This document shows positions 1-64,000 of a DNA stretch of 64,000 bases, in pieces (the stretch's first letter is position 1; each line of letters opens with the position of its first letter). Under the pieces are notes generated by a model. It saw nothing but the letters and a program-made list of their open reading frames with translations, ran no database searches and was not told the origin of the DNA. The stretch covers positions 496,001-560,000 of the forward strand of contig NZ_QUNO01000005.1 of assembly GCF_003387475.1 (NCBI RefSeq), read 5' to 3'. The position numbers and the translations under genes are program-made. Source of the stretch: Kutzneria buriramensis. Its GTDB lineage: Bacteria; Actinomycetota; Actinomycetes; Mycobacteriales; Pseudonocardiaceae.

Positions 1-825
1 GCGAAGGCGGCCACGGTGGCCGCCATCGACACGACGGTCGCCCTCGTGTCGCTGCCGGCCCGGGCGATCGGACTGGTCGGCGCGGCCGAGTCGCTCGTGG
101 AGCGCATCAACGACGTGGTGCAGCGGGCCGAGCGCCTGGTCACCGAGGTGGAGGCGATCGCCGCGACGGCCGGCGTGGTGGTGGTCGACGCGGCCCGCAT
201 CAGCGACGAGGCGGCGGTCGTGGTCGGCGACGCCAAGCGGGTCAGCGGCAAGGCGGCCATCATCGTGGACGAAGCCGCGCTGGTCAGCGGCAAAGCGGCC
301 CTCGTCGTGGACGACGCCGCGGTCGTCAGCGGCAAAGCGAATCTGATCGTGGACGACGCGGCCGTGGTCAGCGGCAAGGCCGCGCTCGTGGTGGACGGCG
401 CGGCGCTGGTCAGCGGCAAGGCGGCGGTCATCGTCGAGGACGCGGGGAAGGTGAGCGACGAGGCCGCCGCGGTCGTGGCCATGGCCGAGAGCACCGCGAC
501 CATCGCCAACGAGCTGATCCGCCTCTACGAGCCGATCGCCAACCGGGCCGCGCCGCTGGCCGGCCGCTTCGTCGAGGAGCTCTCCGAGGACGAGGTCGAG
601 GCGGCGATCAAGCTGGTCGACGAGCTGCCCCGGCTGACCGAGCACCTCACCACCAACATCCTGCCCATCCTGAGCACCCTGGACCGGGTCGGCCCGGACG
701 TCACCGAGCTGCTCAAGGTGACCCGGGACGTGCGGCGGGCCATCGTGGGCATCCCCGGCTTCGGCTTCTTCCGCCGCCGGGGCGCGGAGCGCATCGGCGA
801 GCCGGACGACAAGGCGACCGACTGA
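1..825 (+). CDS. 14-residue-repeat helical protein, probably 5'-incomplete
   Basis: The reading frame is open from base 1 and ends at TGA 823-825. A GTG at 16 could be the start, but no ribosome binding site is visible and the frame stays open upstream, so the gene may begin outside the window. The middle of the protein is a series of seven 14-residue units (consensus VSGKAALVVDDAAV), i.e. two heptads per unit, which predicts a long amphipathic helix. The C-terminal third is a non-repetitive Leu/Glu-rich helical segment ending in FFRRRG and an acidic tail. No signal peptide or catalytic motif is seen. I do not recognise a family. The heptad periodicity suggests a structural or membrane-surface protein, which is inference. 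Confidence 0.7.
   Translation, partial: AKAATVAAIDTTVALVSLPARAIGLVGAAESLVERINDVVQRAERLVTEVEAIAATAGVVVVDAARISDEAAVVVGDAKRVSGKAAIIVDEAALVSGKAALVVDDAAVVSGKANLIVDDAAVVSGKAALVVDGAALVSGKAAVIVEDAGKVSDEAAAVVAMAESTATIANELIRLYEPIANRAAPLAGRFVEELSEDEVEAAIKLVDELPRLTEHLTTNILPILSTLDRVGPDVTELLKVTRDVRRAIVGIPGFGFFRRRGAERIGEPDDKATD
199..492 (+). repeat. Seven tandem 42-bp coding repeats (14-aa units)
   Basis: Units begin at 199, 241, 283, 325, 367, 409 and 451. Each encodes a variant of V-S-G-K-A-A-x-V-V-D-D-A-A-x. The central five units keep VSGKA; the first and last carry (I/V)SDEAA instead. The nucleotide sequence has drifted more than the protein, which suggests an old duplication held by selection on the peptide. 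Confidence 0.85.
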
Positions 826-937
826 CGACGCACAGCGAGCGTCGCGGTTGCCCAGCAGTGGCATACACCATTTCGAGTGATCCTCAGATGGGTGATGGGC
901 GTCTCCCGTTGTGACAGCACACCACTGGGAGGGCGTC

Positions 938-1426
938 ATGAACATCAAGGCATTCGCCGCCATCGGCCTGGCCGGAATCGCGGTCTTCGCGACCGCCGGC
1001 ACCGCCTCGGCCATGCCCGGCGACCACCTCTGCACCGCCAACGAGGTCACCGCCAGGCTCGTCGCCGGCGACCCGGGCGCCGGCCAGCGCTACGCGAACG
1101 TGCAGTTCACCGCCAAGCCGGACCGCGGGTGCAGCCTCCAGGGCGCCCAGCCGGTGAGCCTGGCCGGCGCGCCGGGCATCGACGTGGTCACCGACCGCGG
1201 CGAGGGCAAGCTGGTGACCATCGCCAACGGCGAGTCGGCGAGCATGCTGCTGCACTGGTCCGGCATCAACGCCCCGGCGCAGCAGGTGACCCCGAGTTCG
1301 GTGAAGATCACCCTGGCCCACGACACCTTCATCACGCTGCCGTGGAACCAGGGCCCGCTGGACGACAGCCAGGAGGCACACGGCCTTCGGGTAAGCGCTG
1401 TCCAGCCGGGCGCCGCGCAGTACTGA
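938..1426 (+). CDS. Secreted DUF4232-type protein
   Basis: The protein has 162 residues. ATG 938 follows a GGGAGGG ribosome binding site. Residues 1-25 form a Sec signal peptide (MNIKAF, hydrophobic core, TASA-MP cleavage). The mature part is a small beta-rich domain with two cysteines (HLCTA and RGCSLQ), probably a disulfide, and a late LPWNQGP motif, which fits the DUF4232 family of exported actinobacterial proteins. The molecular function of that family is unknown. The gene stands alone and ends at a strong hairpin shared with the convergent regulator gene. Confidence 0.8.
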   Translation: MNIKAFAAIGLAGIAVFATAGTASAMPGDHLCTANEVTARLVAGDPGAGQRYANVQFTAKPDRGCSLQGAQPVSLAGAPGIDVVTDRGEGKLVTIANGESASMLLHWSGINAPAQQVTPSSVKITLAHDTFITLPWNQGPLDDSQEAHGLRVSAVQPGAAQY

Positions 1427-1438
1427 GCTGGAAACCGA

Positions 1439-1470
1439 AGGGCCGCCTCCGCGAAAGCCGAGGCGGCCCT
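1439..1470. terminator. Bidirectional hairpin terminator
   Basis: Perfect 11-bp arms AGGGCCGCCTC / GAGGCGGCCCT surround a 10-nt loop. It sits between the stop of the DUF4232 gene and the stop of the convergent regulator gene, so it can serve both. There is no U-tract, as is usual in high-GC actinomycetes. Confidence 0.8.
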
Positions 1471-1476
1471 AGGGCT

Positions 1477-3921
1477 TCACACCCGGTTCCCCAGCAGCCC
1501 GCGCAGCTGGTTCAACAGGTCGCTGCGGGTGTCGCTGCCGAGCCGCTGCCGCATCCGCGCCACGTGGTACTCCACGGTTTTCGCGGATATGAACAGCTTC
1601 TCGCCGATCTGCTTGTACGTCAGCCCACTGACCACGAGCTCCGCCACCTCGCGCTCCCGGTCGCTGAGCGTGGTCGCATTGTCGGTGAGCGGGGCCTCCT
1701 GCTGCGGTTCCTGTTGCCGGCCCTGGATGATCCGCGCGCAGTCGAGTAAACCGACCATCGCCGCGCGGTCGGTGGTGCGGATCGCGGCCTGCCCGGCCAG
1801 CCGGGCGCCGTCCCACACGAGGCCGGCGGCGGCCAACGCCCGCGCGGACGTCTCGGTCTCCACGGCGTCGACGTCGCCCGCGAGCAGCTTCACCCAGACC
1901 CGGGCGCCGTCGGCGACCGCGGCGCAGAACGGATGCGCCGGCGCGAACCGGGCGAGATCGGCGGCGTGCCGCGAGGCGTCCTCGGGATGCTCGTCCAACA
2001 CCGCCGCGTGCATCCGGTTCCAGGACAGAGCGGTCGACCACAGCGGCGGATTCCCCAGCTGCTGCAACAACTCCGTGGCCTGCGCGAGGTGCGGCGCCAG
2101 CCGCTCGGTGTCGTGCAGTCTGCCCGCGGCGACGGCCAGCTCTCCGAGCGGCAGCAACGCGAACAGGTCCGCCGGGTGCCGCACGATCGCCTCACGGGCC
2201 CGGTCCCACACCGTCCGCAGCGCGGACAGGTCGCTGTCGCGACGGGCCAGCCCGATCTCCAGACCCGTTGCCAGCAGCCAATCCCGCGGCTCCACCGGCC
2301 CGTTCGACGTCGCGGCGAGCAGATCGGCCCGCGCCGCCTCGAAGCCGCCGCGGAGCATCGCGGTCCAGCCCCGCAACAACAGATGCCGGCGCAGCGCGAT
2401 CGCGCCGCCCATGCCGGAGTCGATGGCCCGCCGCAGCACGGATTCGGCCACGGTGAACTCGCCGCAGTGCATCGCCACCAGCGCCGCCAGCGCGGCCGGG
2501 GTGTCGGGCAGCAGAACGTTGCGCCCCAACGGTTCGATCAGCACGGCGGCCCGGGTCAGGGTGGCCAGCGCGGTGGTCGCGGAGCCGGTGACGGACTCCC
2601 GCACGCCCTGCGCCAGCTGTCGCGCGGCCCCGGCCAGCAGCGTCGGCGGTCCGCCGACACCCGGCTGCGACAGCAACTCGTCGGCCTCGGCCAGCCGGCC
2701 GGTGCCGATCAACCCCAGCGCCGCGAACGGGACGGACGAGCCCTCGCCGGCCCAGCGGTACAACTCGGTGCTGCTGCCCAGCAGTCCTCGGTGCGCCAAT
2801 ACGGCCGCCGCCACGCTGGCGCCGTGCGCCCGGTCGGCTGCCGCCTCGGCGGCGATCGCCTGGTCGGCGAGGCGTAAGCCGCCGTCCAGGTCGCCGGACA
2901 GCGCCGCCGCCTCGGCCCGCCGCGCGGCCAGCGCCAGCGCGGGCTCGCCGGCGTCGACCGCGGCGGTGAACAGCTGGGCCGCCAGCGCGGGCGACTCGGC
3001 CAGTGCCTCGTCGCCGGCCGCCTTGAACGCCGCCGCGAACAGTGGGCCGCTCACCGGCATGCCCAACAGCGGCCGGACCAACGGCAGCAGCGGACCGCTG
3101 CGCGCCAGCTGGATCTCGATCAGCCGCTGGTGCAGGCTCAGCCGCCGCTCCCACGGGCTCAGCGCGACCAGCGCCCGTTGCGCTATCGGCAACAAGATCC
3201 CGTACTCGTCGAGCAGGCCGCTGGCCCGGGCGCCGTCCATGGCGTCCCCCAGGGCGTCCAGGTCCATGCCCAGCAGCGACGCCAGCAGGTCGGTGCGCAC
3301 GCCCGCGCCCAGGGCCGTGGCCAGCAGCAGCCGGCGCACGCTCTCGTCGAGGTTCTCCACCTCGTAGCGGAAGCCCTCGACCGCGGCCGCCGGCACGGAG
3401 CAGTCCTCGGTCTCCGACACGGCCCGCACCAGCCGGTCCACGAACCGCGGCACCCCGCCGGTCTGCACGCCGACCAGGTCGACCAGGTCGTCGGACGGCT
3501 TGGCGCCCAGCAGCAGACCGGCCCGCTCGCCGATCTGCGCCCGGCTCAGCGGCCCCAGCAGCACCGGCGGCCGCACCCGGGTCACGGCGTCGACCAGCTC
3601 GGTCAGCGCCGCCCGGCGCGGCCAGGGCCGGTACGCGACGGCGAGCTGCGCGCTGCCGGTGACCGCCAGCCCGCGCAGCGCCCGTAACCGGTCGTCGTCG
3701 AGCTGGTGGGCGTCGTCCACGAGCACCGCGGCGTCCCGCGCCGGCAGCTCGTGACGGCCGTCGTACACGGGCACGCCGGCGTCGCGGTAGATCTGCGCCC
3801 ACCGGCTGAGCAGGGCGGTCTTGCCGTACCCGCCGGGCGCGCGAACGCCCACCACCCGCGGCGCGGACGGATCGGCGGCGATCGACTCGTCCAGCTGCCG
3901 TAGGTCGGACTCCAACACCAT
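1477..3921 (-). CDS. iniR: IniR-like STAND ATPase, LuxR-type transcriptional regulator
   Basis: 814 residues. The N-terminal ATPase has a Walker A motif (APGGYGKT, about residues 28-35) and Walker B (VLVDDAH, about 66-72). A long alpha-helical TPR-like middle follows, and a C-terminal LuxR HTH occupies about residues 752-814 (LSDREREVAELVVSG, TYKQIGEKLFISAKTVEYHV). Size and layout match mycobacterial IniR (Rv0339c), the ATPase regulator reported to activate iniBAC under cell-wall stress. Its ATG shares its A with the TGA of the Hsp70-like gene (TGATG), so the two are translationally coupled, and both lie divergent from iniB. I infer that it controls the iniBAC-like genes. The symbol rests on architecture and synteny, not on an alignment. 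Confidence 0.75.
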   Translation of the reverse strand: MVLESDLRQLDESIAADPSAPRVVGVRAPGGYGKTALLSRWAQIYRDAGVPVYDGRHELPARDAAVLVDDAHQLDDDRLRALRGLAVTGSAQLAVAYRPWPRRAALTELVDAVTRVRPPVLLGPLSRAQIGERAGLLLGAKPSDDLVDLVGVQTGGVPRFVDRLVRAVSETEDCSVPAAAVEGFRYEVENLDESVRRLLLATALGAGVRTDLLASLLGMDLDALGDAMDGARASGLLDEYGILLPIAQRALVALSPWERRLSLHQRLIEIQLARSGPLLPLVRPLLGMPVSGPLFAAAFKAAGDEALAESPALAAQLFTAAVDAGEPALALAARRAEAAALSGDLDGGLRLADQAIAAEAAADRAHGASVAAAVLAHRGLLGSSTELYRWAGEGSSVPFAALGLIGTGRLAEADELLSQPGVGGPPTLLAGAARQLAQGVRESVTGSATTALATLTRAAVLIEPLGRNVLLPDTPAALAALVAMHCGEFTVAESVLRRAIDSGMGGAIALRRHLLLRGWTAMLRGGFEAARADLLAATSNGPVEPRDWLLATGLEIGLARRDSDLSALRTVWDRAREAIVRHPADLFALLPLGELAVAAGRLHDTERLAPHLAQATELLQQLGNPPLWSTALSWNRMHAAVLDEHPEDASRHAADLARFAPAHPFCAAVADGARVWVKLLAGDVDAVETETSARALAAAGLVWDGARLAGQAAIRTTDRAAMVGLLDCARIIQGRQQEPQQEAPLTDNATTLSDREREVAELVVSGLTYKQIGEKLFISAKTVEYHVARMRQRLGSDTRSDLLNQLRGLLGNRV

Positions 3922-5204
3922 CACAGGCCGCCCCCGACCGGTGTGGTGAAGTACTGGAGCACCAGATACGCGCAGGCCAGGACCAGTAGCAGCGTCACGA
4001 TGCCGATGACCAGGCCGCGCCGGCTGGCCTTGCGCCGCCGCCGGCGCCCGCGCGGGGCGGCGGTCAGCGCCGGCTTGGCCGGGACCAGGTCCGGTGGCTC
4101 GGTCTCCACCGGCGGTCTGGCCGGCGGCTCCTCGACCTGGACGTCCTCGTCGACGGCGTCGGGATCGTCCATCGGGAACAGCACCACGGTCTCGTCGGTG
4201 ATCTTCGCCATGACGACCGTCTCGGCGACCGGGTTGACCGGCTCGGGCAGCGACCGCGACGCCAGCAGCGCGGCGCCGGCGGCGACGGTGGCCTCGGGCG
4301 CGGCGTCGACCAGCACCGGCCGGCGCAGCCGCTCGCCCAGCACCTGCCGGACCAGCGGGATCCGCGCCGAGCCGCCGACGAGCACGATCGCGCCCAGCCG
4401 CTCCGGCGTGAGACCGGCGCCCGACAGCGCTCGCAGCAGAACGTCCACTCCCTGGAACAACAACGGCCTGATCAGCTCCTCGAACTCCGCACGGGTGACC
4501 CGGACCTGCAGCGGCGCCACGACCGCCTCCGGCGCCACGGACAGGGTGTGCTTGGCCTGCACACACTCCTGCCGCAGCTTGGCGAGGTCGTCCCAGCCGG
4601 TCACCGGGTCGACCCTGGACACCGGGTCGGGTCTGCCCGCGGTGACGAGGGCGACGAGTTCGTCGTCGAAATCGGCGCCGGCCGGGTGCTGCGAGGTCTC
4701 GGAGCGACCGATGATCTCGAAGCCGCCCGCGGCCGGGCGCAGCAGGGTGGCGGTCACCGACGTGCCGCCGAGGTCGAACACGGCGATCGGGGCCGGCCCG
4801 TCGATGCGGTGCCGGGCGGCCGCGGCCACCGCGGCGGCCACCGGCTCGGGCACTAGGGCCGCGCCCCCCAGGCCCACTCGGGACAGCGCCTCCCGGAGCA
4901 GGTCCAGCCGGTAGGGGCCCCAGGTGGGCGGGTGCGTGACGGTGACCCGGGCCGGCCGGTCGCCGTGGTGGGCGGCGACCTGCTCGACGATCCGGTCGAT
5001 GCCCGACGCCATCAGCTCGTGCGCGTTGTGCTGGCGATTGCCCAGCACGATGGGCACGTCGTCGCCGATACGTCCGACGAACTGGCCGGGATCGGCCGAG
5101 ACCGGCGACACCGGGTGCGGGGCACCCCGATGCGGTCCGTCGAGCCGGGTGATCGCGGCGGCGGCGCGGCTGGCTCCGACATCGATCCCTAGCGTGTACG
5201 GCAA
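3921..5204 (-). CDS. Membrane-anchored Hsp70-like ATPase without substrate-binding domain
   Basis: 427 residues from a TTG start at 5204, chosen because GGAGGA lies 4 nt upstream; an in-frame ATG at 5264 has no such site. The Hsp70/actin-type nucleotide-binding domain covers roughly residues 1-340: phosphate loop GIDVGAS near residue 6, FDLGGTSVTATLL, and the adenosine motif IVLVGGSARIPLV. The DnaK beta-sandwich and lid are absent. Instead there is an acidic/proline linker, a basic patch (RGRRRRRKASRRG), one transmembrane helix near residues 400-422 and a short outer tail. The ATPase should therefore face the cytoplasm at the membrane. It is coupled by overlap to the IniR-like regulator, which suggests a sensory or gating role in that system. 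That role is inference. Confidence 0.8.
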   Translation of the reverse strand: MPYTLGIDVGASRAAAAITRLDGPHRGAPHPVSPVSADPGQFVGRIGDDVPIVLGNRQHNAHELMASGIDRIVEQVAAHHGDRPARVTVTHPPTWGPYRLDLLREALSRVGLGGAALVPEPVAAAVAAAARHRIDGPAPIAVFDLGGTSVTATLLRPAAGGFEIIGRSETSQHPAGADFDDELVALVTAGRPDPVSRVDPVTGWDDLAKLRQECVQAKHTLSVAPEAVVAPLQVRVTRAEFEELIRPLLFQGVDVLLRALSGAGLTPERLGAIVLVGGSARIPLVRQVLGERLRRPVLVDAAPEATVAAGAALLASRSLPEPVNPVAETVVMAKITDETVVLFPMDDPDAVDEDVQVEEPPARPPVETEPPDLVPAKPALTAAPRGRRRRRKASRRGLVIGIVTLLLVLACAYLVLQYFTTPVGGGL

Positions 5205-5466
5205 GTGTTCCTCCGCGAGGCGCAGCGGCCGGGGGCTCAGGTGAATGGGGAAAAGGTAACCCATTCGTGATCCGGTGCCGTAACGAAGGGGGCTCCCTAG
5301 TGCCCCAGGCGGCCCGCCGGGCCCGATCCCTAGGCGGTCACCAGGCAGGACTGGGAGTGATCCCGGATGGCGTACGGGCCGCCAGCCCCTACGGTTCTGC
5401 CCCAGCACGGCTCACACCGTGATCATCCCCGTCAAGTCCCCCGATCGAAGTCAGGAGCACCACCCC
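5205..5466. promoter_or_regulatory. Divergent control region between Hsp70/iniR and iniB
   Basis: This 262-bp region holds no gene. It must contain the promoters of both the Hsp70-iniR operon and the iniBAC-like operon. CCCTAG occurs at 5295-5300 and 5328-5333, 33 bp apart (about three helical turns), within CTCCCTAGTGCC and ATCCCTAGGCGG, and a third copy lies at about 5187-5192 inside the Hsp70 start region. These are candidates for regulator half-sites only. The iniB ribosome binding site AGGAG is at 5453-5457. Confidence 0.4.
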
Positions 5467-6681
5467 ATGGCCCAGACGCTGCACGAGTTCACCCTCGGCC
5501 TGGTTCGCGACGAGCAGCTGCGGTCGCTGTTCGCGGCCGACCCGGCGGGTGTCTTGCAGTCCGCTGGCCTCGGCGACATCACCGCCGCCGACGTGCACGA
5601 GATCCTGCCCCTCGTGCTGGACTACGCGCCGACCCCCGTGGTCGAGGCGTTCGAGCAGAGCATCGGCGGCGGCCTCCCGAGCCTCCCCGGTGGCGACGCC
5701 GTCAGCACCCTCCAGGAGCTGACCCAGCACCTCACCAGCATCGCGCCGGCGCTGCCGGTCGACAGCCTGCCGGGCCTGCCCACGGCCGGCCTTCCCACGG
5801 CGGGCCTGCCGTCCCTGCCGGGCCTGTCCGAGCTGCCGATCGAGCGCAGCCTGCCCACCGTCCCGGGCCTGGGCGACGTCACCGGCGCCCTGCCGCTCCC
5901 CGGCCTCGACGCCGTCACCGGCGCCCTCCCGATCGACGGCGCGCTGCCGTCGCTGCCGATCGACGGCGCCATCCCGGCCCTGCCGATCGACGGCGCCATC
6001 CCGGCCCTGCCGCTCGACGGCGTCACCGGCGCCCTCCCGGCCGTCCCCGGCCTGCCGACGGACGCCCTGAGCGACCCGACCGCGCTGGTCGGCGACGTCC
6101 GCAGCGCGGTGGCCGACCCGGGCCGCGCGGCGTACGGCGTGCAGTCCATGACCGAGCAGATCGTCCAGGGCGCGCCGGCCGTGGCCGCGCACGGCCTGCC
6201 GGTCGCCGGCCTGCTGGGCGGCGCGGGCCTCCCGGGCCTGGGCGCCGCTGGTGACGTCACCAAGACGCTCGACACCACCGTCCACTCCGCCACCGGTGTG
6301 GCCGGCAACGTCCCGGTCGCCGGCAAGCTCGTCGCCGACACCACCGGCCACGTCACCGGCGCGGTGCACTCGGTCGACGTGGACGGCGTGGCCAAGACGG
6401 CCGCCGGCCTGACCGACATCACCAAGATCGCCAACGGCGACCCGATCCACGCCGTCACCAACATCGGCGACGTGTCGCACACCCTGGACACCATCAACTC
6501 GGTGACCAGCTCGGTGCACGGCGACCAGGTCCTGCAGCACGTCAGCGGCTGCGTCGACGCAGGCGTCAAGGACCTGAACATCGGCAACGACAACCACGTC
6601 GGCATCGGCGACATCAACCTTGGTGGCGTGCACGTGGGTGATGTGACCCACAACCTGGACGCTCACCTGCCCGGTTTCTGA
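5467..6681 (+). CDS. iniB: IniB-like repeat protein
   Basis: 404 residues. ATG 5467 has AGGAG nine bases upstream. Residues 1-55 form the IniB N-terminal domain (TLHEFTLGLVRDEQLRSLF, DPAGVLQSAGL, ITAADVHEILPLV). The middle is low-complexity Gly/Leu/Pro sequence with near-repeats of LPIDGAIPAL around residues 155-200 and TAGLP/LPGL units. The C-terminus becomes polar (VKDLNIGNDNHVGIG, HVGDVTHNLD). No signal peptide or transmembrane helix is evident. IniB is the first product of the isoniazid-inducible operon of mycobacteria; its biochemical role is unclear. It leads an operon with two dynamin-like genes, as in mycobacteria, so I use the symbol on synteny plus the N-terminal domain. Confidence 0.8.
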   Translation: MAQTLHEFTLGLVRDEQLRSLFAADPAGVLQSAGLGDITAADVHEILPLVLDYAPTPVVEAFEQSIGGGLPSLPGGDAVSTLQELTQHLTSIAPALPVDSLPGLPTAGLPTAGLPSLPGLSELPIERSLPTVPGLGDVTGALPLPGLDAVTGALPIDGALPSLPIDGAIPALPIDGAIPALPLDGVTGALPAVPGLPTDALSDPTALVGDVRSAVADPGRAAYGVQSMTEQIVQGAPAVAAHGLPVAGLLGGAGLPGLGAAGDVTKTLDTTVHSATGVAGNVPVAGKLVADTTGHVTGAVHSVDVDGVAKTAAGLTDITKIANGDPIHAVTNIGDVSHTLDTINSVTSSVHGDQVLQHVSGCVDAGVKDLNIGNDNHVGIGDINLGGVHVGDVTHNLDAHLPGF

Positions 6682-6792
6682 TCCTTCCTCCCTTCAGTGA
6701 CCGGTGACTGACTCCAGGCCGGGCCCGCTCCCTCAGCGTGGGCCCGGCCTGGTGTGCATCACCCGATCGAACGGGACACAATCACCCGGGTG

Positions 6793-8544
6793 ATGACCAT
6801 GACGGCCCTCGATGTGATCGACGAGGCGCTCCGGCAGCCGGCCATCGGCCGCCGGCGCGACCTGACCAGCAGGCTCAGCCGCCTGCGGGGCAGACTTGCC
6901 GACCCGGCGATCCGGGTCGTGGTCGTCGGCGGTCTCAAGCAGGGCAAGAGCCAGCTGGTCAACGCCCTGCTCGGGGCCACCCTGTGCCCCGTGCACGACG
7001 ACGTGGCCAGCGCCGCGCCGGCCGTGATCCGGCACGCCGAGCAGCCGTGGGCGGCGGTCGTGCGGCCCGGGCAGCAGCGGCTGGAGCCGGTCGAGCTCGA
7101 CCGGATCGCCGAGGAGATCAGCGGCGGCCAGGTGGTGCGGGCCGAGATCGGCGTGCCCCGAGCGGTGCTCACCGGCGGACTGGTCATCGTGGACACTCCC
7201 GGCGTGGACGGGCTGCGGTCCGAGCACACCAGCCGGACGCTGGCGGAGCTGGCCGAGGCCGACGCCGTGCTGGCCGTCACCGACGCGCTGACCGAGCTGT
7301 CGCCGGCGGAGCTCCAGTTCCTGCGCTTCGCCACGACGATCTGCCCGAACGTGTTGGGCGTGCTGACCAAGACCGACCTGAGCCCGCGCTGGCGGGCGCA
7401 CCTGGAGCGCAACCGGATGCTGGTCGCCGAGGCCGGGCTGGCGATCCCGATGGTGGCGGTGTCCTCGGTGCTGCGCGAGCGGGCGCTGGCCACCAGCGAC
7501 CAGGACGTCAACGCCGAGTCCGGTTTTCCGGCGCTGGTGAGCTATCTGGAGAACACCGTCAAGGCCCAGGCCGGCCTGCTGGCCCGGCGCTCGGCGTCGG
7601 AGGCCATCCTCGCGGTGACCGAGCAGGTGTCGCTCGGGCTGCGGGCCGAACTGTCCACACAGGACCCGTCGTCGATCGGCGGCCTGGAGGACGCCCAGCG
7701 CGCGGCCGAGCTGCTGCGCCGGCAGTCGGCGCGGTGGCAGAACATGCTGATGGACGGCATGGCCGACCTGATGTCCGATGTGGATCACGACCTTCGCGAG
7801 CGCACCCGGATCATCCTGCGGCATACCGACCAGGCCTTCGACAAGGCCGACCCGGCCAAGACCTGGGACGCCTACTGCGACTGGCTCGCCGACAAGCTCA
7901 CCGACGCCGTGCTGCGCAACTACGACTGGACGGTGGAGCGCACGCACTGGCTGGCCCAGCGCATCGCCGAGCAGTTCGACGAGGAGAGCCGCGGCACCAT
8001 CCCGGACCTGGGCCTGCGCGACCCGGCCACCGTGCTGGAGCGGATGGGGGCGTTGCTCACCCCGGACCTGGCGCCGCCGGGCATCGCCAACAAGGTGATC
8101 ACCGGCCTGCGCGGCTCGTACAGCGGCATGCTGATGTTCGGGCTGCTGACCAGCCTGATGGGCATGCCGCTGGTGAACTTCGTGTCCGTCGGCGCGGGCG
8201 CGGTGATGGGCGCGAAGACGTTGAAGGAGGAGCGGGACGCGCAGCTCAAGCGCCGCCAGGCCGTGGCCAAGACGGCGGTGCAGCGGCACATCGACGAGCT
8301 GGTGTTCCAGGTCGGCAAGCACAGTCGGGACGCGCTGCGGCAGGTGCAGCGGCGGTTGCGGGAGCACTTCACCGAGCAGGCGGAGCAGTTGCAGGACAAC
8401 CTGAGCGACACCATCCGGCGGGCCCGCGAGCTGGCCAGCGCCGACCTGGCCGCGCGCAACCAGCGCAACCAGAGCATCGCCGAGGAGATCAACACGTTGG
8501 TGGCGCTCCGGCAGCGCGCCCAGGCCCTCGCGCTGACGTCGTGA
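6793..8544 (+). CDS. iniA: IniA-like dynamin-family GTPase
   Basis: About 583 residues. I chose ATG 6793; GTG 6754, GTG 6790 and ATG 6799 are in frame and none has a clear ribosome binding site. All main GTPase motifs are present: G1 GGLKQGKS (residues 46-53), G3 VDTPG (about 134-137) and G4 TKTD (192-195). A hydrophobic segment around residues 438-470 (SGMLMFGLLTSLMG, FVSVGAGAVMG) resembles the membrane-inserting loop of IniA, and helical stalk sequence flanks it. IniA is a bacterial dynamin-like protein that remodels membranes and is induced by cell-wall antibiotics. The stop overlaps the GTG of the iniC-like gene (GTGA), so the two should be made together. Confidence 0.85.
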   Translation: MTMTALDVIDEALRQPAIGRRRDLTSRLSRLRGRLADPAIRVVVVGGLKQGKSQLVNALLGATLCPVHDDVASAAPAVIRHAEQPWAAVVRPGQQRLEPVELDRIAEEISGGQVVRAEIGVPRAVLTGGLVIVDTPGVDGLRSEHTSRTLAELAEADAVLAVTDALTELSPAELQFLRFATTICPNVLGVLTKTDLSPRWRAHLERNRMLVAEAGLAIPMVAVSSVLRERALATSDQDVNAESGFPALVSYLENTVKAQAGLLARRSASEAILAVTEQVSLGLRAELSTQDPSSIGGLEDAQRAAELLRRQSARWQNMLMDGMADLMSDVDHDLRERTRIILRHTDQAFDKADPAKTWDAYCDWLADKLTDAVLRNYDWTVERTHWLAQRIAEQFDEESRGTIPDLGLRDPATVLERMGALLTPDLAPPGIANKVITGLRGSYSGMLMFGLLTSLMGMPLVNFVSVGAGAVMGAKTLKEERDAQLKRRQAVAKTAVQRHIDELVFQVGKHSRDALRQVQRRLREHFTEQAEQLQDNLSDTIRRARELASADLAARNQRNQSIAEEINTLVALRQRAQALALTS

Positions 8545-9692
8545 TCACGCAGGAGGTCCTCACCGAGGACGTGCGCACGATGCTGGAGTGGGCGCTGCGG
8601 CTCTACCGCGGCAGCGGCAAGGCGACGAACTTCCTGGCGCAGCAACGGCAGCTGTTCGAGGAGCCGCTGCGGGTGGGCGTCACCGGGCGGCCCAAGGCGG
8701 GCAAGTCGACGCTGCTGGACGCGTTGGACGAGGACGACTTCATCGAGGGGCACACGTCCGATGTGGACGCCGTGCTGCACCTGACCGGGCCGGTGCGCGC
8801 CGAGGACCGGGCGGCGCTGCAGGGCAATCCCCTGCCCGTCAACACGATCGTCGTGCTGTCCCGGGCCGACGAGCTCGGCGGCGGGCGGGTGGACGCGATG
8901 ACGTCGGCCAAGATGATCGCCCGCCGGCTGCGGGCGGAGCCCGAGCTCGGCGAGATGTGCCAGGACGTCGTTGCGGTGGCCGGACTTCTGGCCGTCGCCG
9001 GGCGGACCCTGACCGACGCGGAGTTCGACACGCTCGCCGCGCTGGCCGCCCTGCCCCGGGTGGAGCTGGACGAGCTCGTGCTGTCCACCGACCGGTTCCT
9101 GAACCCCGCGCTGGAGGATGTGGTGCTGCGGCAGGGTTTGCTGGAGCGGCTCGGGCTGTTCGGCGTGCGGCTGTCGACGACGCTGGTGCGCCGGGGCTAC
9201 GGCGATCCGAGCCGGTTGGCCGCGGAGTTGGTGCAGCGCAGCGGGTTGAACGACCTGCGGCTGACGATCAAGCGTCAGTTCACCGAGCGGGCGCCGGTGC
9301 TGAAGGCCCGGTCGGCGCTGGTCGCCGTCGAAAGGGTGCTGCGCGCCGAGCCCCGTTCCGAGGCCCGCGGCCTGCACGCCGAGGTGGAGCGGATCCAGGT
9401 CACCACCCAGGACTTCCGGGAGCTGCGGCTGCTCGCGGCGTTGCAGACCGGCCGGGTCGAGCTGCCCAGCGAGATCGCCGCCGAGGCCGAGCAGCTGCTG
9501 GGCCGCGCCGGCACCAGCCCCGGCAGCCGCCTCGGTCTCACCGACGACGAGGACCAGCTGCCGCTGGCCCTGACCGTGCTGGACCGCTGGCAGCGCTACG
9601 CCGCCAACCCCGCCTTCCGCCGCGCCCAGACCGAAGCCGCCAAGACCGTGGTCCGCACCTGCGAAGGCATCATCGACACCCTCACCCGCTGA
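8541..9692 (+). CDS. iniC: IniC-like dynamin partner with missing GTPase switch region
   Basis: 383 residues from GTG 8541, which overlaps the iniA stop. G1 is intact (GRPKAGKST, residues 49-57) and a G4-like SRADE follows already at residues 107-111. In the neighbouring IniA these motifs are about 146 residues apart, here only about 58. The G2 threonine and the DTPG motif are absent: the protein passes directly from KSTLLDAL to a segment (SDVDAVLHLTG) that in IniC follows G3. The remaining two thirds (VVAVAGLLAVAGRTL, ELVLSTDRFL, GLLERLGLFGVRLS) align by eye with mycobacterial IniC, which is about 110 residues longer. The frame is open throughout. GTP hydrolysis looks impossible; a structural partner role for IniA is likely. 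Confidence 0.8.
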   Translation: MITQEVLTEDVRTMLEWALRLYRGSGKATNFLAQQRQLFEEPLRVGVTGRPKAGKSTLLDALDEDDFIEGHTSDVDAVLHLTGPVRAEDRAALQGNPLPVNTIVVLSRADELGGGRVDAMTSAKMIARRLRAEPELGEMCQDVVAVAGLLAVAGRTLTDAEFDTLAALAALPRVELDELVLSTDRFLNPALEDVVLRQGLLERLGLFGVRLSTTLVRRGYGDPSRLAAELVQRSGLNDLRLTIKRQFTERAPVLKARSALVAVERVLRAEPRSEARGLHAEVERIQVTTQDFRELRLLAALQTGRVELPSEIAAEAEQLLGRAGTSPGSRLGLTDDEDQLPLALTVLDRWQRYAANPAFRRAQTEAAKTVVRTCEGIIDTLTR

Positions 9693-9693
9693 A

Positions 9694-9877
9694 CCCCCGC
9701 GAGTCGCGCTCACAGACACACCGAAATCCGGTTTCAGGCACAACCGAGCCCCCAGTCTCCGATCTGCGCGAAACGCACATTCGGTGTGCCCCAGAGCGCG
9801 ACTCGCCGGGTTGGTTTACCCCCGCGAGTCGCGCTCTGGGGCAGGGCGAATGTCGGTTTGGGCGCGACTCGCGGGGG
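9694..9877. repeat. Composite inverted-repeat intergenic element, copy 1
   Basis: The first part (9694-9810) is an imperfect long inverted repeat: the left arm starts CCCCGCGAGTCGCGCTC and carries CACACCGAAAT; the right arm read on the minus strand is CCCGGCGAGTCGCGCTC followed by CACACCGAATGTG. The second part (9819-9877) is a hairpin with perfect 16-bp arms CCCCCGCGAGTCGCGC and GCGCGACTCGCGGGGG. It lies between the 3' ends of the iniC-like gene and a convergent TetR gene, and the second hairpin is read as the last codons of TetR. Related copies lie at about 25.9 and 50.2 kb. Confidence 0.8.
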
Positions 9878-10460
9878 TTCCGCAGTGGGTGTGGATCACC
9901 GGGAGGACTATGTCGTCGATGATGGCGGTGATGGTGGGGTCGTCGACCATGACGCCGTAGACGAGGGTTTCGCTGCGGAGGAGGTCGAACGGGAGGCGCA
10001 GCACGCGGTCGCCGCACTGGTCGGTCAGCAGCTCGCCGCGGGCGACGGCCCGGGTCAGGGTCGGGCGGACCAGCTCGACGACCTCGCCCTGACGGAGGCG
10101 GCTGCGTAGCTCGGCGAACACCTCGGGATCGCGGAACGTCTCGGTGATCAGCCCGGGCAGCGTGTCGCCGGGGACCCCGCGGTAGCGGCGGATGCCCCGG
10201 CCGACGAGCTCGATCAGGTCGCCGCGCAGCGAACCCGTGTCGATGTCGGCCTCTTCGAGCGGCAGGTTGTGGGCCAGCGCGGCGATCACCAGCTTGGGCC
10301 TGGTCGGCCAGCGCCGGTAGATCACCGGCTTGCTGGTGCCGGCCCGCGCCGCCACGTTCTCCATGGTCAGCCTGGGATAGCCGACCTCGAGCAGCTCCGC
10401 CCAGGCGGCGGTGAGCAGCGCGTCCTCCAGCTCCTCGCCGCGTCGCCGGGCCCCGGCCAT
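9816..10460 (-). CDS. TetR-family regulator
   Basis: 214 residues; ATG 10460 is preceded by GGGGAG. The N-terminal HTH is clear (LTMENVAARAGTSKPVIYRRWPTRPKLV, residues about 32-60). The ligand domain resembles the TetR_C group with the VIYRRW class of DNA-binding domain. The last twenty or so codons (from about GTPASRAQ to ERDSRG) are encoded by the intergenic inverted-repeat element, so the tail is probably not a conserved part of the protein. The gene diverges from a cytochrome P450, its most likely target. The intergenic region carries several palindromes. Confidence 0.85.
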   Translation of the reverse strand: MAGARRRGEELEDALLTAAWAELLEVGYPRLTMENVAARAGTSKPVIYRRWPTRPKLVIAALAHNLPLEEADIDTGSLRGDLIELVGRGIRRYRGVPGDTLPGLITETFRDPEVFAELRSRLRQGEVVELVRPTLTRAVARGELLTDQCGDRVLRLPFDLLRSETLVYGVMVDDPTITAIIDDIVLPVIHTHCGTPASRAQTDIRPAPERDSRG

Positions 10461-10486
10461 CTCCAGACTCCCCGATTAGATCCGTT

Positions 10487-10556
10487 GCGTTTCTTCGGAC
10501 CGAAGCCTACCCTCGAAGAGAAGATACGCTCCGTTTCTTAATTGCCGTTTTCTTAC
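10487..10556. promoter_or_regulatory. Candidate TetR operators between tetR and P450
   Basis: A perfect 13-bp palindrome CTTCGGACCGAAG lies at 10493-10505. A second, near-perfect one is AAGATACG-CTC-CGTTTCTT at 10521-10539 (one mismatch). The half-site CGTTTCTT also recurs as GCGTTTCTT at 10487 and GCCGTTTTCTT at 10544. The region is locally AT-rich and must hold both divergent promoters, so occupancy by the TetR protein would shut both genes. Confidence 0.5.
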
Positions 10557-10574
10557 AGTGGCGGGGGAACACTC

Positions 10575-11738
10575 ATGACCGACACCATCCCGGACCTCTC
10601 GCTCCACCGCAGCTGCCCGTACGGGCCGCCGGACCAGGCCGCCGAGCTGCGGGAACGCGGGCCGGTCGCGCGCGTACGGCTGTTCGACGGCAGCACCCCG
10701 TGGCTGGTCACCGGCCACGCCGAGGCCCGCGCGCTGCTGAGCGACCCGCGCGTGTCGTCCGACCGCAGCGCGCCCGGCTTCCCGATGCCGGTGCCGACGC
10801 CGGGCCCGCGACCGTCCAACCTGTCGGCGACGCTGATCGCCAACGACCCGCCGGTGCACAGCCGGCTGCGCCGCATGGTGATCCCGTCCTTCACGGTGCG
10901 CAAGGTCGCCGCGCTGAAGCCGAAGATCGAGGCCATCGTCACCGAGCGGCTGGACGCGATGCTCGCCGCCGGCTCGCCGGCCGACCTGATGGCCGACTTC
11001 GCGCTGCCGGTGCCGTCGAGGGTGATCTGCGAGCTGCTGGGCGTGCCGTACGAGGACCACGAGTTCTTCGAGGAGCAGTCCCGCCGCCGCCTCGACGCCG
11101 ACGGCCAGGCCATCCAGAACCTGATCAAGTACCTGCACGACCTGGTCGGCAGGAAGATCGACAATCCCGGCGACGGCCTGCTCGACGACCTGATCGCCGA
11201 GCAGCTCAGGGAGGGCGCGCTCGACCACACCGAGCTGGCCACGATGGGCATGGTGATGCTGATCGCCGGCCACGACACCACCGCCAACATGATCACCCTC
11301 GGCACCCTGGCCCTGCTCAGCACCCCGGACCAGCTGGCCAAGGTCCGCGCCGACGAGGCCGCGATCCCGGGCGCGGTCGAGGAACTGCTGCGCTACCTGA
11401 CCATCGCCGGCACGCTGAGCCGCATCGCCACCGACGACATCGAGCTCGGCGGCCGGACCATCAAGGCCGGCGAGGGCGTGCTGGTGGCCAGCGCCGTCGC
11501 CAACCGCGAGCAGTCCGACGACCTGGACGTGGACCACCCGCTGCGCCAGCACCTGGCGTTCGGCTTCGGCATCCACCAGTGCCTCGGCCAGAACCTGGCC
11601 CGCGCCGAGCTGGAGATCGCCTTCACCCAGCTGTTCCGCCGCATCCCGACGCTGCGGCCGGCCGTGCCGCTGGACGAGGTGCCGCGCCGCGATAACGCCC
11701 TGCTGTCCGGCGTGACGGCGCTCCCGGTCTCGTGGTAG
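10575..11738 (+). CDS. Cytochrome P450 (CYP105-like)
   Basis: 387 residues, soluble class I bacterial P450; ATG 10575 follows GGGGGA. The I-helix oxygen-activation motif AGHDTTA is at about residue 231, the K-helix ExxR as EELLR near 275, and the haem loop FGFGIHQCLG with the ligand Cys at about 336. Overall it resembles CYP105-type enzymes (ANDPPVHSRLRRMVIPSF, GQNLARAELE). The segment between the K-helix and the haem loop (NREQSDDLDVDHPLRQHL) is about five residues shorter than usual: the 'VFPDP' part of the meander is missing. No ferredoxin gene is adjacent. Substrate cannot be told. It is probably controlled by the divergent TetR. Confidence 0.9.
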   Translation: MTDTIPDLSLHRSCPYGPPDQAAELRERGPVARVRLFDGSTPWLVTGHAEARALLSDPRVSSDRSAPGFPMPVPTPGPRPSNLSATLIANDPPVHSRLRRMVIPSFTVRKVAALKPKIEAIVTERLDAMLAAGSPADLMADFALPVPSRVICELLGVPYEDHEFFEEQSRRRLDADGQAIQNLIKYLHDLVGRKIDNPGDGLLDDLIAEQLREGALDHTELATMGMVMLIAGHDTTANMITLGTLALLSTPDQLAKVRADEAAIPGAVEELLRYLTIAGTLSRIATDDIELGGRTIKAGEGVLVASAVANREQSDDLDVDHPLRQHLAFGFGIHQCLGQNLARAELEIAFTQLFRRIPTLRPAVPLDEVPRRDNALLSGVTALPVSW

Positions 11739-11759
11739 ATCACATACCGGGGCAGGTAC

Positions 11760-11803
11760 TTGAAATTTGAACGACCTCCCGCCTACTATGTTGAATGTTC
11801 AAC
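11760..11803 (+). promoter_or_regulatory. Promoter with MarR-type palindrome before dioxygenase gene
   Basis: A -35 element TTGAAA (11760-11765) and -10 element TACTAT (11784-11789) are separated by 18 bp. Immediately downstream, GTTGAA-TG-TTCAAC (11790-11803) forms an inverted repeat with the form of a MarR-family operator, placed to block initiation. No MarR gene is adjacent; the nearest lies at 19.4 kb. Confidence 0.5.
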
Positions 11804-11824
11804 TAGTGAGCGGGAGGTCCTGTC

Positions 11825-12592
11825 ATGCGGTTGCCGACCCTGTACCTGAGCCACGGCGCGCCGCCGCTGGCCGACGACGAGCTCTGGACGGCCCAGCTGG
11901 CCGCCTGGTCGAAGGATCTGCCCAAGCCCAAGGCGATCCTGATGGTCTCCGCGCACTGGGAGGAGGCGCCGCTGACCGTCTCCGCGACCACCACCGTGCC
12001 GCTGGTCTACGACTTCTGGGGCTTCCCGCAGCACTACTACGAGGTGCAGTACGCCGCCCCCGGCGCGCCGGCGCTGGCCAACCGCGTCCGGCAACTGCTC
12101 GGCCAGCAGGTGCACGGGCAGCAGGTCCACAGCGCCCCCGAGCGCGGCCTCGACCACGGCGCCTACGTGCCGCTGGTGGAGATGTACCCGGACGCCGACG
12201 TGCCGGTGCTCCAGATGTCCATGCCCACCCTGGACCCCGAACAGCTGATGGAGATCGGCCGCAAGCTCGCGCCGCTGCGCGACGAGGGTGTGCTGATCAT
12301 CGGCAGCGGCTTCTTCACCCACAACCTGCGCGCGCTCCAGGCGCCCGGCACGCCGACCTGGTCCGCCGAGTTCGACGAGTGGGGCCACCAGGCCCTCGAC
12401 GCCGGCGACCTCGACTCGCTGCTGGACTTCCAGCACAAGGCCCCGGCCAGCCGGCTCGCCCACCCGCGCACCGAGCACTTCGCGCCGCTGTTCGTCACGC
12501 TCGGCGCCGGCGAGGACGAGCTGTCCACGCAGCGCACGGTGATCGACGGCTTCTGGCACGGCCTGGCCAAGCGCTCCGTCCAGATCGGTTAG
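11825..12592 (+). CDS. LigB/DODA-family class III ring-cleavage dioxygenase-like protein
   Basis: 255 residues; GGGAGG lies 7 nt before ATG 11825. The sequence has the DODA/YgiD signature: LYLSHGAPP at the N-terminus, VSAHWEE (metal His of the SxHW motif), YDFWGFP, and GLDHGAYVPL in mid-protein, followed by GSGFFTHNLRA. These supply the His ligands of the non-haem iron or zinc centre. Relatives are 4,5-DOPA extradiol dioxygenases and quercetin/catechol-type enzymes of uncertain substrate. The gene stands alone, with its own promoter and palindromic operator. Confidence 0.85.
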   Translation: MRLPTLYLSHGAPPLADDELWTAQLAAWSKDLPKPKAILMVSAHWEEAPLTVSATTTVPLVYDFWGFPQHYYEVQYAAPGAPALANRVRQLLGQQVHGQQVHSAPERGLDHGAYVPLVEMYPDADVPVLQMSMPTLDPEQLMEIGRKLAPLRDEGVLIIGSGFFTHNLRALQAPGTPTWSAEFDEWGHQALDAGDLDSLLDFQHKAPASRLAHPRTEHFAPLFVTLGAGEDELSTQRTVIDGFWHGLAKRSVQIG

Positions 12593-12605
12593 CCCTGCCC
12601 AGAGG

Positions 12606-15077
12606 TCAGCCCGCGCCGAAGGCCACCCGGTTGATCCACGGCCCGCGGTCGGGGAACACCACGAACAGGTCGGCGACCTCGTCCACGGGCATCAGCGGCC
12701 CCGTGGCCACCGCGTACCGCCGGCGGTCCTTCGTCGGCGGCACCAGCACGGTGCCGAGCAGCCGGCCATCCGGTGCGCCGCAACGGAGTTCGACCGGCAC
12801 CGGCTCGCCGGTGGCGTTGGACGCGGTGACGCTCCACGACCGGCAGCCGCTGGCGTCGTACCCGAGCAGCCCCAGCCAGGCGCCGTCCTTCACCGCCGAC
12901 ACCACCGGCCCGACCTCGCTGGAGATGTCCACCAGGCCGACGCCCATGGACTCGTCGTACGAGTGCGAGCTGATCGAGGTCCGCGCCAGCGTGCGGGGCC
13001 GCAGCGTCTCGCCGCGCACGTCCAACACCGCGCTGGTGGCGGGTTTCGCCGACGAGCTGCCGACGAAAACCTCGTGCAGCGCCGATTCCACCACCCAGCG
13101 GTCGCGCGTGACGTCCCAGAAGGACAGATCGGTGGCGCGCAGGCGGAACCGCACGGTCACGGCGGATCGTGCCGGGACAAGCACCTTCCTGAAGTCCCGC
13201 AACACCTTCCGCGGCTGCCGCACCTGCGAGTTGAGCTGCCGCGTGTACAGCTGCACGACTTCGTGGCAGTCGCGGAACCCGTTGTTGCGCACCCGAACCG
13301 TCACCGTCACGCTGGCGTCGGAATCGACCACCCGGTCGCTGAGGTCCATTTCCTCGTACGTGAACGTGGTGTACGTCAGCCCGTGACCGAAGGGGTACAA
13401 CGGTTCCGTGGTCTGGTACATGTACGTGCCGTTGCCCTGGATCAGGTCGTAGTCCAGGGTCGGCGGCAGGTCGGTGTCGGCGCGATACCAGGTCTGTGGC
13501 AGCCGCCCGGACGGCGCCTGGTCGCCGAACAGGATGTCCGCGGTGGCCCGATCCGACGCCCGGCCCGGGTGCGCGCTCCACAGGATCGCCGGCAGGTAGG
13601 TGTCCTCCCAGCGCAGCGCGTACGGGTAGTCGCTGCGCACCACCAGCACCACGTTCGGGTTGGCGGCGCGCACGGCCCGGATGAGCTGGTGCTGCTGCGG
13701 CGGCAGTTCCAGCGTTGAGCGGTTCCCGTTGTCCAGCGCGGGATTGCTGCCCACGGCCAGCACGACGACGTCCACCTCGCGGGCCAGCGCCACGGCGTCG
13801 CCGATGCCGTGCGAAACCCGTTGCCACTCCAGCGGTTCGCCGTCCGGGGTGGCCATCGTGCCGTCGGGACCGGCGATCGCCTCGATCGTCTCGGTGTCCG
13901 ACTCCAGTGTGAATCGGCCCTGCCGCCATTCGATGAGCTCGAACTCGCCCTGGCGGCCGGACACCGTGACCAGGTCCGATCCGCTGACGTACTGGGCGGT
14001 GACCCGGCGGCTCAACTCGGCCGCGAGGCCGTCGCCGTGCGGGCCGATGACCGCCAGCCGCATGCCGGGGCCGACCAGCAGTGGCAGCAGACCGTCGTTG
14101 CGCAGCAACACGATCGACTCCCGCGCGGCGCGGTTGACGAGCTCGCGATGCCCCCTGCGGTCCACCCTCGCCGGGCCGGCGCTGGACGCCAGCAGTTGCA
14201 GGCGCAGCATCAGCATCCGCCGGGCCGCCGCGGTGATCAGCGGCTCGGTCACCTCACCCCGTTGGCACGCCTGGGAGATCGCCTCGACGGTGTCGCCGCC
14301 GCCCATGAAGCCGTCCGCGCCGAGCCGCAGCGCCAGCGCCTGGCCGCCGGCGGTCAGCGGCCGGCCGGGCAGCTTCTCGCTCCAGATCGCCGCGTCGCCG
14401 TCGCTCCAGCCCCGCACCACGAACCGCACCAGCTGGGCGGCCAGCGCCGGGTACTCCTCCATCATCAGCTGCGACAGCACGATCCCGGCGGCGCCGCCGG
14501 TCTCGAACACCGCGCGGAACACCGGCATCTCGTACTCGTTGAACACGCGCAGGTTGAAGCCCGGCGCCATGGCGCAGCGGTCGAGGTGGTCCACGTGCCG
14601 CACGACCGGCACGGTCTTCGGGTGCACCTTCTCCGGCCCGCGCAGGCCCAGCGCGAACACCGCGCCGAGCTTGGAGCACAGCAGCGGGTCCTCGCCGAAG
14701 CCGCGCTCGTTGTTGGCGTGCCGCGGGTCGTAGGTCGGGTTGACCAGCGGGATCTCCCGCACCAGGCTGCCGCCGGACGCCCTGATCTCGTCGGCCGTGG
14801 CCGCGCCGACCCGGGCCACCAGTTCCGGGTCCCAGCTGCTGCCCAGGGCCAGCGGCCGCGGGAAGTCCGACTCGACGCCGTCGGTGGCGGCCCGCAGCGT
14901 CAGATCCGCCGCCGGCAGGCCCAGCCGGGGCAGGGCGGGCTGGGTCTGCTGAGTGAGTTCGATCTTCTCCGGTAGGCTGAGCAGCGCCACCAGATCATCG
15001 GCCACCTGGCGCGGCGTCGGCTCCTGCTGCGCGCCGGTATCGGCGAGACGGAACGTGGTCGCCCCCTCCCCTCGCAA
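12606..15077 (-). CDS. GH3-family glycoside hydrolase with altered active-site motifs
   Basis: 823 residues from TTG 15077 (AGGTGG upstream); no signal peptide, so cytoplasmic. Domain order: GH3 TIM barrel (about 25-310), GH3 alpha/beta sandwich (about 330-560; LVNRAARESIVLLRNDGLLPL, VVLAVGSN, PSGRLPQTWY), fibronectin-III-like domain (about 580-680; YPFGHGLTYTTF), and a C-terminal beta-rich extension. Typical GH3 beta-glucosidases carry KHF and a nucleophile Asp in a 'vSDW' motif. Here the first reads VVRHVDH and the likely second is WSDGDA, so catalysis may be altered. Other barrel landmarks (NNERGFGEDPLL) are kept. The best call is a beta-glucosidase-like enzyme; the substrate is unknown. 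Confidence 0.8.
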   Translation of the reverse strand: MRGEGATTFRLADTGAQQEPTPRQVADDLVALLSLPEKIELTQQTQPALPRLGLPAADLTLRAATDGVESDFPRPLALGSSWDPELVARVGAATADEIRASGGSLVREIPLVNPTYDPRHANNERGFGEDPLLCSKLGAVFALGLRGPEKVHPKTVPVVRHVDHLDRCAMAPGFNLRVFNEYEMPVFRAVFETGGAAGIVLSQLMMEEYPALAAQLVRFVVRGWSDGDAAIWSEKLPGRPLTAGGQALALRLGADGFMGGGDTVEAISQACQRGEVTEPLITAAARRMLMLRLQLLASSAGPARVDRRGHRELVNRAARESIVLLRNDGLLPLLVGPGMRLAVIGPHGDGLAAELSRRVTAQYVSGSDLVTVSGRQGEFELIEWRQGRFTLESDTETIEAIAGPDGTMATPDGEPLEWQRVSHGIGDAVALAREVDVVVLAVGSNPALDNGNRSTLELPPQQHQLIRAVRAANPNVVLVVRSDYPYALRWEDTYLPAILWSAHPGRASDRATADILFGDQAPSGRLPQTWYRADTDLPPTLDYDLIQGNGTYMYQTTEPLYPFGHGLTYTTFTYEEMDLSDRVVDSDASVTVTVRVRNNGFRDCHEVVQLYTRQLNSQVRQPRKVLRDFRKVLVPARSAVTVRFRLRATDLSFWDVTRDRWVVESALHEVFVGSSSAKPATSAVLDVRGETLRPRTLARTSISSHSYDESMGVGLVDISSEVGPVVSAVKDGAWLGLLGYDASGCRSWSVTASNATGEPVPVELRCGAPDGRLLGTVLVPPTKDRRRYAVATGPLMPVDEVADLFVVFPDRGPWINRVAFGAG

Positions 15078-15177
15078 GCGGCACCCACCTGGATGGCAGG
15101 CCGATCAGGACTCCGTTCGGCGGAGTAGGCGAGAACTTTTCACGCCTTCCTGACGACCGTCAAGCGTTACCGATGGG

Positions 15178-15927
15178 TCACAGTCTGCGAAGTCCGGCCA
15201 GAACGCGGGCCAGCAGCGCCTCGTCGGGGCGGCTGTCTCCGGTATGCACCGTTAACACCCCGAGCTCGATGAGGTCGTCGATCAGGACACGGGCGACCCC
15301 CAGCGGCGCGGGCAGGGCGGCCGCGACCTCGGCCACCGAGCTGGTGCGTTCGCAGATCTCCACGATCCGTCGGTGTTCCATGACGAGTACTACGTCCGTG
15401 CGCTCGACCGAGATCAGTGTTTCCAGCCGGAGTTCGCGACTGGCCTCGGTCCGGCCGCCGGTTCGCGCGTAGGGGCGGACGAGCGAGCTGGGTTCCTCGT
15501 CGTCGTCTAAGTCGTCCTCGGGATACCTCGGCGGCGGGGGTGGCAGCGGCTTCGGGTGCACGGGCATCGGCTGGGTGTTCGCCGGCTCGTCGGATTCGCC
15601 CGTGTCGGCCGGTTCGGCGCGGTTGCGTCGGGACGACCCGAAGCGCGCCCCGGTGCGGCCCACCTCGGGCGCCGGCTCATGCTCGACCTCGACGGGCCCG
15701 TCGTCGTCCTCGTCGTCGCGCTGCCAGCGGTAGCGCCGGGCCTTGGCCGAGCCGAACCGGGCGCCGGTCCGTCCCACCTCGGGGGCCAACGCGTGCGCCG
15801 GCTCGTCGTGACCGGCTTCTCCCGGTTCGGGCTGCTCCACGTCCGGTACAACGTCGTTCCAGCGTGTGCGGTTGCGCGACGATCCGAAGCGAGCCCCGGT
15901 CCGACCGACCTCCACCACGTCGGCCAC
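15178..15927 (-). CDS. DUF742 protein with three EVGRTGARFGS repeats
   Basis: 249 residues from GTG 15927. The C-terminal about 115 residues form a DUF742 domain (SLVRPYARTGGRT, HRRIVEICERTSSVAEVAAAL, VLIDDLIELGVLTVHT), the small winged-helix-like partner in actinobacterial 'conservons'. The N-terminal half is disordered, acidic and proline-rich, and contains the same 11-residue motif three times, at residues 6-16, 50-60 and 88-98, each followed by a basic patch. The usual conservon neighbours (sensor kinase, roadblock, small GTPase) are absent here, so this is an orphan copy. The motifs look like docking sites, which is inference. Confidence 0.8.
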   Translation of the reverse strand: MADVVEVGRTGARFGSSRNRTRWNDVVPDVEQPEPGEAGHDEPAHALAPEVGRTGARFGSAKARRYRWQRDDEDDDGPVEVEHEPAPEVGRTGARFGSSRRNRAEPADTGESDEPANTQPMPVHPKPLPPPPPRYPEDDLDDDEEPSSLVRPYARTGGRTEASRELRLETLISVERTDVVLVMEHRRIVEICERTSSVAEVAAALPAPLGVARVLIDDLIELGVLTVHTGDSRPDEALLARVLAGLRRL

Positions 15928-16049
15928 CCTAGGACCGTGACCGGTTCCGAACGTGTCGGTGATGTTGCGACTCTGTTCGTTCCAGGTGAACCGCCCCGAG
16001 TTCAGGCTGCGGACACGCGGCGGCCATCTCCGGCACCTAGCTTCCGGCC

Positions 16050-17687
16050 GTGCACGGACACCATCACCATCATCACCACCATGACGGCGACACGCCGGAG
16101 TACGCCGACCTGTCGGTTCCCGAGCGCGAGCTCCGTCCGCTGGACGTGAGCCGGCGGCGGTTCCTGCGCAACGCCGGCCTGCTCGGCGCCGCGGTCGCCG
16201 GCGGCGGCGCGCTGACCGCCGGCACCGCGTCGGCGAGCACCTGGGACAGCCCGGGCCGCTACCAGTGGCTGGCCGGCGACCACCACATCCACACCCAGTA
16301 CTCCAACGACGCCATGTACACGGTCGAGCAGCAGGTGTCCGGCGGCGTGCGCAACGGCCTGGACTGGATGGTCATCACCGACCACGGCTACCTGGCCCAC
16401 GAGAAGTACGCGGTGCAGCAGACCTACGCCGACGTGCTGGCCTCCCGGCGGCGGCACCGCGGGCTGCTGCTCTGGCAGGGCCTGGAGTGGAACACGCCGG
16501 CGGCCGAGCACGCGACGGTGTTCTTCGACTGCACCCGCGACGAGGCGCAGATGCTCCAGACGTTCGAGCAGCTCTTCGACGGCAACGTCAACGGCACCAA
16601 CCCGAGCTCGCCGGCCAACGAGGCGATCGCCGTCCAGGGGCTGAAGTGGCTGGACCAGCAGGTGCGCAGCGGCAAGATCAACTCGGCGCTGTTCCTGGCC
16701 AACCACCCGTCCCGCAACGGCCGGCTGTCGCCGCACGAGCTGCGCAACTGGCGTGACACCGCCCCGCACATCGCCGTCGGCATGGAGGGCTCCCCCGGCG
16801 CGCAGGCCGACAGCACGCCCGTGGCGCTGGGCGGCAACGGCGCGGCCCGCGGCGGCTACTCCAACAGCCCCGGCGTCGACTCGTGGCCGGGCTATCCGCT
16901 GGAGCTGTACCGGACACATGGCGGCTTCGACTGGATGACGGCCAAGCTTGGCGGCCTGTGGGACTCGATGCTGGCCGAGGGCAAGGGCTGGTGGATCACG
17001 TCCAACTCCGACTCGCACCGGAACTTCGGCGACACGCTGACCAACGCGTCGCCGGATTCCGACTACAACTCCACCGGCAAGCACCTGGACCCGGTCGACA
17101 GCGGCGTCCGGCACAGCTGGGCCGACTTCTGGCCGGGCCAGTACTCGCGGACGGTCGTCGGCGCGACCGACCGCAGCTACCGCGCGGTGATGGACGGCAT
17201 CCGCAACGGCCGGGTCTGGGTGGCGATGGGCGGACTGCTGGCCGGCCTCGAGGTGACAGTGTTCTCCGACGAGGGCGGCTGGCCGGTGACACTCGGCGGG
17301 CGGACGTCGGTGCGGTGCGGCGGCAACGTGACGGTGCTGATCGTGGCGCGGCTGGCGACCCGGCCCAACGCCGGCGGTAGCATCCCGCGCCTGGCGCGGA
17401 TGGACCTGATCCAGGGCATGGTCACCGGCCCGGTGGCCGATCGCGACACGTTCGCCACGCCCAGCGTGAAGGTGGCGCAGTCGTTCGACACCCGGCGCGG
17501 AAACGTGGCGGTCTTCCAGCACACCTTCCGCAACGTGCGCGACCCGTTCTACGTGCGGCTGCGCGGAACCGACGGCAACGTGCACGCGGACGGCTCGATC
17601 GAGCCGCGAATGGACCCGGCCGGCGGCGTGGACCCGTGGAGCGACCTCTGGACGTACTCGAACCCGATCTTCGTGGACGTCCGGTGA
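16050..17687 (+). CDS. Tat-exported PHP-domain metal-dependent hydrolase with His8 tract
   Basis: 545 residues from GTG 16050. Residues 4-11 are eight consecutive histidines encoded by mixed CAC/CAT codons. A twin-arginine signal follows (SRRRFLRNAG near residue 35, hydrophobic stretch, TASA cleavage near 62). The mature protein starts with PHP motifs: GDHHIHTQYSND, MVITDHGYL, and later NSDSHRNFGD, giving a multinuclear metal site of the phosphoesterase type. It should act outside the membrane as a folded metalloenzyme. The cytoplasmic His tract could hold metal before export; that is inference. The stop overlaps the GTG of the next gene (GTGA). Confidence 0.85.
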   Translation: MHGHHHHHHHHDGDTPEYADLSVPERELRPLDVSRRRFLRNAGLLGAAVAGGGALTAGTASASTWDSPGRYQWLAGDHHIHTQYSNDAMYTVEQQVSGGVRNGLDWMVITDHGYLAHEKYAVQQTYADVLASRRRHRGLLLWQGLEWNTPAAEHATVFFDCTRDEAQMLQTFEQLFDGNVNGTNPSSPANEAIAVQGLKWLDQQVRSGKINSALFLANHPSRNGRLSPHELRNWRDTAPHIAVGMEGSPGAQADSTPVALGGNGAARGGYSNSPGVDSWPGYPLELYRTHGGFDWMTAKLGGLWDSMLAEGKGWWITSNSDSHRNFGDTLTNASPDSDYNSTGKHLDPVDSGVRHSWADFWPGQYSRTVVGATDRSYRAVMDGIRNGRVWVAMGGLLAGLEVTVFSDEGGWPVTLGGRTSVRCGGNVTVLIVARLATRPNAGGSIPRLARMDLIQGMVTGPVADRDTFATPSVKVAQSFDTRRGNVAVFQHTFRNVRDPFYVRLRGTDGNVHADGSIEPRMDPAGGVDPWSDLWTYSNPIFVDVR

Positions 17688-18112
17688 CTCTGTACACCGT
17701 CGACGGTGGACACCGCGATCGGCACGAGGCCGAGCACTTCGCGCTCGACCTCGCGCCGTCGGCGGTCCTGTTGTGCACGCACGTGGTGCGGGAGCCGTCC
17801 CCGCACCACGCGGTGTCGTTCGAGCTGGCCGAGGCCGACTTCGAGGAACTTCGGGACCCCGAGGGCGGCCGGGCGTTCCGGTTCCCCGGCCAGGACGCGC
17901 TGCGCGGCGCGCTACCAGTGCGGGATCTCGTTGCATCCAGCGCCGTTGATCGCGTGGTTGGTGTCGGCTGCACCGTCACCGACGACACGGTCGTCGACAC
18001 CCGGGACTACGTGCGGCCGGTCTACGCCGACGGGCTGCTCACGCTGCACGTCACGCCGGCTTCGGCCGGCACGGTCGTGCCGTTGGAGGTCGAGGGCGGC
18101 CACGTCTGCTGA
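17684..18112 (+). CDS. Unknown protein coupled to the PHP hydrolase
   Basis: 142 residues from GTG 17684, overlapping the PHP stop, so translation is coupled. I do not recognise a family. It is a beta-rich soluble sequence (VTLYTVDGG, AVLLCTHVVREPS, CTVTDDTVVDTRDY, LLTLHVTPASAGTVVPLEVEG) with no signal peptide. Its last 91 bp overlap the 3' end of the convergent MFS gene. Position suggests an accessory role for the exported hydrolase, but nothing in the sequence shows it. Confidence 0.6.
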   Translation: MTLYTVDGGHRDRHEAEHFALDLAPSAVLLCTHVVREPSPHHAVSFELAEADFEELRDPEGGRAFRFPGQDALRGALPVRDLVASSAVDRVVGVGCTVTDDTVVDTRDYVRPVYADGLLTLHVTPASAGTVVPLEVEGGHVC

Positions 18113-19251
18113 CGGCGTTCCAGCAGACCGGAGATCACCGCGACGGCGAGGCCGCCCAGGGCGAGCGCCGCGCCGATCCAGCTCGGCGCGGTGTAGCCCA
18201 GGCCGGTGGTGATCGCGAGGCCGCCCAGCCAGGCGCCGAAGGCGTTGCCGAGGTTGAAGGCGGCGATGTTCGCCGTCGACGCCAGCGCCGGCGCGCCATC
18301 GGCCTGCTGCATCACCCTCGTCTGGAAACCGGGAACGGTGGCGAAACCGATGGTGCCGAACAGGACGAGGGTGATCGCCGCCGGGATCTGGGCGTGTGCC
18401 GTGAAGGCGAAGACCACCAGGATCGCGGCCAGCGCGGCGAGGATGACGTACAGGCTGGGCATCAGCCGGCGGTCCGCCGCCTTGCCGCCGATCAGGTTGC
18501 CGATCACCAGGCCGACGCCGAACAGCACCAGCAGCCAGGTGACCGCGCCGTCGGAGAAGCCCGCGACCTGGGTCATCATCGGCGCGATGTACGTGAAGGC
18601 GGCGAACACGGCGCCGAAGCCCAGCGCGGTCATGGCCAGCGCGAGCAGCACCTGCGGGCGCTTGAACACCGCCAGCTCGCCGCGCAGGCTGCGGCCGGGT
18701 TCCAACGGCTGCCGCGGCACCAGCGTCGCGACGCCGATCAGGCCGAGCACGCCGAGCGCGGTCACCGCCCAGAACGTCGAGCGCCAGCCGAACGCCTGGC
18801 CCAGCGCGGTGCCGCCGGGCACCCCGAGCACGTTGGCCACGGTCAGGCCCGTGAACATCAGCGCGATGGCGCTGGCCTGCTTGGCCGGCGCGACCAGGCT
18901 CGCCGCGACGACCGAGCCGACGCCGAAGAACGCGCCGTGCGCCAGCGCCGCGACCACGCGGCCCGTCAGCAGCAGGGCGTAGCTGTGGGCCAGCGCCGAG
19001 ATCAGGTTGCCGGCGATGAACAGCGCCATCAGGCCGACCAGCAGGTTCTTGCGCGGGATCCGGTTGCCGGCCACGGTGAGCAGCGGGCCGCCGACGACCA
19101 CGCCCAGGGCGTAGCCGGAGATCAGCAGGCCCGCGGTCGGGATGGTCACGTGGAGGTCGGCGGCGACCTCCGGCAGCAGGCCCATGATGACGAACTCGGT
19201 CGTGCCGATGCCGAATGCGCTGACCGCCAGGGCGAGCAGGGCGAGAGGCAT
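18022..19251 (-). CDS. MFS drug/sugar exporter (DHA1, AraJ-like)
   Basis: 409 residues with about 12 transmembrane helices. ATG 19251 has GGAAGGA upstream. The N-terminus LAVSAFGIGTTEFVIMGLLPEVAADL is typical of the DHA1 subfamily that includes AraJ and chloramphenicol-type exporters, and GNRIPRKNLLVGLM is the loop 2-3 motif A region. A conserved GWRSTFW occurs before helix 6. The last 30 residues (RRQQTWPPSTSNGTT onward) are low-complexity and overlap the convergent small gene, so the tail may be neutral. The gene diverges from a MarR regulator, with operator-like palindromes between. A proton-driven efflux role is expected; the substrate is unknown. Confidence 0.88.
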   Translation of the reverse strand: MPLALLALAVSAFGIGTTEFVIMGLLPEVAADLHVTIPTAGLLISGYALGVVVGGPLLTVAGNRIPRKNLLVGLMALFIAGNLISALAHSYALLLTGRVVAALAHGAFFGVGSVVAASLVAPAKQASAIALMFTGLTVANVLGVPGGTALGQAFGWRSTFWAVTALGVLGLIGVATLVPRQPLEPGRSLRGELAVFKRPQVLLALAMTALGFGAVFAAFTYIAPMMTQVAGFSDGAVTWLLVLFGVGLVIGNLIGGKAADRRLMPSLYVILAALAAILVVFAFTAHAQIPAAITLVLFGTIGFATVPGFQTRVMQQADGAPALASTANIAAFNLGNAFGAWLGGLAITTGLGYTAPSWIGAALALGGLAVAVISGLLERRQQTWPPSTSNGTTVPAEAGVTCSVSSPSA

Positions 19252-19291
19252 GTCGGATGGTCCTTCCCCAGTAGACTCCGGAGTAACAGGC

Positions 19292-19332
19292 TTCCACAAT
19301 AGTTGCATACGCTTGATAATGTTGCATGCAAC
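19292..19332. promoter_or_regulatory. marR promoter with GTTGCATGCAAC operator
   Basis: On the plus strand, TTCCAC (19292-19297) and GATAAT (19315-19320) are 17 bp apart and could be the marR promoter. The perfect 12-bp palindrome GTTGCATGCAAC (19321-19332) follows directly, and a half-site GTTGCAT lies 19 bp upstream at 19302. This fits autoregulation by the MarR protein and co-regulation of the divergent MFS exporter. Confidence 0.6.
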
Positions 19333-19378
19333 GATGCCCCGGGCAAGTCGATGCAGGCAAGCCGAGGAGGAGTGAGCC

Positions 19379-19816
19379 GTGACACTGGCCGACGAGGACG
19401 TCCGGCGCGCGCAGGGCTGGTGCACGCTGGCGGCCCTGCACAACCGCATCGAGGACCGGCTGGAGCGCGCGCTCCAGGCGTCGCACGAGCTGTCCGTGCG
19501 GGAGTACAGCGTGCTGCTCACACTGTCCGGGCAGCAGGAGCACCACCTGCGGATGAACCAGCTGGCCGACGCGGTGGTGCTCAGCCAGTCCGCCACCACC
19601 CGGCTCGTCAACCGGCTCGAGGACCGCGGGCTGCTGCGGCGGTACCTGTGCCCGACCGACCGCCGGGGCATCTACACCGAGGTCACCGAGGCCGGGTTCG
19701 CGCTGCTCGAGGCCGCCCGCCCCGTCAACGACGCGGAGCTGGAGCGGGCCCTGGCCGAGGCCGAGCAGAACCCGGAGTTCGCGCCGCTCGTGCGTGCCCT
19801 CTCGGGCAGGTCATAG
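19379..19816 (+). CDS. MarR-family regulator of the divergent MFS exporter
   Basis: 145 residues; GTG 19379 follows GAGGAGG. A winged HTH covers about residues 50-110 (RMNQLADAVVLSQSATTRLVNRLEDRGLL, then the wing CPTDRRGIYTEVTEAG). Divergence from an efflux gene with a shared palindromic operator is the classic arrangement for a ligand-released repressor of a drug exporter. The ligand is unknown. Confidence 0.88.
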   Translation: MTLADEDVRRAQGWCTLAALHNRIEDRLERALQASHELSVREYSVLLTLSGQQEHHLRMNQLADAVVLSQSATTRLVNRLEDRGLLRRYLCPTDRRGIYTEVTEAGFALLEAARPVNDAELERALAEAEQNPEFAPLVRALSGRS

Positions 19817-19849
19817 GTAGATCGTGACCGTGCGCCGTAGATTGTCCTG

Positions 19850-20203
19850 GTGCGGCGCAGATCCGGAGAGCTCGAGTCCGAGGTGCTGGCGGCGTTGTGG
19901 GCGGCCGACGGCGCGATGACGCCTGCCCAGGTGCAGGCCGAGCTCGGCGGCACGCTGGCGTACACGACCGTCGTGACCATCCTGTCCAGACTGCACGAGA
20001 AGGGCGTGGCTGCACGGGAGAGGCAAGGTAGGGCGTACGCCTACTCCCCAGTGCAGGACGAACCCGGGATCGCGGCCGGCCGGATGCGTAAGCTCCTCGA
20101 CGCCGAGCCGGACCGGCACACCGTGCTGGCCCGGTTCGTGACCGATCTCAGTGAGGAGGACGAAGTGCTGCTGCGACAGTTGCTCGCGGACTCGGATGGA
20201 TGA
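19850..20203 (+). CDS. BlaI/MecI-family repressor
   Basis: 117 residues from GTG 19850. The winged HTH is typical of BlaI/MecI (LESEVLAALWAADGAMTPAQVQAEL, LAYTTVVTILSRLHEKGVAARERQGRAYAYSP), with the C-terminal dimerisation helix (VLARFVTDLSEEDEVLLRQLL). It overlaps a gene for an M56-type membrane protease. In BlaI/BlaR and related actinobacterial pairs the protease inactivates the repressor after a signal. No beta-lactamase lies nearby, so the controlled genes are elsewhere or are this pair itself. Confidence 0.88.
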   Translation: MRRRSGELESEVLAALWAADGAMTPAQVQAELGGTLAYTTVVTILSRLHEKGVAARERQGRAYAYSPVQDEPGIAAGRMRKLLDAEPDRHTVLARFVTDLSEEDEVLLRQLLADSDG

Positions 20204-20981
20204 CGGCGCGCTGGTGCCGCTGCTGGCGCCGATGCTGGCCTGGGCGTTGGTCTACTGCCGGTCGTGGCAGCCGCGGCCGACGAGCTGGCTGATCGCCGTG
20301 GTCTCGGCGCTGCTGGCGCTGTCCAGCACCGTCACGCTGGCCGTCGAGGCAGTGGAGTCCTGGATGGACGGTTCCCCCCTCCTCGGCACCGTGTTCGGCG
20401 CTTTGTTCGTGACGGCCCTGGTTTCCGCCGGCGCCGCCGCGTGGCACCGGCGCCGCGCGTGGCAGGTTCACGTTGACGGGCTGGCCATCCTGCCCGACGA
20501 CGAGCCGCTGGCCTATGCCCTGCCCGGCGGCGTCGTCGTGTCCCGCGGCATGGTCCGGGCGCTGGGGGCCGACCAGCGACGGGCGCTCCTCGCCCACGAG
20601 CGGGCCCACGTTTCCTTGCGCCACCACCGATTCGTGCTGGTCGTCGACCTCGCCAGCGCCGCCCAGCCGCTGCTGTGGCCGCTGCGCGCCGCCGTTCGGT
20701 ACACAGTGGAGCGTTGGGCCGACGAGGTCGCCGCGGCGGCGACCGGTGACCGTGTGCTCACCGCCCGTGCCGTCGCCACCGCCGCGCTGGCTGCCCGCCA
20801 GTCCCGGCTTTCCGTTGCCGCCCTTGGCATCTCCGCCGGTCCCGTGCCGCAGCGCGTCGCCGCCCTGCTCACCCCGGCCCAACCCCGGTACCGCGTCCTC
20901 GCGCTCCTGGCGCTGCTGCTCGCGGCCTTCGTGCTGGCCGAGGCCGGCGAGGCGGTTCTCGACCTCTGGCAACTGCTCTAG
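20196..20981 (+). CDS. M56-family membrane zinc protease
   Basis: 261 residues from ATG 20196, overlapping the blaI-like stop by 8 bp. Three N-terminal hydrophobic helices are followed by a cytoplasmic protease domain with HERAH (residues 134-138) as HExxH, a downstream ERWADEVA (third ligand region), and a last transmembrane helix (ALLALLLAAFVLAEAG). There is no extracellular penicillin-binding domain, so this is a BlaR-like protease without the classical sensor. It probably cleaves its partner repressor. Its end overlaps that of the convergent prenyl transferase gene by 4 bp. Confidence 0.85.
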   Translation: MDDGALVPLLAPMLAWALVYCRSWQPRPTSWLIAVVSALLALSSTVTLAVEAVESWMDGSPLLGTVFGALFVTALVSAGAAAWHRRRAWQVHVDGLAILPDDEPLAYALPGGVVVSRGMVRALGADQRRALLAHERAHVSLRHHRFVLVVDLASAAQPLLWPLRAAVRYTVERWADEVAAAATGDRVLTARAVATAALAARQSRLSVAALGISAGPVPQRVAALLTPAQPRYRVLALLALLLAAFVLAEAGEAVLDLWQLL

Positions 20982-21751
20982 GCCCCGTGCCGGCGCTGCC
21001 GCTGGGCGTAGTTCCTCAGCGCCCGGAGGAAATCGACCTCGCGGAAGGCCGGCCAGTACGCCTCGCAGAAGTACAGCTCCGCGTACGCGCTCTGCCAGAG
21101 CAGGAAGTTCGACATGCGCTGCTCGCCGCTGGTCCGGATCACCAGATCCGGATCGGGGCGGCCGGCCGTGTGCAGCCGCCCCGTGATGTCGTCCATCGTC
21201 AGCTCCGCCGCGATGTCCCGGGGATCCCGGTCCGCGTTGGCGCACAGGTGTTCCCGGACCGCGTCGACCAGTTCCTGCCGGCCCCCGTACCCCACCGCCA
21301 GCGTGATGTGCCCGCCTTCTCGGTCCCTGGTCACGTCCACCGCCCGCTTCAGCGCGTGCGCCGTGCTGTCCGGCAGCACGTCCAGGCTGCCCGCGATGTG
21401 CACCCGCCAGTGATCATTCGACCTGGTCAGCCGGTCCGCCACCACGTCCTCGATGACGCCCATCAGGTACCCGACCTCCGCGTCGTCCCGCCGCTGGAGG
21501 TTCTCGGTGGAGCACACGAACACCGTCACGTGCTCGATTCCTGTTGCCCGGCACCACTCCAGCACGTGGTCCACGTGCTCCGCCCCGTACCGATGCCCCA
21601 GGCTCGGCGACGCCATCCCCATCTGCCGGGCCCACCGGCGGTTGCCGTCCATGATCAGCCCCACGTGCCGCGGCACCGGGCCTTGCGCCACTCGTGTCCG
21701 CAGGCGGCGGGTGTAAAGGGCGTAGAGCGGTCCGGTGAGCCAGGAAGCCAT
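20978..21751 (-). CDS. uppS: cis-prenyl (isoprenyl) diphosphate synthase, UppS family
   Basis: 257 residues; ATG 21751 follows AGGTGG. The family motifs are all present: HVGLIMDGNRRWAR with catalytic Asp35, TVFVCSTENLQR, and the C-terminal DPDLVIRTSGEQRMSNFLLWQSAYAELYF. It condenses isopentenyl diphosphate in cis onto an allylic primer. Actinobacteria carry several such enzymes (short Z-farnesyl and long deca/undecaprenyl), and length alone does not say which this is. It is a cytoplasmic, membrane-associated enzyme of cell-envelope lipid-carrier synthesis. The gene is alone. Confidence 0.85.
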   Translation of the reverse strand: MASWLTGPLYALYTRRLRTRVAQGPVPRHVGLIMDGNRRWARQMGMASPSLGHRYGAEHVDHVLEWCRATGIEHVTVFVCSTENLQRRDDAEVGYLMGVIEDVVADRLTRSNDHWRVHIAGSLDVLPDSTAHALKRAVDVTRDREGGHITLAVGYGGRQELVDAVREHLCANADRDPRDIAAELTMDDITGRLHTAGRPDPDLVIRTSGEQRMSNFLLWQSAYAELYFCEAYWPAFREVDFLRALRNYAQRQRRHGA

Positions 21752-21806
21752 ACGCCCCACCTCACCACGCGGGTGTGGAGATCCCGCGAAGGAGTTGTGC
21801 GGGTTC

Positions 21807-22046
21807 CTACGCGGGCCGCTCCGCGCTGCCGATACGGGGGAACGGCGAGGTGGAGAAGACGACCTCCACCGGCACCTCGAAGTACTCGGCGATGCGCAGC
21901 GCCAGGTAGAGGCTGGCGCTGTACTCGCCGCGCTCCAGATAGCCGACGGTCTGGTAGTGCACGCCCAGCGCCTCGGCGAGCTGCCGGCGGCTGATGCCCC
22001 GCTCGGCCCGCAGCATGGCGATGCGGTTGTGCACCGTCTCGTTCAT
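21807..22046 (-). CDS. Small XRE-family HTH regulator
   Basis: 79 residues from ATG 22046. The XRE helix-turn-helix spans nearly the whole protein (RIAMLRAERGISRRQLAEALGVHYQTVGYLERGEYSASL), ending in LALRIAEYFEVPVEVVFS as in the short YozG/Cro-like group. It starts 7 bp after the ABC permease stop in the same direction, so it is the third gene of the exporter operon. Such small XRE proteins accompany ABC-2 exporters in many Gram-positive genomes and probably act on the same promoter. Confidence 0.85.
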   Translation of the reverse strand: MNETVHNRIAMLRAERGISRRQLAEALGVHYQTVGYLERGEYSASLYLALRIAEYFEVPVEVVFSTSPFPRIGSAERPA

Positions 22047-22053
22047 CCGTGAC

Positions 22054-22890
22054 TCACCCACTCCGCAGTTTCGCCTTCTCCGGCTGGACCGACACCGTGG
22101 TGCCGGACGCCCGCCGGGCCATCCGGCGCAACACCGGCGGCGCGAGCAGGAGGCCGAGCACGACCCAGGCGCCCAGCACCCCGAACGTCTCCCAGGTCCG
22201 CCAGGAGTGCCCGATCTCCACCGCGAGCGCGGAATCGGGCAGCAGCGAGGAGCGCACCCCCAGGCCCAGCCAGTACATCGGGAACACCTGCGCGATCCAC
22301 TGCACCCACGCCGGCAGCACGGTGATCGGGAACAGGATGCCGGAGATGGCCGTCAACGCCAGCATCGGGATGGAGATCACCGCGGCCACTCGCGGGTTGG
22401 GGAACAGCGCTCCCAGCACGGCGCCGATCAGCAGGGTGGCCACCAGCCCGACCAGCAGCACCAGGACGAGCACCAGCCACCCGCCCGGGCCGGGCGGCGT
22501 CACGTCGAACAGCAGCAGCGCGTACACCAGCATGATCAACGCGGTGCTCAGGGTGGCCCCGGAGACCAGCACCGTCTTGCCGATGAGGTAGGCCGTCATG
22601 CCGTTGGGCAGCGCCTTGGCCCGCAGCAGCCCGCCGTCCTCCCGATCGGCCGCCAGCGACGAGGTCATCAGCGTCATGCCCATCGTCAACAGCCCGGAGC
22701 CGATCATGCTGGCCAGCATGAGGGCGCCGTAGGACAGTCCGCCCCCGCTCACCGGCACGGAGCGCAGGAACGTCAACACGACCATGAAGACCAGCCCCGG
22801 CAGGAAGAACGAGGCGAGTTCCGTCGGCGTGGTGAAGACGTGCCGCAACTCGATCCGGCCGCTGGCCAGGCCGATCCTGATCGCGCTCAC
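22054..22890 (-). CDS. ABC-2 type exporter permease
   Basis: 278 residues from GTG 22890, overlapping the ATPase stop (GTGA). Six transmembrane helices fit the ABC-2 fold: TELASFFLPGLVFMVVLTF, YGALMLASMIGSGLL, TALIMLVYALLLF, then VLVLLVGLVATLLIGAVLG, a proline-rich SIPMLALTAISGILFPI loop and a last helix. The family exports drugs, lipids or small peptides. It pairs with the ATPase gene directly upstream. The substrate is unknown. Confidence 0.87.
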   Translation of the reverse strand: MSAIRIGLASGRIELRHVFTTPTELASFFLPGLVFMVVLTFLRSVPVSGGGLSYGALMLASMIGSGLLTMGMTLMTSSLAADREDGGLLRAKALPNGMTAYLIGKTVLVSGATLSTALIMLVYALLLFDVTPPGPGGWLVLVLVLLVGLVATLLIGAVLGALFPNPRVAAVISIPMLALTAISGILFPITVLPAWVQWIAQVFPMYWLGLGVRSSLLPDSALAVEIGHSWRTWETFGVLGAWVVLGLLLAPPVLRRMARRASGTTVSVQPEKAKLRSG

Positions 22891-23786
22891 CGGGTCACCC
22901 CCTCGAACTCGCGCACGGCGGCCTCGCCGGCGCCGGACTCGACGCCTCGCACCAGCGCCATGTAGGTGTCCTCCAGGCTGGCCCGGCGGACCTCGACGTC
23001 GGAGATCTCCTCCCCGTACTGGGCGAACAGCTCCCGCACGAACGCCGCCGACTCGGTGCTGGAGTGCACGAACCGCTCGCCGCCGCGGGCCCACCGCACC
23101 TCGGCGGCGGCGTTCACCCGCCGCGACAAGGCGTCCGCGGAGCCGTCGGCGATCACCCGGCCGCCGGCCAGGATCAGGATCCGGTCCGCGAGCTTCTCGG
23201 CCTCGTCGAGATCGTGCGTGGTGAGCAGGACCGTGGTGTCCTCGAAGTCGACGAGCTGGTGCACCAGGTCGTGGAACTCGCGCCGGGCCTCGGGATCGAA
23301 GCCGGCGGTCGGCTCGTCCAGGAACAGCAGCTCGGGCCGTCCGACGATGCCGACGGCCACGTCCAGGCGACGCCGCTGGCCGCCGGAGAGCCGGCCGATC
23401 CGCTGGTTCGCGTGCTCGGTGAGGCCGACCCGCTCGATGAGCTCGTCCGCGGGCCACGGCGTGCGGTACGGCTCGTAGTACGAGGCGAGGTGCGCCAGCA
23501 GTTCGCGCACCTGCCAGTTGCGGTGGTCGCGCCAGGACTGGAGCACGATGCCCAGCCTGGCGCGCCACTTCTCATCGCCGCGCGCCGGGTCCACACCCAG
23601 CACGCCGACCTCGCCGGCCGAGCGAATCCTGAATCCCTCCAGGATCTCGATCGTCGTGGTCTTGCCCGCCCCGTTCGGTCCGAGCAGGGCGAGCACCTCC
23701 CCCCGGTGGGCCTGGAACGTGACCCCGGTCAGCACATCGGTCGAGCCGTAGCGCATCCGCAGGTCACGAACGTCGAGAACGCTCAT
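22887..23786 (-). CDS. ABC exporter ATP-binding protein
   Basis: 299 residues from ATG 23786. All ABC motifs are seen: Walker A GPNGAGKTTT (about 36-45), Q-loop VLQSWRDH, signature LSGGQRRR (about 134), Walker B LLFLDEP followed by TAGFDPEARR, and the H-loop TTHDLDEAE. The C-terminal part after about residue 215 is the drug-exporter (CcmA/DrrA-like) extension. It energises the downstream permease. The operon is preceded by an 18-bp near-palindrome. Confidence 0.9.
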   Translation of the reverse strand: MSVLDVRDLRMRYGSTDVLTGVTFQAHRGEVLALLGPNGAGKTTTIEILEGFRIRSAGEVGVLGVDPARGDEKWRARLGIVLQSWRDHRNWQVRELLAHLASYYEPYRTPWPADELIERVGLTEHANQRIGRLSGGQRRRLDVAVGIVGRPELLFLDEPTAGFDPEARREFHDLVHQLVDFEDTTVLLTTHDLDEAEKLADRILILAGGRVIADGSADALSRRVNAAAEVRWARGGERFVHSSTESAAFVRELFAQYGEEISDVEVRRASLEDTYMALVRGVESGAGEAAVREFEGVTR

Positions 23787-23820
23787 GAACCCCTCCCCCT
23801 GTCCTACGTCTGGAATGAAA

Positions 23821-23838
23821 TGTAGCAGACCTACTACA
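23821..23838. promoter_or_regulatory. Near-palindromic operator before ABC exporter operon
   Basis: TGTAGCAGACCTACTACA pairs with its own complement at 14 of 18 positions (outer TGTAG/CTACA perfect). It lies 35 bp upstream of the ATPase ATG, where the promoter must be. The form resembles BlaI- or GntR(YtrA)-type sites; the binder may be the operon's own XRE protein. Confidence 0.5.
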
Positions 23839-23862
23839 CACCGAGGAAGGGGTGCGACAGGT

Positions 23863-24633
23863 TCAGAGCTGATCGTGGGTGGCGTCGACGCGCCAGTAGC
23901 CGGCGAAGGCGATCATGTGCCTGGGCACGCCGCGGTCGCCGACGAGGTGTCGGCGCAGCGAGCGCACCAGGTACGCCTCACCCGCCAGCCACGCATAGAC
24001 GGCCCCGTCAGGGAATTCGGCGGCGCGGACCGCGTCGAGGAGTCCATTGTGGACCCAGCGGACCTCGATCTCGGCGGAACTGGACAGGTCCTGCACCTCG
24101 CGCTCGTCGGCAATCTCTATGTACGCCAACGCTTTCGCGCCTACCGGCAGCTGCGCCAGCGACGCGGCGATCGCCGGCAGCGCGCTCTGGTCGCCGGCGA
24201 ACAGCTGCCAGTCGTACGGACCGGGCGTGACGAGGTGACTCCGGGTCGGACCGAGCAGACCGACGACGTCACCCGGCTCCGCGGCGGCGGCCCAGCGCGT
24301 CGCCGGGCCGTCGACATCGTGCATGAGGAAGTCGATGTCGATCTCGGCGTCGTCGGCACGGTGGGCCCGCACGGAGTACGCCCGCATCCACGGGCGGCGC
24401 TCTTCCGGCACGTCGAGATAGGCCTGGTACCACCGCATGGTGTCGCCGTCGGCGGGCGGCTGCGGCACCCATGGCCGCGCCTCGCCGTTGCGGCCGAAGA
24501 AGAGCTTGACCTGCTGATCCGGCGCCACCGAGGTGAAGTCGGCCAGCTCCGGGCCGCCGAAGGTGAGCCGCCGGGTGCGCGGCGAGACCTGGCGCACGCG
24601 CGTGACCGTGACCAGCTTGTACTGCGTCGACAT
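23863..24633 (-). CDS. Siderophore-interacting protein (ferric-siderophore reductase)
   Basis: 256 residues of the SIP/ViuB flavoprotein family. An FAD-binding barrel occupies about 1-125 (RMRAYSVRAHR is the flavin RxYS motif, then IDIDFLMHDVDGPATRWA) and the NAD(P)H domain follows (YDWQLFAGDQSALPAI, VYAWLAGEAYLVRSLRRHL). It reduces ferric siderophores in the cytoplasm to free iron. ATG 24633 is only 4 bp from an IdeR-type box, leaving no space for a ribosome binding site; TAACCT at -12 to -7 could be a -10 element for a leaderless transcript. Iron repression is strongly suggested. Confidence 0.9.
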   Translation of the reverse strand: MSTQYKLVTVTRVRQVSPRTRRLTFGGPELADFTSVAPDQQVKLFFGRNGEARPWVPQPPADGDTMRWYQAYLDVPEERRPWMRAYSVRAHRADDAEIDIDFLMHDVDGPATRWAAAAEPGDVVGLLGPTRSHLVTPGPYDWQLFAGDQSALPAIAASLAQLPVGAKALAYIEIADEREVQDLSSSAEIEVRWVHNGLLDAVRAAEFPDGAVYAWLAGEAYLVRSLRRHLVGDRGVPRHMIAFAGYWRVDATHDQL

Positions 24634-24637
24634 TTGC

Positions 24638-24656
24638 TTAGGTTAGCCTAAGCTAA
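24638..24656 (-). promoter_or_regulatory. IdeR/DmdR iron box
   Basis: Read on the minus strand the site is TTAGCTTAGGCTAACCTAA, differing from the DtxR/IdeR consensus TTAGGTTAGGCTAACCTAA at one of 19 positions. It lies directly upstream of the siderophore-interacting protein gene and includes the stop codon of the preceding EspG-like gene. Binding of iron-loaded IdeR should block the promoter. Confidence 0.88.
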
Positions 24657-25256
24657 TGCCGTCCTCAGTCGCCGCTCCAGTGCCACCGGATCGCCCGGCG
24701 AGTAGTCCATCCGGGCCCGACCGTCACCGCCCCGGCTCGTGACGGCCAGGTAGCGGCCCCCGTCGGTGTCCACCCAGCCGATCGACTCGCCGTCGATCAG
24801 GAACGAGCCGCCGCCGAGCCGCTCCCGCCCCACCGGCGTGCCGGCGGGCGCGGCGGCCATGGTCGGCAGGCGTGCCACGAGCGCCGGCACGATCCGATCG
24901 CGCGGCACGAAGTCGAAGCGGATGCCCTCGCCGCTGCCCACCGCGATCAGGCCGCGGTCGGCGCCGAACACCCCGAGCGCGGTCAGCTGCCGCTCGCCGG
25001 TCATGCCGAGCAGGCCGATCGTCGGCCGCCCGGTGCCGAAAAGCGTCACCGTGTCGTGCAGCTCCGGCGTGAACCTGTTGCCCCGCAACAGACCTCGCCC
25101 GGCCAGGCTGGCGCCGACCTGGGCGCGCAGCGCCGAGCGGTTGATGCCGTTGCCGAAGTACGGGAATGTGAAAGGGAATCGGCGCAGCGCGAGCCCCAGC
25201 GCCTCCCCCACCACGTCCAGTTCGACGAAGGTGCACTCCAGTCCCACGGCGGCCAT
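24648..25256 (-). CDS. EspG-family (ESX secretion-associated) protein
   Basis: 202 residues from ATG 25256. The N-terminus FVELDVVGEALGL and the segment RRFPFTFPYFG fit the EspG fold, as do the middle (PTIGLLGMTGERQLTALGVFG) and the C-terminal IGWVDTDGGRYLAVTSRGGDGRARMDYSPGD. EspG proteins are cytosolic chaperones of PE/PPE-like type VII substrates in mycobacteria; many other actinobacteria carry stand-alone homologues. No ESX components or substrates are nearby. The protein is shorter than typical EspG, and the start has a weak ribosome binding site, so an upstream TTG at 25304 remains possible. The TAG stop lies inside the IdeR box. Confidence 0.65.
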   Translation of the reverse strand: MAAVGLECTFVELDVVGEALGLALRRFPFTFPYFGNGINRSALRAQVGASLAGRGLLRGNRFTPELHDTVTLFGTGRPTIGLLGMTGERQLTALGVFGADRGLIAVGSGEGIRFDFVPRDRIVPALVARLPTMAAAPAGTPVGRERLGGGSFLIDGESIGWVDTDGGRYLAVTSRGGDGRARMDYSPGDPVALERRLRTALA

Positions 25257-25290
25257 GGTGGCACAACGGGCCGTCTCCGACCGTGACTTT

Positions 25291-25863
25291 TCACTGCTGT
25301 CCAAGGAGGAGGATCGCGGCGGCCGTCGACACGACTCCGATCAACGCGCCGACGATCGTCTGTGCGACCGTGTGCTCACGCAGCGCGACCCTCGACCAGC
25401 CGACCGCAGCCACCGCCGCGAAGCCCAGCACCCACCACGGGCTCAGCAGCGCCATGAACGCTGTCACCGCGCTGCTGCCGACCGCCGCGTGCACGCTCAC
25501 CTTCCACGCCAGGGTGACCAGGAACAGCGGCACCAGCACCGTCATCATCGCGATCAGGGCCCCCACCAGGATCGGCGGCGCGCCCAGCAGTGCGAACAGG
25601 ACGATGCAGCCGCCGACCGACACCATCACCAGCGGGATCACGACCAGCCGGGCCTGCCTCGTCCGGACGTGCGGGTCGTGCCAGCTGCCGCGGGCGATGC
25701 CCAGGCGGATCACCACTCCCGGCACCACGCCCGCGAACACCACCGCCAGCAGCGCCCAGGCCAGCCCGGTCGGGCCGCCCGTGCGCCACCCGATCAGCAC
25801 CAGCCCCGCCACGACCACGTTCTTCGGGTCCAGCACGTCACTGACCGCCTTGGCGAGCCTCAC
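25291..25863 (-). CDS. PAP2-superfamily-like membrane protein
   Basis: About 190 residues from GTG 25863 (start uncertain; the frame continues upstream into a repeat element). Five or six hydrophobic helices are seen. The segments KVSVHAAVGSSAVTAF and GWSRVALREHTVAQTIVGALIG match the PSGH and SRxxxxxHxxxQ parts of PAP2/phosphatidate-phosphatase proteins, so the catalytic His residues appear present. It would dephosphorylate a lipid phosphate at the membrane. It is followed by the EspG-like and SIP genes in the same direction. Confidence 0.7.
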   Translation of the reverse strand: MRLAKAVSDVLDPKNVVVAGLVLIGWRTGGPTGLAWALLAVVFAGVVPGVVIRLGIARGSWHDPHVRTRQARLVVIPLVMVSVGGCIVLFALLGAPPILVGALIAMMTVLVPLFLVTLAWKVSVHAAVGSSAVTAFMALLSPWWVLGFAAVAAVGWSRVALREHTVAQTIVGALIGVVSTAAAILLLGQQ

Positions 25864-25883
25864 CCCACCATGATCGACTACGA

Positions 25884-25943
25884 CCCCGGCGAGTCCGGCC
25901 CACAGACACACCGAATGTGTGAAACGGCCTCACACATTCGGTG
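25884..25943. repeat. Inverted-repeat intergenic element, copy 2 (short form)
   Basis: CCCCGGCGAGTCCGGCCCACAG is followed by a hairpin with perfect 14-bp arms, CACCGAATGTGTGA (25909-25922) and TCACACATTCGGTG (25930-25943). The sequence up to CACACCGAATGTG is shared with the copies at 9.7 and 50.2 kb. The right outer arm is missing here. Confidence 0.75.
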
Positions 25944-25946
25944 AAG

Positions 25947-26064
25947 GCAGCCCCCGAATCAATCCAACCATGTGGGACCGACAATCCCGGGCGGACGCAG
26001 TGGCCGCGGACCGCGATCCGGCCGGTCTGTCAGACCACCTCGCCAGGCTTGATTCGGGGGCTGC
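25947..26064. repeat. 118-bp segment bounded by GCAGCCCCCGAATCAA inverted repeats
   Basis: The 16-bp GCAGCCCCCGAATCAA occurs at 25947-25962 and inverted at 26049-26064. The left copy extends to a 21-bp match with a site at 52390-52410. Between the arms a perfect palindrome GGTCTGTCAGACC lies at 26024-26036. No reading frame is convincing. It follows the 3' end of paaE. It could be a small mobile-element remnant or a paired terminator. Confidence 0.6.
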
Positions 26065-26068
26065 TCAG

Positions 26069-27121
26069 TCAGGCGTCGTAGTCGACGGTGACCTGGTCGG
26101 AGGCCGCGAACGACTGGCAGGTGAGCACGAAGCCGGCGGCGACCTCGGCGGGTTCCAGGGCGAAGTTGCGGCGCATGTCGACGTCGCCGGTGAGGACCTT
26201 GGCCCGGCACGTGCCGCACACGCCGCCCTTGCACGCGAACGGCAGGTCGGGGCGAACCCGCTGCGCACCCTCGAGGATGGTGACGTCCCGCGGCAGCGTG
26301 ACATCGGTGGTCCGGCCGTCGAGCTGCACCTTCACCGCGGAGCTCGGGCCCTCGACGCCGGGCTCGGCGTGCCGGACGGGCTCCGGCGGCAGGTCGTCGA
26401 CGAAGAACAGCTCCTGGTGCACCCGCTCCCGGGGCACGCCGAGCTCGGTCAGCACGGCCTGCGCATCGGTGACCATGCCGTACGGCCCGCACAGCCACCA
26501 GTGATCAACCCCGGCGACGTCGAGCAGCGCGGGCAGCAGCGTCCGCAGCTTGTCGGCGTCGAGCCGGCCGCTGAACAGCTCGGCCTCCCGGGGCTCGCGC
26601 GACAGCACGTGCACGAGGTCGAGGTGCTCGCGGTTGGCGTCCTTGAGGTCGGCGAGCTCGTCGGCGAACATCACGGTGTCGGTGCGCCGGTTGCCGTAGA
26701 GCAGCGTCGCCGACGACTTGGCCAGCACGGACGAGGCGATGGACAGGATCGGCGTGATGCCGCTGCCGGCGGCGATCAGCACGTGATGGCCCGGCACATC
26801 GAGGTCGGGGCTGAACGAGCCGGTCGGCGGCAGCACCTCGATCCGGTCACCGGGCCGCACCTCGTGCACCAGCCACGGCGAGAAAGCGCCGCCGGGCACC
26901 TCCCGCACGCCGATCCGCGGCTTCGCGCCGGCCGGGGCGCAGATCGAGTACGACCGGCGCTCCTCGCGGCCGTCGATCTCCCGGCGCAAGGTCAGCGACT
27001 GACCGGGCCGGAACGCGTACAGGTCGGCCAGATCGCCGGGAACGTCGAACGTGACGGCGACGGCGTCGTCGCACAGTCGGTCCACTTCGGACACCGTGAG
27101 CGCGTGAAACGTGGTAGCCAC
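26069..27121 (-). CDS. paaE: Phenylacetyl-CoA epoxidase reductase subunit PaaE
   Basis: 350 residues; GTG 27121 directly follows the paaD stop. Domain order: FAD-binding ferredoxin-reductase barrel (RRSYSICAPAG), NAD(P)H domain (VLIAAGSGITPILSIASSVL, WWLCGPYGMV), then a C-terminal plant-type 2Fe-2S domain with ACKGGVCGTCRAKV and a last Cys in VLTCQSF. It passes electrons from NADPH to the PaaABC oxygenase in phenylacetate breakdown. It is the last gene of the paaZABCDE run. Confidence 0.93.
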   Translation of the reverse strand: MATTFHALTVSEVDRLCDDAVAVTFDVPGDLADLYAFRPGQSLTLRREIDGREERRSYSICAPAGAKPRIGVREVPGGAFSPWLVHEVRPGDRIEVLPPTGSFSPDLDVPGHHVLIAAGSGITPILSIASSVLAKSSATLLYGNRRTDTVMFADELADLKDANREHLDLVHVLSREPREAELFSGRLDADKLRTLLPALLDVAGVDHWWLCGPYGMVTDAQAVLTELGVPRERVHQELFFVDDLPPEPVRHAEPGVEGPSSAVKVQLDGRTTDVTLPRDVTILEGAQRVRPDLPFACKGGVCGTCRAKVLTGDVDMRRNFALEPAEVAAGFVLTCQSFAASDQVTVDYDA

Positions 27122-27613
27122 TCAGATCTCCTTGACGTGCTCGAACGGTTCGGCGCAGGCCCGGCACCGGCGCAACGCCTTGCACGCGGTGGCGCTGAAC
27201 CCGGAAACCTCGACGGTGTCGGCACTTCCGCAGCGCGGGCAGGAAACCACCCGCACGGAAGGCCCCAGTGTCAGCGGAATCGGGCCGTCGTGTTTACGCG
27301 GTGCGGCTCCCGGCGGCGCGATGCCGGCCTCGGCCAGCTTCCGACGGCCCGAGTCGGTGATCCAGTCGGTCGTCCAGGCCGGCTCCAGCACGACCTTGAT
27401 CTCCACGTCCCGGTAGCCGGCCTCGCGCAGCCGGTGATCGAGGTCGTCGCGCATGGCATCCATCGCGGGACAACCGGTGTAGGTCGGCGTGATGGCCACG
27501 ACGACCCGGTCCCCGTTGTCCTCGACGGACCGCAGCACCCCGAGCTCCGCCAGCGTGAGCATCGGCAGCTCGGGATCCGTCACGGTCTCGGCGACGGCCT
27601 GTGCGGTCACCAT
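27122..27613 (-). CDS. paaD: PaaD, maturation factor of phenylacetyl-CoA epoxidase
   Basis: 163 residues from ATG 27613, overlapping paaC by 7 bp. The N-terminal DUF59/MIP18 domain (TDPELPMLTLAELGVLRSVE, ITPTYTGCPAMDAM) is followed by a zinc ribbon (CPRCGSADT, CKALRRCRAC). PaaD is needed for iron-sulfur or diiron assembly of the epoxidase. Position and sequence agree. Confidence 0.92.
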   Translation of the reverse strand: MVTAQAVAETVTDPELPMLTLAELGVLRSVEDNGDRVVVAITPTYTGCPAMDAMRDDLDHRLREAGYRDVEIKVVLEPAWTTDWITDSGRRKLAEAGIAPPGAAPRKHDGPIPLTLGPSVRVVSCPRCGSADTVEVSGFSATACKALRRCRACAEPFEHVKEI

Positions 27614-28452
27614 GTCGCACCCGGATGGGCCCGCGCGACGCTCTGCATCACAGCCAACAGCTCCACCAAGGACGAGGTGTGCGAACCGTCGCGACCAAGA
27701 AGCTCCTGAACGCCAACGGATTCCGGCCGGGCGAGGCCGGCCGCGTCCAGCACCTGCGTGATCACGGCGTCGAACTCGTCACGCACCGAGGCGGGATCGA
27801 CGAGCTCCGACGGGTGCCCGGCGAACAACTCCCCCACGTACGGCCACACCGCGTCCAAGCCGGCCTGCATGCGCTCATGCGACAACTCCGTGCCATCGCC
27901 GAGCCGGACCACCCACTGCGCCGCATAGTCGCGGTGGTAGGTGACCTCCTTGACGCCCTTGGCGGCAATCGCCGCCAGCACCGGATCCGGCGACATCACC
28001 AGGCGCTGCAACACCGCCAGCCGCCACGTGGTGAAGACCAGCAGCCGTGCCATGGAGAACGCGAAGTCGCCGTTGTCGAGCTCCACCAGCCGCACGTTCC
28101 GGAAGTCGTCGGCCTCCCGCAGGAACGCGAAGTCGTCGTCGGAACGGTCGGTGCCGTCGGCCTTGCCGGCCCGGGTCAGCAGCAACCTGGCCTGCCCCAA
28201 CAGGTCCAGGCCGATGTTGGCCAGCGCGACCTCGTCCTCCAGCTCCGGCGCCCGCGTGCACCACTCCTGCAACCGGTGCGACATCACCAAAGCGTCATCG
28301 GCCAGCATCAGGCAGTACGCCGCCAGCGCCGAGGCGTCCACGTCGGCCGGCACCGTCGTGTCCACACCGGACAGTGGGTCGGCGAAGCCGGTGCCGAAGG
28401 CCCAGCGAGCGTCGCCCTCGGAACTCAGGGCCTCGTAAGCGTTGTCGAACAT
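27607..28452 (-). CDS. paaC: Phenylacetyl-CoA epoxidase subunit PaaC
   Basis: 281 residues from ATG 28452, all-helical ferritin-like fold (LMLADDALVMSHRLQEWCTRAPELEDEVALANIGLDLLGQA split over the first third; EVTYHRDYAAQWVVRLGDGTELS later). PaaC is the structural partner of the catalytic PaaA in the (PaaAC)2 core. It overlaps paaD. Confidence 0.93.
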   Translation of the reverse strand: MFDNAYEALSSEGDARWAFGTGFADPLSGVDTTVPADVDASALAAYCLMLADDALVMSHRLQEWCTRAPELEDEVALANIGLDLLGQARLLLTRAGKADGTDRSDDDFAFLREADDFRNVRLVELDNGDFAFSMARLLVFTTWRLAVLQRLVMSPDPVLAAIAAKGVKEVTYHRDYAAQWVVRLGDGTELSHERMQAGLDAVWPYVGELFAGHPSELVDPASVRDEFDAVITQVLDAAGLARPESVGVQELLGRDGSHTSSLVELLAVMQSVARAHPGATW

Positions 28453-28462
28453 GGCCGCCTGC

Positions 28463-28750
28463 TCACATGTGGGGAACGTCGTCGGGGATCTCGTAGAACG
28501 TCGGGTGCCGGTACACCTTGTCGCCGCTGGGCGCGAAGAACGGGTCCTTCTCGTCCGGGCTGGACGCGGTGATGTCGGCGGCCTTCACGACCCAGATGCT
28601 GACGCCCTCGTTGCGCCGGGTGTAGAGATCGCGGGCGTGCCGCACGGCCATCTCGTCGTCGGCCGCGTGCAGCGACCCGACGTGCACGTGGTTCAGACCC
28701 CGCTTGCCCCGCACGAAAACCTCGTACAGCGGCCAACTGTTCCTGCTCAT
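28463..28750 (-). CDS. paaB: Phenylacetyl-CoA epoxidase subunit PaaB
   Basis: 95 residues; ATG 28750 overlaps the paaA stop (ATGA). The sequence [22 protein letters not shown] and [24 protein letters not shown] is characteristic of this small subunit, which bridges PaaAC heterodimers. It is followed 10 bp on by paaC. Confidence 0.93.
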
Positions 28751-29673
28751 ACCACCGCCGCCTTCTTCGCCGCGTGGGCGATCGCCGCCTCGCGGACCCA
28801 CTCGCCGTCCTCGTGCGCCCGACGCCGGTTGGCGATCCGCTCCTCGTTGCACGGCCCGTTGCCGGAGATCACGCGCTTGAGCTCGTCCCAGTCGATCGGG
28901 CCGAAGTCGTAGTGCTGACGCTCGTCGTTCCACTTCAGCAGCGGGTCGGGGAACGTCACGCCCAGCTTCTCCGCCTGCGGCACGCTCATGTCCACGAACC
29001 GTTGGCGCAGCTCGTCGTTGGTGTGCCGCTTGATCTTCCACGCCATCGACTGCGCGGTGTTGGGCGACGCCTCGTCCGGCGGGCCGAACATCATCAGCGA
29101 CGGCCACCACCACCGGTTCACCGCGTCCTGCACCATGTCCCGCTGCGCCTGGGTGCCCCGCATCAGCGTCAGCAGCAGCTCGTAGCCCTGCCGCTGGTGG
29201 AAGGACTCCTCCTTGCAGATGCGGATCATCGCCCGCGCGTACGGGCCGAAGGAGCTGCGGCACAGCGGAACCTGGTTGCAGATCGCCGCGCCGTCGACCA
29301 GCCAGCCGATCACGCCGACGTCGGCGAAGGTCAGCGTCGGGTAGTTGAAGATGGAGGAGTACTTCTGCCGGCCGGAGATCAGCATCTCGGTCAGCTCGCC
29401 GCGGTCCGCGCCGAGCGTCTCAGCCGCCGAGTACAGGTACAGCCCGTGCCCGGCCTCGTCCTGCACCTTGGCCAGCAGGATCGCCTTGCGCCGCAACGAA
29501 GGCGCTCGGGTGATCCAGGCGCCCTCCGGCTGCATGCCGATGATCTCCGAGTGCGCGTGCTGCGCGATCTGCCGGACCATCGTCTTGCGGTAGCCCTCGG
29601 GCACCCAGTCCCGCGGCTCGATCCGGTGATCGGCCGCGATGGTGTCCTCGAAATGCTGCTCGAGATCGGTCAT
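28747..29673 (-). CDS. paaA: Phenylacetyl-CoA 1,2-epoxidase catalytic subunit PaaA
   Basis: 308 residues; ATG 29673 overlaps the paaZ stop (ATGA). Diiron carboxylate motifs are visible: [18 protein letters not shown] and [16 protein letters not shown], each an ExxH pair. PaaA inserts oxygen into the ring of phenylacetyl-CoA to give the 1,2-epoxide. Length is normal for the family. Confidence 0.94.
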
Positions 29674-31694
29674 TTCGCCACCAGGGTCAACACGTCGTAC
29701 TTGGCGACCGAGTCGCCGTTCTGGTTGGTCACGTCCGCGTCCCAGCGGACCTCGCCGTAGTCGTTGGCCTCGCGCGGGGTGATCTGCTTGGCGGTCAACG
29801 TCACGGTCAGCTCGTCGCCGGGGTAGACCGGCGTGAGGAACCGCAGGTTCTCCAGGCCGTAGTTGGCCAGCACCGGCCCGGGTTCCGGCGACACGAACAG
29901 GCCCGCCGCGAAGGAGACGATCAGATAGCCGTGCGCCACCCGGCCGTCGAAGAACGGGTTGGCCTTGGCGGCGTCCTCGTCCATGTGCGCGTAGAAGGTG
30001 TCGCCGGTGAACTCGGCGAAGTGCTCGATATCGGCCATCGACACCGGCCGCGGCCCGGCCACCACCGTGTCGCCGATCTTCAACTGCGCCAACGACTTCC
30101 GGAACGGGTGCACGCCGTCGACATTGCGGTCGGCGCCGGCGACCCACCGGTTGGTGACCGCGCTGAGCACCTTCGGGCTGGCCTGGACGGCGGTGCGCTG
30201 CATGTGGTGCAGCACGCCGCGAATGCCGCCCATCTCCTCGCCGCCACCGGCGCGGCCCGGGCCGCCGTGGATCAGCATCGGCAGCGGCGACCCGTGGCCG
30301 GTGGACTCCTTGGCGTCGTCGGCGTCCAGCACGAGCAGGCGGCCGTGCCACGGGGCGACACCGAGCACCACGTCCCGGGCGAAGCCGGCGTCGGCCGTGA
30401 CGACCGAGCCGACCAGGCTGCCCTGGCCGCGCGCGGCCAGCTCGACGACCTGCTCGGTCGACGTGTACGGCAGCAGCGTGCTGACCGGGCCGAACGCCTC
30501 CACCTCGTGCGGCTGCGGCAGGTCGGCGTCGTCGGCGCGGAGCAGGACCGGTGACATGAATGCGCCCCTGGTGGCGTCAGCGTCCACCAGGTCCACCTTC
30601 TCGGCGTCGCCGAACACCACGCGGCCGGCCTCCAGCAGGCCCTTCAGCGAGCGCCGGACCTCCTCGCGCTGCTCGAGGCTGGCCAGCGCGCCCATCCGGA
30701 CGCCCTCGGCCGCCGGGTTGCCGACCTTGACCTTGGCCAGCCGCTCCGACGCCGCCTCGGCCACCGCGTCCATCAGGTCGGCGGGCACGAAGGCGCGGCG
30801 GATGGCGGTGCACTTCTGGCCCGCCTTCACGGTCATCTCGCTGACCAGCTGCTTCACGTACAGGTCGAACTCGGTGGTGCCGGGCTTGGCGTCCGGGCCG
30901 AGGATCGAGCAGTTCAGGGAGTCGGCCTCGGCGTTGAAGCGGACCGAGCGGGACACGACCACCGGGTGCGCGCGCAGCCGCTGCGCGGTCGACGCGGAGC
31001 CGGTGAAGCCGACCAGGTCCTGCTCGGTGAGGTGGTCCAGCAGGTCGCCGGCGCTGCCCGCGACGAACTGGAGCGAGCCCTCCGGCAGCAGCCCGGACTC
31101 GATGATCAGCTCGACCATGCGGGCGGTCAGGTAGGCGGTCTGGCTGGCCGGCTTGATCAGCGACGGCACGCCGGCGACGAAGGCCGGCGCGAACTTCTCC
31201 AGCGGGCCCCACATCGGGAAGTTGAAGGCGTTGATCTGCACGGCGACGCCGCGCAGCGGGGTGTGGATGTGCTGGCCGAGGAAGGTGCCGGCCTTGCCGA
31301 GCGGCTCCACGTCGCCGTCCACGTAGACGGTGTCGTTGGGCAGCTCACGGCGGCCCTTGCTGGAGAAGCTGAACAGCACGCCGATGCCGCCGTCGATGTC
31401 GACCATCGAGTCGGTCTTGGTGGCGCCGGTGCGTGCCGACAGCCCGTACAGCTCCTCGCGGTGCTCGCGGAGCATGGAGGCGACGGTCTTGAGCAGGGCG
31501 GCGCGCTGGTGGAAGGTCAGCTCGCGCAGCGCCGGGCCGCCGACGCGGCGGCCGTGGTCGAGCGCGGCGGCGAAGTCGACGCCGGCCGAGGAGACCGTGC
31601 ACACCTCCTCACCGGTCACCGCGTCGTGCAGCGGCTGGCCGTCGACCGTCGGCGTGTGCCACCGGCCGTTGACATAGCTGCGCAGCAGAGCCAT
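29670..31694 (-). CDS. paaZ: Bifunctional ring-opening hydrolase/aldehyde dehydrogenase PaaZ
   Basis: 674 residues; ATG 31694 has AGAGG upstream. The N-terminal aldehyde dehydrogenase domain (about 1-510) keeps the catalytic Cys in [12 protein letters not shown] and the Glu in FNAEADSLN; the C-terminal MaoC-type hydratase domain (about 530-674) has [26 protein letters not shown] with the catalytic Asp/His. PaaZ opens the oxepin-CoA ring and oxidises the aldehyde to 3-oxo-5,6-dehydrosuberyl-CoA. It is first in the minus-strand operon and diverges from a paaG-like gene. Confidence 0.94.
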
Positions 31695-31718
31695 CTCAGC
31701 ACCTCTCGCGACCGAATT

Positions 31719-31740
31719 ACTGACCGTCCGTTCGTTCACA
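31719..31740. promoter_or_regulatory. Candidate PaaR operator between paaZ and paaG-like
   Basis: ACTGACCGTCCGTTCGTTCA lies in the 61-bp gap between the divergent starts. Its complement ends in CGGTCAGT, a half-site that recurs exactly in front of paaJ/paaR at 34603-34610. This fits control by the TetR-type regulator at 34.6 kb. Confidence 0.55.
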
Positions 31741-31755
31741 TGCTAGCGTGCGTGC

Positions 31756-32547
31756 ATGGATGGGGAAACCGTGTCGCTCGACGTCGACGGAGCAGTCGCG
31801 ACCATCACCCTGGACGCGCAGGCCACCCGCAACGCACTCACCGTGTCGATGAAGGAGGCGCTGCTGGCCGCGGTCCGCCGCGCCGCCGACGACGAGTCGG
31901 TCCGGGCCGTCGTGCTCACCGGCTCCGGCAAGGCCTTCTGCGCAGGTCAGGACCTTGCCGAGCACGCGTCGGCGCTGCGCGCGGACGCCGCGACCGCGCT
32001 GGACACCGTCGGCGACCACTACAACCCGATCGTGTCGGCGCTGGCCGGCATGCGCAAGCCGGTGCTCGCCGCCGTCAACGGCACCTGCGTCGGCGCGGGG
32101 CTGGGGCTCGCGCTGGCCTGCGACCTGCGGATCGCCGCCGAATCGGCCAAGTTCGCCACGGCGTTCACCGGCATCGGCCTGACCTGCGACTCCGGCCTGT
32201 CGGCGACGCTGGCGCGGGCCGTCGGGGCCGCCCGGGCCAGCGAACTCGTGCTGCTCGGCCAGCCTTTCACCGCCGCTCAGGCGCTGGAGTGGGGCGTCGT
32301 CGGCCGGGTCGTGCCGGACGCGTCGTTCGCGGACGAGGTGCGGACGCTGGCGTCGAAGTTGGCGAACGGGCCCACCGTCGCGTATGCCGAAGCGAAGGCG
32401 GCCTTGGCGGCGAGCTTCCAGCCGCCGCTGGCCGACGTGCTGGCGGCCGAGGCGGCGGCACAGACCCGGCTGGGCCTGACCGCCGACCATCAGGGCGCCG
32501 TGGAGTCGTTCCTGGCCAAGCGGCCGGTGGAGTTCCACGGCAAGTAG
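31756..32547 (+). CDS. paaG: Enoyl-CoA hydratase/isomerase, PaaG-like
   Basis: 263 residues from ATG 31756. Crotonase fold with oxyanion-hole motifs KAFCAGQDLAEHAS and NGTCVGAGLGLALACDLRIAA, and FTGIGLTCDSGLSATLARAVG as in PaaG. PaaG isomerises ring-1,2-epoxyphenylacetyl-CoA to the oxepin form and also acts later in the pathway. Assignment to PaaG rather than PaaF rests on the AGQDL motif, the Asp in TCDSG and the position divergent from paaZ. Confidence 0.82.
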   Translation: MDGETVSLDVDGAVATITLDAQATRNALTVSMKEALLAAVRRAADDESVRAVVLTGSGKAFCAGQDLAEHASALRADAATALDTVGDHYNPIVSALAGMRKPVLAAVNGTCVGAGLGLALACDLRIAAESAKFATAFTGIGLTCDSGLSATLARAVGAARASELVLLGQPFTAAQALEWGVVGRVVPDASFADEVRTLASKLANGPTVAYAEAKAALAASFQPPLADVLAAEAAAQTRLGLTADHQGAVESFLAKRPVEFHGK

Positions 32548-32548
32548 G

Positions 32549-33388
32549 TCAGTTCCAGGGGTAGAAGCCCCGCCCGGACTTGCGGCCCAGTTCGCCCCGT
32601 TCCACCTTGTCCCGCAACAGCTTCGGCGGGGCGAACCGGTCGCCGAGCGTGCGCTCCAGGTACTCGGCGATGGCCAGCCGCACGTCCAGGCCGACCAGGT
32701 CGGTCGAGCGCAGCGGGCCCATCGGATGGCCGTAGCCCAGCTCCATGGCCCGGTCGATGGACTCGGCGTCGGTGACGCCCTCCTCCAGCATGCGGATCGC
32801 CTCCAGACCGAGCATCACGCCCAGCCGGCTGGTGGCGAACCCCGGCGAGTCGCGGACCACGACGTCCGCCTTGTCGAGCAGGTGCACCCAGGCCAGCGCC
32901 TTGTCCCGCACAGCGTCCGAGGTGTTCGGGCCCAGCACGATCTCCACCAGCTTCGACACCGGCACCGGGTTGAAGAAGTGCATGCCCAGGAACCGGTCCG
33001 GGTGCACCAGCACCGCGCCCAGCTCGGCGATCGACAGCGAGCTGGTGTTGGTCGCGACCACGGTGTCGGTGGCGACCGCGAGCTCCACCGCCGTGAGCAC
33101 GCGGACCTTCAGCTCCGGGGCCTCCGGGACGGCCTCCACCACCAGGTCAGGGCGCCTGGGCAGGGAGGAGATCTCCGTGACGAAGTCGACCCGCGAGAGC
33201 ACCTGGGTCGGCGTGCCGTCGAGCTTGCCGCGCTCGGCCGCCCGGCGCAGGCCCGTCTCGACCCGCGTCAGGGCCCCCTTGGCGGCGATGGTGTCGCTCT
33301 CCACCACCGTCACCTCGGCGCCCACCGCGGCGAACACCTGCGCGATGCCGGACCCCATCCGGCCGCCACCGATCACACCGACCTGCAC
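32549..33388 (-). CDS. paaH: 3-hydroxyacyl-CoA dehydrogenase PaaH
   Basis: 279 residues from GTG 33388, one base after the paaJ stop. Rossmann motif VGVIGGGRMGSGIAQVFA, catalytic His in GMHFFNPVPVSKLVEIV, and the C-terminal domain ending RKSGRGFYPW. It oxidises 3-hydroxyadipyl-CoA in the final phase of phenylacetate degradation; 3-hydroxybutyryl-CoA is the usual annotation for the family. It is coupled to the thiolase gene. Confidence 0.88.
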   Translation of the reverse strand: MQVGVIGGGRMGSGIAQVFAAVGAEVTVVESDTIAAKGALTRVETGLRRAAERGKLDGTPTQVLSRVDFVTEISSLPRRPDLVVEAVPEAPELKVRVLTAVELAVATDTVVATNTSSLSIAELGAVLVHPDRFLGMHFFNPVPVSKLVEIVLGPNTSDAVRDKALAWVHLLDKADVVVRDSPGFATSRLGVMLGLEAIRMLEEGVTDAESIDRAMELGYGHPMGPLRSTDLVGLDVRLAIAEYLERTLGDRFAPPKLLRDKVERGELGRKSGRGFYPWN

Positions 33389-33389
33389 G

Positions 33390-34556
33390 TCAGACCCTTT
33401 CCACGAGCATTGCCACGCCCTGCCCCACTCCGACGCACAACGTAGCGAGCCCGCGCCGGCCGCGCTCGCGCTCCAGCCGTCCCAGCAGCGTGACCATCAG
33501 CCGCGCGCCCGAGCAGCCCAGCGGGTGGCCGAGCGCGATCGCGCCGCCGTCGGCGTTGACCTTCTCGTCGTCCAGCTTCAGCCGGCGGATCACCGCCAGG
33601 CTCTGCACCGCGAACGCCTCGTTCAGCTCGACGGCGTCCAGGTCGTCGACGCGGAGACCGGTTCGGGCCAACAGCTTCTCCGTCGCCGGCACCGGGCCGA
33701 GACCCATCACGTGCGGGGCGACGCCGGCCGAGGCGCCGGCGATCACCCGGGCGCGGGGCGTGAGGTTGTGGGTTCGCACCGCTTCCTCGCTGGCCAGCAC
33801 GAGCGCCGCCGCGCCGTCCGAGAGCGGCGAGGAGGAGCCGGCCGTGACCACGCCGTCCCTGCGGAACACGGGTTTCAGCGTACTGAGCTTGTCCACAGTG
33901 GTCGACGGCCTGGGGCCCTCGTCGACGGCGAAATCGCCGACGGGGATGATCTCATCGGCGAAGTTGCCGTTCTCGATGGCTTTCAGCGCCCGCCGGTGGC
34001 TGCGGAAGGCGAACGCGTCGCTGTCCTCGCGGCTGATGCCGTCCAGGGCCGCGACCTCCTCGGCCGTCTCCCCCATCGACAGCGTGATCTGCTTGTCGTA
34101 GCGGGGATTGGTGAACCGCCAGCCCAGCGACGTGTCGCTCACCTCGCCCGGGCGCGCCCACGGCGTGCCCGGCTTCGCCATCACCCACGGGGCGCGGGTC
34201 ATCGACTCCACGCCGCCGGCCACGACCACGTCCGCCTCGCCGGCACGGATCGCCTGCGCCGCCGACGCGATCGCCGTCAAACCGCTGGCGCACAGGCGAT
34301 TCACCGTGTAGCCGGGGACGTGCTCGGGCAGTCCCGCCAGCAGGACGGCCATTCTGGCCACGTTGCGGTTGTCCTCGCCGGCCTGGTTCGCCGCGCCGAG
34401 GATCACCTCGTCGATCACGTCCGCCGGGACCTTCGATCGTCCGACGGCTTCGGCCACCGTGAGGGCGGCCAGGTCGTCCGGGCGCTGCGCGGCCAGCGCG
34501 CCGCCGTAACGGCCCTGCGCCGTGCGCACTCCGTCGACCAGGAACACTTCCGGCAT
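33390..34556 (-). CDS. paaJ: Thiolase (beta-ketoadipyl-CoA type) PaaJ
   Basis: 388 residues from ATG 34556. The nucleophile Cys is in [14 protein letters not shown], the His in [13 protein letters not shown] and [16 protein letters not shown], and the second Cys in [12 protein letters not shown]. It cleaves 3-oxoadipyl-CoA and probably 3-oxo-dehydrosuberyl-CoA with CoA. The [15 protein letters not shown] region is typical of PcaF/PaaJ thiolases. It is the first gene of a two-gene operon divergent from the TetR regulator. Confidence 0.9.
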
Positions 34557-34589
34557 GGCGGCTCTCCTCAGGACGTCTGCGCGCTATTA

Positions 34590-34610
34590 TTAACCGGCCA
34601 TTCGGTCAGT
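34590..34610. promoter_or_regulatory. Candidate PaaR operator between paaJ and paaR
   Basis: TTAACCGGCCATTCGGTCAGT contains ACCGGCCATTCGGT (ACCG...CGGT arms) followed by the CGGTCAGT half-site also present before paaZ. It overlaps where both divergent promoters should be, near the AT-rich TATTATTAA. Confidence 0.6.
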
Positions 34611-34631
34611 TCGCAAGGGTGGAGGCACACC

Positions 34632-35216
34632 GTGGAGCCAGCGCCACGCCGGGGTCGGCCCGGCTACGACCAGGAGTCGCTGCTCGCCGTCGCGGTGAAG
34701 GTGTTCAACGAGCGCGGGTATGAGGCCACCTCGATGGAGGAGCTGTCGCGCAAGCTCGGCATCACCAAGTCCGCCATATACCACCACGTCAGCAGCAAGG
34801 ACGAGTTGCTGCGGCTGGCCATGGACCGGGCGCTGGACGGACTGTTCGGGGTCGCCGACGAGGCGCAGGCGATGGACGGCCGGGCCATCGACCGGCTGGA
34901 GCACCTCGTGCGCGGCAGCGTCGCCGTGCTCGTCGACCGGCTGCCGTTCGTCACCCTGCTGCTGCGGGCCCGCGGCAACACCAAGATCGAGCGGGCCGCG
35001 GTGGCCCGGCGCAAGGAGTTCGACCGGCTCGTCACCGATCTCGTCAAGCAGGCCGAAGCCGAGGGCGACGTCCGCCCCGATGTTGACCCTGCGGTGACCT
35101 CCCGCCTGCTCTTCGGCATGGTCAACTCGCTGATCGAGTGGTACAAACCCCGCTCCGGGGTCTCGATCGCTGACGCTGTGTGCACGATCGCGTTCGATGG
35201 GTTGCGAACCCGGTAG
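34632..35216 (+). CDS. paaR: TetR-family regulator of phenylacetate catabolism, PaaR-like
   Basis: 194 residues; GTG 34632 follows GGTGGAGG. HTH: SLLAVAVKVFNERGYEATSMEELSRKLGITKSAIYHHVSSKDELL, residues about 15-57. The C-terminal domain (TLLLRARGNTKIERAAVARR, LFGMVNSLIEWYKP) is the KstR2/PaaR-type ligand domain. Actinobacterial PaaR proteins are repressors released by phenylacetyl-CoA. Shared half-sites before paaZ/paaG and paaJ/paaR support this role; I have not aligned it. Confidence 0.82.
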   Translation: MEPAPRRGRPGYDQESLLAVAVKVFNERGYEATSMEELSRKLGITKSAIYHHVSSKDELLRLAMDRALDGLFGVADEAQAMDGRAIDRLEHLVRGSVAVLVDRLPFVTLLLRARGNTKIERAAVARRKEFDRLVTDLVKQAEAEGDVRPDVDPAVTSRLLFGMVNSLIEWYKPRSGVSIADAVCTIAFDGLRTR

Positions 35217-35268
35217 CCCAATCGGACGTTGCGGCCCTTTTCGCCGCGCCCCCATACTGAACCTCGGA

Positions 35269-35286
35269 AAGTGGTCTATACCACTT
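35269..35286 (+). promoter_or_regulatory. DasR-responsive element before LPMO gene
   Basis: AAGTGGTCTATACCACTT has 7-bp perfect arms AAGTGGT/ACCACTT. It differs from the DasR consensus core AGTGGTCTAGACCACT at one position. It lies 45 bp upstream of the LPMO ATG. DasR is the GntR repressor of chitin/N-acetylglucosamine use, released by phosphorylated aminosugars. Confidence 0.8.
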
Positions 35287-35330
35287 CGGCCGCCGCGCTG
35301 ATTCCCTGCCGACCCCATGGAGGGTTGTTC

Positions 35331-35918
35331 ATGCGCAAGAGGTTCCTGTTACCCCTGTTCGCCGCCGTGGTGGCGCTGCCCGTGCTGTTCGCCGGCACCG
35401 CGCAGGCGCACGGCTACACCACCAACCCGGTCAGCCGGTCGTCGCTGTGCGCCCAGGGCATCGTCAAGAACTGCGGCGACATCCAGTACGAGCCGCAGTC
35501 CGTCGAAGGCCCCAAGAACTTCCCGCAGGCCGGGCCCGCCGACGGCTCGATCTGCGCCGGCGGCATCGCCCGCTTCTCCCAGCTCGACGACCCCCGAGGT
35601 GGCGCCTGGCCCGCCACCAAGCTCACCAGCGGCGCCAACTACACCTTCACCTGGCACTTCACCGCCATCCACGCCACCACCGATTTCCGGTACTTCGTCA
35701 CCCGCGACGGCTGGGACCCCACCAAGCCGCTCACCCGGGCCCAGCTCGACCCCACGCCGTTCCTCGTGTCCAACTGGGGCGGCAAGAGGCCAAGCGGTGA
35801 CGTCTCCATTCCCGGCAAGCTGCCCGCCGGCAAGACCGGGCGGCATCTGATCCTCGGTGTCTGGGACATCGCCGACACCGGCAACGCCTTCTACTCCTGC
35901 GCCGACGTCACCTTCTGA
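35331..35918 (+). CDS. Secreted lytic polysaccharide monooxygenase, AA10 family
   Basis: 195 residues; ATG 35331 follows GGAGGG. The signal peptide ends TAQA and cleavage exposes an N-terminal His (HGYTTNPVSRSSLC), the first ligand of the copper 'histidine brace'; the second is in the TWHFTAIHATTDFRYF segment. Further family landmarks are KNCGDIQYEPQSVEGPK and YSCADVTF. There is no carbohydrate-binding module. It oxidatively cleaves crystalline chitin or cellulose outside the cell; the DasR-type site upstream favours chitin. Confidence 0.93.
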   Translation: MRKRFLLPLFAAVVALPVLFAGTAQAHGYTTNPVSRSSLCAQGIVKNCGDIQYEPQSVEGPKNFPQAGPADGSICAGGIARFSQLDDPRGGAWPATKLTSGANYTFTWHFTAIHATTDFRYFVTRDGWDPTKPLTRAQLDPTPFLVSNWGGKRPSGDVSIPGKLPAGKTGRHLILGVWDIADTGNAFYSCADVTF

Positions 35919-35981
35919 CCTCTGTGACGTCGGCCGGCGGTTCCTACCCGGCACCCCCTGCCGCCGGGCAGGAGCCGCCTC

Positions 35982-36326
35982 CTAGTACACCTGCACGCAG
36001 TTGATCGTGTGGCTCGCCTGCGCCTGATTGCCGTCCGAGACCGCCGTCAACGTCACCGTGAACTGTCCGACTCCCGGGCAGTAGAAGTACTGGCCGTTCG
36101 GGTTGAAGGCCATCTGCTGGCCGAAGGTGTCCGTCCAGTACGCCGAATCGTAGGAACCATTGATGTGTCCGGTGAGCCGGATCGCCACCCGATTCCCGAA
36201 CGGCCCCGTCGTCGGCCCGTCGATGGTCACGCCCAGCGCCTGGTTGATCCCCAGGTTGGCGATGATCGCCGCCGCCACCACGGACGCCGCGATCCCGGCC
36301 ACCCAGGCCCAGAACTTCCCGCCCAT
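35982..36326 (-). CDS. Small single-pass membrane protein, unknown
   Basis: 114 residues; ATG 36326 has GGAG 8 nt upstream. One N-terminal hydrophobic helix (FWAWVAGIAASVVAAAIIANLG) anchors a small outer domain with two cysteines (YFYCPGVG, HTINCVQVY) and an Ig-like beta pattern (GPFGNRVAIRLTGHING, FTVTLTAVSDG). No known function. It is convergent with the LPMO gene, so no functional link is implied. Confidence 0.65.
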   Translation of the reverse strand: MGGKFWAWVAGIAASVVAAAIIANLGINQALGVTIDGPTTGPFGNRVAIRLTGHINGSYDSAYWTDTFGQQMAFNPNGQYFYCPGVGQFTVTLTAVSDGNQAQASHTINCVQVY

Positions 36327-36476
36327 GGCCAAACTCCAAACGCCGAATACCGCCGTCCGGACCCGTTTTCCGGACACGCACCGCATTGGTCGCCCGACCC
36401 GGAACGGTCGTTAGCGGCTGCGACGGACGAACAACCCGAAAGGCCTACAACGGGTCTGAAAGCCCGAGGAACGAGG

Positions 36477-37970
36477 TCAGGCCGTGCCGGTGAGGATTTT
36501 CATGGCGGCGTTGTGGCCGGGGATGCCGCTGACGCCGCCGCCGCGTTGGGCGCCGGCGCCGCAGAGGAGGATGCGGGGGTGGGCGGTCTCGACGCCCCAC
36601 GAGCCGGGGGCGTCGTCGGAGTAGGGCCAGGAGAGGTCCCGGTGGAAGATGTGGCCGCCGGGGAGGCCGATGGATTCCTCCAGGTCGACGGGGGTTTTGG
36701 CCTCGATGCAGGGGCGGCCGTCGGGGTCGAGCCAGAGGCAGTCCTGGATGGGCTCGGCGAGAACCTGGTTGAGGGAGGCCAAGGTGGCGTCGAGGGCCCG
36801 GGCACGGGCGGTGTCGTTGTCGGCGGTGAAGAGCCGGGCGGGCATGTGGAGGCCGAACAGGGTGAGGGTGTGGGCGCCGGGCTCCCGCACGATGGAGGGG
36901 TCGGTGAGCGAGTGGCAGTAGATCTCGCACGGGGGCAGCGAGGGGATCTGGCCGGCGGAGGCTTCGGAAAAGGCCTGGGCCAGTTGGGAAAAGCTCTCGT
37001 TGACGTGAAAGGTGCCGCCGAAGGCGTCATGGGGGTCGACGGTGGTGTCCCGGAGGCGGGGTAGGCGGCGGAGGATCATGTTGACCTTGAGCTGAGCGCC
37101 TTCGGCGGGATCGGGGGTCTCGCCGAGCAGCCGGGAGAGCTCGGCGGGTGAGGCGTTGACGAGCACGTGGTCGGCGTGCGCCACATGGGAGGTTTCCCCT
37201 GCCAGGTAACGGACTTCGCCGTCGGGAGTGATGGACGTGACGGTGGCGCCGGTCAGGATCTGGGCGCCGGCGGAGCGGGCGGCGTCCTCCAGGGCGGCGG
37301 TGACGGAGCCCATGCCGCCGACAGGGACATCCCAGTCTCCGGTGCCGTTTCCGATGACGTGGTAAAGGAAACAGCGGTTCTGGAGAAGGGAGGGATCGTC
37401 GGCGCCGGCGAAGGTGCCGATGAGGGCGTCGGTGAGGACAACGCCGCGAACGGTGTCGTCACGGAAGGTGCGCTCGATGACGTGCCCGATGGGTTCCTCG
37501 AACAACACACGCCAGGCTTCGTCGTCGTTGACGGCCGAGCGAAGGGATGCCCTGCCGGGCAACGGTTCCGTGAGGGTGGGAAACACCCTTTCAGCGACCC
37601 GACCGGTCATGGCGTAGAAGCGTTGCCAGGCGGCGAAGTCGGCTGGATCCACAAAGGACGAAGCGGTGCGCGAAGGGTCCTCGGTGTCGACGAGCAGGCC
37701 ACGGTCGCCGACGGGCGTGTAGGAGGACATCCGCCGACGGAGCAGGGTGATCGGCAGACCGAGGTCGGAGATCACCTTGCGCGGCAACAGGCTCACGAGG
37801 TACGAGTAGCGCGACAGCCGGACATCGACGCCGGGGAAGGCCTGGAACGACACGGCGGCACCGCCGACGGAATCGAGACGTTCCAGCACGAGCACGGTCT
37901 TGCCGGCCCGAGCCAGGTATGCCGCGGCCACCAGGCCGTTGTGCCCACCACCGACGATGACGACGTCCAC
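36477..37970 (-). CDS. FAD-dependent oxidoreductase, phytoene-dehydrogenase-like
   Basis: 497 residues; GTG 37970 has AGGAG 7 nt upstream. N-terminal dinucleotide motif VVIVGGGHNGLVAAAYLARAG followed by VLVLERLDSVGGAAVS places it in the COG1233 amine-oxidase/phytoene-dehydrogenase superfamily; the C-terminal FAD motif is RILLCGAGAQRGGGVSGIPGHNAA. It starts 10 bp after the decarboxylase stop, as third gene of a ligase-decarboxylase-oxidoreductase operon. It may oxidise an amine or amide made by the first two enzymes. Carotenoid genes are absent, so a pigment role is unlikely. Confidence 0.8.
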   Translation of the reverse strand: MDVVIVGGGHNGLVAAAYLARAGKTVLVLERLDSVGGAAVSFQAFPGVDVRLSRYSYLVSLLPRKVISDLGLPITLLRRRMSSYTPVGDRGLLVDTEDPSRTASSFVDPADFAAWQRFYAMTGRVAERVFPTLTEPLPGRASLRSAVNDDEAWRVLFEEPIGHVIERTFRDDTVRGVVLTDALIGTFAGADDPSLLQNRCFLYHVIGNGTGDWDVPVGGMGSVTAALEDAARSAGAQILTGATVTSITPDGEVRYLAGETSHVAHADHVLVNASPAELSRLLGETPDPAEGAQLKVNMILRRLPRLRDTTVDPHDAFGGTFHVNESFSQLAQAFSEASAGQIPSLPPCEIYCHSLTDPSIVREPGAHTLTLFGLHMPARLFTADNDTARARALDATLASLNQVLAEPIQDCLWLDPDGRPCIEAKTPVDLEESIGLPGGHIFHRDLSWPYSDDAPGSWGVETAHPRILLCGAGAQRGGGVSGIPGHNAAMKILTGTA

Positions 37971-37980
37971 CCAACGGCTC

Positions 37981-39342
37981 CTATCCTGCCAACGAGACAA
38001 CCCTGTCGTGCAGCCTGTCCAGATAGTCCTCGGACTCGGGCTTCATCAGCACACTGCGCAGCACCCGGGCCCCGTCGACATCGGCGACGGCGGCGATGCC
38101 GCGTGCGCCGAAAGCCTCGGCACCGGCACGAAGGGTGCTGAGGAACACCGGATCGTCCCTGTCGCCCATGCCTTCTCGCATCATGCGCTCGGACCCGGCG
38201 TCGATCGCGGACAGCGTGGGCTCGGCCGGGAAATAGGTGACGATGTCCAGCTCGGGCCGCTGGTACGGCACGAGCCGATCGGACTGGTCGATCAACTCGT
38301 GCCAACGGACGGCGGCCCGACGGCCGGCCGCCAGCACGGCGCCGAGACCGTCGGCGCGCAAAGGCAGCAGCTTGAGGGTCAGCCACAGCGCCGCGGCACC
38401 GGCGCCGGCGCGCGAGCACTCCAGGCTGATCTCGCCGAGGTGCAGCTCGTCGGAAGTGAAGTACGTGTACGGCGAATCGTGGACGTAGAAGCGGCCGACG
38501 GCGGGGTCGGCGAACAGGACGGCACCGCAGCCATACGGCTGGAGGCCGTGCTTGTGGGGATCGACCACAATGGAGTCGCAGTGCCGGATCGCCTGCCACG
38601 GCACGGGGTCGATACCCTCGGTGCCGGCGATCAGGCTGAAGAACCCGCCATAGGCGGCATCGACGTGAATACGGAAGTCGTACCGGGACCGCAGCGCCAC
38701 GACCTCGTGCACCGGATCGACCACGCCGAGGCCGGTGGTGCCGGCGGTGACGACAACGGTGCCGACCTTTCCACTACGCAGCAACGACTCCAGGGCGTCA
38801 AGATCCATCTTGCCGGTGGCGTCGACCGGCACGGCATGACCGGCGACGCCGATCAGCTTGCACATCCGGGAGTGCGTGTAGTGACTGTCCACACTGTACG
38901 CGACGCCGCTATCGGGATGGATTTCCCTTGCCACGTAGAGTGCTTCGAGGTTGGCGATGGTGCCGCTGGACGTCAGGTGGCCGAGGTGGTCGCCGTAGCC
39001 GAACATGGTGGCCAGCTGCGCCACGACCTCCCGTTCCATCTTCGCAGTGGCGGGACCGCCGTCCAGGGCGTGATTGTTGGGATTGATCAGCATCGCCGCG
39101 GCGTAGCCGGCGATCGCCACCGGATGCGGCGGCTTGAGCATCTGACCGGCGTAGCGGGGATGGAAGAACGGGTAGTTGTCGCGCAACCGGTCCGCGAGCT
39201 CGTCGAGCGCCGCAGCGACCTCGCTGTCCTTGAGCGCCAACGAATCGTGCCGGGTGAACTCGCCGAACTCGGCGGCCCACGACTCGTGGTTGGCCAGCAC
39301 GCGGTCCAGCCAGGGCCGCAGCTGCTCAGATGTGGTAGGCAT
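37981..39342 (-). CDS. PLP-dependent group II amino acid decarboxylase
   Basis: 453 residues from ATG 39342, overlapping the ligase gene by 17 bp. Fold-type I motifs: SSGTIANLEALYVAR (PLP phosphate site), HVDAAYGGFF (Asp to the pyridine N), and DPHKHGLQPYGCGAVLF with the Schiff-base Lys. The family includes aromatic amino acid, glutamate and tyrosine decarboxylases (NHALDGGPATAKMEREVV resembles the aromatic group). It should release an amine, which the coupled glutamine-synthetase-like ligase could then take. Substrate is not shown by the sequence. Confidence 0.85.
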   Translation of the reverse strand: MPTTSEQLRPWLDRVLANHESWAAEFGEFTRHDSLALKDSEVAAALDELADRLRDNYPFFHPRYAGQMLKPPHPVAIAGYAAAMLINPNNHALDGGPATAKMEREVVAQLATMFGYGDHLGHLTSSGTIANLEALYVAREIHPDSGVAYSVDSHYTHSRMCKLIGVAGHAVPVDATGKMDLDALESLLRSGKVGTVVVTAGTTGLGVVDPVHEVVALRSRYDFRIHVDAAYGGFFSLIAGTEGIDPVPWQAIRHCDSIVVDPHKHGLQPYGCGAVLFADPAVGRFYVHDSPYTYFTSDELHLGEISLECSRAGAGAAALWLTLKLLPLRADGLGAVLAAGRRAAVRWHELIDQSDRLVPYQRPELDIVTYFPAEPTLSAIDAGSERMMREGMGDRDDPVFLSTLRAGAEAFGARGIAAVADVDGARVLRSVLMKPESEDYLDRLHDRVVSLAG

Positions 39343-40642
39343 ACTCGCGGAACTCCCAATCCGTCACCCACTGCTCGAACCGGGCGACCTCGGCCCGCTT
39401 GAGCACGCTGAACGAGCTGACGAAGTCCTTGCCCAGCAAGGATTGCAGCGCCGAGTCGTCGTCCAGCGCGTCGAGCGCGGCGGTCAGGGACATCGGCAGC
39501 ACGGCGGTGCGGTCGGCGTTGTAGCCGTACCCCTCGAGCGGCGCGGGGGGTTCGAGCCCGTCCTCGATGCCGAGCCGCATCGCGGCCAGCACGCCGGCGT
39601 GCACCAGGTACGGGTTGGCGGACGCGTCGGGCAGCCGCACCTCGATCCGGGTGCCGACGCCGCGGTCGGGCGGCACGCGGACCATCGCGCTGCGGTTGTC
39701 CAGGCCCCAGTCGATCAGCCACGGCGCGAGCGTGTCCGGCCCGAAACGCTTGTAGGAGTTGATGGTCGGGTTGGTCAGGGCGGTCAGCGCGGGCGCGTGC
39801 CGCAACACGCCGGCCAGCGCGTGCCGGAGCAGCGGACTCATGCCGTACTCGCCGGCGTCGTCGGCACCGAGGTTCTCGCCGGCGGCGTCCACCAGCGAGA
39901 CGTGCACGTGGAAGCCGGACGCGCCGTGCTCGTTGAACGGCTTGGCCATGAAGGTGGCGAGCTTGCCCTCGCGCCGGGCCAGGTCCTTGACGGCGGCCTT
40001 GAAGCGGAACGCCCGGTCGGCGGAGTCGAGCGCGCCGGAGTAGTCGAGGTTGATCTCGAACTGCCCGGGGCAGTACTCGTGGTTGCCGCCGAGCACGCCG
40101 AGCCCGAGGTCGCGCAGGTTGCGGACGGTGGCGATCAGGTGGCGGTCGGGGTCGCCGCGGGTGCCGCTGACGTAGATGTTGCCGGGTTCCGGGGAATACG
40201 GGGCAAATCCGGCCCCGTCCGGCACGCACAGGTAGTACTCCAGCTCGGGCCCGACCAGCGGGCGCAGGCCCGATTCGGCGAGCCCGGCGACGACGCGGCC
40301 GAGCACCGCCCGCGGCGACTCGCCGCCGTCGCGCTGGTCGCCGATGCAGGTGGCCACGCCGGGTTCCCACGGCACCACCGCGAGCGTGTCCAGATCCGGC
40401 ACGATCTCCATGTCCGGCAGGCCCGCGTCGAGCCCGCCGGGCACCGGCACGGTCTCGCCGAGCGGGCTGGTGTGGTAGACGGCGCGGCAGAAGGCGACGC
40501 CCCGTTCGACGGCGGCGGGCAGCTGCTCCACGAGCAGCTCCTTGGAGCGCTCGGTGCCCATCAGGTCCGGGAAGGCGACCCGGACCACGTCCACGCCCTT
40601 GGCGGTCAGTTCGGCCACCACGCGGTCGGCCTGCGCTGCCAT
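39326..40642 (-). CDS. Glutamine synthetase-like gamma-glutamyl-amine ligase
   Basis: 438 residues from ATG 40642 (AGGTGG upstream). GS fold: ELEYYLCVPDG (metal Glu), HEYCPGQFEINLDY, ASGFHVHVSL (ATP/metal loop), TNPTINSYKRFGP, and SAMVRVPPDRGVGTRIEVRLPDASANPYL. The adenylylation-site region of housekeeping GlnA is not evident, and the gene heads an operon with a decarboxylase and a flavin oxidoreductase. This fits the PuuA/GlnA3-type ligases that add glutamate to amines. A decayed puuC-like gene nearby supports a gamma-glutamylation route. Substrate is inferred only. Confidence 0.8.
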   Translation of the reverse strand: MAAQADRVVAELTAKGVDVVRVAFPDLMGTERSKELLVEQLPAAVERGVAFCRAVYHTSPLGETVPVPGGLDAGLPDMEIVPDLDTLAVVPWEPGVATCIGDQRDGGESPRAVLGRVVAGLAESGLRPLVGPELEYYLCVPDGAGFAPYSPEPGNIYVSGTRGDPDRHLIATVRNLRDLGLGVLGGNHEYCPGQFEINLDYSGALDSADRAFRFKAAVKDLARREGKLATFMAKPFNEHGASGFHVHVSLVDAAGENLGADDAGEYGMSPLLRHALAGVLRHAPALTALTNPTINSYKRFGPDTLAPWLIDWGLDNRSAMVRVPPDRGVGTRIEVRLPDASANPYLVHAGVLAAMRLGIEDGLEPPAPLEGYGYNADRTAVLPMSLTAALDALDDDSALQSLLGKDFVSSFSVLKRAEVARFEQWVTDWEFREYAYHI

Positions 40643-40703
40643 CCTCCACCTTCCCTCGTTTGCTTCCGAACCATAGCGCCGTGACAGGTCGGCAACAAGA
40701 GCG

Positions 40704-40723
40704 ATATCGTACGTATCCAAACG
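40704..40723. promoter_or_regulatory. Shared 20-bp operator, copy A (ligase operon / ADC gene)
   Basis: On the minus strand the site reads CGTTTGGATACGTACGATAT. It matches 17 of 20 bases of the element at 44433-44452. It sits in the 100-bp gap between divergent starts, 20 bp from the ADC-like gene and about 60 bp from the ligase start, where it can control both. Confidence 0.7.
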
Positions 40724-40742
40724 ACCACCCGGGAGGCGGCAC

Positions 40743-41519
40743 GTGAAGGGCTTTCTGCATCCGCGCACACCCACCGGCCGGGCGTCCGTGACCGCCGGCC
40801 CGCCGTGGCACTACGCCGGCGACCTGATCACCGTCGAGTACCGCACGGATCCGGCCAAGGTCGCCGCGCTGCTGCCGGAACCGCTCGCGCCGGCCGCGGA
40901 GGATCCCGGTGCGGTGGCGCTGATCTGGGCCGACTGGCAGGCCTGTTCGGACGGCGGCGAGGAGCTGCTGGACCCGGTTCGCTCGCAGTACAGGGAATGT
41001 TTCGTCGTCGTGCGCTGCCGGTTCGCCGGCCGGACGTACTCGCGGTGCGTGTTCATCTGGGTGGACAAGGACTTCTCGCTGGCTCGCGGGATCCACCAGG
41101 GCTATCCGAAGAAGATCGGGTCGATCCACCAGACCCGGCCGCATCCGTACGGGCCGGCGCCGCGGATCGAGGCCGGCGCGCGGTTCGGCGCGACCCTCGC
41201 GGCCGGCGACCGGCGGCTCGCCGAGGCGGTCATCGAGCTCACCGAACCCAGTCCGCACAACGGTTTCGTCAACGCGCACCCGATGGCGCACCACCGGCGG
41301 CAGCCGAACATCGAACCCGGCAAGCCGGACAGCTACTCGGAGCTGGTGGAGTCCGGGGCGGCGGCGTTCGAGGGCGGGCCGGCCTGGGCCGCGCGGGCCG
41401 AGCTGCGGCTGTTCGAGTCGCCGACCGAGGAACTCGCGGACCTGACTGTGGAGGAGCACATCGGGGCGTACTACCGGCAGGTCGGCGTGACCTGGAACGG
41501 TGGCACCGTGCTGGCCTGA
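40743..41519 (+). CDS. Acetoacetate-decarboxylase-superfamily protein
   Basis: 258 residues; GTG 40743 follows GGGAGG. The ADC fold is recognisable from PPWHYAGDLITVEYRTDPAKVAALLP, VRCRFAGRTYSRCVFIWVD and ARGIHQGYPKKIGSIHQTR; the lysine pair of YPKKIG is the site of the Schiff-base Lys in true acetoacetate decarboxylase. Many superfamily members act as other decarboxylases, hydrolases or aldolases. It diverges from the ligase operon and shares its operator, so it probably handles an intermediate of the same route. The exact reaction is unknown. Confidence 0.8.
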   Translation: MKGFLHPRTPTGRASVTAGPPWHYAGDLITVEYRTDPAKVAALLPEPLAPAAEDPGAVALIWADWQACSDGGEELLDPVRSQYRECFVVVRCRFAGRTYSRCVFIWVDKDFSLARGIHQGYPKKIGSIHQTRPHPYGPAPRIEAGARFGATLAAGDRRLAEAVIELTEPSPHNGFVNAHPMAHHRRQPNIEPGKPDSYSELVESGAAAFEGGPAWAARAELRLFESPTEELADLTVEEHIGAYYRQVGVTWNGGTVLA

Positions 41520-41520
41520 G

Positions 41521-41895
41521 TCACTCCTGGACCAGGCAGAACGGATGGCCGGCGGGATCGGCGAAGACGCGCCAGTTCCGCCGGTCGTTCCCGGCGTCGA
41601 GCAGGGCGCCGCCGAGCCTGAGGACCTCGGCCTGGGCCTCGTCCAGGTCCGTGACGCCGAGGTCGAGGTGGAACTGCTGCGGACGCGAGGGATCCAGCCA
41701 GGTCGGCGGCTGGTGATCCTCGGCGAGCTGGAAGGCCAGCACGAGCCCGTCGACGTGCAGCGTGGCCCAGCGATCGTCGAGCGCCCACCGGGGGTCGGGC
41801 TGGTTCACGACGCCGCCGAGAAGTGCCTGGTAGAAGCCGGACAGGGCGACGATGTCGGGGCAGTCCAGCACGACGCATTGCAGCTTGGCGATCAC
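41521..41895 (-). CDS. VOC-family (glyoxalase/bleomycin-resistance-like) protein
   Basis: 124 residues; GTG 41895 overlaps the TetR stop (GTGA) and has GGTGGGG upstream. One VOC domain with paired beta-alpha-beta-beta-beta modules: LQCVVLDCPDIVALSGFYQALLG and FHLDLGVTDLDEAQAEVLRLGG, ending VFADPAGHPFCLVQE. The His and Glu positions of a metal site are present (QFHLDLG, LVQE). Role not known; cotranscribed with the TetR gene. Confidence 0.8.
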   Translation of the reverse strand: MIAKLQCVVLDCPDIVALSGFYQALLGGVVNQPDPRWALDDRWATLHVDGLVLAFQLAEDHQPPTWLDPSRPQQFHLDLGVTDLDEAQAEVLRLGGALLDAGNDRRNWRVFADPAGHPFCLVQE

Positions 41896-42530
41896 GACGC
41901 CCCACCGTAGCGGAGCCCGTCGACGAGCAGGGCGAGCAGCCGGTCGGCGGTCTCGGGGGCGTCCTGGGCGGCCCAGGCGATGGCGCCGACCATGCGCAAC
42001 ACGTCCGCGTCGTCGGCGACGGCGGTGATCGCGCCGGCTTCGCGGGCCCTGGCCAGCAGGTCGGCCCCCACGGCGAACATCTCGGCGTGCCAACCGGCGA
42101 CGAGGTCGTGGGAGAGGGCGGAGTTCATCACGGCGGCCGCCAGGCCGCGGTAGGTCAGGCCGTGAACGACGGCGGCGCGCAGCCAGACGGTGAGGGCGTC
42201 GAGAGGGGCGGGGTCGGGAGAGTCCGCGTGGCGAGAGTCGGCATCACCAGAGCCGGTACCGCGAGAGTCGACATCGAGCGGGCCGGCATCGGCGAGTAGC
42301 CGACGGCCGAGTTCCACCAGTTCCTCGATCTGCCCGGCGAGCACCGTCTCGATGAGGTCGAGGCGGGTGGGGAAATGCCGGTACAGCGTGCCGCTGGCCA
42401 CGCCCGCCCGCCGGGCGATCTCGTCCAGCGAGGCGTCCGCGCCGAACTCCGCGAACGCGATGCGGGCCTGTTCGAGCAGCTGCTCGTAGTTGCGCCGGGC
42501 GTCGGCGCGCATCGGACGGGCCTTGTCCAC
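41892..42530 (-). CDS. TetR-family regulator
   Basis: 212 residues from GTG 42530 (GGGAG upstream). HTH: ARIAFAEFGADASLDEIARRAGVASGTLYRHFPTRLDLIETV. The ligand domain carries an unusual Ser/Asp/Gly-rich loop (DVDSRGTGSGDADSRHADS) near residues 85-108. It is cotranscribed with a VOC gene and divergent from a double SnoaL gene; a GGTCC-AACC-GGACC palindrome lies between. Confidence 0.85.
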   Translation of the reverse strand: MDKARPMRADARRNYEQLLEQARIAFAEFGADASLDEIARRAGVASGTLYRHFPTRLDLIETVLAGQIEELVELGRRLLADAGPLDVDSRGTGSGDADSRHADSPDPAPLDALTVWLRAAVVHGLTYRGLAAAVMNSALSHDLVAGWHAEMFAVGADLLARAREAGAITAVADDADVLRMVGAIAWAAQDAPETADRLLALLVDGLRYGGAS

Positions 42531-42569
42531 TCGCGGGCTCCCTTGCTAACCGGGGACACAGTCCGTTAC

Positions 42570-42583
42570 GGTCCAACCGGACC
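42570..42583. promoter_or_regulatory. Candidate TetR operator GGTCCAACCGGACC
   Basis: Inverted repeat GGTCC/GGACC with a 4-bp spacer, 40 bp from the TetR start and 26 bp from the SnoaL ATG. It differs from the 20-bp element shared by the ligase and hpa-type operons, so those are probably under another regulator. Confidence 0.55.
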
Positions 42584-42608
42584 ATGTCTCACCTTAACGG
42601 GGGCTCCC

Positions 42609-43418
42609 ATGGCGCTGACGGCACAGGACCGGATCGACATCACCGACCTGATCAACCTGCACGGCCACCTCGTGGACGGGGGCGCGTGGAACCGCGTGGA
42701 AGACGTCTTTCGCGCGGACGTGGCGTATGACCTGGAGGACTTCGGGCTCGGCACGCTGCACGGCGTGGCGGCCATCAGGGAGGCGGCGCTGGCACTGGGT
42801 GAGGCGAACCCGGTCGGGCATCACGTGACCAACATCGTGATCACCGAGGGCGGGGAGAACGAAGTCCGGGTCCGATCGAAGGGAATCGGCATCAGCGCGG
42901 CGGGCACGGCCGGCAGCGTCGAGTACGACGACATCGTCGCCCAGACGCCCGAGGGCTGGCGGATCCGCTACCGCAAGGTGACCGCAAGGCGCAGAACAGG
43001 GGACCAGCCCGGGCCGCGAGAGGTGCTGGAACGCTGGCGACAGGCGGCGATCGACCACTCCCTCGCCAACCTCACCACGTTGTATGCAGTCGACGGAATC
43101 CACGAGTTCCCGTTCACGGCTCCCGGCCTCCCCGCCAAGCTCGAGGGCCGAGCCCAGATCACGGCCTGGATGACCGAAGCCTGGCGCGCCCCCTTCCGGT
43201 ACCACCGGTTCCGCACGCTCGCCGTCCACGACACGGGTGACCCGAACACGATCGTCGTGGAGCAGGAAGCGCTGGGCACCAGCGAGATCACCGGCGACTT
43301 CACGCTGCCGAACCTGCTGGTGCTGACCACCCGCGACGGGCAGATCGCCCACCTCAAGGACTACGTCGACATCGCGGCAGCCGTCGCCGTCACGGGAGAG
43401 AGATCCACGTGGTCTTGA
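42609..43418 (+). CDS. Tandem SnoaL/NTF2-like protein
   Basis: 269 residues from ATG 42609. Two cone-shaped NTF2-like domains are fused: the first (about 1-130; DRIDITDLINLHGHLVDGGAWNRVEDVF) resembles SnoaL_4 polyketide-cyclase/hydroxylating dehydratase-like proteins; the second (about 138-265; VLERWRQAAIDHSLANLTTLYA, LPAKLEGRAQITAWM) resembles SnoaL. Single-domain members are usual, so the fusion is uncommon. Function is open; the 3' end overlaps the puuC pseudogene by 29 bp. Confidence 0.75.
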   Translation: MALTAQDRIDITDLINLHGHLVDGGAWNRVEDVFRADVAYDLEDFGLGTLHGVAAIREAALALGEANPVGHHVTNIVITEGGENEVRVRSKGIGISAAGTAGSVEYDDIVAQTPEGWRIRYRKVTARRRTGDQPGPREVLERWRQAAIDHSLANLTTLYAVDGIHEFPFTAPGLPAKLEGRAQITAWMTEAWRAPFRYHRFRTLAVHDTGDPNTIVVEQEALGTSEITGDFTLPNLLVLTTRDGQIAHLKDYVDIAAAVAVTGERSTWS

Positions 43419-44445
43419 GGTCGGTGAACTTGTCCGACGCATGGGCGGACTTGTCACGGCCGTGGCCGGACAACTTGGTGCCACTGAAGGGAACCACCAT
43501 GTCCCCCTCCTCGTAGCAGTTGACCCACACACAGCGCGGCACGGTCGAGCACGCACGTCACGAATTCGTCGGCGATGGCCCGGTGCACCAACAACCTCGA
43601 CGCCGCAGTGCACATCTCCCCGGAGTCGAAGAAGATCCCCCACGCCGCCGTGTCGGCTGCGGCGTCAAGATCGGGGGCGTCGGCGAAGACGATGTTCGGC
43701 GACTTGCCGCCGAGCTCCAGTCACACCCGTTTGAGGTTGGAATCCGCCGAGTACCGCAGGACCTCCCGGCCGACCTCCGTCGACCCGGTGAAGGTGACGA
43801 CATCGACGCCGGTGCAGCCCGAGGGCGCCGCCGGTCGCCGGGCCGGGACCGTTCACGACGGTGAGCACGCCCGCCGGCAATCCCGCCTTCGCTGCGAGTT
43901 CCGCAAGTAAAAGCGCCGATAGCGGCGACTGCTCGGCTGGCTTCAACACCACCGTTCGGCCGGCGATCAGCGCCGGCGCGAGCTTCCACGCGGCCATCGT
44001 CAGCGGGAAGTTCCGCGGCGACCACGCCGACCGGCTCGCGGGTGACCATCGCGAGGGTGTCCACGGTCGATGTGGTGACCTCGCCCGCGACCTTGTCCGC
44101 CAGCTCGGCGTACCAGCGGAAGGTGCGAGCCACCGCCGGCACCTCGATGCCGAGCGAGTCGCGAATCGGCTTGCCCATCTCCGGCGAGATGGTGCGGGCC
44201 AGCCGATCCCTGTCGGCGTCGATGAGATCGGCGAGCCGGTGCAGGACGTCGACCCGCTCACGGGCCGGCAGCCGCGGCCACGGCCCGTCGTCGAAGGCCT
44301 GCCGCGCGGCGGAGACCGCTCGGTCTACCTCGGCGGGGCCGGCCTCATCGACATCGGAACCTTGCCGTCCCGGGGTGAACGCACCTGCACGGCGCCCTCC
44401 AAACGCCTTGACCGGCCCGACCGAGCCAAGTACGTTTGGATGCAA
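43390..44445 (-). pseudogene. Decayed PuuC-type aldehyde dehydrogenase
   Basis: Pieces of one protein lie in several frames. One frame gives [23 protein letters not shown] through [11 protein letters not shown]; the next gives [17 protein letters not shown] and [18 protein letters not shown]; a third gives [20 protein letters not shown] and [19 protein letters not shown] at 43721-43723 replaces the Trp of 'KRVWLELGG'. About 120 residues are deleted between RAIADEFV and [13 protein letters not shown], and the end ([14 protein letters not shown]-like KFTDLKTTW) is PuuC-like. The family oxidises gamma-glutamyl-aminobutyraldehyde. Multiple lesions make it non-functional. Confidence 0.85.
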
Positions 44446-44452
44446 ACGATAT
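44433..44452. promoter_or_regulatory. Shared 20-bp operator, copy B (hpa-type operon)
   Basis: CGTTTGGATGCAAACGATAT, with internal arms GTTTG/CAAAC, lies 12 bp before the hpaE-type ATG and at the old start of the puuC pseudogene. It matches copy A at 17 of 20 bases. It presumably ties the hpa-type operon to the ligase operon. Confidence 0.7.
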
Positions 44453-44464
44453 TACGGAGACACG

Positions 44465-45898
44465 ATGTCCGACCACTGGATCGGGGGCAGGCGGGTCACC
44501 TCGCCCATCCGCTTCGACGACATCTCCCCCATCGACGGCTCCGTCCTGGCCCACGTCTCGCGGGCCTGTCCGGAGGAGGTCGACCTCGCGGTCGACACCG
44601 CCGAGAAGGCGTTCACGCACTGGCGGCGCACCACCCGCGAGCGCCGCGCGGAGCTACTGCACAAGATCGCCGACGGGGTGGAGAAGCGCCTCGACGAGCT
44701 GGCCGCCGTCGAGACGTCCGACAACGGCGCGCTGCTGCGCTCGCACCTGCGCGGCGTGATGCCGCGCGTGGCGCACAACTTCCGGTTCTTCGCGGACTGG
44801 CTCGTCGACGAGGTGTGCCACCCCGACTTCGACACCCGCGGCCACACCAACCGCGTCAGCTGGGACCCGGCCGGTGTCTGCGCGCTGATCACACCGTGGA
44901 ACGCGCCGCTGATGCTGGCCAGCTGGAAGATCGCGCCGGCGCTGGCCGCAGGCGACACCGTGGTGCTCAAACCGGCCGAGTGGACGCCGCTGACCGCGAC
45001 CCTGCTGGCCGAGATCACCGCCGAGGCGGGCCTGCCCGACGGCGTCTTCAACGTGGTGCAAGGCCACGGCGAGAACACCGGCCAGCACCTGGTGAACAAC
45101 CCGAGACTGCGCCGGATCAGCTTCACCGGCTCGGTGCCGACGGGCAAGGCCATCGCGCGGGCCGCGGCCGCCAACCTGGTGCCGACCTCGCTGGAACTGG
45201 GCGGCAAGTCGCCGCTGATCGTGTTCGCCGACGCGGACCTCGACCTGGCCGTGAAGCTGGCCGTCGAGCAGTACGACAACGCCGGGCAGGTGTGTCTGGC
45301 CGGCGTTCGCCTGCTGGTCGAGGAGTCCGTCGCCGCCGAGTTCCTCGCCGGCTTCCTGACCAGGGCGGACGCCCTCAAGCAGGGCGATCCGCGCGATCCC
45401 GCCACGGACGTCGGCCCGCTGATCCACCGCCGCCAGTTGGACCGCGTGGACGGCTTCGTGCGGCGGGCGGTGGCCGACGGGGCGCGAGTGCTGCTCGGCG
45501 GCGGCCCGAACACCGAGCTCGGCGGCCTCTACTATCGGCCGACGCTGCTCACGGATGTCCGACCGGGCAGCGAAATCCTCACCGAGGAGGTGTTCGGCCC
45601 GGTGCTGACGCTGCAGACCTTCCGGCGCGAGGAGGACGCCGTCGCGATGGCCAACGACACCCGCTTCGGGCTGGCCGCGACGCTGGTCACCGGCGACGAG
45701 GACCGCGCGAGGCGGGTCACCGAGCAGCTGGTGGCCGGCACGGTCTGGGTGAACTGCTTCTTCGTACGGGATCTGCGCGCGCCGTTCGGCGGCAGCCGGG
45801 AGTCCGGGATCGGCCGCGAGGGCGGCAACTGGAGCTTCGACTTCTATTGCGACGTCAAGAACACGGTCACGGCGGGACAGGGGTGGCGGCATGGGTGA
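44465..45898 (+). CDS. hpaE: 5-carboxymethyl-2-hydroxymuconate semialdehyde dehydrogenase, HpaE-like
   Basis: 477 residues; ATG 44465 has GGAG 5 nt upstream. Aldehyde dehydrogenase motifs: ITPWNAPLMLASWKIAPALAAG (cofactor), [27 protein letters not shown] (general base Glu) and QVCLAGVRLLV with the catalytic Cys. The C-terminus FGGSRESGIGREGGNWSFDFY is typical of hydroxymuconic/HpcC semialdehyde dehydrogenases. It would oxidise the ring-cleavage product of the next gene. First gene of a three-gene overlapping operon. Confidence 0.82.
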   Translation: MSDHWIGGRRVTSPIRFDDISPIDGSVLAHVSRACPEEVDLAVDTAEKAFTHWRRTTRERRAELLHKIADGVEKRLDELAAVETSDNGALLRSHLRGVMPRVAHNFRFFADWLVDEVCHPDFDTRGHTNRVSWDPAGVCALITPWNAPLMLASWKIAPALAAGDTVVLKPAEWTPLTATLLAEITAEAGLPDGVFNVVQGHGENTGQHLVNNPRLRRISFTGSVPTGKAIARAAAANLVPTSLELGGKSPLIVFADADLDLAVKLAVEQYDNAGQVCLAGVRLLVEESVAAEFLAGFLTRADALKQGDPRDPATDVGPLIHRRQLDRVDGFVRRAVADGARVLLGGGPNTELGGLYYRPTLLTDVRPGSEILTEEVFGPVLTLQTFRREEDAVAMANDTRFGLAATLVTGDEDRARRVTEQLVAGTVWVNCFFVRDLRAPFGGSRESGIGREGGNWSFDFYCDVKNTVTAGQGWRHG

Positions 45899-46766
45899 GG
45901 TCGTCGGCGCGGGCCTGCTCTCCCACGTGCCGACGATCATGCTGCCGGCGGCCGAGCGCCGGGAGCTCAACGACGGCAGGGACACCACACTCGTCGCCGG
46001 GCTGGAGCGGTTGCGCGCGGAGGTGTTCGAGCGGCTCGACTACGACACGGTGGTGGTGCTCGACTCGCACTGGGCGACCACTGTGGAGTTCGTGGTCACC
46101 GCGCACCAGCGGCGGGCCGGGCTGTTCACGTCCGAGGAGCTGCCGCGCGGGATGTGCCGCATCCCGTACGACTTCGCGGGCGATCCCGAACTCGCGCACG
46201 CCGTCGCGGCGCACGGCGAGAAGCAGGGCACGTGGATCACCCCGATCGACGACCAGTACCTGCCGATCTACTACGCCACCGTGAATCTGTGGCAGTACCT
46301 GGGGGTTCCGGGCAAGCGGTGGGTGTCCATCGGCGTCTGCCAGACCGCCGACCGCGAGGACAACCTGCGGCTCGGGCGGGCGCTGGCCGCCGGAATCGCC
46401 GACACGGACCGGAAAGTGCTGCTGGTCGCGTCGGGAGCGCTCAGCCACACCTTCTGGCCGCTGCGGGAACTCCGCAAGCACGAGGCCGCCGGCGTCGAGC
46501 ACATCCGCACCCCGGAGGCGGCGCAGGCGGACCTGGAGCGCATCGAATGGCTCCGGCGGGGCGATCACGCACGGGTCCTCGACACCATGCCGGAGTTCGC
46601 GAAGTTCAAACCGGAGGCCGGTTTCGGGCACTACCTGATGATGGCCGGCGCCCTCGGCGAGCGGGCGTGGCGGGCGCCGGGACGCCTCTACAGCGAGTAC
46701 GAGAACGCGGTCGGCACCGGCCAGGTGCACATCTGGTTCGACCGCCCGGGCGAGGGGTGGACGTGA
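45891..46766 (+). CDS. hpaD: Homoprotocatechuate 2,3-dioxygenase, LigB type (HpaD/HpcB-like)
   Basis: 291 residues; ATG 45891 overlaps the hpaE stop. Class III extradiol features: GLLSHVPTIML (metal His), VVVLDSHWATTVEF (second His), VASGALSHTFW, and the end GTGQVHIWF, all as in enterobacterial HpaD. It is expected to cleave 3,4-dihydroxyphenylacetate next to the hydroxyls with non-haem iron. Flanking HpaE- and HpaG-like genes support this substrate over catechol. Confidence 0.85.
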   Translation: MGEVVGAGLLSHVPTIMLPAAERRELNDGRDTTLVAGLERLRAEVFERLDYDTVVVLDSHWATTVEFVVTAHQRRAGLFTSEELPRGMCRIPYDFAGDPELAHAVAAHGEKQGTWITPIDDQYLPIYYATVNLWQYLGVPGKRWVSIGVCQTADREDNLRLGRALAAGIADTDRKVLLVASGALSHTFWPLRELRKHEAAGVEHIRTPEAAQADLERIEWLRRGDHARVLDTMPEFAKFKPEAGFGHYLMMAGALGERAWRAPGRLYSEYENAVGTGQVHIWFDRPGEGWT

Positions 46767-47608
46767 CCGAGCACCGCAGGATCCTGTTGGACGGGGCCGT
46801 TGTCGAGGTGGTGCGCCGCGAGGAGCTGCTCGTCGCCGGGGACGGCCGCAGCGTCAAGGCGGACGAGGCGGTGCACCTGCCGCCCTGCGAGCCGTCCAAG
46901 ATCATCGCGGTGCATCTGAACCACCGCAGCCGGGTGGAGGAGTTCCAGGCCCGGCTGCCGGCCGCGCCGACCTACTTCCACAAGCCGACCTCCGCGCTGA
47001 ACGCGCACGGCGGGGCGGTGGTGCGGCCCGAGGGCTGCAAGTGGCTGAACTACGAGGGCGAGGTCGCCATCGTGATCGGGCGGACCTGCCGCAACATCTC
47101 CCCCGCCGACGCCGCTGCCCACATCCGCGGGTACACCGTCGCCAACGACTACGGCCTGCACGACTTCCGCGACACCGACGCCGGCTCGATGCTGCGAGTG
47201 AAGGGCTCGGACACGTTGTGCCCCTTGGGTCCCGGGCTCGTCACCGACTGGGACTTCCGCGGCAAGGCGCTGATCACGAGGGTGAACGGGGAGGTCGCGC
47301 AGCACGGCAGCACCGACGAGATGGAGTGGGACATGCACTATCTCGTCGCCGACATCGCCCGAACGATCACGCTGTTCCCGGGCGACGTGCTGCTGTCCGG
47401 GACGCCGGCTCATTCGCGGCCGGTGCGGCCGGGCGACGTGGTGGAGGTCGAGGTCGAGGGCCTCGGCGTGCTGCGCAACCACATCGTCAGCGGACCGACC
47501 GCGATCCGGACGGACGTGGGCGCGCAGCCGACGGAGTCCGAGGAGGTGCTGTCGACGGCACTCGGCGGCGACTGGGAGTTCCGGGGCATCCGCCCGCCCC
47601 GCCGCTGA
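46763..47608 (+). CDS. hpaG: FAH-family isomerase/decarboxylase, HpaG-like
   Basis: 281 residues; GTG 46763 overlaps the hpaD stop (GTGA). FAH fold: NYEGEVAIVIGRTCRNI (metal Glu), YTVANDYGLHDFR, KGSDTLCPLGPGLV, TLFPGDVLLSGTPAHSRPVRPGDVVEVEVEGLG. HpaG decarboxylates and isomerises the oxidised ring-cleavage acid; HpaH/HpaI-type later enzymes are not in this window. It ends before a very strong terminator. Confidence 0.82.
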   Translation: MTEHRRILLDGAVVEVVRREELLVAGDGRSVKADEAVHLPPCEPSKIIAVHLNHRSRVEEFQARLPAAPTYFHKPTSALNAHGGAVVRPEGCKWLNYEGEVAIVIGRTCRNISPADAAAHIRGYTVANDYGLHDFRDTDAGSMLRVKGSDTLCPLGPGLVTDWDFRGKALITRVNGEVAQHGSTDEMEWDMHYLVADIARTITLFPGDVLLSGTPAHSRPVRPGDVVEVEVEGLGVLRNHIVSGPTAIRTDVGAQPTESEEVLSTALGGDWEFRGIRPPRR

Positions 47609-47620
47609 CCCGAATGCCGG

Positions 47621-47681
47621 TCATGCAGGGAAGGACGCCTTACCCTCGTTCAACGCGGGTAAGGCGTCCTTCCCTGCATGA
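47621..47681. terminator. Perfect 25-bp-arm hairpin terminator
   Basis: Left arm TCATGCAGGGAAGGACGCC... (47621-47645) and right arm 47657-47681 are perfectly complementary over 25 bp around an 11-nt loop TCGTTCAACGC. It lies between the convergent hpa-type operon and a MarR gene and can end both. Its inner part resembles the hairpin at 58866-58908, a recurrent terminator type in this lineage. Confidence 0.9.
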
Positions 47682-47687
47682 AGCCGG

Positions 47688-48257
47688 TTAGGCGCCGCCG
47701 GCGATGGTCGGCAGGGTGCTGGACTGCACCTCCTGCCGCACCTCCGCCTGCCGGTCGGCCGACGTCTGCTCGAAGTGGTTGAGCATGTGCCGCAGCACCC
47801 GGGTCAGCTCGGCGATCCGCCGCGGCGACAGCCCCTCCAGGCTGTACACCTCCTCGGCGTTGAACCGCGGGAACAGTTCGCACATCAGCGCCTTGCCCCG
47901 CTCGGTCAGGGACAGCACGCTCAGCCGCCGGTCGTCGGCGGGCGTCGTCCGGGTGAGCAGCCCGCGGTTGGCCAGCGTCCGCGCGACGCCGGTGAGGGTG
48001 CCCTTGGAGATGCCGCTCTCCTCGGCCACGTGGCGGGTCTCGATGTCGCCCCAGATCCACACCACCCACAGCACCACGAAACCGGTCCACGACAGATCCA
48101 CGTCACGCAGCACGGACTGCTCGAAGTGGTTGCGCACCACCAGCGCGGTCCGGTGCAGGTTGGACAGCGCCATCATGGACTCGACGTCGATGGCCAGGCC
48201 GTTGAGGCGCTCGCCGACGGCCTTCTCGGTCTCGCGCAGCGTGTAGTAGCCGGTCAC
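47688..48257 (-). CDS. MarR-family regulator
   Basis: 189 residues from GTG 48257 (ribosome binding site weak). A long N-terminal helical part precedes the winged HTH (WGDIETRHVAEESGISKGTLTGVARTLANRGLL, then TPADDRRLSVLSLTERG). It is convergent with the hpa-type operon. HpaR, the homoprotocatechuate regulator of enterobacteria, is also a MarR protein, so it is a candidate binder of the shared 20-bp element, but position alone does not prove it. Confidence 0.85.
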   Translation of the reverse strand: MTGYYTLRETEKAVGERLNGLAIDVESMMALSNLHRTALVVRNHFEQSVLRDVDLSWTGFVVLWVVWIWGDIETRHVAEESGISKGTLTGVARTLANRGLLTRTTPADDRRLSVLSLTERGKALMCELFPRFNAEEVYSLEGLSPRRIAELTRVLRHMLNHFEQTSADRQAEVRQEVQSSTLPTIAGGA

Positions 48258-48369
48258 AGCGGTCAGCGTAGCCCCAACCCGGGCGGGCGCCGGCGATCGA
48301 CCGGCACGTCACCGCGGCGACCGGGCAGGCCCCGCCAGGGCGCCGGCCGTCCCGTTCCCGCCGCGGCAA

Positions 48370-49515
48370 CTACACCAGTTCCGCCAGCCTGCCCACCACC
48401 TCCGCCGGGCTGGGCTGGGCGGCGATCTCGTCGCGCACCTCGGCGGCGGTGTCCCGGAACTTCGGCTGCTCCAACACCTGGGCCAGCGCCGCGGCGACCT
48501 CCTCCGGCTCGCTGACGGTCAGGCCGACGCCGCGGTCGGCCATCAGCTTGGCGTTCATCGGCTGGTCGGCGAACTTCGGCAGCGACACCTGCGGCACGCC
48601 GTGCACGAGCGGCGTCGCCACCGTGGCCGAACCGCCGTGGTGCACGATCGTGGCGCACGTGGGCATGAGGGCGCCCAGCGGCATCCAGCCCAGCGCGTGG
48701 ACGTTCGCTGGCAGCGGTTCGAGCTCCGAGATGTCGATGTCCCCCAACGCGAGCAGCACCTCGACGTCCATTGTGGACAGATCGGCGAGGACGGCCTTGA
48801 GGGCGCCCACCCCGCCGAGCGCCGGCAGCACACTGCCGAGGGTCACACAGACGCGCGGCCGGGTCGGCGGCTGGGTCACCCAGGCCGGCACCACGCGGGA
48901 CTCGTTGTACGGGACGTACCGCATCAGGAACTGGGTGTCCGTGGCGAGGCCGCCCATGCTCGGCGGGCGGACGTCGATCGAGGCCACCGGGTTCACCGGG
49001 ACGTCCGGCAGGCCCAGTCGCCGCCGGGTCGGCTCCAGGTACTCGGCGGCCTCCCGGCGCGAGCTCACCACGTGCTCGTCCAGGCCGGCCCAGCCCAGCC
49101 GGATGCCCTGCTCGACCAGCGGCACGCCCAGGTCGGCGGCGAGCAGCCGGCCGGCCGCCTGCTCGGCGGTGGTGATCACCAGGTCGGGGCGGAACGCCCG
49201 GGCCACCGGCAGCATGCCGTCGATCATCTGCTCGCCGAACCAGGCGAAGCCGCCGCGATCGGGCTTGCGCGCGACCCCGGCTTTCGTCATCTGGCCGTCC
49301 TTGATCATGCCGGCCACCGCGGCCACGAACTCCGCCCACAGGTCGCGTTCGGGCAGCGGGTCCACCACCGGCAGGCCGGCGCCGGCCGCCGCGCGGGCCC
49401 CGTCGCCGTTGTTGAGCAGCAGCACCTCGTGGCCGGCGGCCAGCAACGCCCAGACCAGCGGCACCGTCGGCAGGAAAAGGCCGCTACCGGGCACGGCCGT
49501 GCACAGCACTCGCAT
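48370..49515 (-). CDS. GT1-family glycosyltransferase (macrolide/aglycone type)
   Basis: 381 residues; ATG 49515 has GGGGGAG 6 nt upstream. GT-B fold: N-terminal acceptor domain (RVLCTAVPGSGLFLPTVPLVWALLAAGHEVL) and C-terminal donor domain with LGWMPLGALMPTCATIVHHGGSATVATPLVHGVPQVSLP, the UDP/TDP-sugar signature of natural-product and drug-inactivating transferases. No biosynthetic cluster surrounds it; with its divergent TetR it looks like a self-contained inducible detoxification pair. Acceptor unknown. Confidence 0.87.
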   Translation of the reverse strand: MRVLCTAVPGSGLFLPTVPLVWALLAAGHEVLLLNNGDGARAAAGAGLPVVDPLPERDLWAEFVAAVAGMIKDGQMTKAGVARKPDRGGFAWFGEQMIDGMLPVARAFRPDLVITTAEQAAGRLLAADLGVPLVEQGIRLGWAGLDEHVVSSRREAAEYLEPTRRRLGLPDVPVNPVASIDVRPPSMGGLATDTQFLMRYVPYNESRVVPAWVTQPPTRPRVCVTLGSVLPALGGVGALKAVLADLSTMDVEVLLALGDIDISELEPLPANVHALGWMPLGALMPTCATIVHHGGSATVATPLVHGVPQVSLPKFADQPMNAKLMADRGVGLTVSEPEEVAAALAQVLEQPKFRDTAAEVRDEIAAQPSPAEVVGRLAELV

Positions 49516-49537
49516 CGTCAACTCCCCCTAGATCGTC

Positions 49538-49567
49538 TTGAGCAGCGCTCAATTGAGCGCTGCTCAA
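49538..49567. promoter_or_regulatory. 30-bp perfect palindromic operator
   Basis: TTGAGCAGCGCTCAA is followed at once by its perfect inverse TTGAGCGCTGCTCAA. Each half is itself nearly an inverted repeat (TTGAGC...GCTCAA), so two overlapping dimers could bind. It lies between the divergent glycosyltransferase and TetR starts. Confidence 0.85.
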
Positions 49568-49616
49568 GCTACGGTGGGTAGACTGCCGCCGTCAAGCCCC
49601 TCGGGAAAGGACGCGG

Positions 49617-50225
49617 ATGCCGCTGCGACGGGAACAGGTGGTCGAGGCCGCCCTGGAGCTGCTGGACGAGGTGGGGCTGGACGCCTTCACCACGCGAGCG
49701 CTCACCGAGCGGCTCGGCGTGCAGCGCGGCGCCCTGTACTGGCACGTCAAGAGCAAGCAGGAGCTGCTCGGCGCCGTCACCGAGCTGCTGCTCCGGCCGG
49801 TGTTCGCCGACACCGGCGAGGAGGAGCCGAACGTGTTCGACAACCTCGTCGAGTTCGCCCACCGGATGCGGGACGCCATGCTCGCCCACCGCGACGGCGC
49901 CCGCCTGGTCGCCGCGCACGTGACCGTCAGCGCGTCGGGACTCAAGCTGATGCAGCGCGTCTTGGCCGACTACGCCCGGCAGGGAATTCCCCTGCCGGTG
50001 GCCGCCCGCTGGGGCGACATCATCGCCAGCTACGTCACCGGCTACGTGCTCCAGGAGCAGACCGCCCCGGCCGAGATCGCCTTCGACCTCAGCGAGGCCA
50101 GCCCCGAGCTGCTCGAGATGCTCGGCGACCACCACCCGCCCAGCGCCGAGACCTTCGCCGCCTCGGTGGCGACGATCATCCTCGGCATGCGCGCCGAAGC
50201 CGCCACCCTCGCGAGTCCCGCCTAG
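49617..50225 (+). CDS. TetR-family regulator (TetR_C-type ligand domain)
   Basis: 202 residues; ATG 49617 follows GGAAAGGA. HTH: VVEAALELLDEVGLDAFTTRALTERLGVQRGALYWHVKSKQELL. The C-terminal domain resembles that of TetR itself and actinobacterial antibiotic-responsive relatives. It diverges from the glycosyltransferase across a perfect palindrome and is its probable repressor. It ends before an inverted-repeat element. Confidence 0.87.
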   Translation: MPLRREQVVEAALELLDEVGLDAFTTRALTERLGVQRGALYWHVKSKQELLGAVTELLLRPVFADTGEEEPNVFDNLVEFAHRMRDAMLAHRDGARLVAAHVTVSASGLKLMQRVLADYARQGIPLPVAARWGDIIASYVTGYVLQEQTAPAEIAFDLSEASPELLEMLGDHHPPSAETFAASVATIILGMRAEAATLASPA

Positions 50226-50232
50226 CGCCACA

Positions 50233-50349
50233 CCCCGGCGAGTCGCGCTCTGGGACACACCGAATGTGGGTTTCGGGCAGAACTGGGACCCGAGGCTTGG
50301 CTCTGCCTGAAACCCACATTCGGTGTGTCTGTGGGCGCGACTCGCGGGA
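50233..50349. repeat. Inverted-repeat intergenic element, copy 3 (full length)
   Basis: Left arm CCCCGGCGAGTCGCGCTC...GGACACACCGAATGTGGGTTTCGGGCAGA and, on the minus strand, right arm CGCGAGTCGCGCCC...AGACACACCGAATGTGGGTTTCAGGCAGA, each about 48 nt, enclose a 20-nt centre. It lies between convergent TetR and monooxygenase genes. It is the best preserved member of the family seen at 9.7 and 25.9 kb. Confidence 0.85.
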
Positions 50350-50354
50350 GTTCG

Positions 50355-51674
50355 TCAGGCGGCGCGGGTGGTGCGGAGGTCGTCGAGGAACTTGCGGCGG
50401 AGGGCGGGGATCCGGCTGGTGAGGCCGAAGAAGGTGCGGGCGGCCAGCAGGGCCAGGCGGCCGGTGACGGGACGGTAGAGCGGGTCGTCGCCGCTGGTGC
50501 CGTTGTTGTTCAGGGACTCCGCGACGCGGGCGAAGCCGTACGGGAGCATCTCCGCCTCGTAGTCCCCGACGGCCGTCAGCAGCGGCTTCTCGCCACGCGA
50601 AGCGGCGACGAGTTCCCGGCACAGCAGCGCGGCGTCCCGCAGGGCGGTGTTCGCGCCGACGCCCTGGCCCGGCGTCATGGTGTGAATGGCGTCGCCGAGC
50701 AGGGTGATGGTGGTGGTCGGCCACGGCTCCACCGGCTCGGAGGTGCCGATACGCAGGGCGAACGCGGCGTCCGGGTCGGAGAGTTCGAACAGCCGGCGCA
50801 GGTTGGGATGCCAGTTCCCGGCGGCCCGCAGCGCGGTGTCGATCAGCTCCCGACCGCGCTGCTTCTCCGCGCCGTCGGGGAAGTGCTGGTGCGAGCTCCA
50901 GATGGACAGGTTGATGTAGTCACGGGTGTTGTCGAACTGGAGCCCGGACCAGCTGTCCAACAGGGCCGCGTCGGCGGGGTTCTTGGGCCGGCCGTCGGCG
51001 TCCCACTTGAACTCCATGACGTGCAGCATGCCGATCATGCCCTTGGTGCCGAAGACCAGCGACAGCCCGTTGAGCACCTCGTCGCCGAGCAGGGCACGGG
51101 TCTCCGGGGTGAGCGCCGTCTTGGTGGCGATCGCGGTGACGCCGGTGTCGTGGATCTTCGCGTGCGGCAGGAACTGGCGGCGCACCGCCGAGCGGGTGCC
51201 GTCGGCGGCGACGAGGATGTCGCCGGTTGCGGAGCTGCCGTCGGCGAAGAACGCGGTGACCGTGCCGTCCGAGTTCTGCTCGTAGCGGGTGAAGACCTTG
51301 CCGTGGTGCACGACGTCGTCCATGCCGGTGAGCAGCACCTGCCGCAGGGTGGAACGGGACACAGACCGTTCGCTGTCGATCGCGTCGGTGCTGTCCGGGA
51401 GCGCGAAGCTCGCGGTGCTGCGCATCGACTGCGTGAGGATGTTGAAGTGCCGCGGGGTCCGGGCGCAGGTCGCGACGAAGGTGTCGAACAGTTCCGGCGG
51501 CAGGCACTGCCGGAGCGCGCGGTTGCCCGTCGGGTCGATGCCCACCCGATAGCCGTAGAGCCCGTCGCGGCGGGAGCCGTAGCGCTCGTACACCGCGACC
51601 GACACGCCCGCCCGTTTCAGGCCGTGGGCCAGGCACATCCCGCCGGTGCCGCCGCCAATGATGATCACACGCAT
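50355..51674 (-). CDS. FAD-dependent aromatic-type monooxygenase
   Basis: 439 residues from ATG 51674. PHBH fold: N-terminal VIIIGGGTGGMCLAHGLKRAGVSVAVYER, middle DILVAADGTRSAVRRQFLP (DG motif), and the second FAD motif TLLGDAIHTMTPGQGVGANTALRDAALLCREL. Relatives include tetracycline- and rifampicin-modifying enzymes and polyketide hydroxylases. It diverges from a MarR regulator in a locally AT-rich gap, suggesting inducible detoxification. Substrate unknown. Confidence 0.88.
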   Translation of the reverse strand: MRVIIIGGGTGGMCLAHGLKRAGVSVAVYERYGSRRDGLYGYRVGIDPTGNRALRQCLPPELFDTFVATCARTPRHFNILTQSMRSTASFALPDSTDAIDSERSVSRSTLRQVLLTGMDDVVHHGKVFTRYEQNSDGTVTAFFADGSSATGDILVAADGTRSAVRRQFLPHAKIHDTGVTAIATKTALTPETRALLGDEVLNGLSLVFGTKGMIGMLHVMEFKWDADGRPKNPADAALLDSWSGLQFDNTRDYINLSIWSSHQHFPDGAEKQRGRELIDTALRAAGNWHPNLRRLFELSDPDAAFALRIGTSEPVEPWPTTTITLLGDAIHTMTPGQGVGANTALRDAALLCRELVAASRGEKPLLTAVGDYEAEMLPYGFARVAESLNNNGTSGDDPLYRPVTGRLALLAARTFFGLTSRIPALRRKFLDDLRTTRAA

Positions 51675-51795
51675 GACAACCTCGATCGTCGTGTATCTCG
51701 ATTTTCGTGTAACTTAGTTTGAGAGCAAAGTCGCTCGAATGTCAAGCGATGTGCCGCCGGTTACCATGCGCTGGATCTTGAAAGCCGAGGAAGCG

Positions 51796-52290
51796 ATGCC
51801 GAACGAACTGGACGACGTGCTGGCCGACCTGGGCCGGGCCGTGCAGGCCTACCAGGCCGCGGTCGACGACTACGACCGCGAGACCGCCCGGCTGCTCGGG
51901 ATCAACGGCACCGACCTGCGGTGTCTCGAGCACTTGATCGACGCCGGCGAGCTCACCCCGCGAGAGCTCGGCGAGCGCCTCAACCTGGTCACCGGCAGCG
52001 TCACCGCGATGCTCGACCGCCTCGAGAAGCTGGACCTGCTCGCCCGCGCCCCGCACCCCGCCGACCGGCGCAAGGTCGTCGTCCGTCTCACCGACGCCGG
52101 CCGGCAGCGCTGCCTGGACCTGATCGCCCCGCTCATCGAGGACGGCGCGCGCGAGATCGGTTCGCGGTACGACGCCTCGCAGCTCCGGCTCGTCACCGAC
52201 TACCTGCGCACCAACACCGAGCTCCAGCGCCGGCACGTGCAACGGCTGCGCGACCAGGAGTCCCCGCCGGCGACTCGGCGAACACGCTGA
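51796..52290 (+). CDS. MarR-family regulator
   Basis: 164 residues from ATG 51796, chosen because GAGGAA precedes it; ATGs at 51739 and 51766 are in frame but lack such a site. Winged HTH: LTPRELGERLNLVTGSVTAMLDRLEKLDLLARAPHPADRRKVVVRLTDAG. Divergent from the FAD monooxygenase and probably its repressor. The AT-rich 120-bp gap has no clear long palindrome. Confidence 0.87.
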   Translation: MPNELDDVLADLGRAVQAYQAAVDDYDRETARLLGINGTDLRCLEHLIDAGELTPRELGERLNLVTGSVTAMLDRLEKLDLLARAPHPADRRKVVVRLTDAGRQRCLDLIAPLIEDGAREIGSRYDASQLRLVTDYLRTNTELQRRHVQRLRDQESPPATRRTR

Positions 52291-52389
52291 GCGGCCGCCA
52301 GACCGAACCGGCGGCAAGGCCGCGTTCGGCCGCGGTGCGGAGACCTGGGTACTGAACTTCCTCGACCGGGCCGAGCCGATCTTGAGCGA

Positions 52390-52410
52390 GCAGCCCCCGA
52401 ATCAATCCAA
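52390..52410. repeat. 21-bp repeat matching 25947-25967
   Basis: GCAGCCCCCGAATCAATCC and two more bases match the 25.9-kb copy exactly; a 16-bp inverted copy is at 26049-26064. It lies at the edge of a decayed region, between a MarR gene and two pseudogenes. No inverted partner is found here. The 100 bases before it hold a protein-like but unrecognised stretch (AFGRGAETWVLNFLDRAEP). Confidence 0.6.
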
Positions 52411-52477
52411 GTCGTCGGCGGGGGCCGACCACAGGACCCCAGTGATGTTGCCACGAGCACGTAAGAGAGCCTCTTGA

Positions 52478-53075
52478 CGATCCTGCGGCGCCGAACCGCT
52501 GCTGCGCGGCCCGGAACAGCAGACGTGGCTCGCGAGGCTGACGCTGGAACAGGCGAGGCTGCTCCGCGAACCCACTGAGGAGCTGCTGGACCGCCTGGCC
52601 CCGGAGGACGGCCCGGCGACGCTGGCACTGGTCGTGGTCCGCAACGGCCACGACACCGCGAGGATCTCCGACATCGCGCGACGACTGTCCACAAGCGACG
52701 ATCCCTGGCGGCGGGCCGCCGGCGAGTTGCTGCACGGCTATGGCGCCTCCGAGCTCAGCGACGGCAACGGGGCCAAGGCGGAGGGCCACTTCGCCCGGGC
52801 GGCAACGGAATTCCGCGAGCTGGGCGATCGGATCGGCGTCACCGTGGAGCTCGACACCAACGAGGCCCCGGACCAGTTCCGCGCTCTGCTGCGCATGAAC
52901 TACGCCCAAACCCTTGCCGCGACAGGCCAAACCGAGGAGGCCGGCCGACAGCACCGATAAGCGGTCGACCTGGCCATGCGCACGAAGGACGCGCCCGGCC
53001 GCGCAACCGTCCTCGAGGCGCAGGCGGAGTGGTACGAGCAGGCCGCCGCGCTCCAGGGCCACCGAACTCCGAGGC
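52478..53075 (+). pseudogene. Remnant of a TPR-containing (AfsR/LuxR-type) regulator
   Basis: One frame reads WLARLTLEQARLLREPTEELL, RRAAGELLHGYGASELSDG, AEGHFARAATEFRELGDRIGVT and ALLRMNYAQTLAATGQTEEAGRQHR, TPR-like helices as in the C-terminal half of large actinobacterial regulators. A TAA at 52958-52960 interrupts it; the same frame continues AVDLAMRTKDAPGRATVLEAQAEW. There is no N-terminal ATPase or DNA-binding domain and a stop lies just upstream. It is a truncated, nonsense-bearing fragment. Confidence 0.65.
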
Positions 53076-53096
53076 TGAGCTACCAGCGCGCCCCAG

Positions 53097-54020
53097 TTAC
53101 TGCCGGACGTCCCCCGGGTCGGTGGCGATCATCCCGATGTACCCGTCCGGCGCGCGGTCGCCGGCGCGCAGCGCGCCGGGATTCACCCCGGTGTCCACGG
53201 ACAGCTTGCTGCTCCGGTAGTTCACGCCGAGCTGCCGCAGTGCCGGGTTGCCGCGGTCCATCACGCCGCGATCGAACAGCTCGGTGCTGATGCCGAGCAC
53301 GTCCGCGGCGACCGGCAGCCGCTCGTCCTCGTAGCTGTCCAACAGCTCCTCCGAACCGTCGGCCAGCTTCCAGCCGAGGTTGTGCGCGTCCTGCACACCC
53401 GTGTTGAGGCCCCGCCCGCCGGCCGGCGTGTGCACGTGCGCGGCGTCGCCGGCCAGGAACACCCGCCCGACCGGTACCGGTCCGCCATGCGAACGTTCGC
53501 ACGCCACTGGGTGGACCACCCACGTCGGTCAGCGCGAAACCCGTTGTCTCCAGCACCAACGCGGCCAGATCCGGCACGTCGTACCGCGGCGTCGTCAGCT
53601 GGAAGGTGTCGGTGCCGACCAGCGGGCACGGCCCCAGCACCGGTCCGTCCTCCCCCACCCAGACGTGCCAGTGGTCCAGGCCGGCCACCCGCACGTCGGC
53701 GATGAGCATCCGGTGCTGCTCCAACGTCTCCCCGGCGAAGCCGACGCCGATCTCCTTGCGCACCACGCTCCGCCCGCCGTCGGCGCCGACCAGGTACCGC
53801 GCGCGCACCGCCTCGTCGCCCAGCAGCGCGCTGACACCGTTGTCGGCCTGGGCTAACGACGTCAGCTCGAGGGTGCGGGGCTGGATGCCCTTGCCGCGGG
53901 AGCCGGCGAAGTCGCCGGGATCGCGGTCGACGATGCGGTGCGCGACGCCACGGCGGGCCAGCTCGATGGCGAGGGTGAGGCCGGTCGGCCGGCCCCGATG
54001 ATCAGGATTTCGGTGTCCAC
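53097..54020 (-). pseudogene. Frameshifted FAD-dependent monooxygenase
   Basis: The start VDTEILIIGAG is followed by loss of one C (GGCCGACC for GGCCCGACC), then TGLTLAIELARRGVAHRIVDRD in the next frame. RGKGIQPRTLEL joins directly to TSLAQADNGVSA, a deletion of roughly 70 residues. Two more frame changes occur around GWSTQWRANVRMADRY before GRVFLAGDAAHVHTPAGGRGLNTGVQDAHNLGWKLA. The intact family hydroxylates polyketides or rifamycins. At least three frameshifts and one deletion make it non-functional. Confidence 0.85.
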
Positions 54021-54066
54021 GGCGCACACCGCGCGCGGTGGCTGTCAGGTCACCGACAGACCGCTG

Positions 54067-54873
54067 TCAGCGCCGGCCGGTGTCGATCAGGAAGTCCTCG
54101 AACAGGTTCGGCAGGTACGCCACGAGCAGGCCGAGCCCGGAGAACGCGCCGCCGACCGGGTTGAGCCGGGACAGCGCCCACGCGAAGGCGCAGCCGCGAT
54201 AGGCCGGCACCGGCGTGCCGACATCGGTGAACCAGCTCAGGAACGGCATCCGCAGCTCGCGGATCGCCGGGTTCATCAGCGGGCCGCCCAGCGCGAGCAG
54301 CGCCGTCGGCTCGTTGCGCATGACCCAGCGGTAGACCTGGGAGAACTGGTAGAACCGCCACTCGGCGGCGGAGGGGGCGACGCCGAGCGTGCGGGCCAGC
54401 GCCACGCCGTGCTCGGTGGCGGCCTGCTCGGCCCGGCTCCAGGCGGCGTCGTGCACGCTGCGCCGGTCCAGCTCGCCGTCGCTGAGCCTGCGTAAGTAGC
54501 TAGCCCATTCGGCCGAACCGGGATTGCCGTGGGTGTCCTCGCTCAGCCCCAGCGCGATGGCCGTGCCGCGCTGGAGACCCTCCAGAATGGACGCGTCCAC
54601 AATGGACATCCAGCTGCCCGGCCGGGCCAACTCGTTGTCCCGGAAGAATTCGAGCACACCTTCGATGTTTCGCCATCGACCAGGCTCGATGTCCAGCCGG
54701 CCGGCGAAGTCGGACTGCACCTCGCGCAGGAAGTCCAGGCGGTCGGCCACGTGCAGGTGGTCGAGCTCGGCGAGGGTGCGGCCGAGCGGGCGCGCCGGCG
54801 CTCTGCGGGCGCGCGGGACCGCGACCGGCGCGACGCGCACGCAGGCATCGGCCATCACACTTCGGGCGTACAC
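54067..54873 (-). CDS. Unknown 268-residue protein
   Basis: GTG 54873 is chosen because GGGGAG lies 8 nt upstream; ATG 54855 is an alternative. I do not recognise a family. The protein is predicted mostly helical: a basic N-terminus (VPRARRAPARPLGR), LAELDHLHVADRLDFLREVQ, a tryptophan-rich RWRNIEGVLEFF, SAEWRFYQFSQVYRWVMRNEP, and a glycine-rich hydrophobic end (GGAFSGLGLLVAYLPNLFEDFL). No signal peptide, no metal or nucleotide motif. Codon bias is normal for the window, so it is probably real. Confidence 0.6.
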   Translation of the reverse strand: MYARSVMADACVRVAPVAVPRARRAPARPLGRTLAELDHLHVADRLDFLREVQSDFAGRLDIEPGRWRNIEGVLEFFRDNELARPGSWMSIVDASILEGLQRGTAIALGLSEDTHGNPGSAEWASYLRRLSDGELDRRSVHDAAWSRAEQAATEHGVALARTLGVAPSAAEWRFYQFSQVYRWVMRNEPTALLALGGPLMNPAIRELRMPFLSWFTDVGTPVPAYRGCAFAWALSRLNPVGGAFSGLGLLVAYLPNLFEDFLIDTGRR

Positions 54874-55187
54874 CAGAACAGCTCCCCGGCTACAGGTCCA
54901 GACAACGCCCGAAAATCGTATCCGCCCCGAATGGGTGCTCCTGTCGTCACATCGGGGGAACCGCTACCGCCGACCAGCCGATCTTGGAGAAACCGCAGGT
55001 CACCGAATCTGTCTAGTGTGGTCGGTCACTCGCCATCCTTGAAAAACCTTGGCGTGGCGCGGGAAGATCGCCACGTACGGTGTGGCAACGGTCAACGGAG
55101 CGCACCGATCCGCTCACGGTTCGGCCAAGCGGCCTGCCTCCACAATGGACAGCGAAGGATGTCAGCCATCGGTCCGTCTGGGCTAAG
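54874..55187. other. 314-bp gene-free region
   Basis: No frame here has a good start, ribosome binding site and codon bias together. It is less GC-rich than its surroundings and should hold the promoter of the 268-residue protein at its left end. I see no strong hairpin or palindrome. Confidence 0.4.
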
Positions 55188-55556
55188 TCAGCGCTGGAAC
55201 CGATAGACCGCGGCGCCCCGCGAGTGCTCGGCGCGGCGGGCGTACCGATGCAGGAACGCGTCGATGGACGCGCGCGTGCGAGTGAGCGCGGCGGCGGACT
55301 CGGCGAGCACCGCGGCCCCGTTGGCGGTCAGGTGGTACATGCGTCTGGCCGGTCCCGGTGTGGCGGTGGTCCAGCTCGAGCAGACCAGCCCGGCCCGTTC
55401 CAGGTTGCGCAGCGCGCGATAGATGCCGCTGGCGTCGTTGTCCACGCCGCACAACAGGCGCAGCCGCTCGATGAGCTCGTAGCCGTGATCCGGCCGCTCG
55501 TCGAGCAACAGCAGCAGGCACGGCTGGACGAAGTTGCGCGGTTCCCCCTCGCGCAT
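55188..55556 (-). CDS. PadR-family regulator
   Basis: 122 residues; ATG 55556 has GAGG 8 nt upstream. PadR winged HTH: FVQPCLLLLLDERPDHGYELIERL, SGIYRALRNLERAGLVCSSW, then the beta-wing RRMYHLTANGAAVLAESAAAL and a C-terminal dimerisation helix. No transporter or enzyme is adjacent in the same direction, so its target is unclear; the divergent GAF-ANTAR gene is the closest. Confidence 0.85.
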   Translation of the reverse strand: MREGEPRNFVQPCLLLLLDERPDHGYELIERLRLLCGVDNDASGIYRALRNLERAGLVCSSWTTATPGPARRMYHLTANGAAVLAESAAALTRTRASIDAFLHRYARRAEHSRGAAVYRFQR

Positions 55557-55816
55557 CAGGCGACCTCGCCCGCTGAATTCATGACGGCCTCCACGTCGAA
55601 TTCTCGCCCGTGACCCCGACCAAGGATAAAACCGAATGGCTGCCCCGCACAGGGACACCGCCGCGTCCAATCGGGTACCGCGCAACCCGCGTTCACCGGG
55701 ATTATCAAGGATGCAGCCGCCGAAAGGTAGAACGGGATTGGGCCGACCGGAACAACCGCAACCCATTTGGCCTGATAACCTGCGGCGGCCGCGGACGGCA
55801 CAGGTACGGTTCAACG

Positions 55817-56551
55817 ATGACCGCGATGTCCCCGGCGCGGCTGGCGGAAACGTTCGCCCGCATCGCCGATACCCTGGTCGACGACTTCGACCATGCCGAG
55901 TTCGCACGATTCCTGGCCGCCCGGGCGCGGGAAACGTTGCAGGTCCCCGCGGTCGGTGCGGTTCTCGTCGATCACCGGGGAGAGCCGCACATCGGACACG
56001 ACGCGGCGGATCGGCTCGCCGCCTCGCCATTGTGGCCGCTGCTGCGCGGCGACGGCCCGAGCATGGAGTGCCACCGCACCGGAACCGCGATCGCGGTGCC
56101 GGACACCGACCAGCGAAACAACCGATGGAACCGTTTTCTGACGGAGGCTCGGGCGGCCGGCTTCGGCTCCCTGACGGCCGTGCCCTTACGCGTGCGGGAA
56201 ACCACGATCGGGGCCTTGACGCTGCTGCGGACGGAGCGGGGAACGCTGTCGGATCAGGACCACCGAATCGCCGAGGCGATGGCGCTCGCGGCCGCCGCGG
56301 GCGTGCGCAGACTTGGGGAGCTGACGCAGGCGCAAACGCTCGCCGCGCAGCTCCAGACCGCGTTCAGCAGCCGAATAGTGATCGAGCAAGCCAAAGGCGT
56401 GCTGGCGGAACGGCACGGCAGCAGCGTGGACGGCGCATTCGGCGCCCTTCGCGAGTACGCCAGGCGGCGCAACCTGCGACTCGCCGAGCTCGCGAACGCC
56501 GTGGTCACCGGATCGGAGCAGGTGCCGCCGCTGCCGCCGGCATCGAAGTGA
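55817..56551 (+). CDS. GAF-ANTAR RNA-binding antiterminator
   Basis: 244 residues from ATG 55817; the upstream AGGTACGG is a poor ribosome binding site. A GAF domain covers about residues 10-160 (VPAVGAVLVDHRGEPHIG, FGSLTAVPLRVRETTIGALTLLR) and an ANTAR domain about 175-235 (SRIVIEQAKGVLAERHGSSVDGAFGALREYARRRNLRLAELA). ANTAR proteins bind paired RNA hairpins and prevent termination; the GAF part senses a ligand or redox state. Target RNAs are not evident here. Confidence 0.9.
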   Translation: MTAMSPARLAETFARIADTLVDDFDHAEFARFLAARARETLQVPAVGAVLVDHRGEPHIGHDAADRLAASPLWPLLRGDGPSMECHRTGTAIAVPDTDQRNNRWNRFLTEARAAGFGSLTAVPLRVRETTIGALTLLRTERGTLSDQDHRIAEAMALAAAAGVRRLGELTQAQTLAAQLQTAFSSRIVIEQAKGVLAERHGSSVDGAFGALREYARRRNLRLAELANAVVTGSEQVPPLPPASK

Positions 56552-56707
56552 TCTTCGTCCTGATGGGTTGCGACCCTAATTCCGGCGGTGCAAAGTTGAG
56601 CCTGAATGGCCGAATTCACCGTGCATTGTCGACGGCGCTCGCCCTTCGAACCGCTCCGGACCCTGGCGGATCACCACTTTTCGTGAGATGCACCAGGGAG
56701 GTGTGCC

Positions 56708-57559
56708 GTGTCCGGGTGGGTGTCCGTCTCGGCCCGGCGGTCCGCGTACACCGGTGAGCCGCTGACCCGGGTCAACGCCGCCGTCGGCGACCTCGCGGGC
56801 CACGGACTCGACTTCTGCTCGGCCGGCCAGCGCCGGTTCCGCGCCCTGCTCGCGCTGCTGGCCTGCAACTCCGACACCACCGAGAACCAGCTGACCCGCT
56901 GGCAGCTGGACTGGTCCGTGGCGGGGCGAATCACCTACTCCCCCGAGCAGCACGCGCTCGTCGTGCTCACGCCCATCCCGCACCTGCTGGCGTCGGCCGC
57001 GCTGGTGCACCCGGATCCGGTGCGGCGCCAGGGTTTGCCCGGTCTGCGGCCGCTGAACGCGCATCCCGAGGGACTGTGGTTCCGGATGCGGCACGTGCCG
57101 ACACGCACGCTGCTGCGCATCGAAGCCGTCGAATCCGAGGCGGCGGCGGTGCATCCGCAGGTGCCGATCGCCTGGGAGATCGCCAGTCGCAGCTGGGAGA
57201 TGCTGCCCGAGGAGGACGTGGCGCTGCGATCGGTGCCGCCGATGCACGTGGACGCCGAGCAGCTGCTGGCCGCGGTGCTGGTGCGGCTGGGCACCGACGA
57301 GCCGGACGGGCGCTGGCACGTGGGCGCGACGCTGGCGCGGGCACACCAGCGGGGCACGGCGTCGCCGCTGCGTTCGTTGTGGGGCCGGGGGCGGCACTGG
57401 CAGCTCGCCTGTCGCGACCGCGCCACCGTCGCGGGCCTGTGCGCGGCGCTGACGGGGCCGGAGATCGGCCTGGCCGGGGCGGTGCCGCTGGAGCGCACGC
57501 GGTCCACGGCGTTGATCGGCCACCGGGAGGCCACGCTGCGGCTGGTCGGTCCCGGATAG
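56708..57559 (+). CDS. Unknown actinobacterial protein, 283 residues
   Basis: GTG 56708 follows GGGAGG by 6 nt. No family is recognised. The protein is soluble, mixed alpha/beta: SGWVSVSARRSAYTGEPLTRV, RRFRALLALLACN, ITYSPEQHALVVLTPIPHLLA, RPLNAHPEGLWFRMRHV, and a C-terminal RGRHWQLACRDRATVAGLCAALTG. No signal peptide or transmembrane helix. It is upstream of nagA but has its own spacing of about 115 bp to it, so operon membership is doubtful. Confidence 0.65.
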   Translation: MSGWVSVSARRSAYTGEPLTRVNAAVGDLAGHGLDFCSAGQRRFRALLALLACNSDTTENQLTRWQLDWSVAGRITYSPEQHALVVLTPIPHLLASAALVHPDPVRRQGLPGLRPLNAHPEGLWFRMRHVPTRTLLRIEAVESEAAAVHPQVPIAWEIASRSWEMLPEEDVALRSVPPMHVDAEQLLAAVLVRLGTDEPDGRWHVGATLARAHQRGTASPLRSLWGRGRHWQLACRDRATVAGLCAALTGPEIGLAGAVPLERTRSTALIGHREATLRLVGPG

Positions 57560-57605
57560 CGGGCCGATCGGCCCGGACCTCGTGTGCACGGCACCGCTTC
57601 CGATA

Positions 57606-57618
57606 AGGTCTATACCAA
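57606..57618 (+). promoter_or_regulatory. DasR-like element before nagA
   Basis: AGGTCTATACCAA carries the same core GGTCTATACC as the site before the LPMO gene (35273-35282). It lies about 57 bp upstream of the nagA start. nagA is a classical DasR target in Streptomyces, which supports the call, though the outer bases are poorer than at 35.3 kb. Confidence 0.7.
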
Positions 57619-57675
57619 TACCGCCAAGCTGCCGTGGCGGCAGTCGGACCCTGACGCCTAGTCCAGGAGGCACCC

Positions 57676-58851
57676 GTGTACCTGCTGCGCCACGCCCGGC
57701 TCGTGTTGCCGGGAGGAGTCGTCCACGACGGCCGCCTCGCCGTCGACGGCGAATGGATCACGGAGCTGGGCACCGGCGCCAACGGCGGACCGCACGCGGA
57801 CACCCAGGTGGTCGACCTCACCGGATACGTGATCGTGCCGGGCTTCGTGGACATGCACGTCCACGGCGGCGGTGGCGGCTCCTTCGGCGAGGACCTCGAC
57901 CAGGCCCGCCGAGTCGTGGAGTTCCACCGCGCGCACGGCACCACGACCTCCATCGCCAGCACCGTGACGATGCCGCTGCCGGAGCTGGAGCGGGCCGTCG
58001 AGGCGCTCTCCGGGCTCGTGCAGGACGGGCTGCTCACCGGCCTGCACCTGGAGGGGCCGTTCATCAGCAAGGCCCGCTGCGGCGCGCACGACCCGGCGCT
58101 GCTGCGGGAACCCGACGAGCACGTCGTCGGCAAGCTGCTGGAGCGCGGGCACGGGGCCATCAAGATGGTCACGCTGGCGACGGAGCTCAACGGCGGCCTG
58201 CGGGCGGTGCGGCAGCTGACCGACAACGGCGTGATCGCCGCCCTGGGGCACACCGATTCCAGCTACGAGCAGGCGCGTGCGGCGATCGACGCCGGCGTCA
58301 CCGTGGCGACGCATCTGTTCAACGCGATGCGCGGCCTGCACCACCGCGAGCCCGGGCCGATCGCCGCCATGCTGGAGTCGGACAACGTCGCCGTCGAGCT
58401 CGTCAACGACGGCCACCACCTGCACGACGCCGCCGTCGAGCTGGCCTTCCAGGCGGCCGGGCACTCGCGGGTCTCGCTGATCACCGACGCGATGAGCGCC
58501 GCCGGCGCGGGTGACGGCCGCTACCAGCTCGGCGAGCTGGCGGTGCAGGTCGTGGACGGCGTCGCCCGGCTGGAGGACGGCGGCTCCATCGCCGGCTCGA
58601 CGCTGACGATGGACGCCGCCTTCCGGCGGGCCGTTCTCGTCAACGGGATCTCGTTGGAGCGGGCGGCGGTCGCCGCGTCCGGCACGCCGGCGCGGGTGCT
58701 GGGCATCGACGACCTCGTGGGGTCGCTGGAGGTCGGCAAGCGGGCGGACCTCGTGGTGCTGGACGACCAGCTCACCGTCGCCGGCGTGATGTCGCGGGGC
58801 CGGTGGGTCACCGAGGTCCCCGCACCCCTCACCACCGCCGACGCCCAGTAG
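57676..58851 (+). CDS. nagA: N-acetylglucosamine-6-phosphate deacetylase
   Basis: 391 residues; GTG 57676 follows AGGAGG by 6 nt. Amidohydrolase TIM barrel: VPGFVDMHVHGGGGGSF (HxH metal site), HLEGPFISKARCGAHDP (metal Glu), ALGHTDSSYEQA and THLFNAMRGLHHREPG (metal/substrate His), SLITDAMSAAGAGDG (catalytic Asp). It releases acetate from GlcNAc-6-phosphate, feeding amino-sugar catabolism and cell-wall recycling. The DasR-like site fits repression without aminosugars. It ends at a strong hairpin. Confidence 0.93.
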   Translation: MYLLRHARLVLPGGVVHDGRLAVDGEWITELGTGANGGPHADTQVVDLTGYVIVPGFVDMHVHGGGGGSFGEDLDQARRVVEFHRAHGTTTSIASTVTMPLPELERAVEALSGLVQDGLLTGLHLEGPFISKARCGAHDPALLREPDEHVVGKLLERGHGAIKMVTLATELNGGLRAVRQLTDNGVIAALGHTDSSYEQARAAIDAGVTVATHLFNAMRGLHHREPGPIAAMLESDNVAVELVNDGHHLHDAAVELAFQAAGHSRVSLITDAMSAAGAGDGRYQLGELAVQVVDGVARLEDGGSIAGSTLTMDAAFRRAVLVNGISLERAAVAASGTPARVLGIDDLVGSLEVGKRADLVVLDDQLTVAGVMSRGRWVTEVPAPLTTADAQ

Positions 58852-58865
58852 TCCCGCTGTGCAGT

Positions 58866-58908
58866 GAAGGGGGCCTTGCCCGCGGTGAACGCGGGGAAGG
58901 CCCCCTTC
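58866..58908. terminator. Hairpin terminator between nagA and permease
   Basis: Arms of 19 bp, GAAGGGGGCCTTGCCCGCG and CGCGGGGAAGGCCCCCTTC, with one mismatch around loop GTGAA. Convergent genes flank it, so it can act in both directions. Confidence 0.88.
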
Positions 58909-58914
58909 CCGGCA

Positions 58915-60327
58915 TCAGTGGTGGTGTTCGACGGCCACCTCGCGGACCCGGTGCCGGACCGCGAACCAGCCGAGGACCAGCAGCAGCACCACGCCCGGGA
59001 TCGAGTAGATCATGATCCGGCCGGCCGGCACGTCCCAGTAGCTCAGGGCCAGCACCAGCACCAGGAAGCCCAGCGTCAGATAGTTGGTGACCGGGGCCCA
59101 CGGCAGCCGGTAGGCCGGCCGTTCGACCTCCCCGCGCCGCGCCTTGCGCTGCAACGCCAGGTTGCACACCATGATCATCGACCACATGCTGAGGATGCCC
59201 AGCGCGGAGAAGTTCAGGGCGATCTCGAACGACTCCCCCGGCACGAACAGGTTCAGCACCACGCCGAGCACGTACACGCAGGCGGTCAGCAGCACGCCGC
59301 CGTAGGGAACGCCGCCGCGGCTCATCACGCCCAGGAACCTCGGCGCCGAGCCGGCAGCCGACAGCGAGCGCAGGATCCGGCCGGTCGAGTACAGCCCCGA
59401 GTTGACGCTGGACAGCGCGGCGGTCAGCACGACGATGTCCATGATGCCGGCGGCGCCGGGCACGCCCAGCGAGGACAGGAACGTGACGAAGGGGCTCACA
59501 TTCTTGTCGTACGAGTTGGACGGCATGAGCATCACCAGCAGCAGCACCGAGCCGACGTAGAAGATCGCGATGCGCCAGCCGACGGAGTTGACCGCCTTGG
59601 GGATCACCTTGCGCGGCTCGGCGGTCTCGCCGGCGGCCACGCCGACCATCTCGATGGCCGCGTACGCGAAGACCACGCCCTGGAGGATCAGCACCGCCGG
59701 CAGCAGCCCGTTCGGGAAGAACCCGCCGTGCTCGACGATCAGCTGCGGGCCCGTCACGTTGCCGTTGACCGGGGTCCGCGAGATCAGCACCACGATCGCG
59801 GTGACCATGAACGCCACCAGCGCCAGCACCTTGACCGCGGCGAACCAGAACTCCAGCTCGCCGAACAGGGTCACCGACACCATGTTCACCGCGAGCACCA
59901 GCACCAGCGCGCCCAGCGCCGGGATCCACTGCGGCACGTCCGGCCAGAAGAACTGCACGTACTTGGCGGCCGCGGTGACGTCGGCGACGCCGCTGCACGC
60001 CCAGTTCAGGAAGTACATCCAGCCCACGAAGAACGCGGACTTCTCACCCAGGAACTCCCGCGAGTACGACACGAACGAGCCCGAGCTGGGCCGGTGCATG
60101 ACCAGCTCGCCCATGGCCCGCACCACGAAGAAGGCGAACACGCCGGCCACCGCGTAGACGATCGCCAGCGACGGCCCCGCGGTGACCAGCCGGCCGCTGG
60201 CGCCGAGGAACAGGCCGGTGCCGATGGCCCCGCCCATGGCGATCATCTGCACCTGGCGGCTCTTCAGGCCCTTGTGATAGCCGGCGTCGCCGTCGTCGAC
60301 GGCGACGATCTCCGAGGTGTTCGTCAT
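58915..60327 (-). CDS. Amino acid permease, APC/AAT family
   Basis: 470 residues with about 12 transmembrane helices; ATG 60327 follows AGAGGA. The consensus GLKSRQVQMIAMGGAIGTGLFLGASG and GELVMHRPSSGSFVSYSREFLG mark the amino-acid transporter family near GabP/AnsP/ProY. A conserved EMVGVAAGETAEPRKVIPKA loop follows helix 6. It imports an amino acid with protons; substrate is not clear (GABA, asparagine or aromatic amino acids are options). The C-terminus ends in three histidines. Confidence 0.88.
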   Translation of the reverse strand: MTNTSEIVAVDDGDAGYHKGLKSRQVQMIAMGGAIGTGLFLGASGRLVTAGPSLAIVYAVAGVFAFFVVRAMGELVMHRPSSGSFVSYSREFLGEKSAFFVGWMYFLNWACSGVADVTAAAKYVQFFWPDVPQWIPALGALVLVLAVNMVSVTLFGELEFWFAAVKVLALVAFMVTAIVVLISRTPVNGNVTGPQLIVEHGGFFPNGLLPAVLILQGVVFAYAAIEMVGVAAGETAEPRKVIPKAVNSVGWRIAIFYVGSVLLLVMLMPSNSYDKNVSPFVTFLSSLGVPGAAGIMDIVVLTAALSSVNSGLYSTGRILRSLSAAGSAPRFLGVMSRGGVPYGGVLLTACVYVLGVVLNLFVPGESFEIALNFSALGILSMWSMIMVCNLALQRKARRGEVERPAYRLPWAPVTNYLTLGFLVLVLALSYWDVPAGRIMIYSIPGVVLLLVLGWFAVRHRVREVAVEHHH

Positions 60328-60462
60328 GAGGTCCTCTCGCCCTAGCGGATTACGCCGTTTGTAGCAGAGGGGGCCGGCGGTCACCGCGCGGGTGGCGGAG
60401 TCACGGGACGAACGTGACATCCGTCCCGGGTGAACGGACTGTCGGGGGTGCATGGTTTGCTC

Positions 60463-60972
60463 GTGGACGTGAGTGAGACGACGGGCGTGCGGCTGCGGGC
60501 GCCACGGCACCCCATCAGCAAGAAGGCGATTCCGTACTGGACGGTGCGGGCGCTGCCGGGGTGGATCGTGCTGCTGGTCATCGAGGTGCTGGTGAAGGTC
60601 CTCCCGGACGACCCGCCCGGCGCCTGGCTGACCGTCGCGATCGTGGTGACGGTGGTGCTGGCGCTGGTGCACCTGGCGGTCATGCCCAGCTGGCGCTACC
60701 GCGTGCACCGCTGGGAGGTCACGCCGACCGCCGTCTACACCCAGTCCGGCTGGATCGACCAGGAGTGGCGGGTCGCGCCGCTGAGCCGGATCCAGACCGT
60801 CGACACCGAGCGCGGGCCGTTCGAGCAGATGTTCGGCCTGGCCAAGGTGACCGTGACGACCGCGTCGGCGGCCGGCCCGCTGCACATCCACGGCCTCGAC
60901 CTCGACGTGGCGCGGCAGTTGGTCGACGACCTGACCGCCGCCACCGAGGCCAGCGAGGGAGACGCGACGTGA
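60463..60972 (+). CDS. PH-domain (bPH2) membrane protein, YdbS-like
   Basis: About 169 residues; in-frame starts at GTG 60430, 60448, TTG 60457, GTG 60463 and 60469 make the exact start uncertain. Two transmembrane helices (GWIVLLVIEVLVKVL, WLTVAIVVTVVLALVHLAV) precede a bacterial PH domain (RYRVHRWEVTPTAVYTQSGW, PLSRIQTVDTERGPFEQMFGLAKVTVTTA). YdbS/YdbT pairs act in membrane homeostasis in Bacillus. Coupled to the next gene by a GTGA overlap. Confidence 0.82.
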   Translation: MDVSETTGVRLRAPRHPISKKAIPYWTVRALPGWIVLLVIEVLVKVLPDDPPGAWLTVAIVVTVVLALVHLAVMPSWRYRVHRWEVTPTAVYTQSGWIDQEWRVAPLSRIQTVDTERGPFEQMFGLAKVTVTTASAAGPLHIHGLDLDVARQLVDDLTAATEASEGDAT

Positions 60973-62510
60973 GCGAGCTGGAGGTCGCCGCCGCGCCGTC
61001 GCTGAACGAGCCGCCGGAGTGGTTGCGGCTCAACGGGTTGATGGTGATCGTCAGTCCGCTCAAGGAGGTCGTGCGGGCCGCGGTGCCGCTGGTCGTGGTG
61101 TTCTTCGCCGGCGGCGGCGCGCACAGCTGGGGGCAGTGGCTGAGCCTGCTCGGCGTGGCGCTGCTGATCGCGCGCGGCGTCACGCACTGGGCCACCGCCC
61201 GCTACCGCATCACCGACGACCAGGTCGAGCTCCGCTCGGGTCTGTTCAACCGGAAGACCCGGGCGGTGCCGCGGGACCGGATCCGCACCGTGGACATCAC
61301 CTCGGAGTGGCAGCACCGGCTGGTCGGGCTGAGCGCGCTGAAGATCGGCACCGGCCGTCAGGACAAGGGCAAGGACGACGAGCTCGTCCTGGACGCCATC
61401 ACCAAGGCGGAGGCGGAGCGGCTGCGCACCCTGCTGCTCACCAAGGTGGCCACCACCACCAGCACGGCACCGTCCGTTGTGGACGAACCCGCGCCGGCCG
61501 AGACCGAGCTGGTGCGGGTGGACCGCCGGTGGACGCGCTACGCGCCGTTCACCCTGTCCGGCATCGCGGTCGTCGCCGCGGCGTTCGGCACCGTCTGGCA
61601 CTTCGCCAACGATCTGCACCTGCGGCCGGACGACATCACCATCGTGCGGACGGTCATGGACGCGGTCGGCACCGAGTCGCCGTGGCTGCTGATCCCGGGC
61701 GCGATCGTGGTGCTGCTGCTCATCGCGACGATCGCGTCGGTGGTCGGCTACATCCTGTCGTACTGGAACTTCTCGGTGACGCGCGAGGCCAGCGGCACCC
61801 TGCACATCCGGCACGGCCTGCTCAACACCCGGTCGGTGTCGATCGAGGAAGCGCGGCTGCGCGGCGTCGAGGTGAAGGAAACCCTGCCGCTGCGCCTGGT
61901 TCAGGGCGGCCGCGCCACCGCGGTGGTGTCCGGCCTGCGCACCGGCCGTGGCGACGAGCGCGGCGGCGGCCTGCTGCTGCCCGCCGCGCCGGTGGCGGAG
62001 GCGCACCTCGTCGCGGCGAAAGCCTTGCGGGAGCCCAAGGATCCGACCACCGCGCCGCTCACCCCGCATCCCCGGGCCGCGCTGCGCCGCCGGCTGACGC
62101 GGGCCGTCGTGTCCGTGCTGGCGCTGGCGGTGGTCGCGTGGATCGGCTACCAGCTGGACATCCTGCCGTTCTGGGTGTGGATCCTGTTCCTGGTGCTGAC
62201 GCCGTTCGCGGCGTGGCTCGGCTACGACCGGTACCGAAGCCTCGGGCACACGCTGACCAACGGCTACCTCGTCACTCGATCCGGTTCGCTCGTACGGGAA
62301 ACGGTTGCGCTGCGCAGCGACGGGATCATCGGATGGCGGGTGCACGCGTCGTACTTCCAGCGCCGCGCCGGCCTCGCCACGCTCGTCGCGACGACCGCCG
62401 CCGGGCGGGGCGGCTATCACGTCACCGACGCCGGCATGAGCCAGGCCTTGGCGTTCGCCGACGACGCCGTCCCCGATCTGGTGGCGCAGTTCCTCGAACG
62501 GACCACATAG
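60969..62510 (+). CDS. Multi-PH-domain membrane protein, YdbT-like
   Basis: 513 residues from GTG 60969. Three repeats of paired transmembrane helices plus bPH2 domain: first ending YRITDDQVELRSGLFNRKTRAVPRDRIRTVDI; second after ASVVGYILSYWNFSVTREASGTLHIRHGLLNTRSVSIEEARLRGVE; third HTLTNGYLVTRSGSLVRETVALRSDGIIGWRV. It forms a unit with the preceding small PH protein. The biochemical role of these proteins is not settled; resistance to membrane-active agents has been described for relatives. Confidence 0.85.
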   Translation: MSELEVAAAPSLNEPPEWLRLNGLMVIVSPLKEVVRAAVPLVVVFFAGGGAHSWGQWLSLLGVALLIARGVTHWATARYRITDDQVELRSGLFNRKTRAVPRDRIRTVDITSEWQHRLVGLSALKIGTGRQDKGKDDELVLDAITKAEAERLRTLLLTKVATTTSTAPSVVDEPAPAETELVRVDRRWTRYAPFTLSGIAVVAAAFGTVWHFANDLHLRPDDITIVRTVMDAVGTESPWLLIPGAIVVLLLIATIASVVGYILSYWNFSVTREASGTLHIRHGLLNTRSVSIEEARLRGVEVKETLPLRLVQGGRATAVVSGLRTGRGDERGGGLLLPAAPVAEAHLVAAKALREPKDPTTAPLTPHPRAALRRRLTRAVVSVLALAVVAWIGYQLDILPFWVWILFLVLTPFAAWLGYDRYRSLGHTLTNGYLVTRSGSLVRETVALRSDGIIGWRVHASYFQRRAGLATLVATTAAGRGGYHVTDAGMSQALAFADDAVPDLVAQFLERTT

Positions 62511-62537
62511 GACGACGCCGCTGCTAGGGTCCGGGCC

Positions 62538-64000
62538 ATGGCTTGGATCAGGGGGGTCGCCGCCGTGGCGGCGATGATGTTGGTGGGCGGGTGCGCCGGC
62601 ATAGCCGGCCAGGCGCAACCACAACTCGGGGCGCAGCCGAAGGTCGCGCACCCGACCGACCGCGACGAGAACGCCGTGCTCGCCGGCCTGCGGAAACTCG
62701 ACGCGTGCGCGTTGCTGGCCGGCGGCCCGCCGGTGCCGGTCGGTCCGCACGCGTGCAGCGCCGGCGGAGTCATGGCGGCTGTCGGCATGGACTCGGACTT
62801 CGGCCGCCGGTGGGGGATGAACCCGACCACGATCGGCGGCACGAAGGCGTACTGGGACAGCGGCGAGGCCGGTTGCCAGATGGACATCCCGGTGAGCTTC
62901 AAGTGGGCGGTCTACCTCAGGACCGGCGCGTCGGACAAGAACTGTGACAAGCTCAGGGCGGCCGCCGCGACCGCGATCGCCAAGCTCGGCAACCCCGACG
63001 CCGTGGCGGTGCCGGCGTCCCGGCCGTTCGCCAACTGGGACGGCTGCACGCTGCTGGAGAAGGCACTCGGCGGATTCGACGCCAAAACCAAGCTGCGCCA
63101 CGACCTTGTCGATTCGCGGTTCGACACCTGCGGGGTCGGGGAGTCCCCCGCGCAGGACGGCACGATCGACATCACGTACGCCACGGATCCGTTGTCCGGC
63201 AATATCCCGACTCGCCGCCAGGTCGGCGACAAGACCGCCGCCATTTCCACTGGCGGCGGCGCCTGCACGGTGCTGTGGGGTGCCGGGCCGTCGGGCTCGG
63301 ACCAGGAGCACGACACTGTCGAGATCGACGTGCGAGGAAGGACTTGCGACGCGGCGGTCGCGTTGGCCGTGAAGGCCCAGCAGGTGCTGGCTGGTCCGCC
63401 GCCGTCGAACGACAAGCCGCAGCGGCCCTTGCTGTACGGGACGAACGATCCGGACAGCGCCGCCGCCGGCGCGTGCGTGGACTTCCAGCATGGCGACGTG
63501 GACTGCGAGCCGTACCAGCCGATCACGCTGCCCTCGTCGTTCGCGGACTGGTTCGCCGGCTCCGACCAGAAGTCCATCAGCTGCGCCATTTCCGTGGATG
63601 CCGTGCGCGAGGTGTACGGCGACGCGTTCAAACCCGTGCTACAGGGCGACTTCTGCTACTACGTGGAGCCGACGCACGCGGTGCTGCTCCGCATCGACGT
63701 GTCGAAGCAGTTCCGGCCGGGCGACTACGGGAACCGGCCCGACCTGTACGCCAACGTGCAGACGACCACGGTGTCCGGCAAGCAGGCCAAGACGTTCACC
63801 GACAGCTTCAAGGCCGCGAAGCCCGCCGCGCCGACCTACCACGAATACGACGTGTACGTCTCGCCGTTCAACGACCTCGCCAAGGACGGCATGATCACCG
63901 GCCAGGCCGAGGCCACCGTGCCGCGCGGCGGCGACGTCACGAAGCCGATGGACGTCTCCCGGCTGCACGACCTCGACCGGGTGATGGCCAAGATCATCGC
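62538..64000 (+). CDS. Lipoprotein with repeated Cys-rich segments, 3'-incomplete
   Basis: ATG 62538; the frame stays open to the window end (487 codons visible). A lipoprotein signal is clear: basic start, hydrophobic stretch and lipobox LVGGC near residue 18. Three segments have the same form: LRKLDACALLAGG, NWDGCTLLEKALGG and SISCAISVDAVREVYG, each like the start of a DUF3558-type domain with later Cys partners (CTVLWG, CDAAVALA). The protein would be anchored on the outer membrane leaflet. Function unknown. Confidence 0.8.
   Translation, partial: MAWIRGVAAVAAMMLVGGCAGIAGQAQPQLGAQPKVAHPTDRDENAVLAGLRKLDACALLAGGPPVPVGPHACSAGGVMAAVGMDSDFGRRWGMNPTTIGGTKAYWDSGEAGCQMDIPVSFKWAVYLRTGASDKNCDKLRAAAATAIAKLGNPDAVAVPASRPFANWDGCTLLEKALGGFDAKTKLRHDLVDSRFDTCGVGESPAQDGTIDITYATDPLSGNIPTRRQVGDKTAAISTGGGACTVLWGAGPSGSDQEHDTVEIDVRGRTCDAAVALAVKAQQVLAGPPPSNDKPQRPLLYGTNDPDSAAAGACVDFQHGDVDCEPYQPITLPSSFADWFAGSDQKSISCAISVDAVREVYGDAFKPVLQGDFCYYVEPTHAVLLRIDVSKQFRPGDYGNRPDLYANVQTTTVSGKQAKTFTDSFKAAKPAAPTYHEYDVYVSPFNDLAKDGMITGQAEATVPRGGDVTKPMDVSRLHDLDRVMAKII

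Follow-up and report, generated by a model that had tools for sequence, protein, structure and literature searches.

The question raised by this locus is why genes for a glutamine synthetase (GS)-like ligase and an amino-acid decarboxylase lie beside genes resembling those of homoprotocatechuate ring cleavage in Kutzneria buriramensis, and whether all of them serve one pathway. The window, meaning the whole 64-kb stretch of DNA that was analysed, had earlier been interpreted from its letters alone (the sequence-only reading) as a route in which an aromatic amino acid is decarboxylated, the amine is protected by glutamate and oxidised, and the ring of the arylacetate is then cleaved. Pseudomonas putida U reportedly degrades tyramine and dopamine through 3,4-dihydroxyphenylacetate. 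Judged by the comparisons given below, the region most likely represents a widespread catabolic module that breaks down a catechol-ethylamine and is partly decayed here, with dopamine as the favoured substrate.

Gene content of the region

The genes named in the sequence-only reading (GS-like ligase, decarboxylase, FAD oxidoreductase, ADC, PuuC relic and HpaE-HpaD-HpaG-type operon) were all recovered by open reading frames and profile scores. The features are listed below, with NCBIfam scores written as bits/cut-off.

36477..38000, minus strand: FAD-dependent oxidoreductase, CrtI / flavin amine-oxidase superfamily (Pfam Amino_oxidase 51 bits; best NCBIfam model CrtO 81/1000)
37981..39342, minus strand: group II PLP amino-acid decarboxylase (Pfam Pyridoxal_deC 80 bits; best curated model NCBIfam tyrosine decarboxylase 139/905)
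39326..40642, minus strand, start inferred: predicted GS-like gamma-glutamyl-amine ligase (Pfam Gln-synt_C 321 bits)
40704..40723, plus strand: 20-bp operator-like element in the gap of the divergent GS-ADC gene pair
40743..41519, plus strand: ADC-fold enzyme, MppR-like (Pfam ADC 192 bits; NCBIfam MppR 185/380)
41521..43418: VOC protein (minus), TetR regulator (minus) and double SnoaL protein (plus)
43402..44358, minus strand: relic of a PuuC-type aldehyde dehydrogenase, in four pieces and three frames with one stop
44433..44452, minus strand: operator-like 20-bp element before hpaE, holding the palindrome arms CGTTTG....CAAACG
44465..45898, plus strand: HpaE-like semialdehyde dehydrogenase (NCBIfam HpaE 516/638)
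45891..46766, plus strand: HpaD-like class III extradiol ring-cleavage dioxygenase, LigB type (NCBIfam HpaD_Fe 130/316; Pfam LigB 82 bits)
46763..47608, plus strand: HpaG-C-like FAA-fold decarboxylase/isomerase (NCBIfam HpaG-C 199/276; Pfam FAA_hydrolase 187 bits)
47621..47681: near-perfect palindrome of 61 bp, lying between hpaG and marR
47688..48257, minus strand: MarR-family regulator (Pfam MarR 41 bits, cut-off 24.6)

The ligase, decarboxylase and FAD oxidoreductase genes form one run in which adjacent open reading frames overlap by 17 and 20 bp, the FAD gene overlapping that of the decarboxylase; the longest frame of the ligase is 39326-40774 on the minus strand and its likely start is 40642. 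The HpaE-, HpaD- and HpaG-C-like genes also overlap, on the plus strand. The VOC, TetR and SnoaL genes occupy the place that PuuD and PuuC have in some relatives, and they are probably an insertion outside the pathway.

Distribution and linkage in relatives

Among the 297 genomes of the family the decarboxylase is present in 78, the GS-like ligase in 45 and HpaD in 22, and all 22 genomes with HpaD carry GS too. Linkage was counted in 48 HpaD loci, a gene being scored when at least 25% of the query was matched within an identity limit (GS 35%, FAD 60%, others 36-60%; fragments counted), and GS was linked in 38, ADC in 41, HpaE in 45, HpaG in 45, MarR in 29, a P450 in 27, PuuD in 24, PuuC in 20 and an APC permease in 16. 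These loci include L083 and L090, which have a divergent HpaD and other neighbour genes (n=46 without them); the sampling was non-random, loci being drawn from HpaD, GS or decarboxylase matches with 20 taken of the 29 non-own hits in the class, and L102, L117 and L039 end at contig ends. In other genera GS and HpaD again lie close to each other, as they do in 18 of the 20 loci taken from other families of the class. In various actinomycete families and in one sphingomonad the GS, ADC and HpaEDG genes occur as a group, frequently joined by the P450, a permease, PuuC and the PuuD-type hydrolase, and the linkage is present on named plasmids of Streptomyces, Embleya and Novosphingobium too. What is observed is a linked and co-occurring gene set with its catalytic residues kept and an upstream motif common to part of the loci. 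A single metagenome-assembled locus from one contig scan (L074) holds a decarboxylase and an aldehyde dehydrogenase with 38% identity to HpaE, with no match to GS or HpaD.

Ligase, decarboxylase and FAD oxidoreductase

The flap glutamate of glutamine synthetase (E327 equivalent), which we take to be a catalytic residue of the ammonia site, is replaced by Leu or Met in 43 of 45 orthologs of the ligase, while the other catalytic columns are kept in 44-45 of the 45; by its flap residue the ligase is thus set apart from an ammonia-using synthetase. The column equivalent to Asp50 aligned ambiguously with mixed letters, and no claim is made from it. The decarboxylase is far from every solved relative, its best PDB matches being the decarboxylases 5hsi and 6ebn.

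The sequence-only reading had treated the FAD oxidoreductase as a pathway enzyme, and this could not be upheld. Homologs are spread over 130 of the 297 genomes and 20 of 46 genera, and the gene was clustered in 6 of the 48 HpaD loci, all of the window's genus, without a match in the other loci viewed; it is probably not core to the pathway, and a PuuB-like core role was rejected on the same counts. It was the only gene considered as a PuuB-type candidate for oxidation of a second amine. A search of relatives for the three-gene run, which the earlier reading had suggested, did find GS and decarboxylase linked elsewhere, the trio with the FAD gene being seen only in the window's genus. That reading had also counted occurrence of the trio without hpa genes as evidence against itself, and contrary evidence of this kind exists: GS occurs without HpaD in 23 genomes, all of one genus (g8), with the decarboxylase start less than 3 kb from GS in 21. 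The first two steps can therefore exist without this ring cleavage, which weighs against the route proposed below as well.

The order of steps in the sequence-only reading, with its arylacetate intermediate, is not supported either. A glutamylated arylethylamine is an amide without a further amine, so on chemical grounds a PuuB/PuuC oxidation before ring cleavage has no substrate, and the ADC gene is left without a role.

Ring-cleavage enzymes

The metal and acid-base residues of the HpaD-like enzyme (His12, His60, His186 and Glu242) are kept in 45 of 45 sequences. The basic residues that are constant in four canonical HpaDs are missing, with Lys9 and His153 replaced in 45 of 45 cluster HpaDs and His68 and His246 in at least 43. 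None of the Hpa proteins, nor GS or the decarboxylase, reaches its NCBIfam equivalog cut-off (HpaD 130/316, HpaE 516/638, HpaG 199/276, type III GS 282/470). Canonical HpaF, HpaH and HpaI were matched in 0 of the 48 HpaD loci with queries from E. coli, Ruegeria or Klebsiella, the search covering the loci only; for HpaI the Klebsiella gene was the query. The ring hydroxylase HpaB had no PF11794 match in the own genome, against 6 of 14 control genomes matched, and the CHMI isomerase was matched in 0 of 22 genomes, but in no control genome either. Filing of the region as the canonical homoprotocatechuate pathway was rejected on these scores, on the replaced residues and on the unmatched HpaB in the own genome and HpaF, HpaH and HpaI in the loci.

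The Hpa/Hpc pathway of E. coli, K. pneumoniae and A. baumannii likewise has hpaE adjoining hpaD and an FAA-type decarboxylase, according to passages of PMC12718150, and it shares with the system described here a LigB-type dioxygenase with identical metal and acid-base residues and a MarR-family or HpaR regulator close by. It differs in that an ADC-fold enzyme, a linked GS, PuuC and PuuD belong to the clusters described here, which are without HpaF, HpaH and HpaI. Retention of the glutamate through ring cleavage would explain why these three are missing beside HpaD and why the Hpa scores are sub-threshold. The decarboxylation in A. baumannii requires two HpaG-type subunits and is fastest with CHMI (in passages of PMC12718150), whereas the 48 loci have at most one HpaG-type gene (one in 45, none in 3) and no HpaF, which counts against the route proposed below.

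ADC-fold enzyme

The best PDB matches of the ADC-fold enzyme are 6eej/4zbo (presumably Sbi00515) at 171 bits and 4jm3 (MppR) at 157 bits. Lys123 in its QGYPKK segment is kept in 40 of 40 orthologs and in both references (6eej and MppR); the lysine of this QGxPK motif, which we assume to form the Schiff base, places the protein with the ADC-like aldolase-type enzymes. It is proposed, from fold and motif, to be a hydratase-aldolase releasing pyruvate. For Sso1221 and Sso1222 of S. solfataricus, which are ADC-superfamily proteins, an aldolase role in an archaeal route of phenol meta-cleavage has been proposed (passages of PMC7820114). MppR (4jm3), 4zbo/6eej and Sso1221/Sso1222 share the fold family and the lysine motif; unlike them, the enzyme described here would act in an amine pathway and replace both HpaH and HpaI.

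PuuC and PuuD

The matching pieces of the PuuC relic span 44358-43402, with approximately residues 335-455 missing. In the loci L034, L035 and L038 this position holds a PuuC match that runs through a single frame, uninterrupted by stops, for 458-489 residues. Three PuuC-type proteins have NCBIfam PuuC as best model (559-578 bits, runner-up model 480-486, PuuC cut-off 850). The gamma-glutamyl hydrolase, which the sequence-only reading had reported as missing, is indeed absent from the window, but it was found in the HpaD loci counted above and, in the own genome, at locus C7, where an intact PuuC-PuuD pair lies beside a broken hpaG relic with a one-mismatch operator copy about 175 bp upstream. 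The PuuD-type hydrolase scores 127-171 bits with Peptidase_C26 and 63-79 bits with its best NCBIfam model PuuD, below the cut-off of 266, and its Cys-His-Glu triad is present in 25 of 25 sequences. Of the 22 HpaD genomes just 10 hold a close PuuD ortholog (at least 60%); in 10 more the only homolog is at 39-48%, and 2 lack one altogether. Neither PuuC nor PuuD was found in 20 of the 48 HpaD loci. These counts, like the sub-cut-off scores of both enzymes, speak against the proposed route.

Proposed route

We infer the substrate, the order of steps and all of the chemistry as follows. Tyrosine or DOPA would be decarboxylated, or in other species the amine may be imported by the APC permease, and the GS-like ligase would attach glutamate to the amine. 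In many relatives the P450 may supply or uncover a ring hydroxyl; there is no P450 in the window, the best match in the own genome being 42%, and in the window's genus the substrate is possibly a catechol already. The HpaD-like enzyme would then cleave the ring of N-gamma-glutamyl-dopamine with the gamma-glutamyl side chain retained, the HpaE-like enzyme would oxidise the aldehyde and the HpaG-like enzyme would decarboxylate the product. Hydration and cleavage of the 2-oxo-enoate by the ADC-fold enzyme would give pyruvate and gamma-glutamyl-4-aminobutanal, which PuuC would convert to gamma-glutamyl-GABA, and PuuD would release GABA and glutamate. The predicted aldol product is, by our own deduction, the exact substrate of PuuC. 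PuuC and PuuD act on the four-carbon gamma-glutamyl-aminobutyraldehyde and gamma-glutamyl-GABA, as given in passages of PMC10606097.

That this module takes a dopamine-type amine to pyruvate and GABA through gamma-glutamylated ring cleavage is in our judgement fairly probable. A slightly lower confidence, still above even, is placed in the wider claim that the gamma-glutamyl cap is carried through extradiol cleavage, with PuuC and PuuD finishing, in a pathway which would extend from streptomycetes to small-genome actinomycetes and a sphingomonad plasmid. No description of the route was found in the open-licence PMC literature among the matches listed, and it may be in print elsewhere.

Two further known systems come near to it. 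The Puu/Pau gamma-glutamylated polyamine pathway also has a GS-like ligase, an aldehyde dehydrogenase and a gamma-glutamyl-GABA hydrolase of PuuA/PuuC/PuuD type (passages of PMC10606097), the counterparts of the last two being PuuC- and PuuD-like here by best model, with scores below the cut-offs; the aldehyde arises there by oxidation of the second amine, whereas ring cleavage and aldol splitting are the proposed source here, and no candidate PuuB-type oxidase was seen linked across genera. The aniline and 1-naphthylamine pathways (Atd, Npa) likewise glutamylate an aromatic amine with a GS-like enzyme before oxygenation and later degradation, and oxidation of the glutamylated amine there yields a dihydroxy aromatic that has lost its amine by the time the ring is cleaved (passages of PMC11335346). 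Here, in contrast, the amine is on the side chain and would stay glutamylated throughout ring cleavage.

If correct, the route would give soil bacteria a hitherto undescribed means of using aromatic amines, in which one protecting group serves for oxygenation and for the later GABA release, without amine oxidase or arylacetate. Catecholamine catabolism would be tied to GABA, ADC-fold enzymes would gain a directly testable substrate, and new annotations would be due for many genes that currently bear the names HpaD, HpaE, acetoacetate decarboxylase or glutamine synthetase, including genes of a Streptomyces lunaelactis plasmid listed as unknown.

Alternative explanations

Glutamylation might serve only for protection or storage, the amine being freed and oxidised to 3,4-dihydroxyphenylacetate, with HpaD, HpaE and HpaG acting as in the homoprotocatechuate pathway to give succinate semialdehyde. 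In its favour, two of the three enzymes have HpaE and HpaD as top NCBIfam model and the third has HpaG-C in second place, the title of Arcos et al. 2010 points to such a course for tyramine and dopamine in P. putida U, a GAT-like protein (NpaA2/AtdA2) is thought to reverse glutamylation in the naphthylamine and aniline pathways (passages of PMC11335346), and the FAD gene of the window's genus could be an amine oxidase. That gene was not seen in clusters beyond the genus, however, and the sub-cut-off Hpa scores, the lost basic residues of HpaD and the lack of HpaF, HpaH and HpaI in the 48 loci all speak against this explanation, which also gives no reason for an ADC gene to be present or for the second dehydrogenase to resemble PuuC; we consider it unlikely.

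The substrate may instead be another catechol or methoxylated alkylamine (3-methoxytyramine, a dihydroxybenzylamine or a hydroxylated phenethylamine). The P450 would then act as demethylase or hydroxylase, and the pathway might end in a different omega-amino acid. Such a scheme would suit S. canus, where a P450, a ferredoxin and an FAD-dependent reductase have one-carbon tetrahydrofolate genes adjoining, as well as the gene content, which varies between clades among the 48 loci, and the remoteness of the decarboxylase from solved relatives. The nearest models of the last two enzymes are nevertheless PuuC and PuuD, with the four-carbon substrates given in passages of PMC10606097, and tyrosine decarboxylase is the best NCBIfam model of the decarboxylase; we consider this explanation unlikely as well.

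Candidate operator and regulator

The sequence-only reading had noted one 20-bp element at both ends of the region. Two copies do exist, at 40704-40723 and 44433-44452, being 17/20 identical on opposite strands and the only sites within 4 mismatches in the window, but each heads one of the two operons at its 5′ end, and neither marks an outer end of the region. In the 12-Mb genome the arms are matched with no more than 1 mismatch at 8 sites, among them the copy before hpaE. With this one pattern, derived from the window, 47 sites were counted, spread over 27 of the 61 pathway loci; the 28 decarboxylase-only loci and the 4 canonical hpa loci had 0, and 40 permuted palindromes gave a mean of 2.1 and a maximum of 14. 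For 43 of the 47 sites the distance to a pathway gene downstream is at most 350 bp, one such gene being an unlinked P450. No operator was found at threshold in 34 of the 61 pathway loci, which weighs against the proposal; L078, a complete cluster, is one of these, together with L075-L080 from the same genus.

The presence of GS in every HpaD genome of the family, the close linkage elsewhere and the shared operator bear out the earlier view that gamma-glutamylation and the Hpa-type operon form one system. That the decarboxylase-GS pair and the Hpa operon are unrelated chance neighbours could draw on the excess of decarboxylase and GS genomes (78 and 45 of 297, against 22 with HpaD), on the 21 g8 genomes with the pair and no HpaD, and on genus g17, where the pair and the HpaD cluster are at separate loci, but it is very improbable: the GS-HpaEDG-ADC linkage turns up again in other families and on a plasmid of a sphingomonad, and the operator found ahead of both operons here also stands before unlinked pathway genes. 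The MarR-family regulator (47688..48257) is a candidate reader of the operator. The 61-bp palindrome was rejected as cluster operator, since its arms gave 143 matches genome-wide, against 0 for the reversed control, and it is a genome-wide repeat.

Genes of the window

The genes of a glutamine-synthetase-like ligase (GS), a PLP decarboxylase and a CrtI/amine-oxidase-type FAD oxidoreductase form an overlapping run on the minus strand, from 40642 to 36477, as the sequence-only reading had described. The further features are given below.

40743-41519, plus strand, ADC-fold (MppR-like) gene
44465-47608, plus strand, HpaE-HpaD-HpaG-type operon (semialdehyde dehydrogenase, extradiol dioxygenase and FAA-fold decarboxylase types)
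After this operon, minus strand, MarR-family gene

The frames of FAD, decarboxylase, GS, ADC, HpaE and HpaD are backed by third-position GC, and that of HpaG, absent from these picks, is based on Pfam and NCBIfam matches. The enzyme kinds proposed earlier were retained and their tight assignment was not, every score being under its NCBIfam equivalog cut-off (HpaE 516 against 638, HpaD 130 against 316, HpaG-C 199 against 276, type III GS 282 against 470, tyrosine decarboxylase 139 against 905); the Hpa, GS and decarboxylase proteins are of the named kinds and need not share their substrates. The relic of puuC (aldehyde dehydrogenase) was confirmed as four matching pieces in three frames with one stop and about residues 335-455 gone, and stop-free single-frame PuuC matches stand at its position in three relatives' loci (L034, L035, L038). 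The VOC, TetR and double SnoaL genes (41521-43418) occupy the place which PuuD (gamma-glutamyl hydrolase) and PuuC have in some relatives, which looks like an insertion disrupting the puu genes.

Gene neighbourhoods in relatives

The loci were cut as up to 20 kb around family and class matches, the four plasmid matches being given some 25 kb each, with 20 of the 29 non-own HpaD matches at class level taken as loci. Among the 48 HpaD loci, two of which have a divergent HpaD, HpaE and HpaG occur in 45 each, ADC in 41, GS in 38 (18 of the 20 class-level loci), MarR in 29, P450 in 27, PuuD in 24, PuuC in 20, an APC permease in 16, the decarboxylase in 10 and FAD in 6; PuuC and/or PuuD are found in 28. 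A complete cluster is present in locus L078, having P450-GS on one strand and ADC-HpaE-HpaD-HpaG-permease-PuuC-PuuD on the opposite one. On plasmid pSLUN1 of Streptomyces lunaelactis a 15-kb stretch holds permease, GS, MarR, ADC, PuuD, PuuC, HpaE, HpaD, HpaG and decarboxylase, a SpoIIE-type gene being interposed; in the lunaemycin paper, lun33 to lun39 of this stretch are all given as unknown except the MarR gene (PMC9866976). Since a Novosphingobium plasmid carries GS, P450, ADC, an HpaG-type gene, HpaD and two aldehyde dehydrogenases (no PuuD near the cluster), at least one record shows the module in a second phylum.

On the S. canus plasmid (L120:13841-24882) the cluster runs on with a second P450, a ferredoxin and an F420-type oxidoreductase, and the other strand has one-carbon tetrahydrofolate genes and an aminomethyltransferase-like gene. 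This neighbourhood hints at demethylation, and because the cluster adjoins one-carbon tetrahydrofolate genes a methoxylated amine is a possible substrate in some hosts. In L083:7893-10590 and L090:4656-10417 the divergent HpaD (53-56%) lies beside an asparagine-synthetase-like protein (judged by eye), and L090 also has a full HpaB (PF11794, 299 bits); these two loci probably belong to a different pathway, perhaps a biosynthetic one.

Proposed order of steps

In the putrescine pathway PuuB makes gamma-glutamyl-aminobutyraldehyde by acting on a second amine. It had been proposed earlier that an amino acid is decarboxylated, the amine glutamylated and oxidised to an arylacetate, and the ring then cleaved; on chemical grounds this order does not fit, for dopamine or tyramine, once it carries glutamate, is an amide having no other amine, and so that sequence yields no PuuC-type aldehyde. 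The substrate of PuuC in that pathway is gamma-glutamyl-aminobutyraldehyde (PMC10606097).

By deduction, the same substrate would arise if the ring were opened by proximal extradiol cleavage with the gamma-glutamyl cap still on, and aldehyde oxidation, decarboxylation, hydration and retro-aldol cleavage followed, all of these ring-opening and later steps being known Hpa chemistry (PMC12718150). The products would be pyruvate and OHC-CH2-CH2-CH2-NH-gamma-Glu, that is gamma-glutamyl-4-aminobutanal, the substrate of PuuC, whereas the matching fragment of the known Hpa pathway is succinate semialdehyde. This cap-on route would account for GS, ADC, PuuC and PuuD sharing one cluster, for the missing HpaH and HpaI (HpaF, HpaH and HpaI were found in none of the 48 HpaD loci) and for a route that has no amine oxidase. 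A gap in the proposal lies at the decarboxylation, which in A. baumannii can do without CHMI at a loss of efficiency and depends on two HpaG-type subunits (PMC12718150), whereas the loci here have at most one HpaG-type gene (one in 45 of 48, none in 3).

The structures 4zbo and 6eej in the PDB are of Sbi00515; Sbi00515 and Swit_4259 are reported to be aldolase-dehydratases. According to PMC7820114, MppR condenses an aldehyde with pyruvate, and a role as terminal aldolases in the phenol meta-cleavage of S. solfataricus has been proposed for proteins of the ADC superfamily. The lysine of QGYPKK is kept in 40 of 40 ADC orthologs and also in 6eej and MppR. In GS, 43 of 45 orthologs have Leu or Met in place of the flap glutamate of the ammonia site and the other catalytic columns are kept in 44-45 of 45; the replacement speaks for an amine ligase. 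In HpaD His12, His60, His186 and Glu242 are kept in 45 of 45, and among the constants of four canonical HpaD sequences Lys9 and His153 are replaced in all 45; for His68 and His246 the number is 43 or more.

PuuC, PuuD and the second copy

The cluster hydrolases of L078, L085 and L088 are Peptidase_C26 proteins with PuuD as best NCBIfam model (63-66 of 266 bits), and the Cys-His-Glu is kept in 25 of 25 PuuD-type proteins. The second aldehyde dehydrogenase scores 559-578 bits with PuuC against 480-486 with the next model (three proteins; PuuC cut-off 850). A gamma-glutamyl hydrolase is indeed missing from the window, as noticed before; PuuD-type genes are, however, present in half of the HpaD loci and on C7, another contig of the same genome, where the close PuuD is 71% identical to that of L078. 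There (L095:7313-10104) an HpaG relic adjoins two intact genes that share 4 nt, PuuC (496 aa) and PuuD (234 aa). As the window has the puuC relic and C7 the intact PuuC-PuuD and the HpaG relic, the genome holds two decayed module copies complementing each other. Genome G126 is a like case: ADC, PuuC and PuuD were not found in its locus L037, and its locus L091 has HpaE, HpaD, ADC, PuuC and PuuD, with HpaG absent. Close PuuD orthologs (at least 60%) are present in only 10 of the 22 HpaD genomes of the family, 10 others having 39-48% homologs only and 2 none, a distribution which counts against PuuD as the missing hydrolase.

Upstream element and its occurrence

The 20-bp element reported earlier was found twice, at 40704-40723 and 44433-44452, on opposite strands and 17/20 identical, with no third place within 4 mismatches in the window. 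With up to 2 mismatches allowed, its palindromic core CGTTTG-nATn-CAAACG has 47 sites in 61 pathway loci (1.24 Mb), a count including same-genus loci, which are close relatives; no site was found in 28 decarboxylase-only loci (0.56 Mb) or in 4 canonical hpa loci. As controls, 40 permuted versions of the palindrome averaged 2.1 sites, with 14 as the highest count, and a single site turned up when the loci were shuffled once. The sites fall in 27 loci, the 34 loci having none at this limit including L078 and its genus-mates L075-L080, and 43 of the 47 lie at most 350 bp upstream of hpaE, hpaD, ADC, GS, puuC, puuD, MarR, permease or P450, among them a putative operator 59 bp upstream of an unlinked P450 of G126 (L096).

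In the own genome (12 Mb) CGTTTG-N4-CAAACG with at most 1 mismatch occurs at 8 sites (reversed control 3). One precedes hpaE in the window, another, a one-mismatch putative operator, lies about 175 bp ahead of the unlinked PuuC-PuuD pair, and the remaining six adjoin genes having no visible link (judged by eye). The putative operator before GS/ADC has 2 mismatches, hence it is outside these 8.

Distribution in the family and class

In 297 family genomes (46 genera) the decarboxylase was found in 78 genomes of 12 genera, GS in 45 of 7 and HpaD in 22 of 7. GS is present in 22 of 22 HpaD genomes and both lists have the same 7 genera, given here as counts and not as a probability, related genomes being non-independent. 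One genome, G006, has a divergent HpaD only (56%, in another context, L083), which leaves the real cluster in 21 genomes of 6 genera. Genus g8 accounts for all 23 remaining GS genomes; at the limit used none of them has HpaD, which counts against strict coupling. The decarboxylase start is no more than 3 kb from GS in 21 of them (different contigs in the other two), and a MarR gene lies between them in all three g8 loci viewed (L040-L042). GS, MarR and decarboxylase are kept together without HpaD in L040:4662-13156 and other g8 loci, and in L040 a GH95-type glycoside hydrolase adjoins the set. The class search gave HpaD in 30 of 394 genomes and 13 of 138 genera. The module also occurs in actinomycetes having genomes of only 1.3-1.9 Mb (L101, L117, L118), which is unusual when so streamlined.

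Hydroxylation, FAD gene and novelty

A ring hydroxylase is absent from the window, in agreement with the earlier observation; no HpaB was found in the own genome either (6 of 14 control genomes positive), and the best P450 match of this genome is 42%. In this genus the substrate may be a catechol from the outset, for example DOPA or dopamine, or its hydroxylation may fall to another enzyme. Homologs of the FAD oxidoreductase are widespread (130 of 297 family genomes) and it was not seen in clusters of other genera among the loci viewed, so its role, if any, would be local.

A route through dihydroxyphenylacetate has already been described for tyramine and dopamine. Aniline and 1-naphthylamine are known to be glutamylated ahead of their oxygenation (PMC11335346). 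The new element would be ring cleavage of a glutamylated arylethylamine, of which no description was found in the part of the open-licence literature covered.

Other observations in the window

Just upstream, at 26069-34556, stands a cluster for phenylacetate catabolism (paa; PaaZ 1022 bits, PaaE and PaaC exceeding their cut-offs) with a thiolase near the 3-oxoadipyl-CoA thiolase model and under its cut-off; its PaaZ-to-thiolase part has the same place in 4 of 6 same-genus loci viewed (L034, L036, L037, L039). The gene at 35229-35918 encodes a secreted protein of the GbpA/chitin-binding type (212 of 481 bits with NCBIfam GbpA), which may be a lytic polysaccharide monooxygenase. The 61-bp near-perfect palindrome at 47621-47681 is a member of a dispersed palindromic repeat family, with 143 genomic copies of its arm (72 forward, 71 reverse; reversed control 0), and among the places listed the arms are often paired, 34 bp apart.
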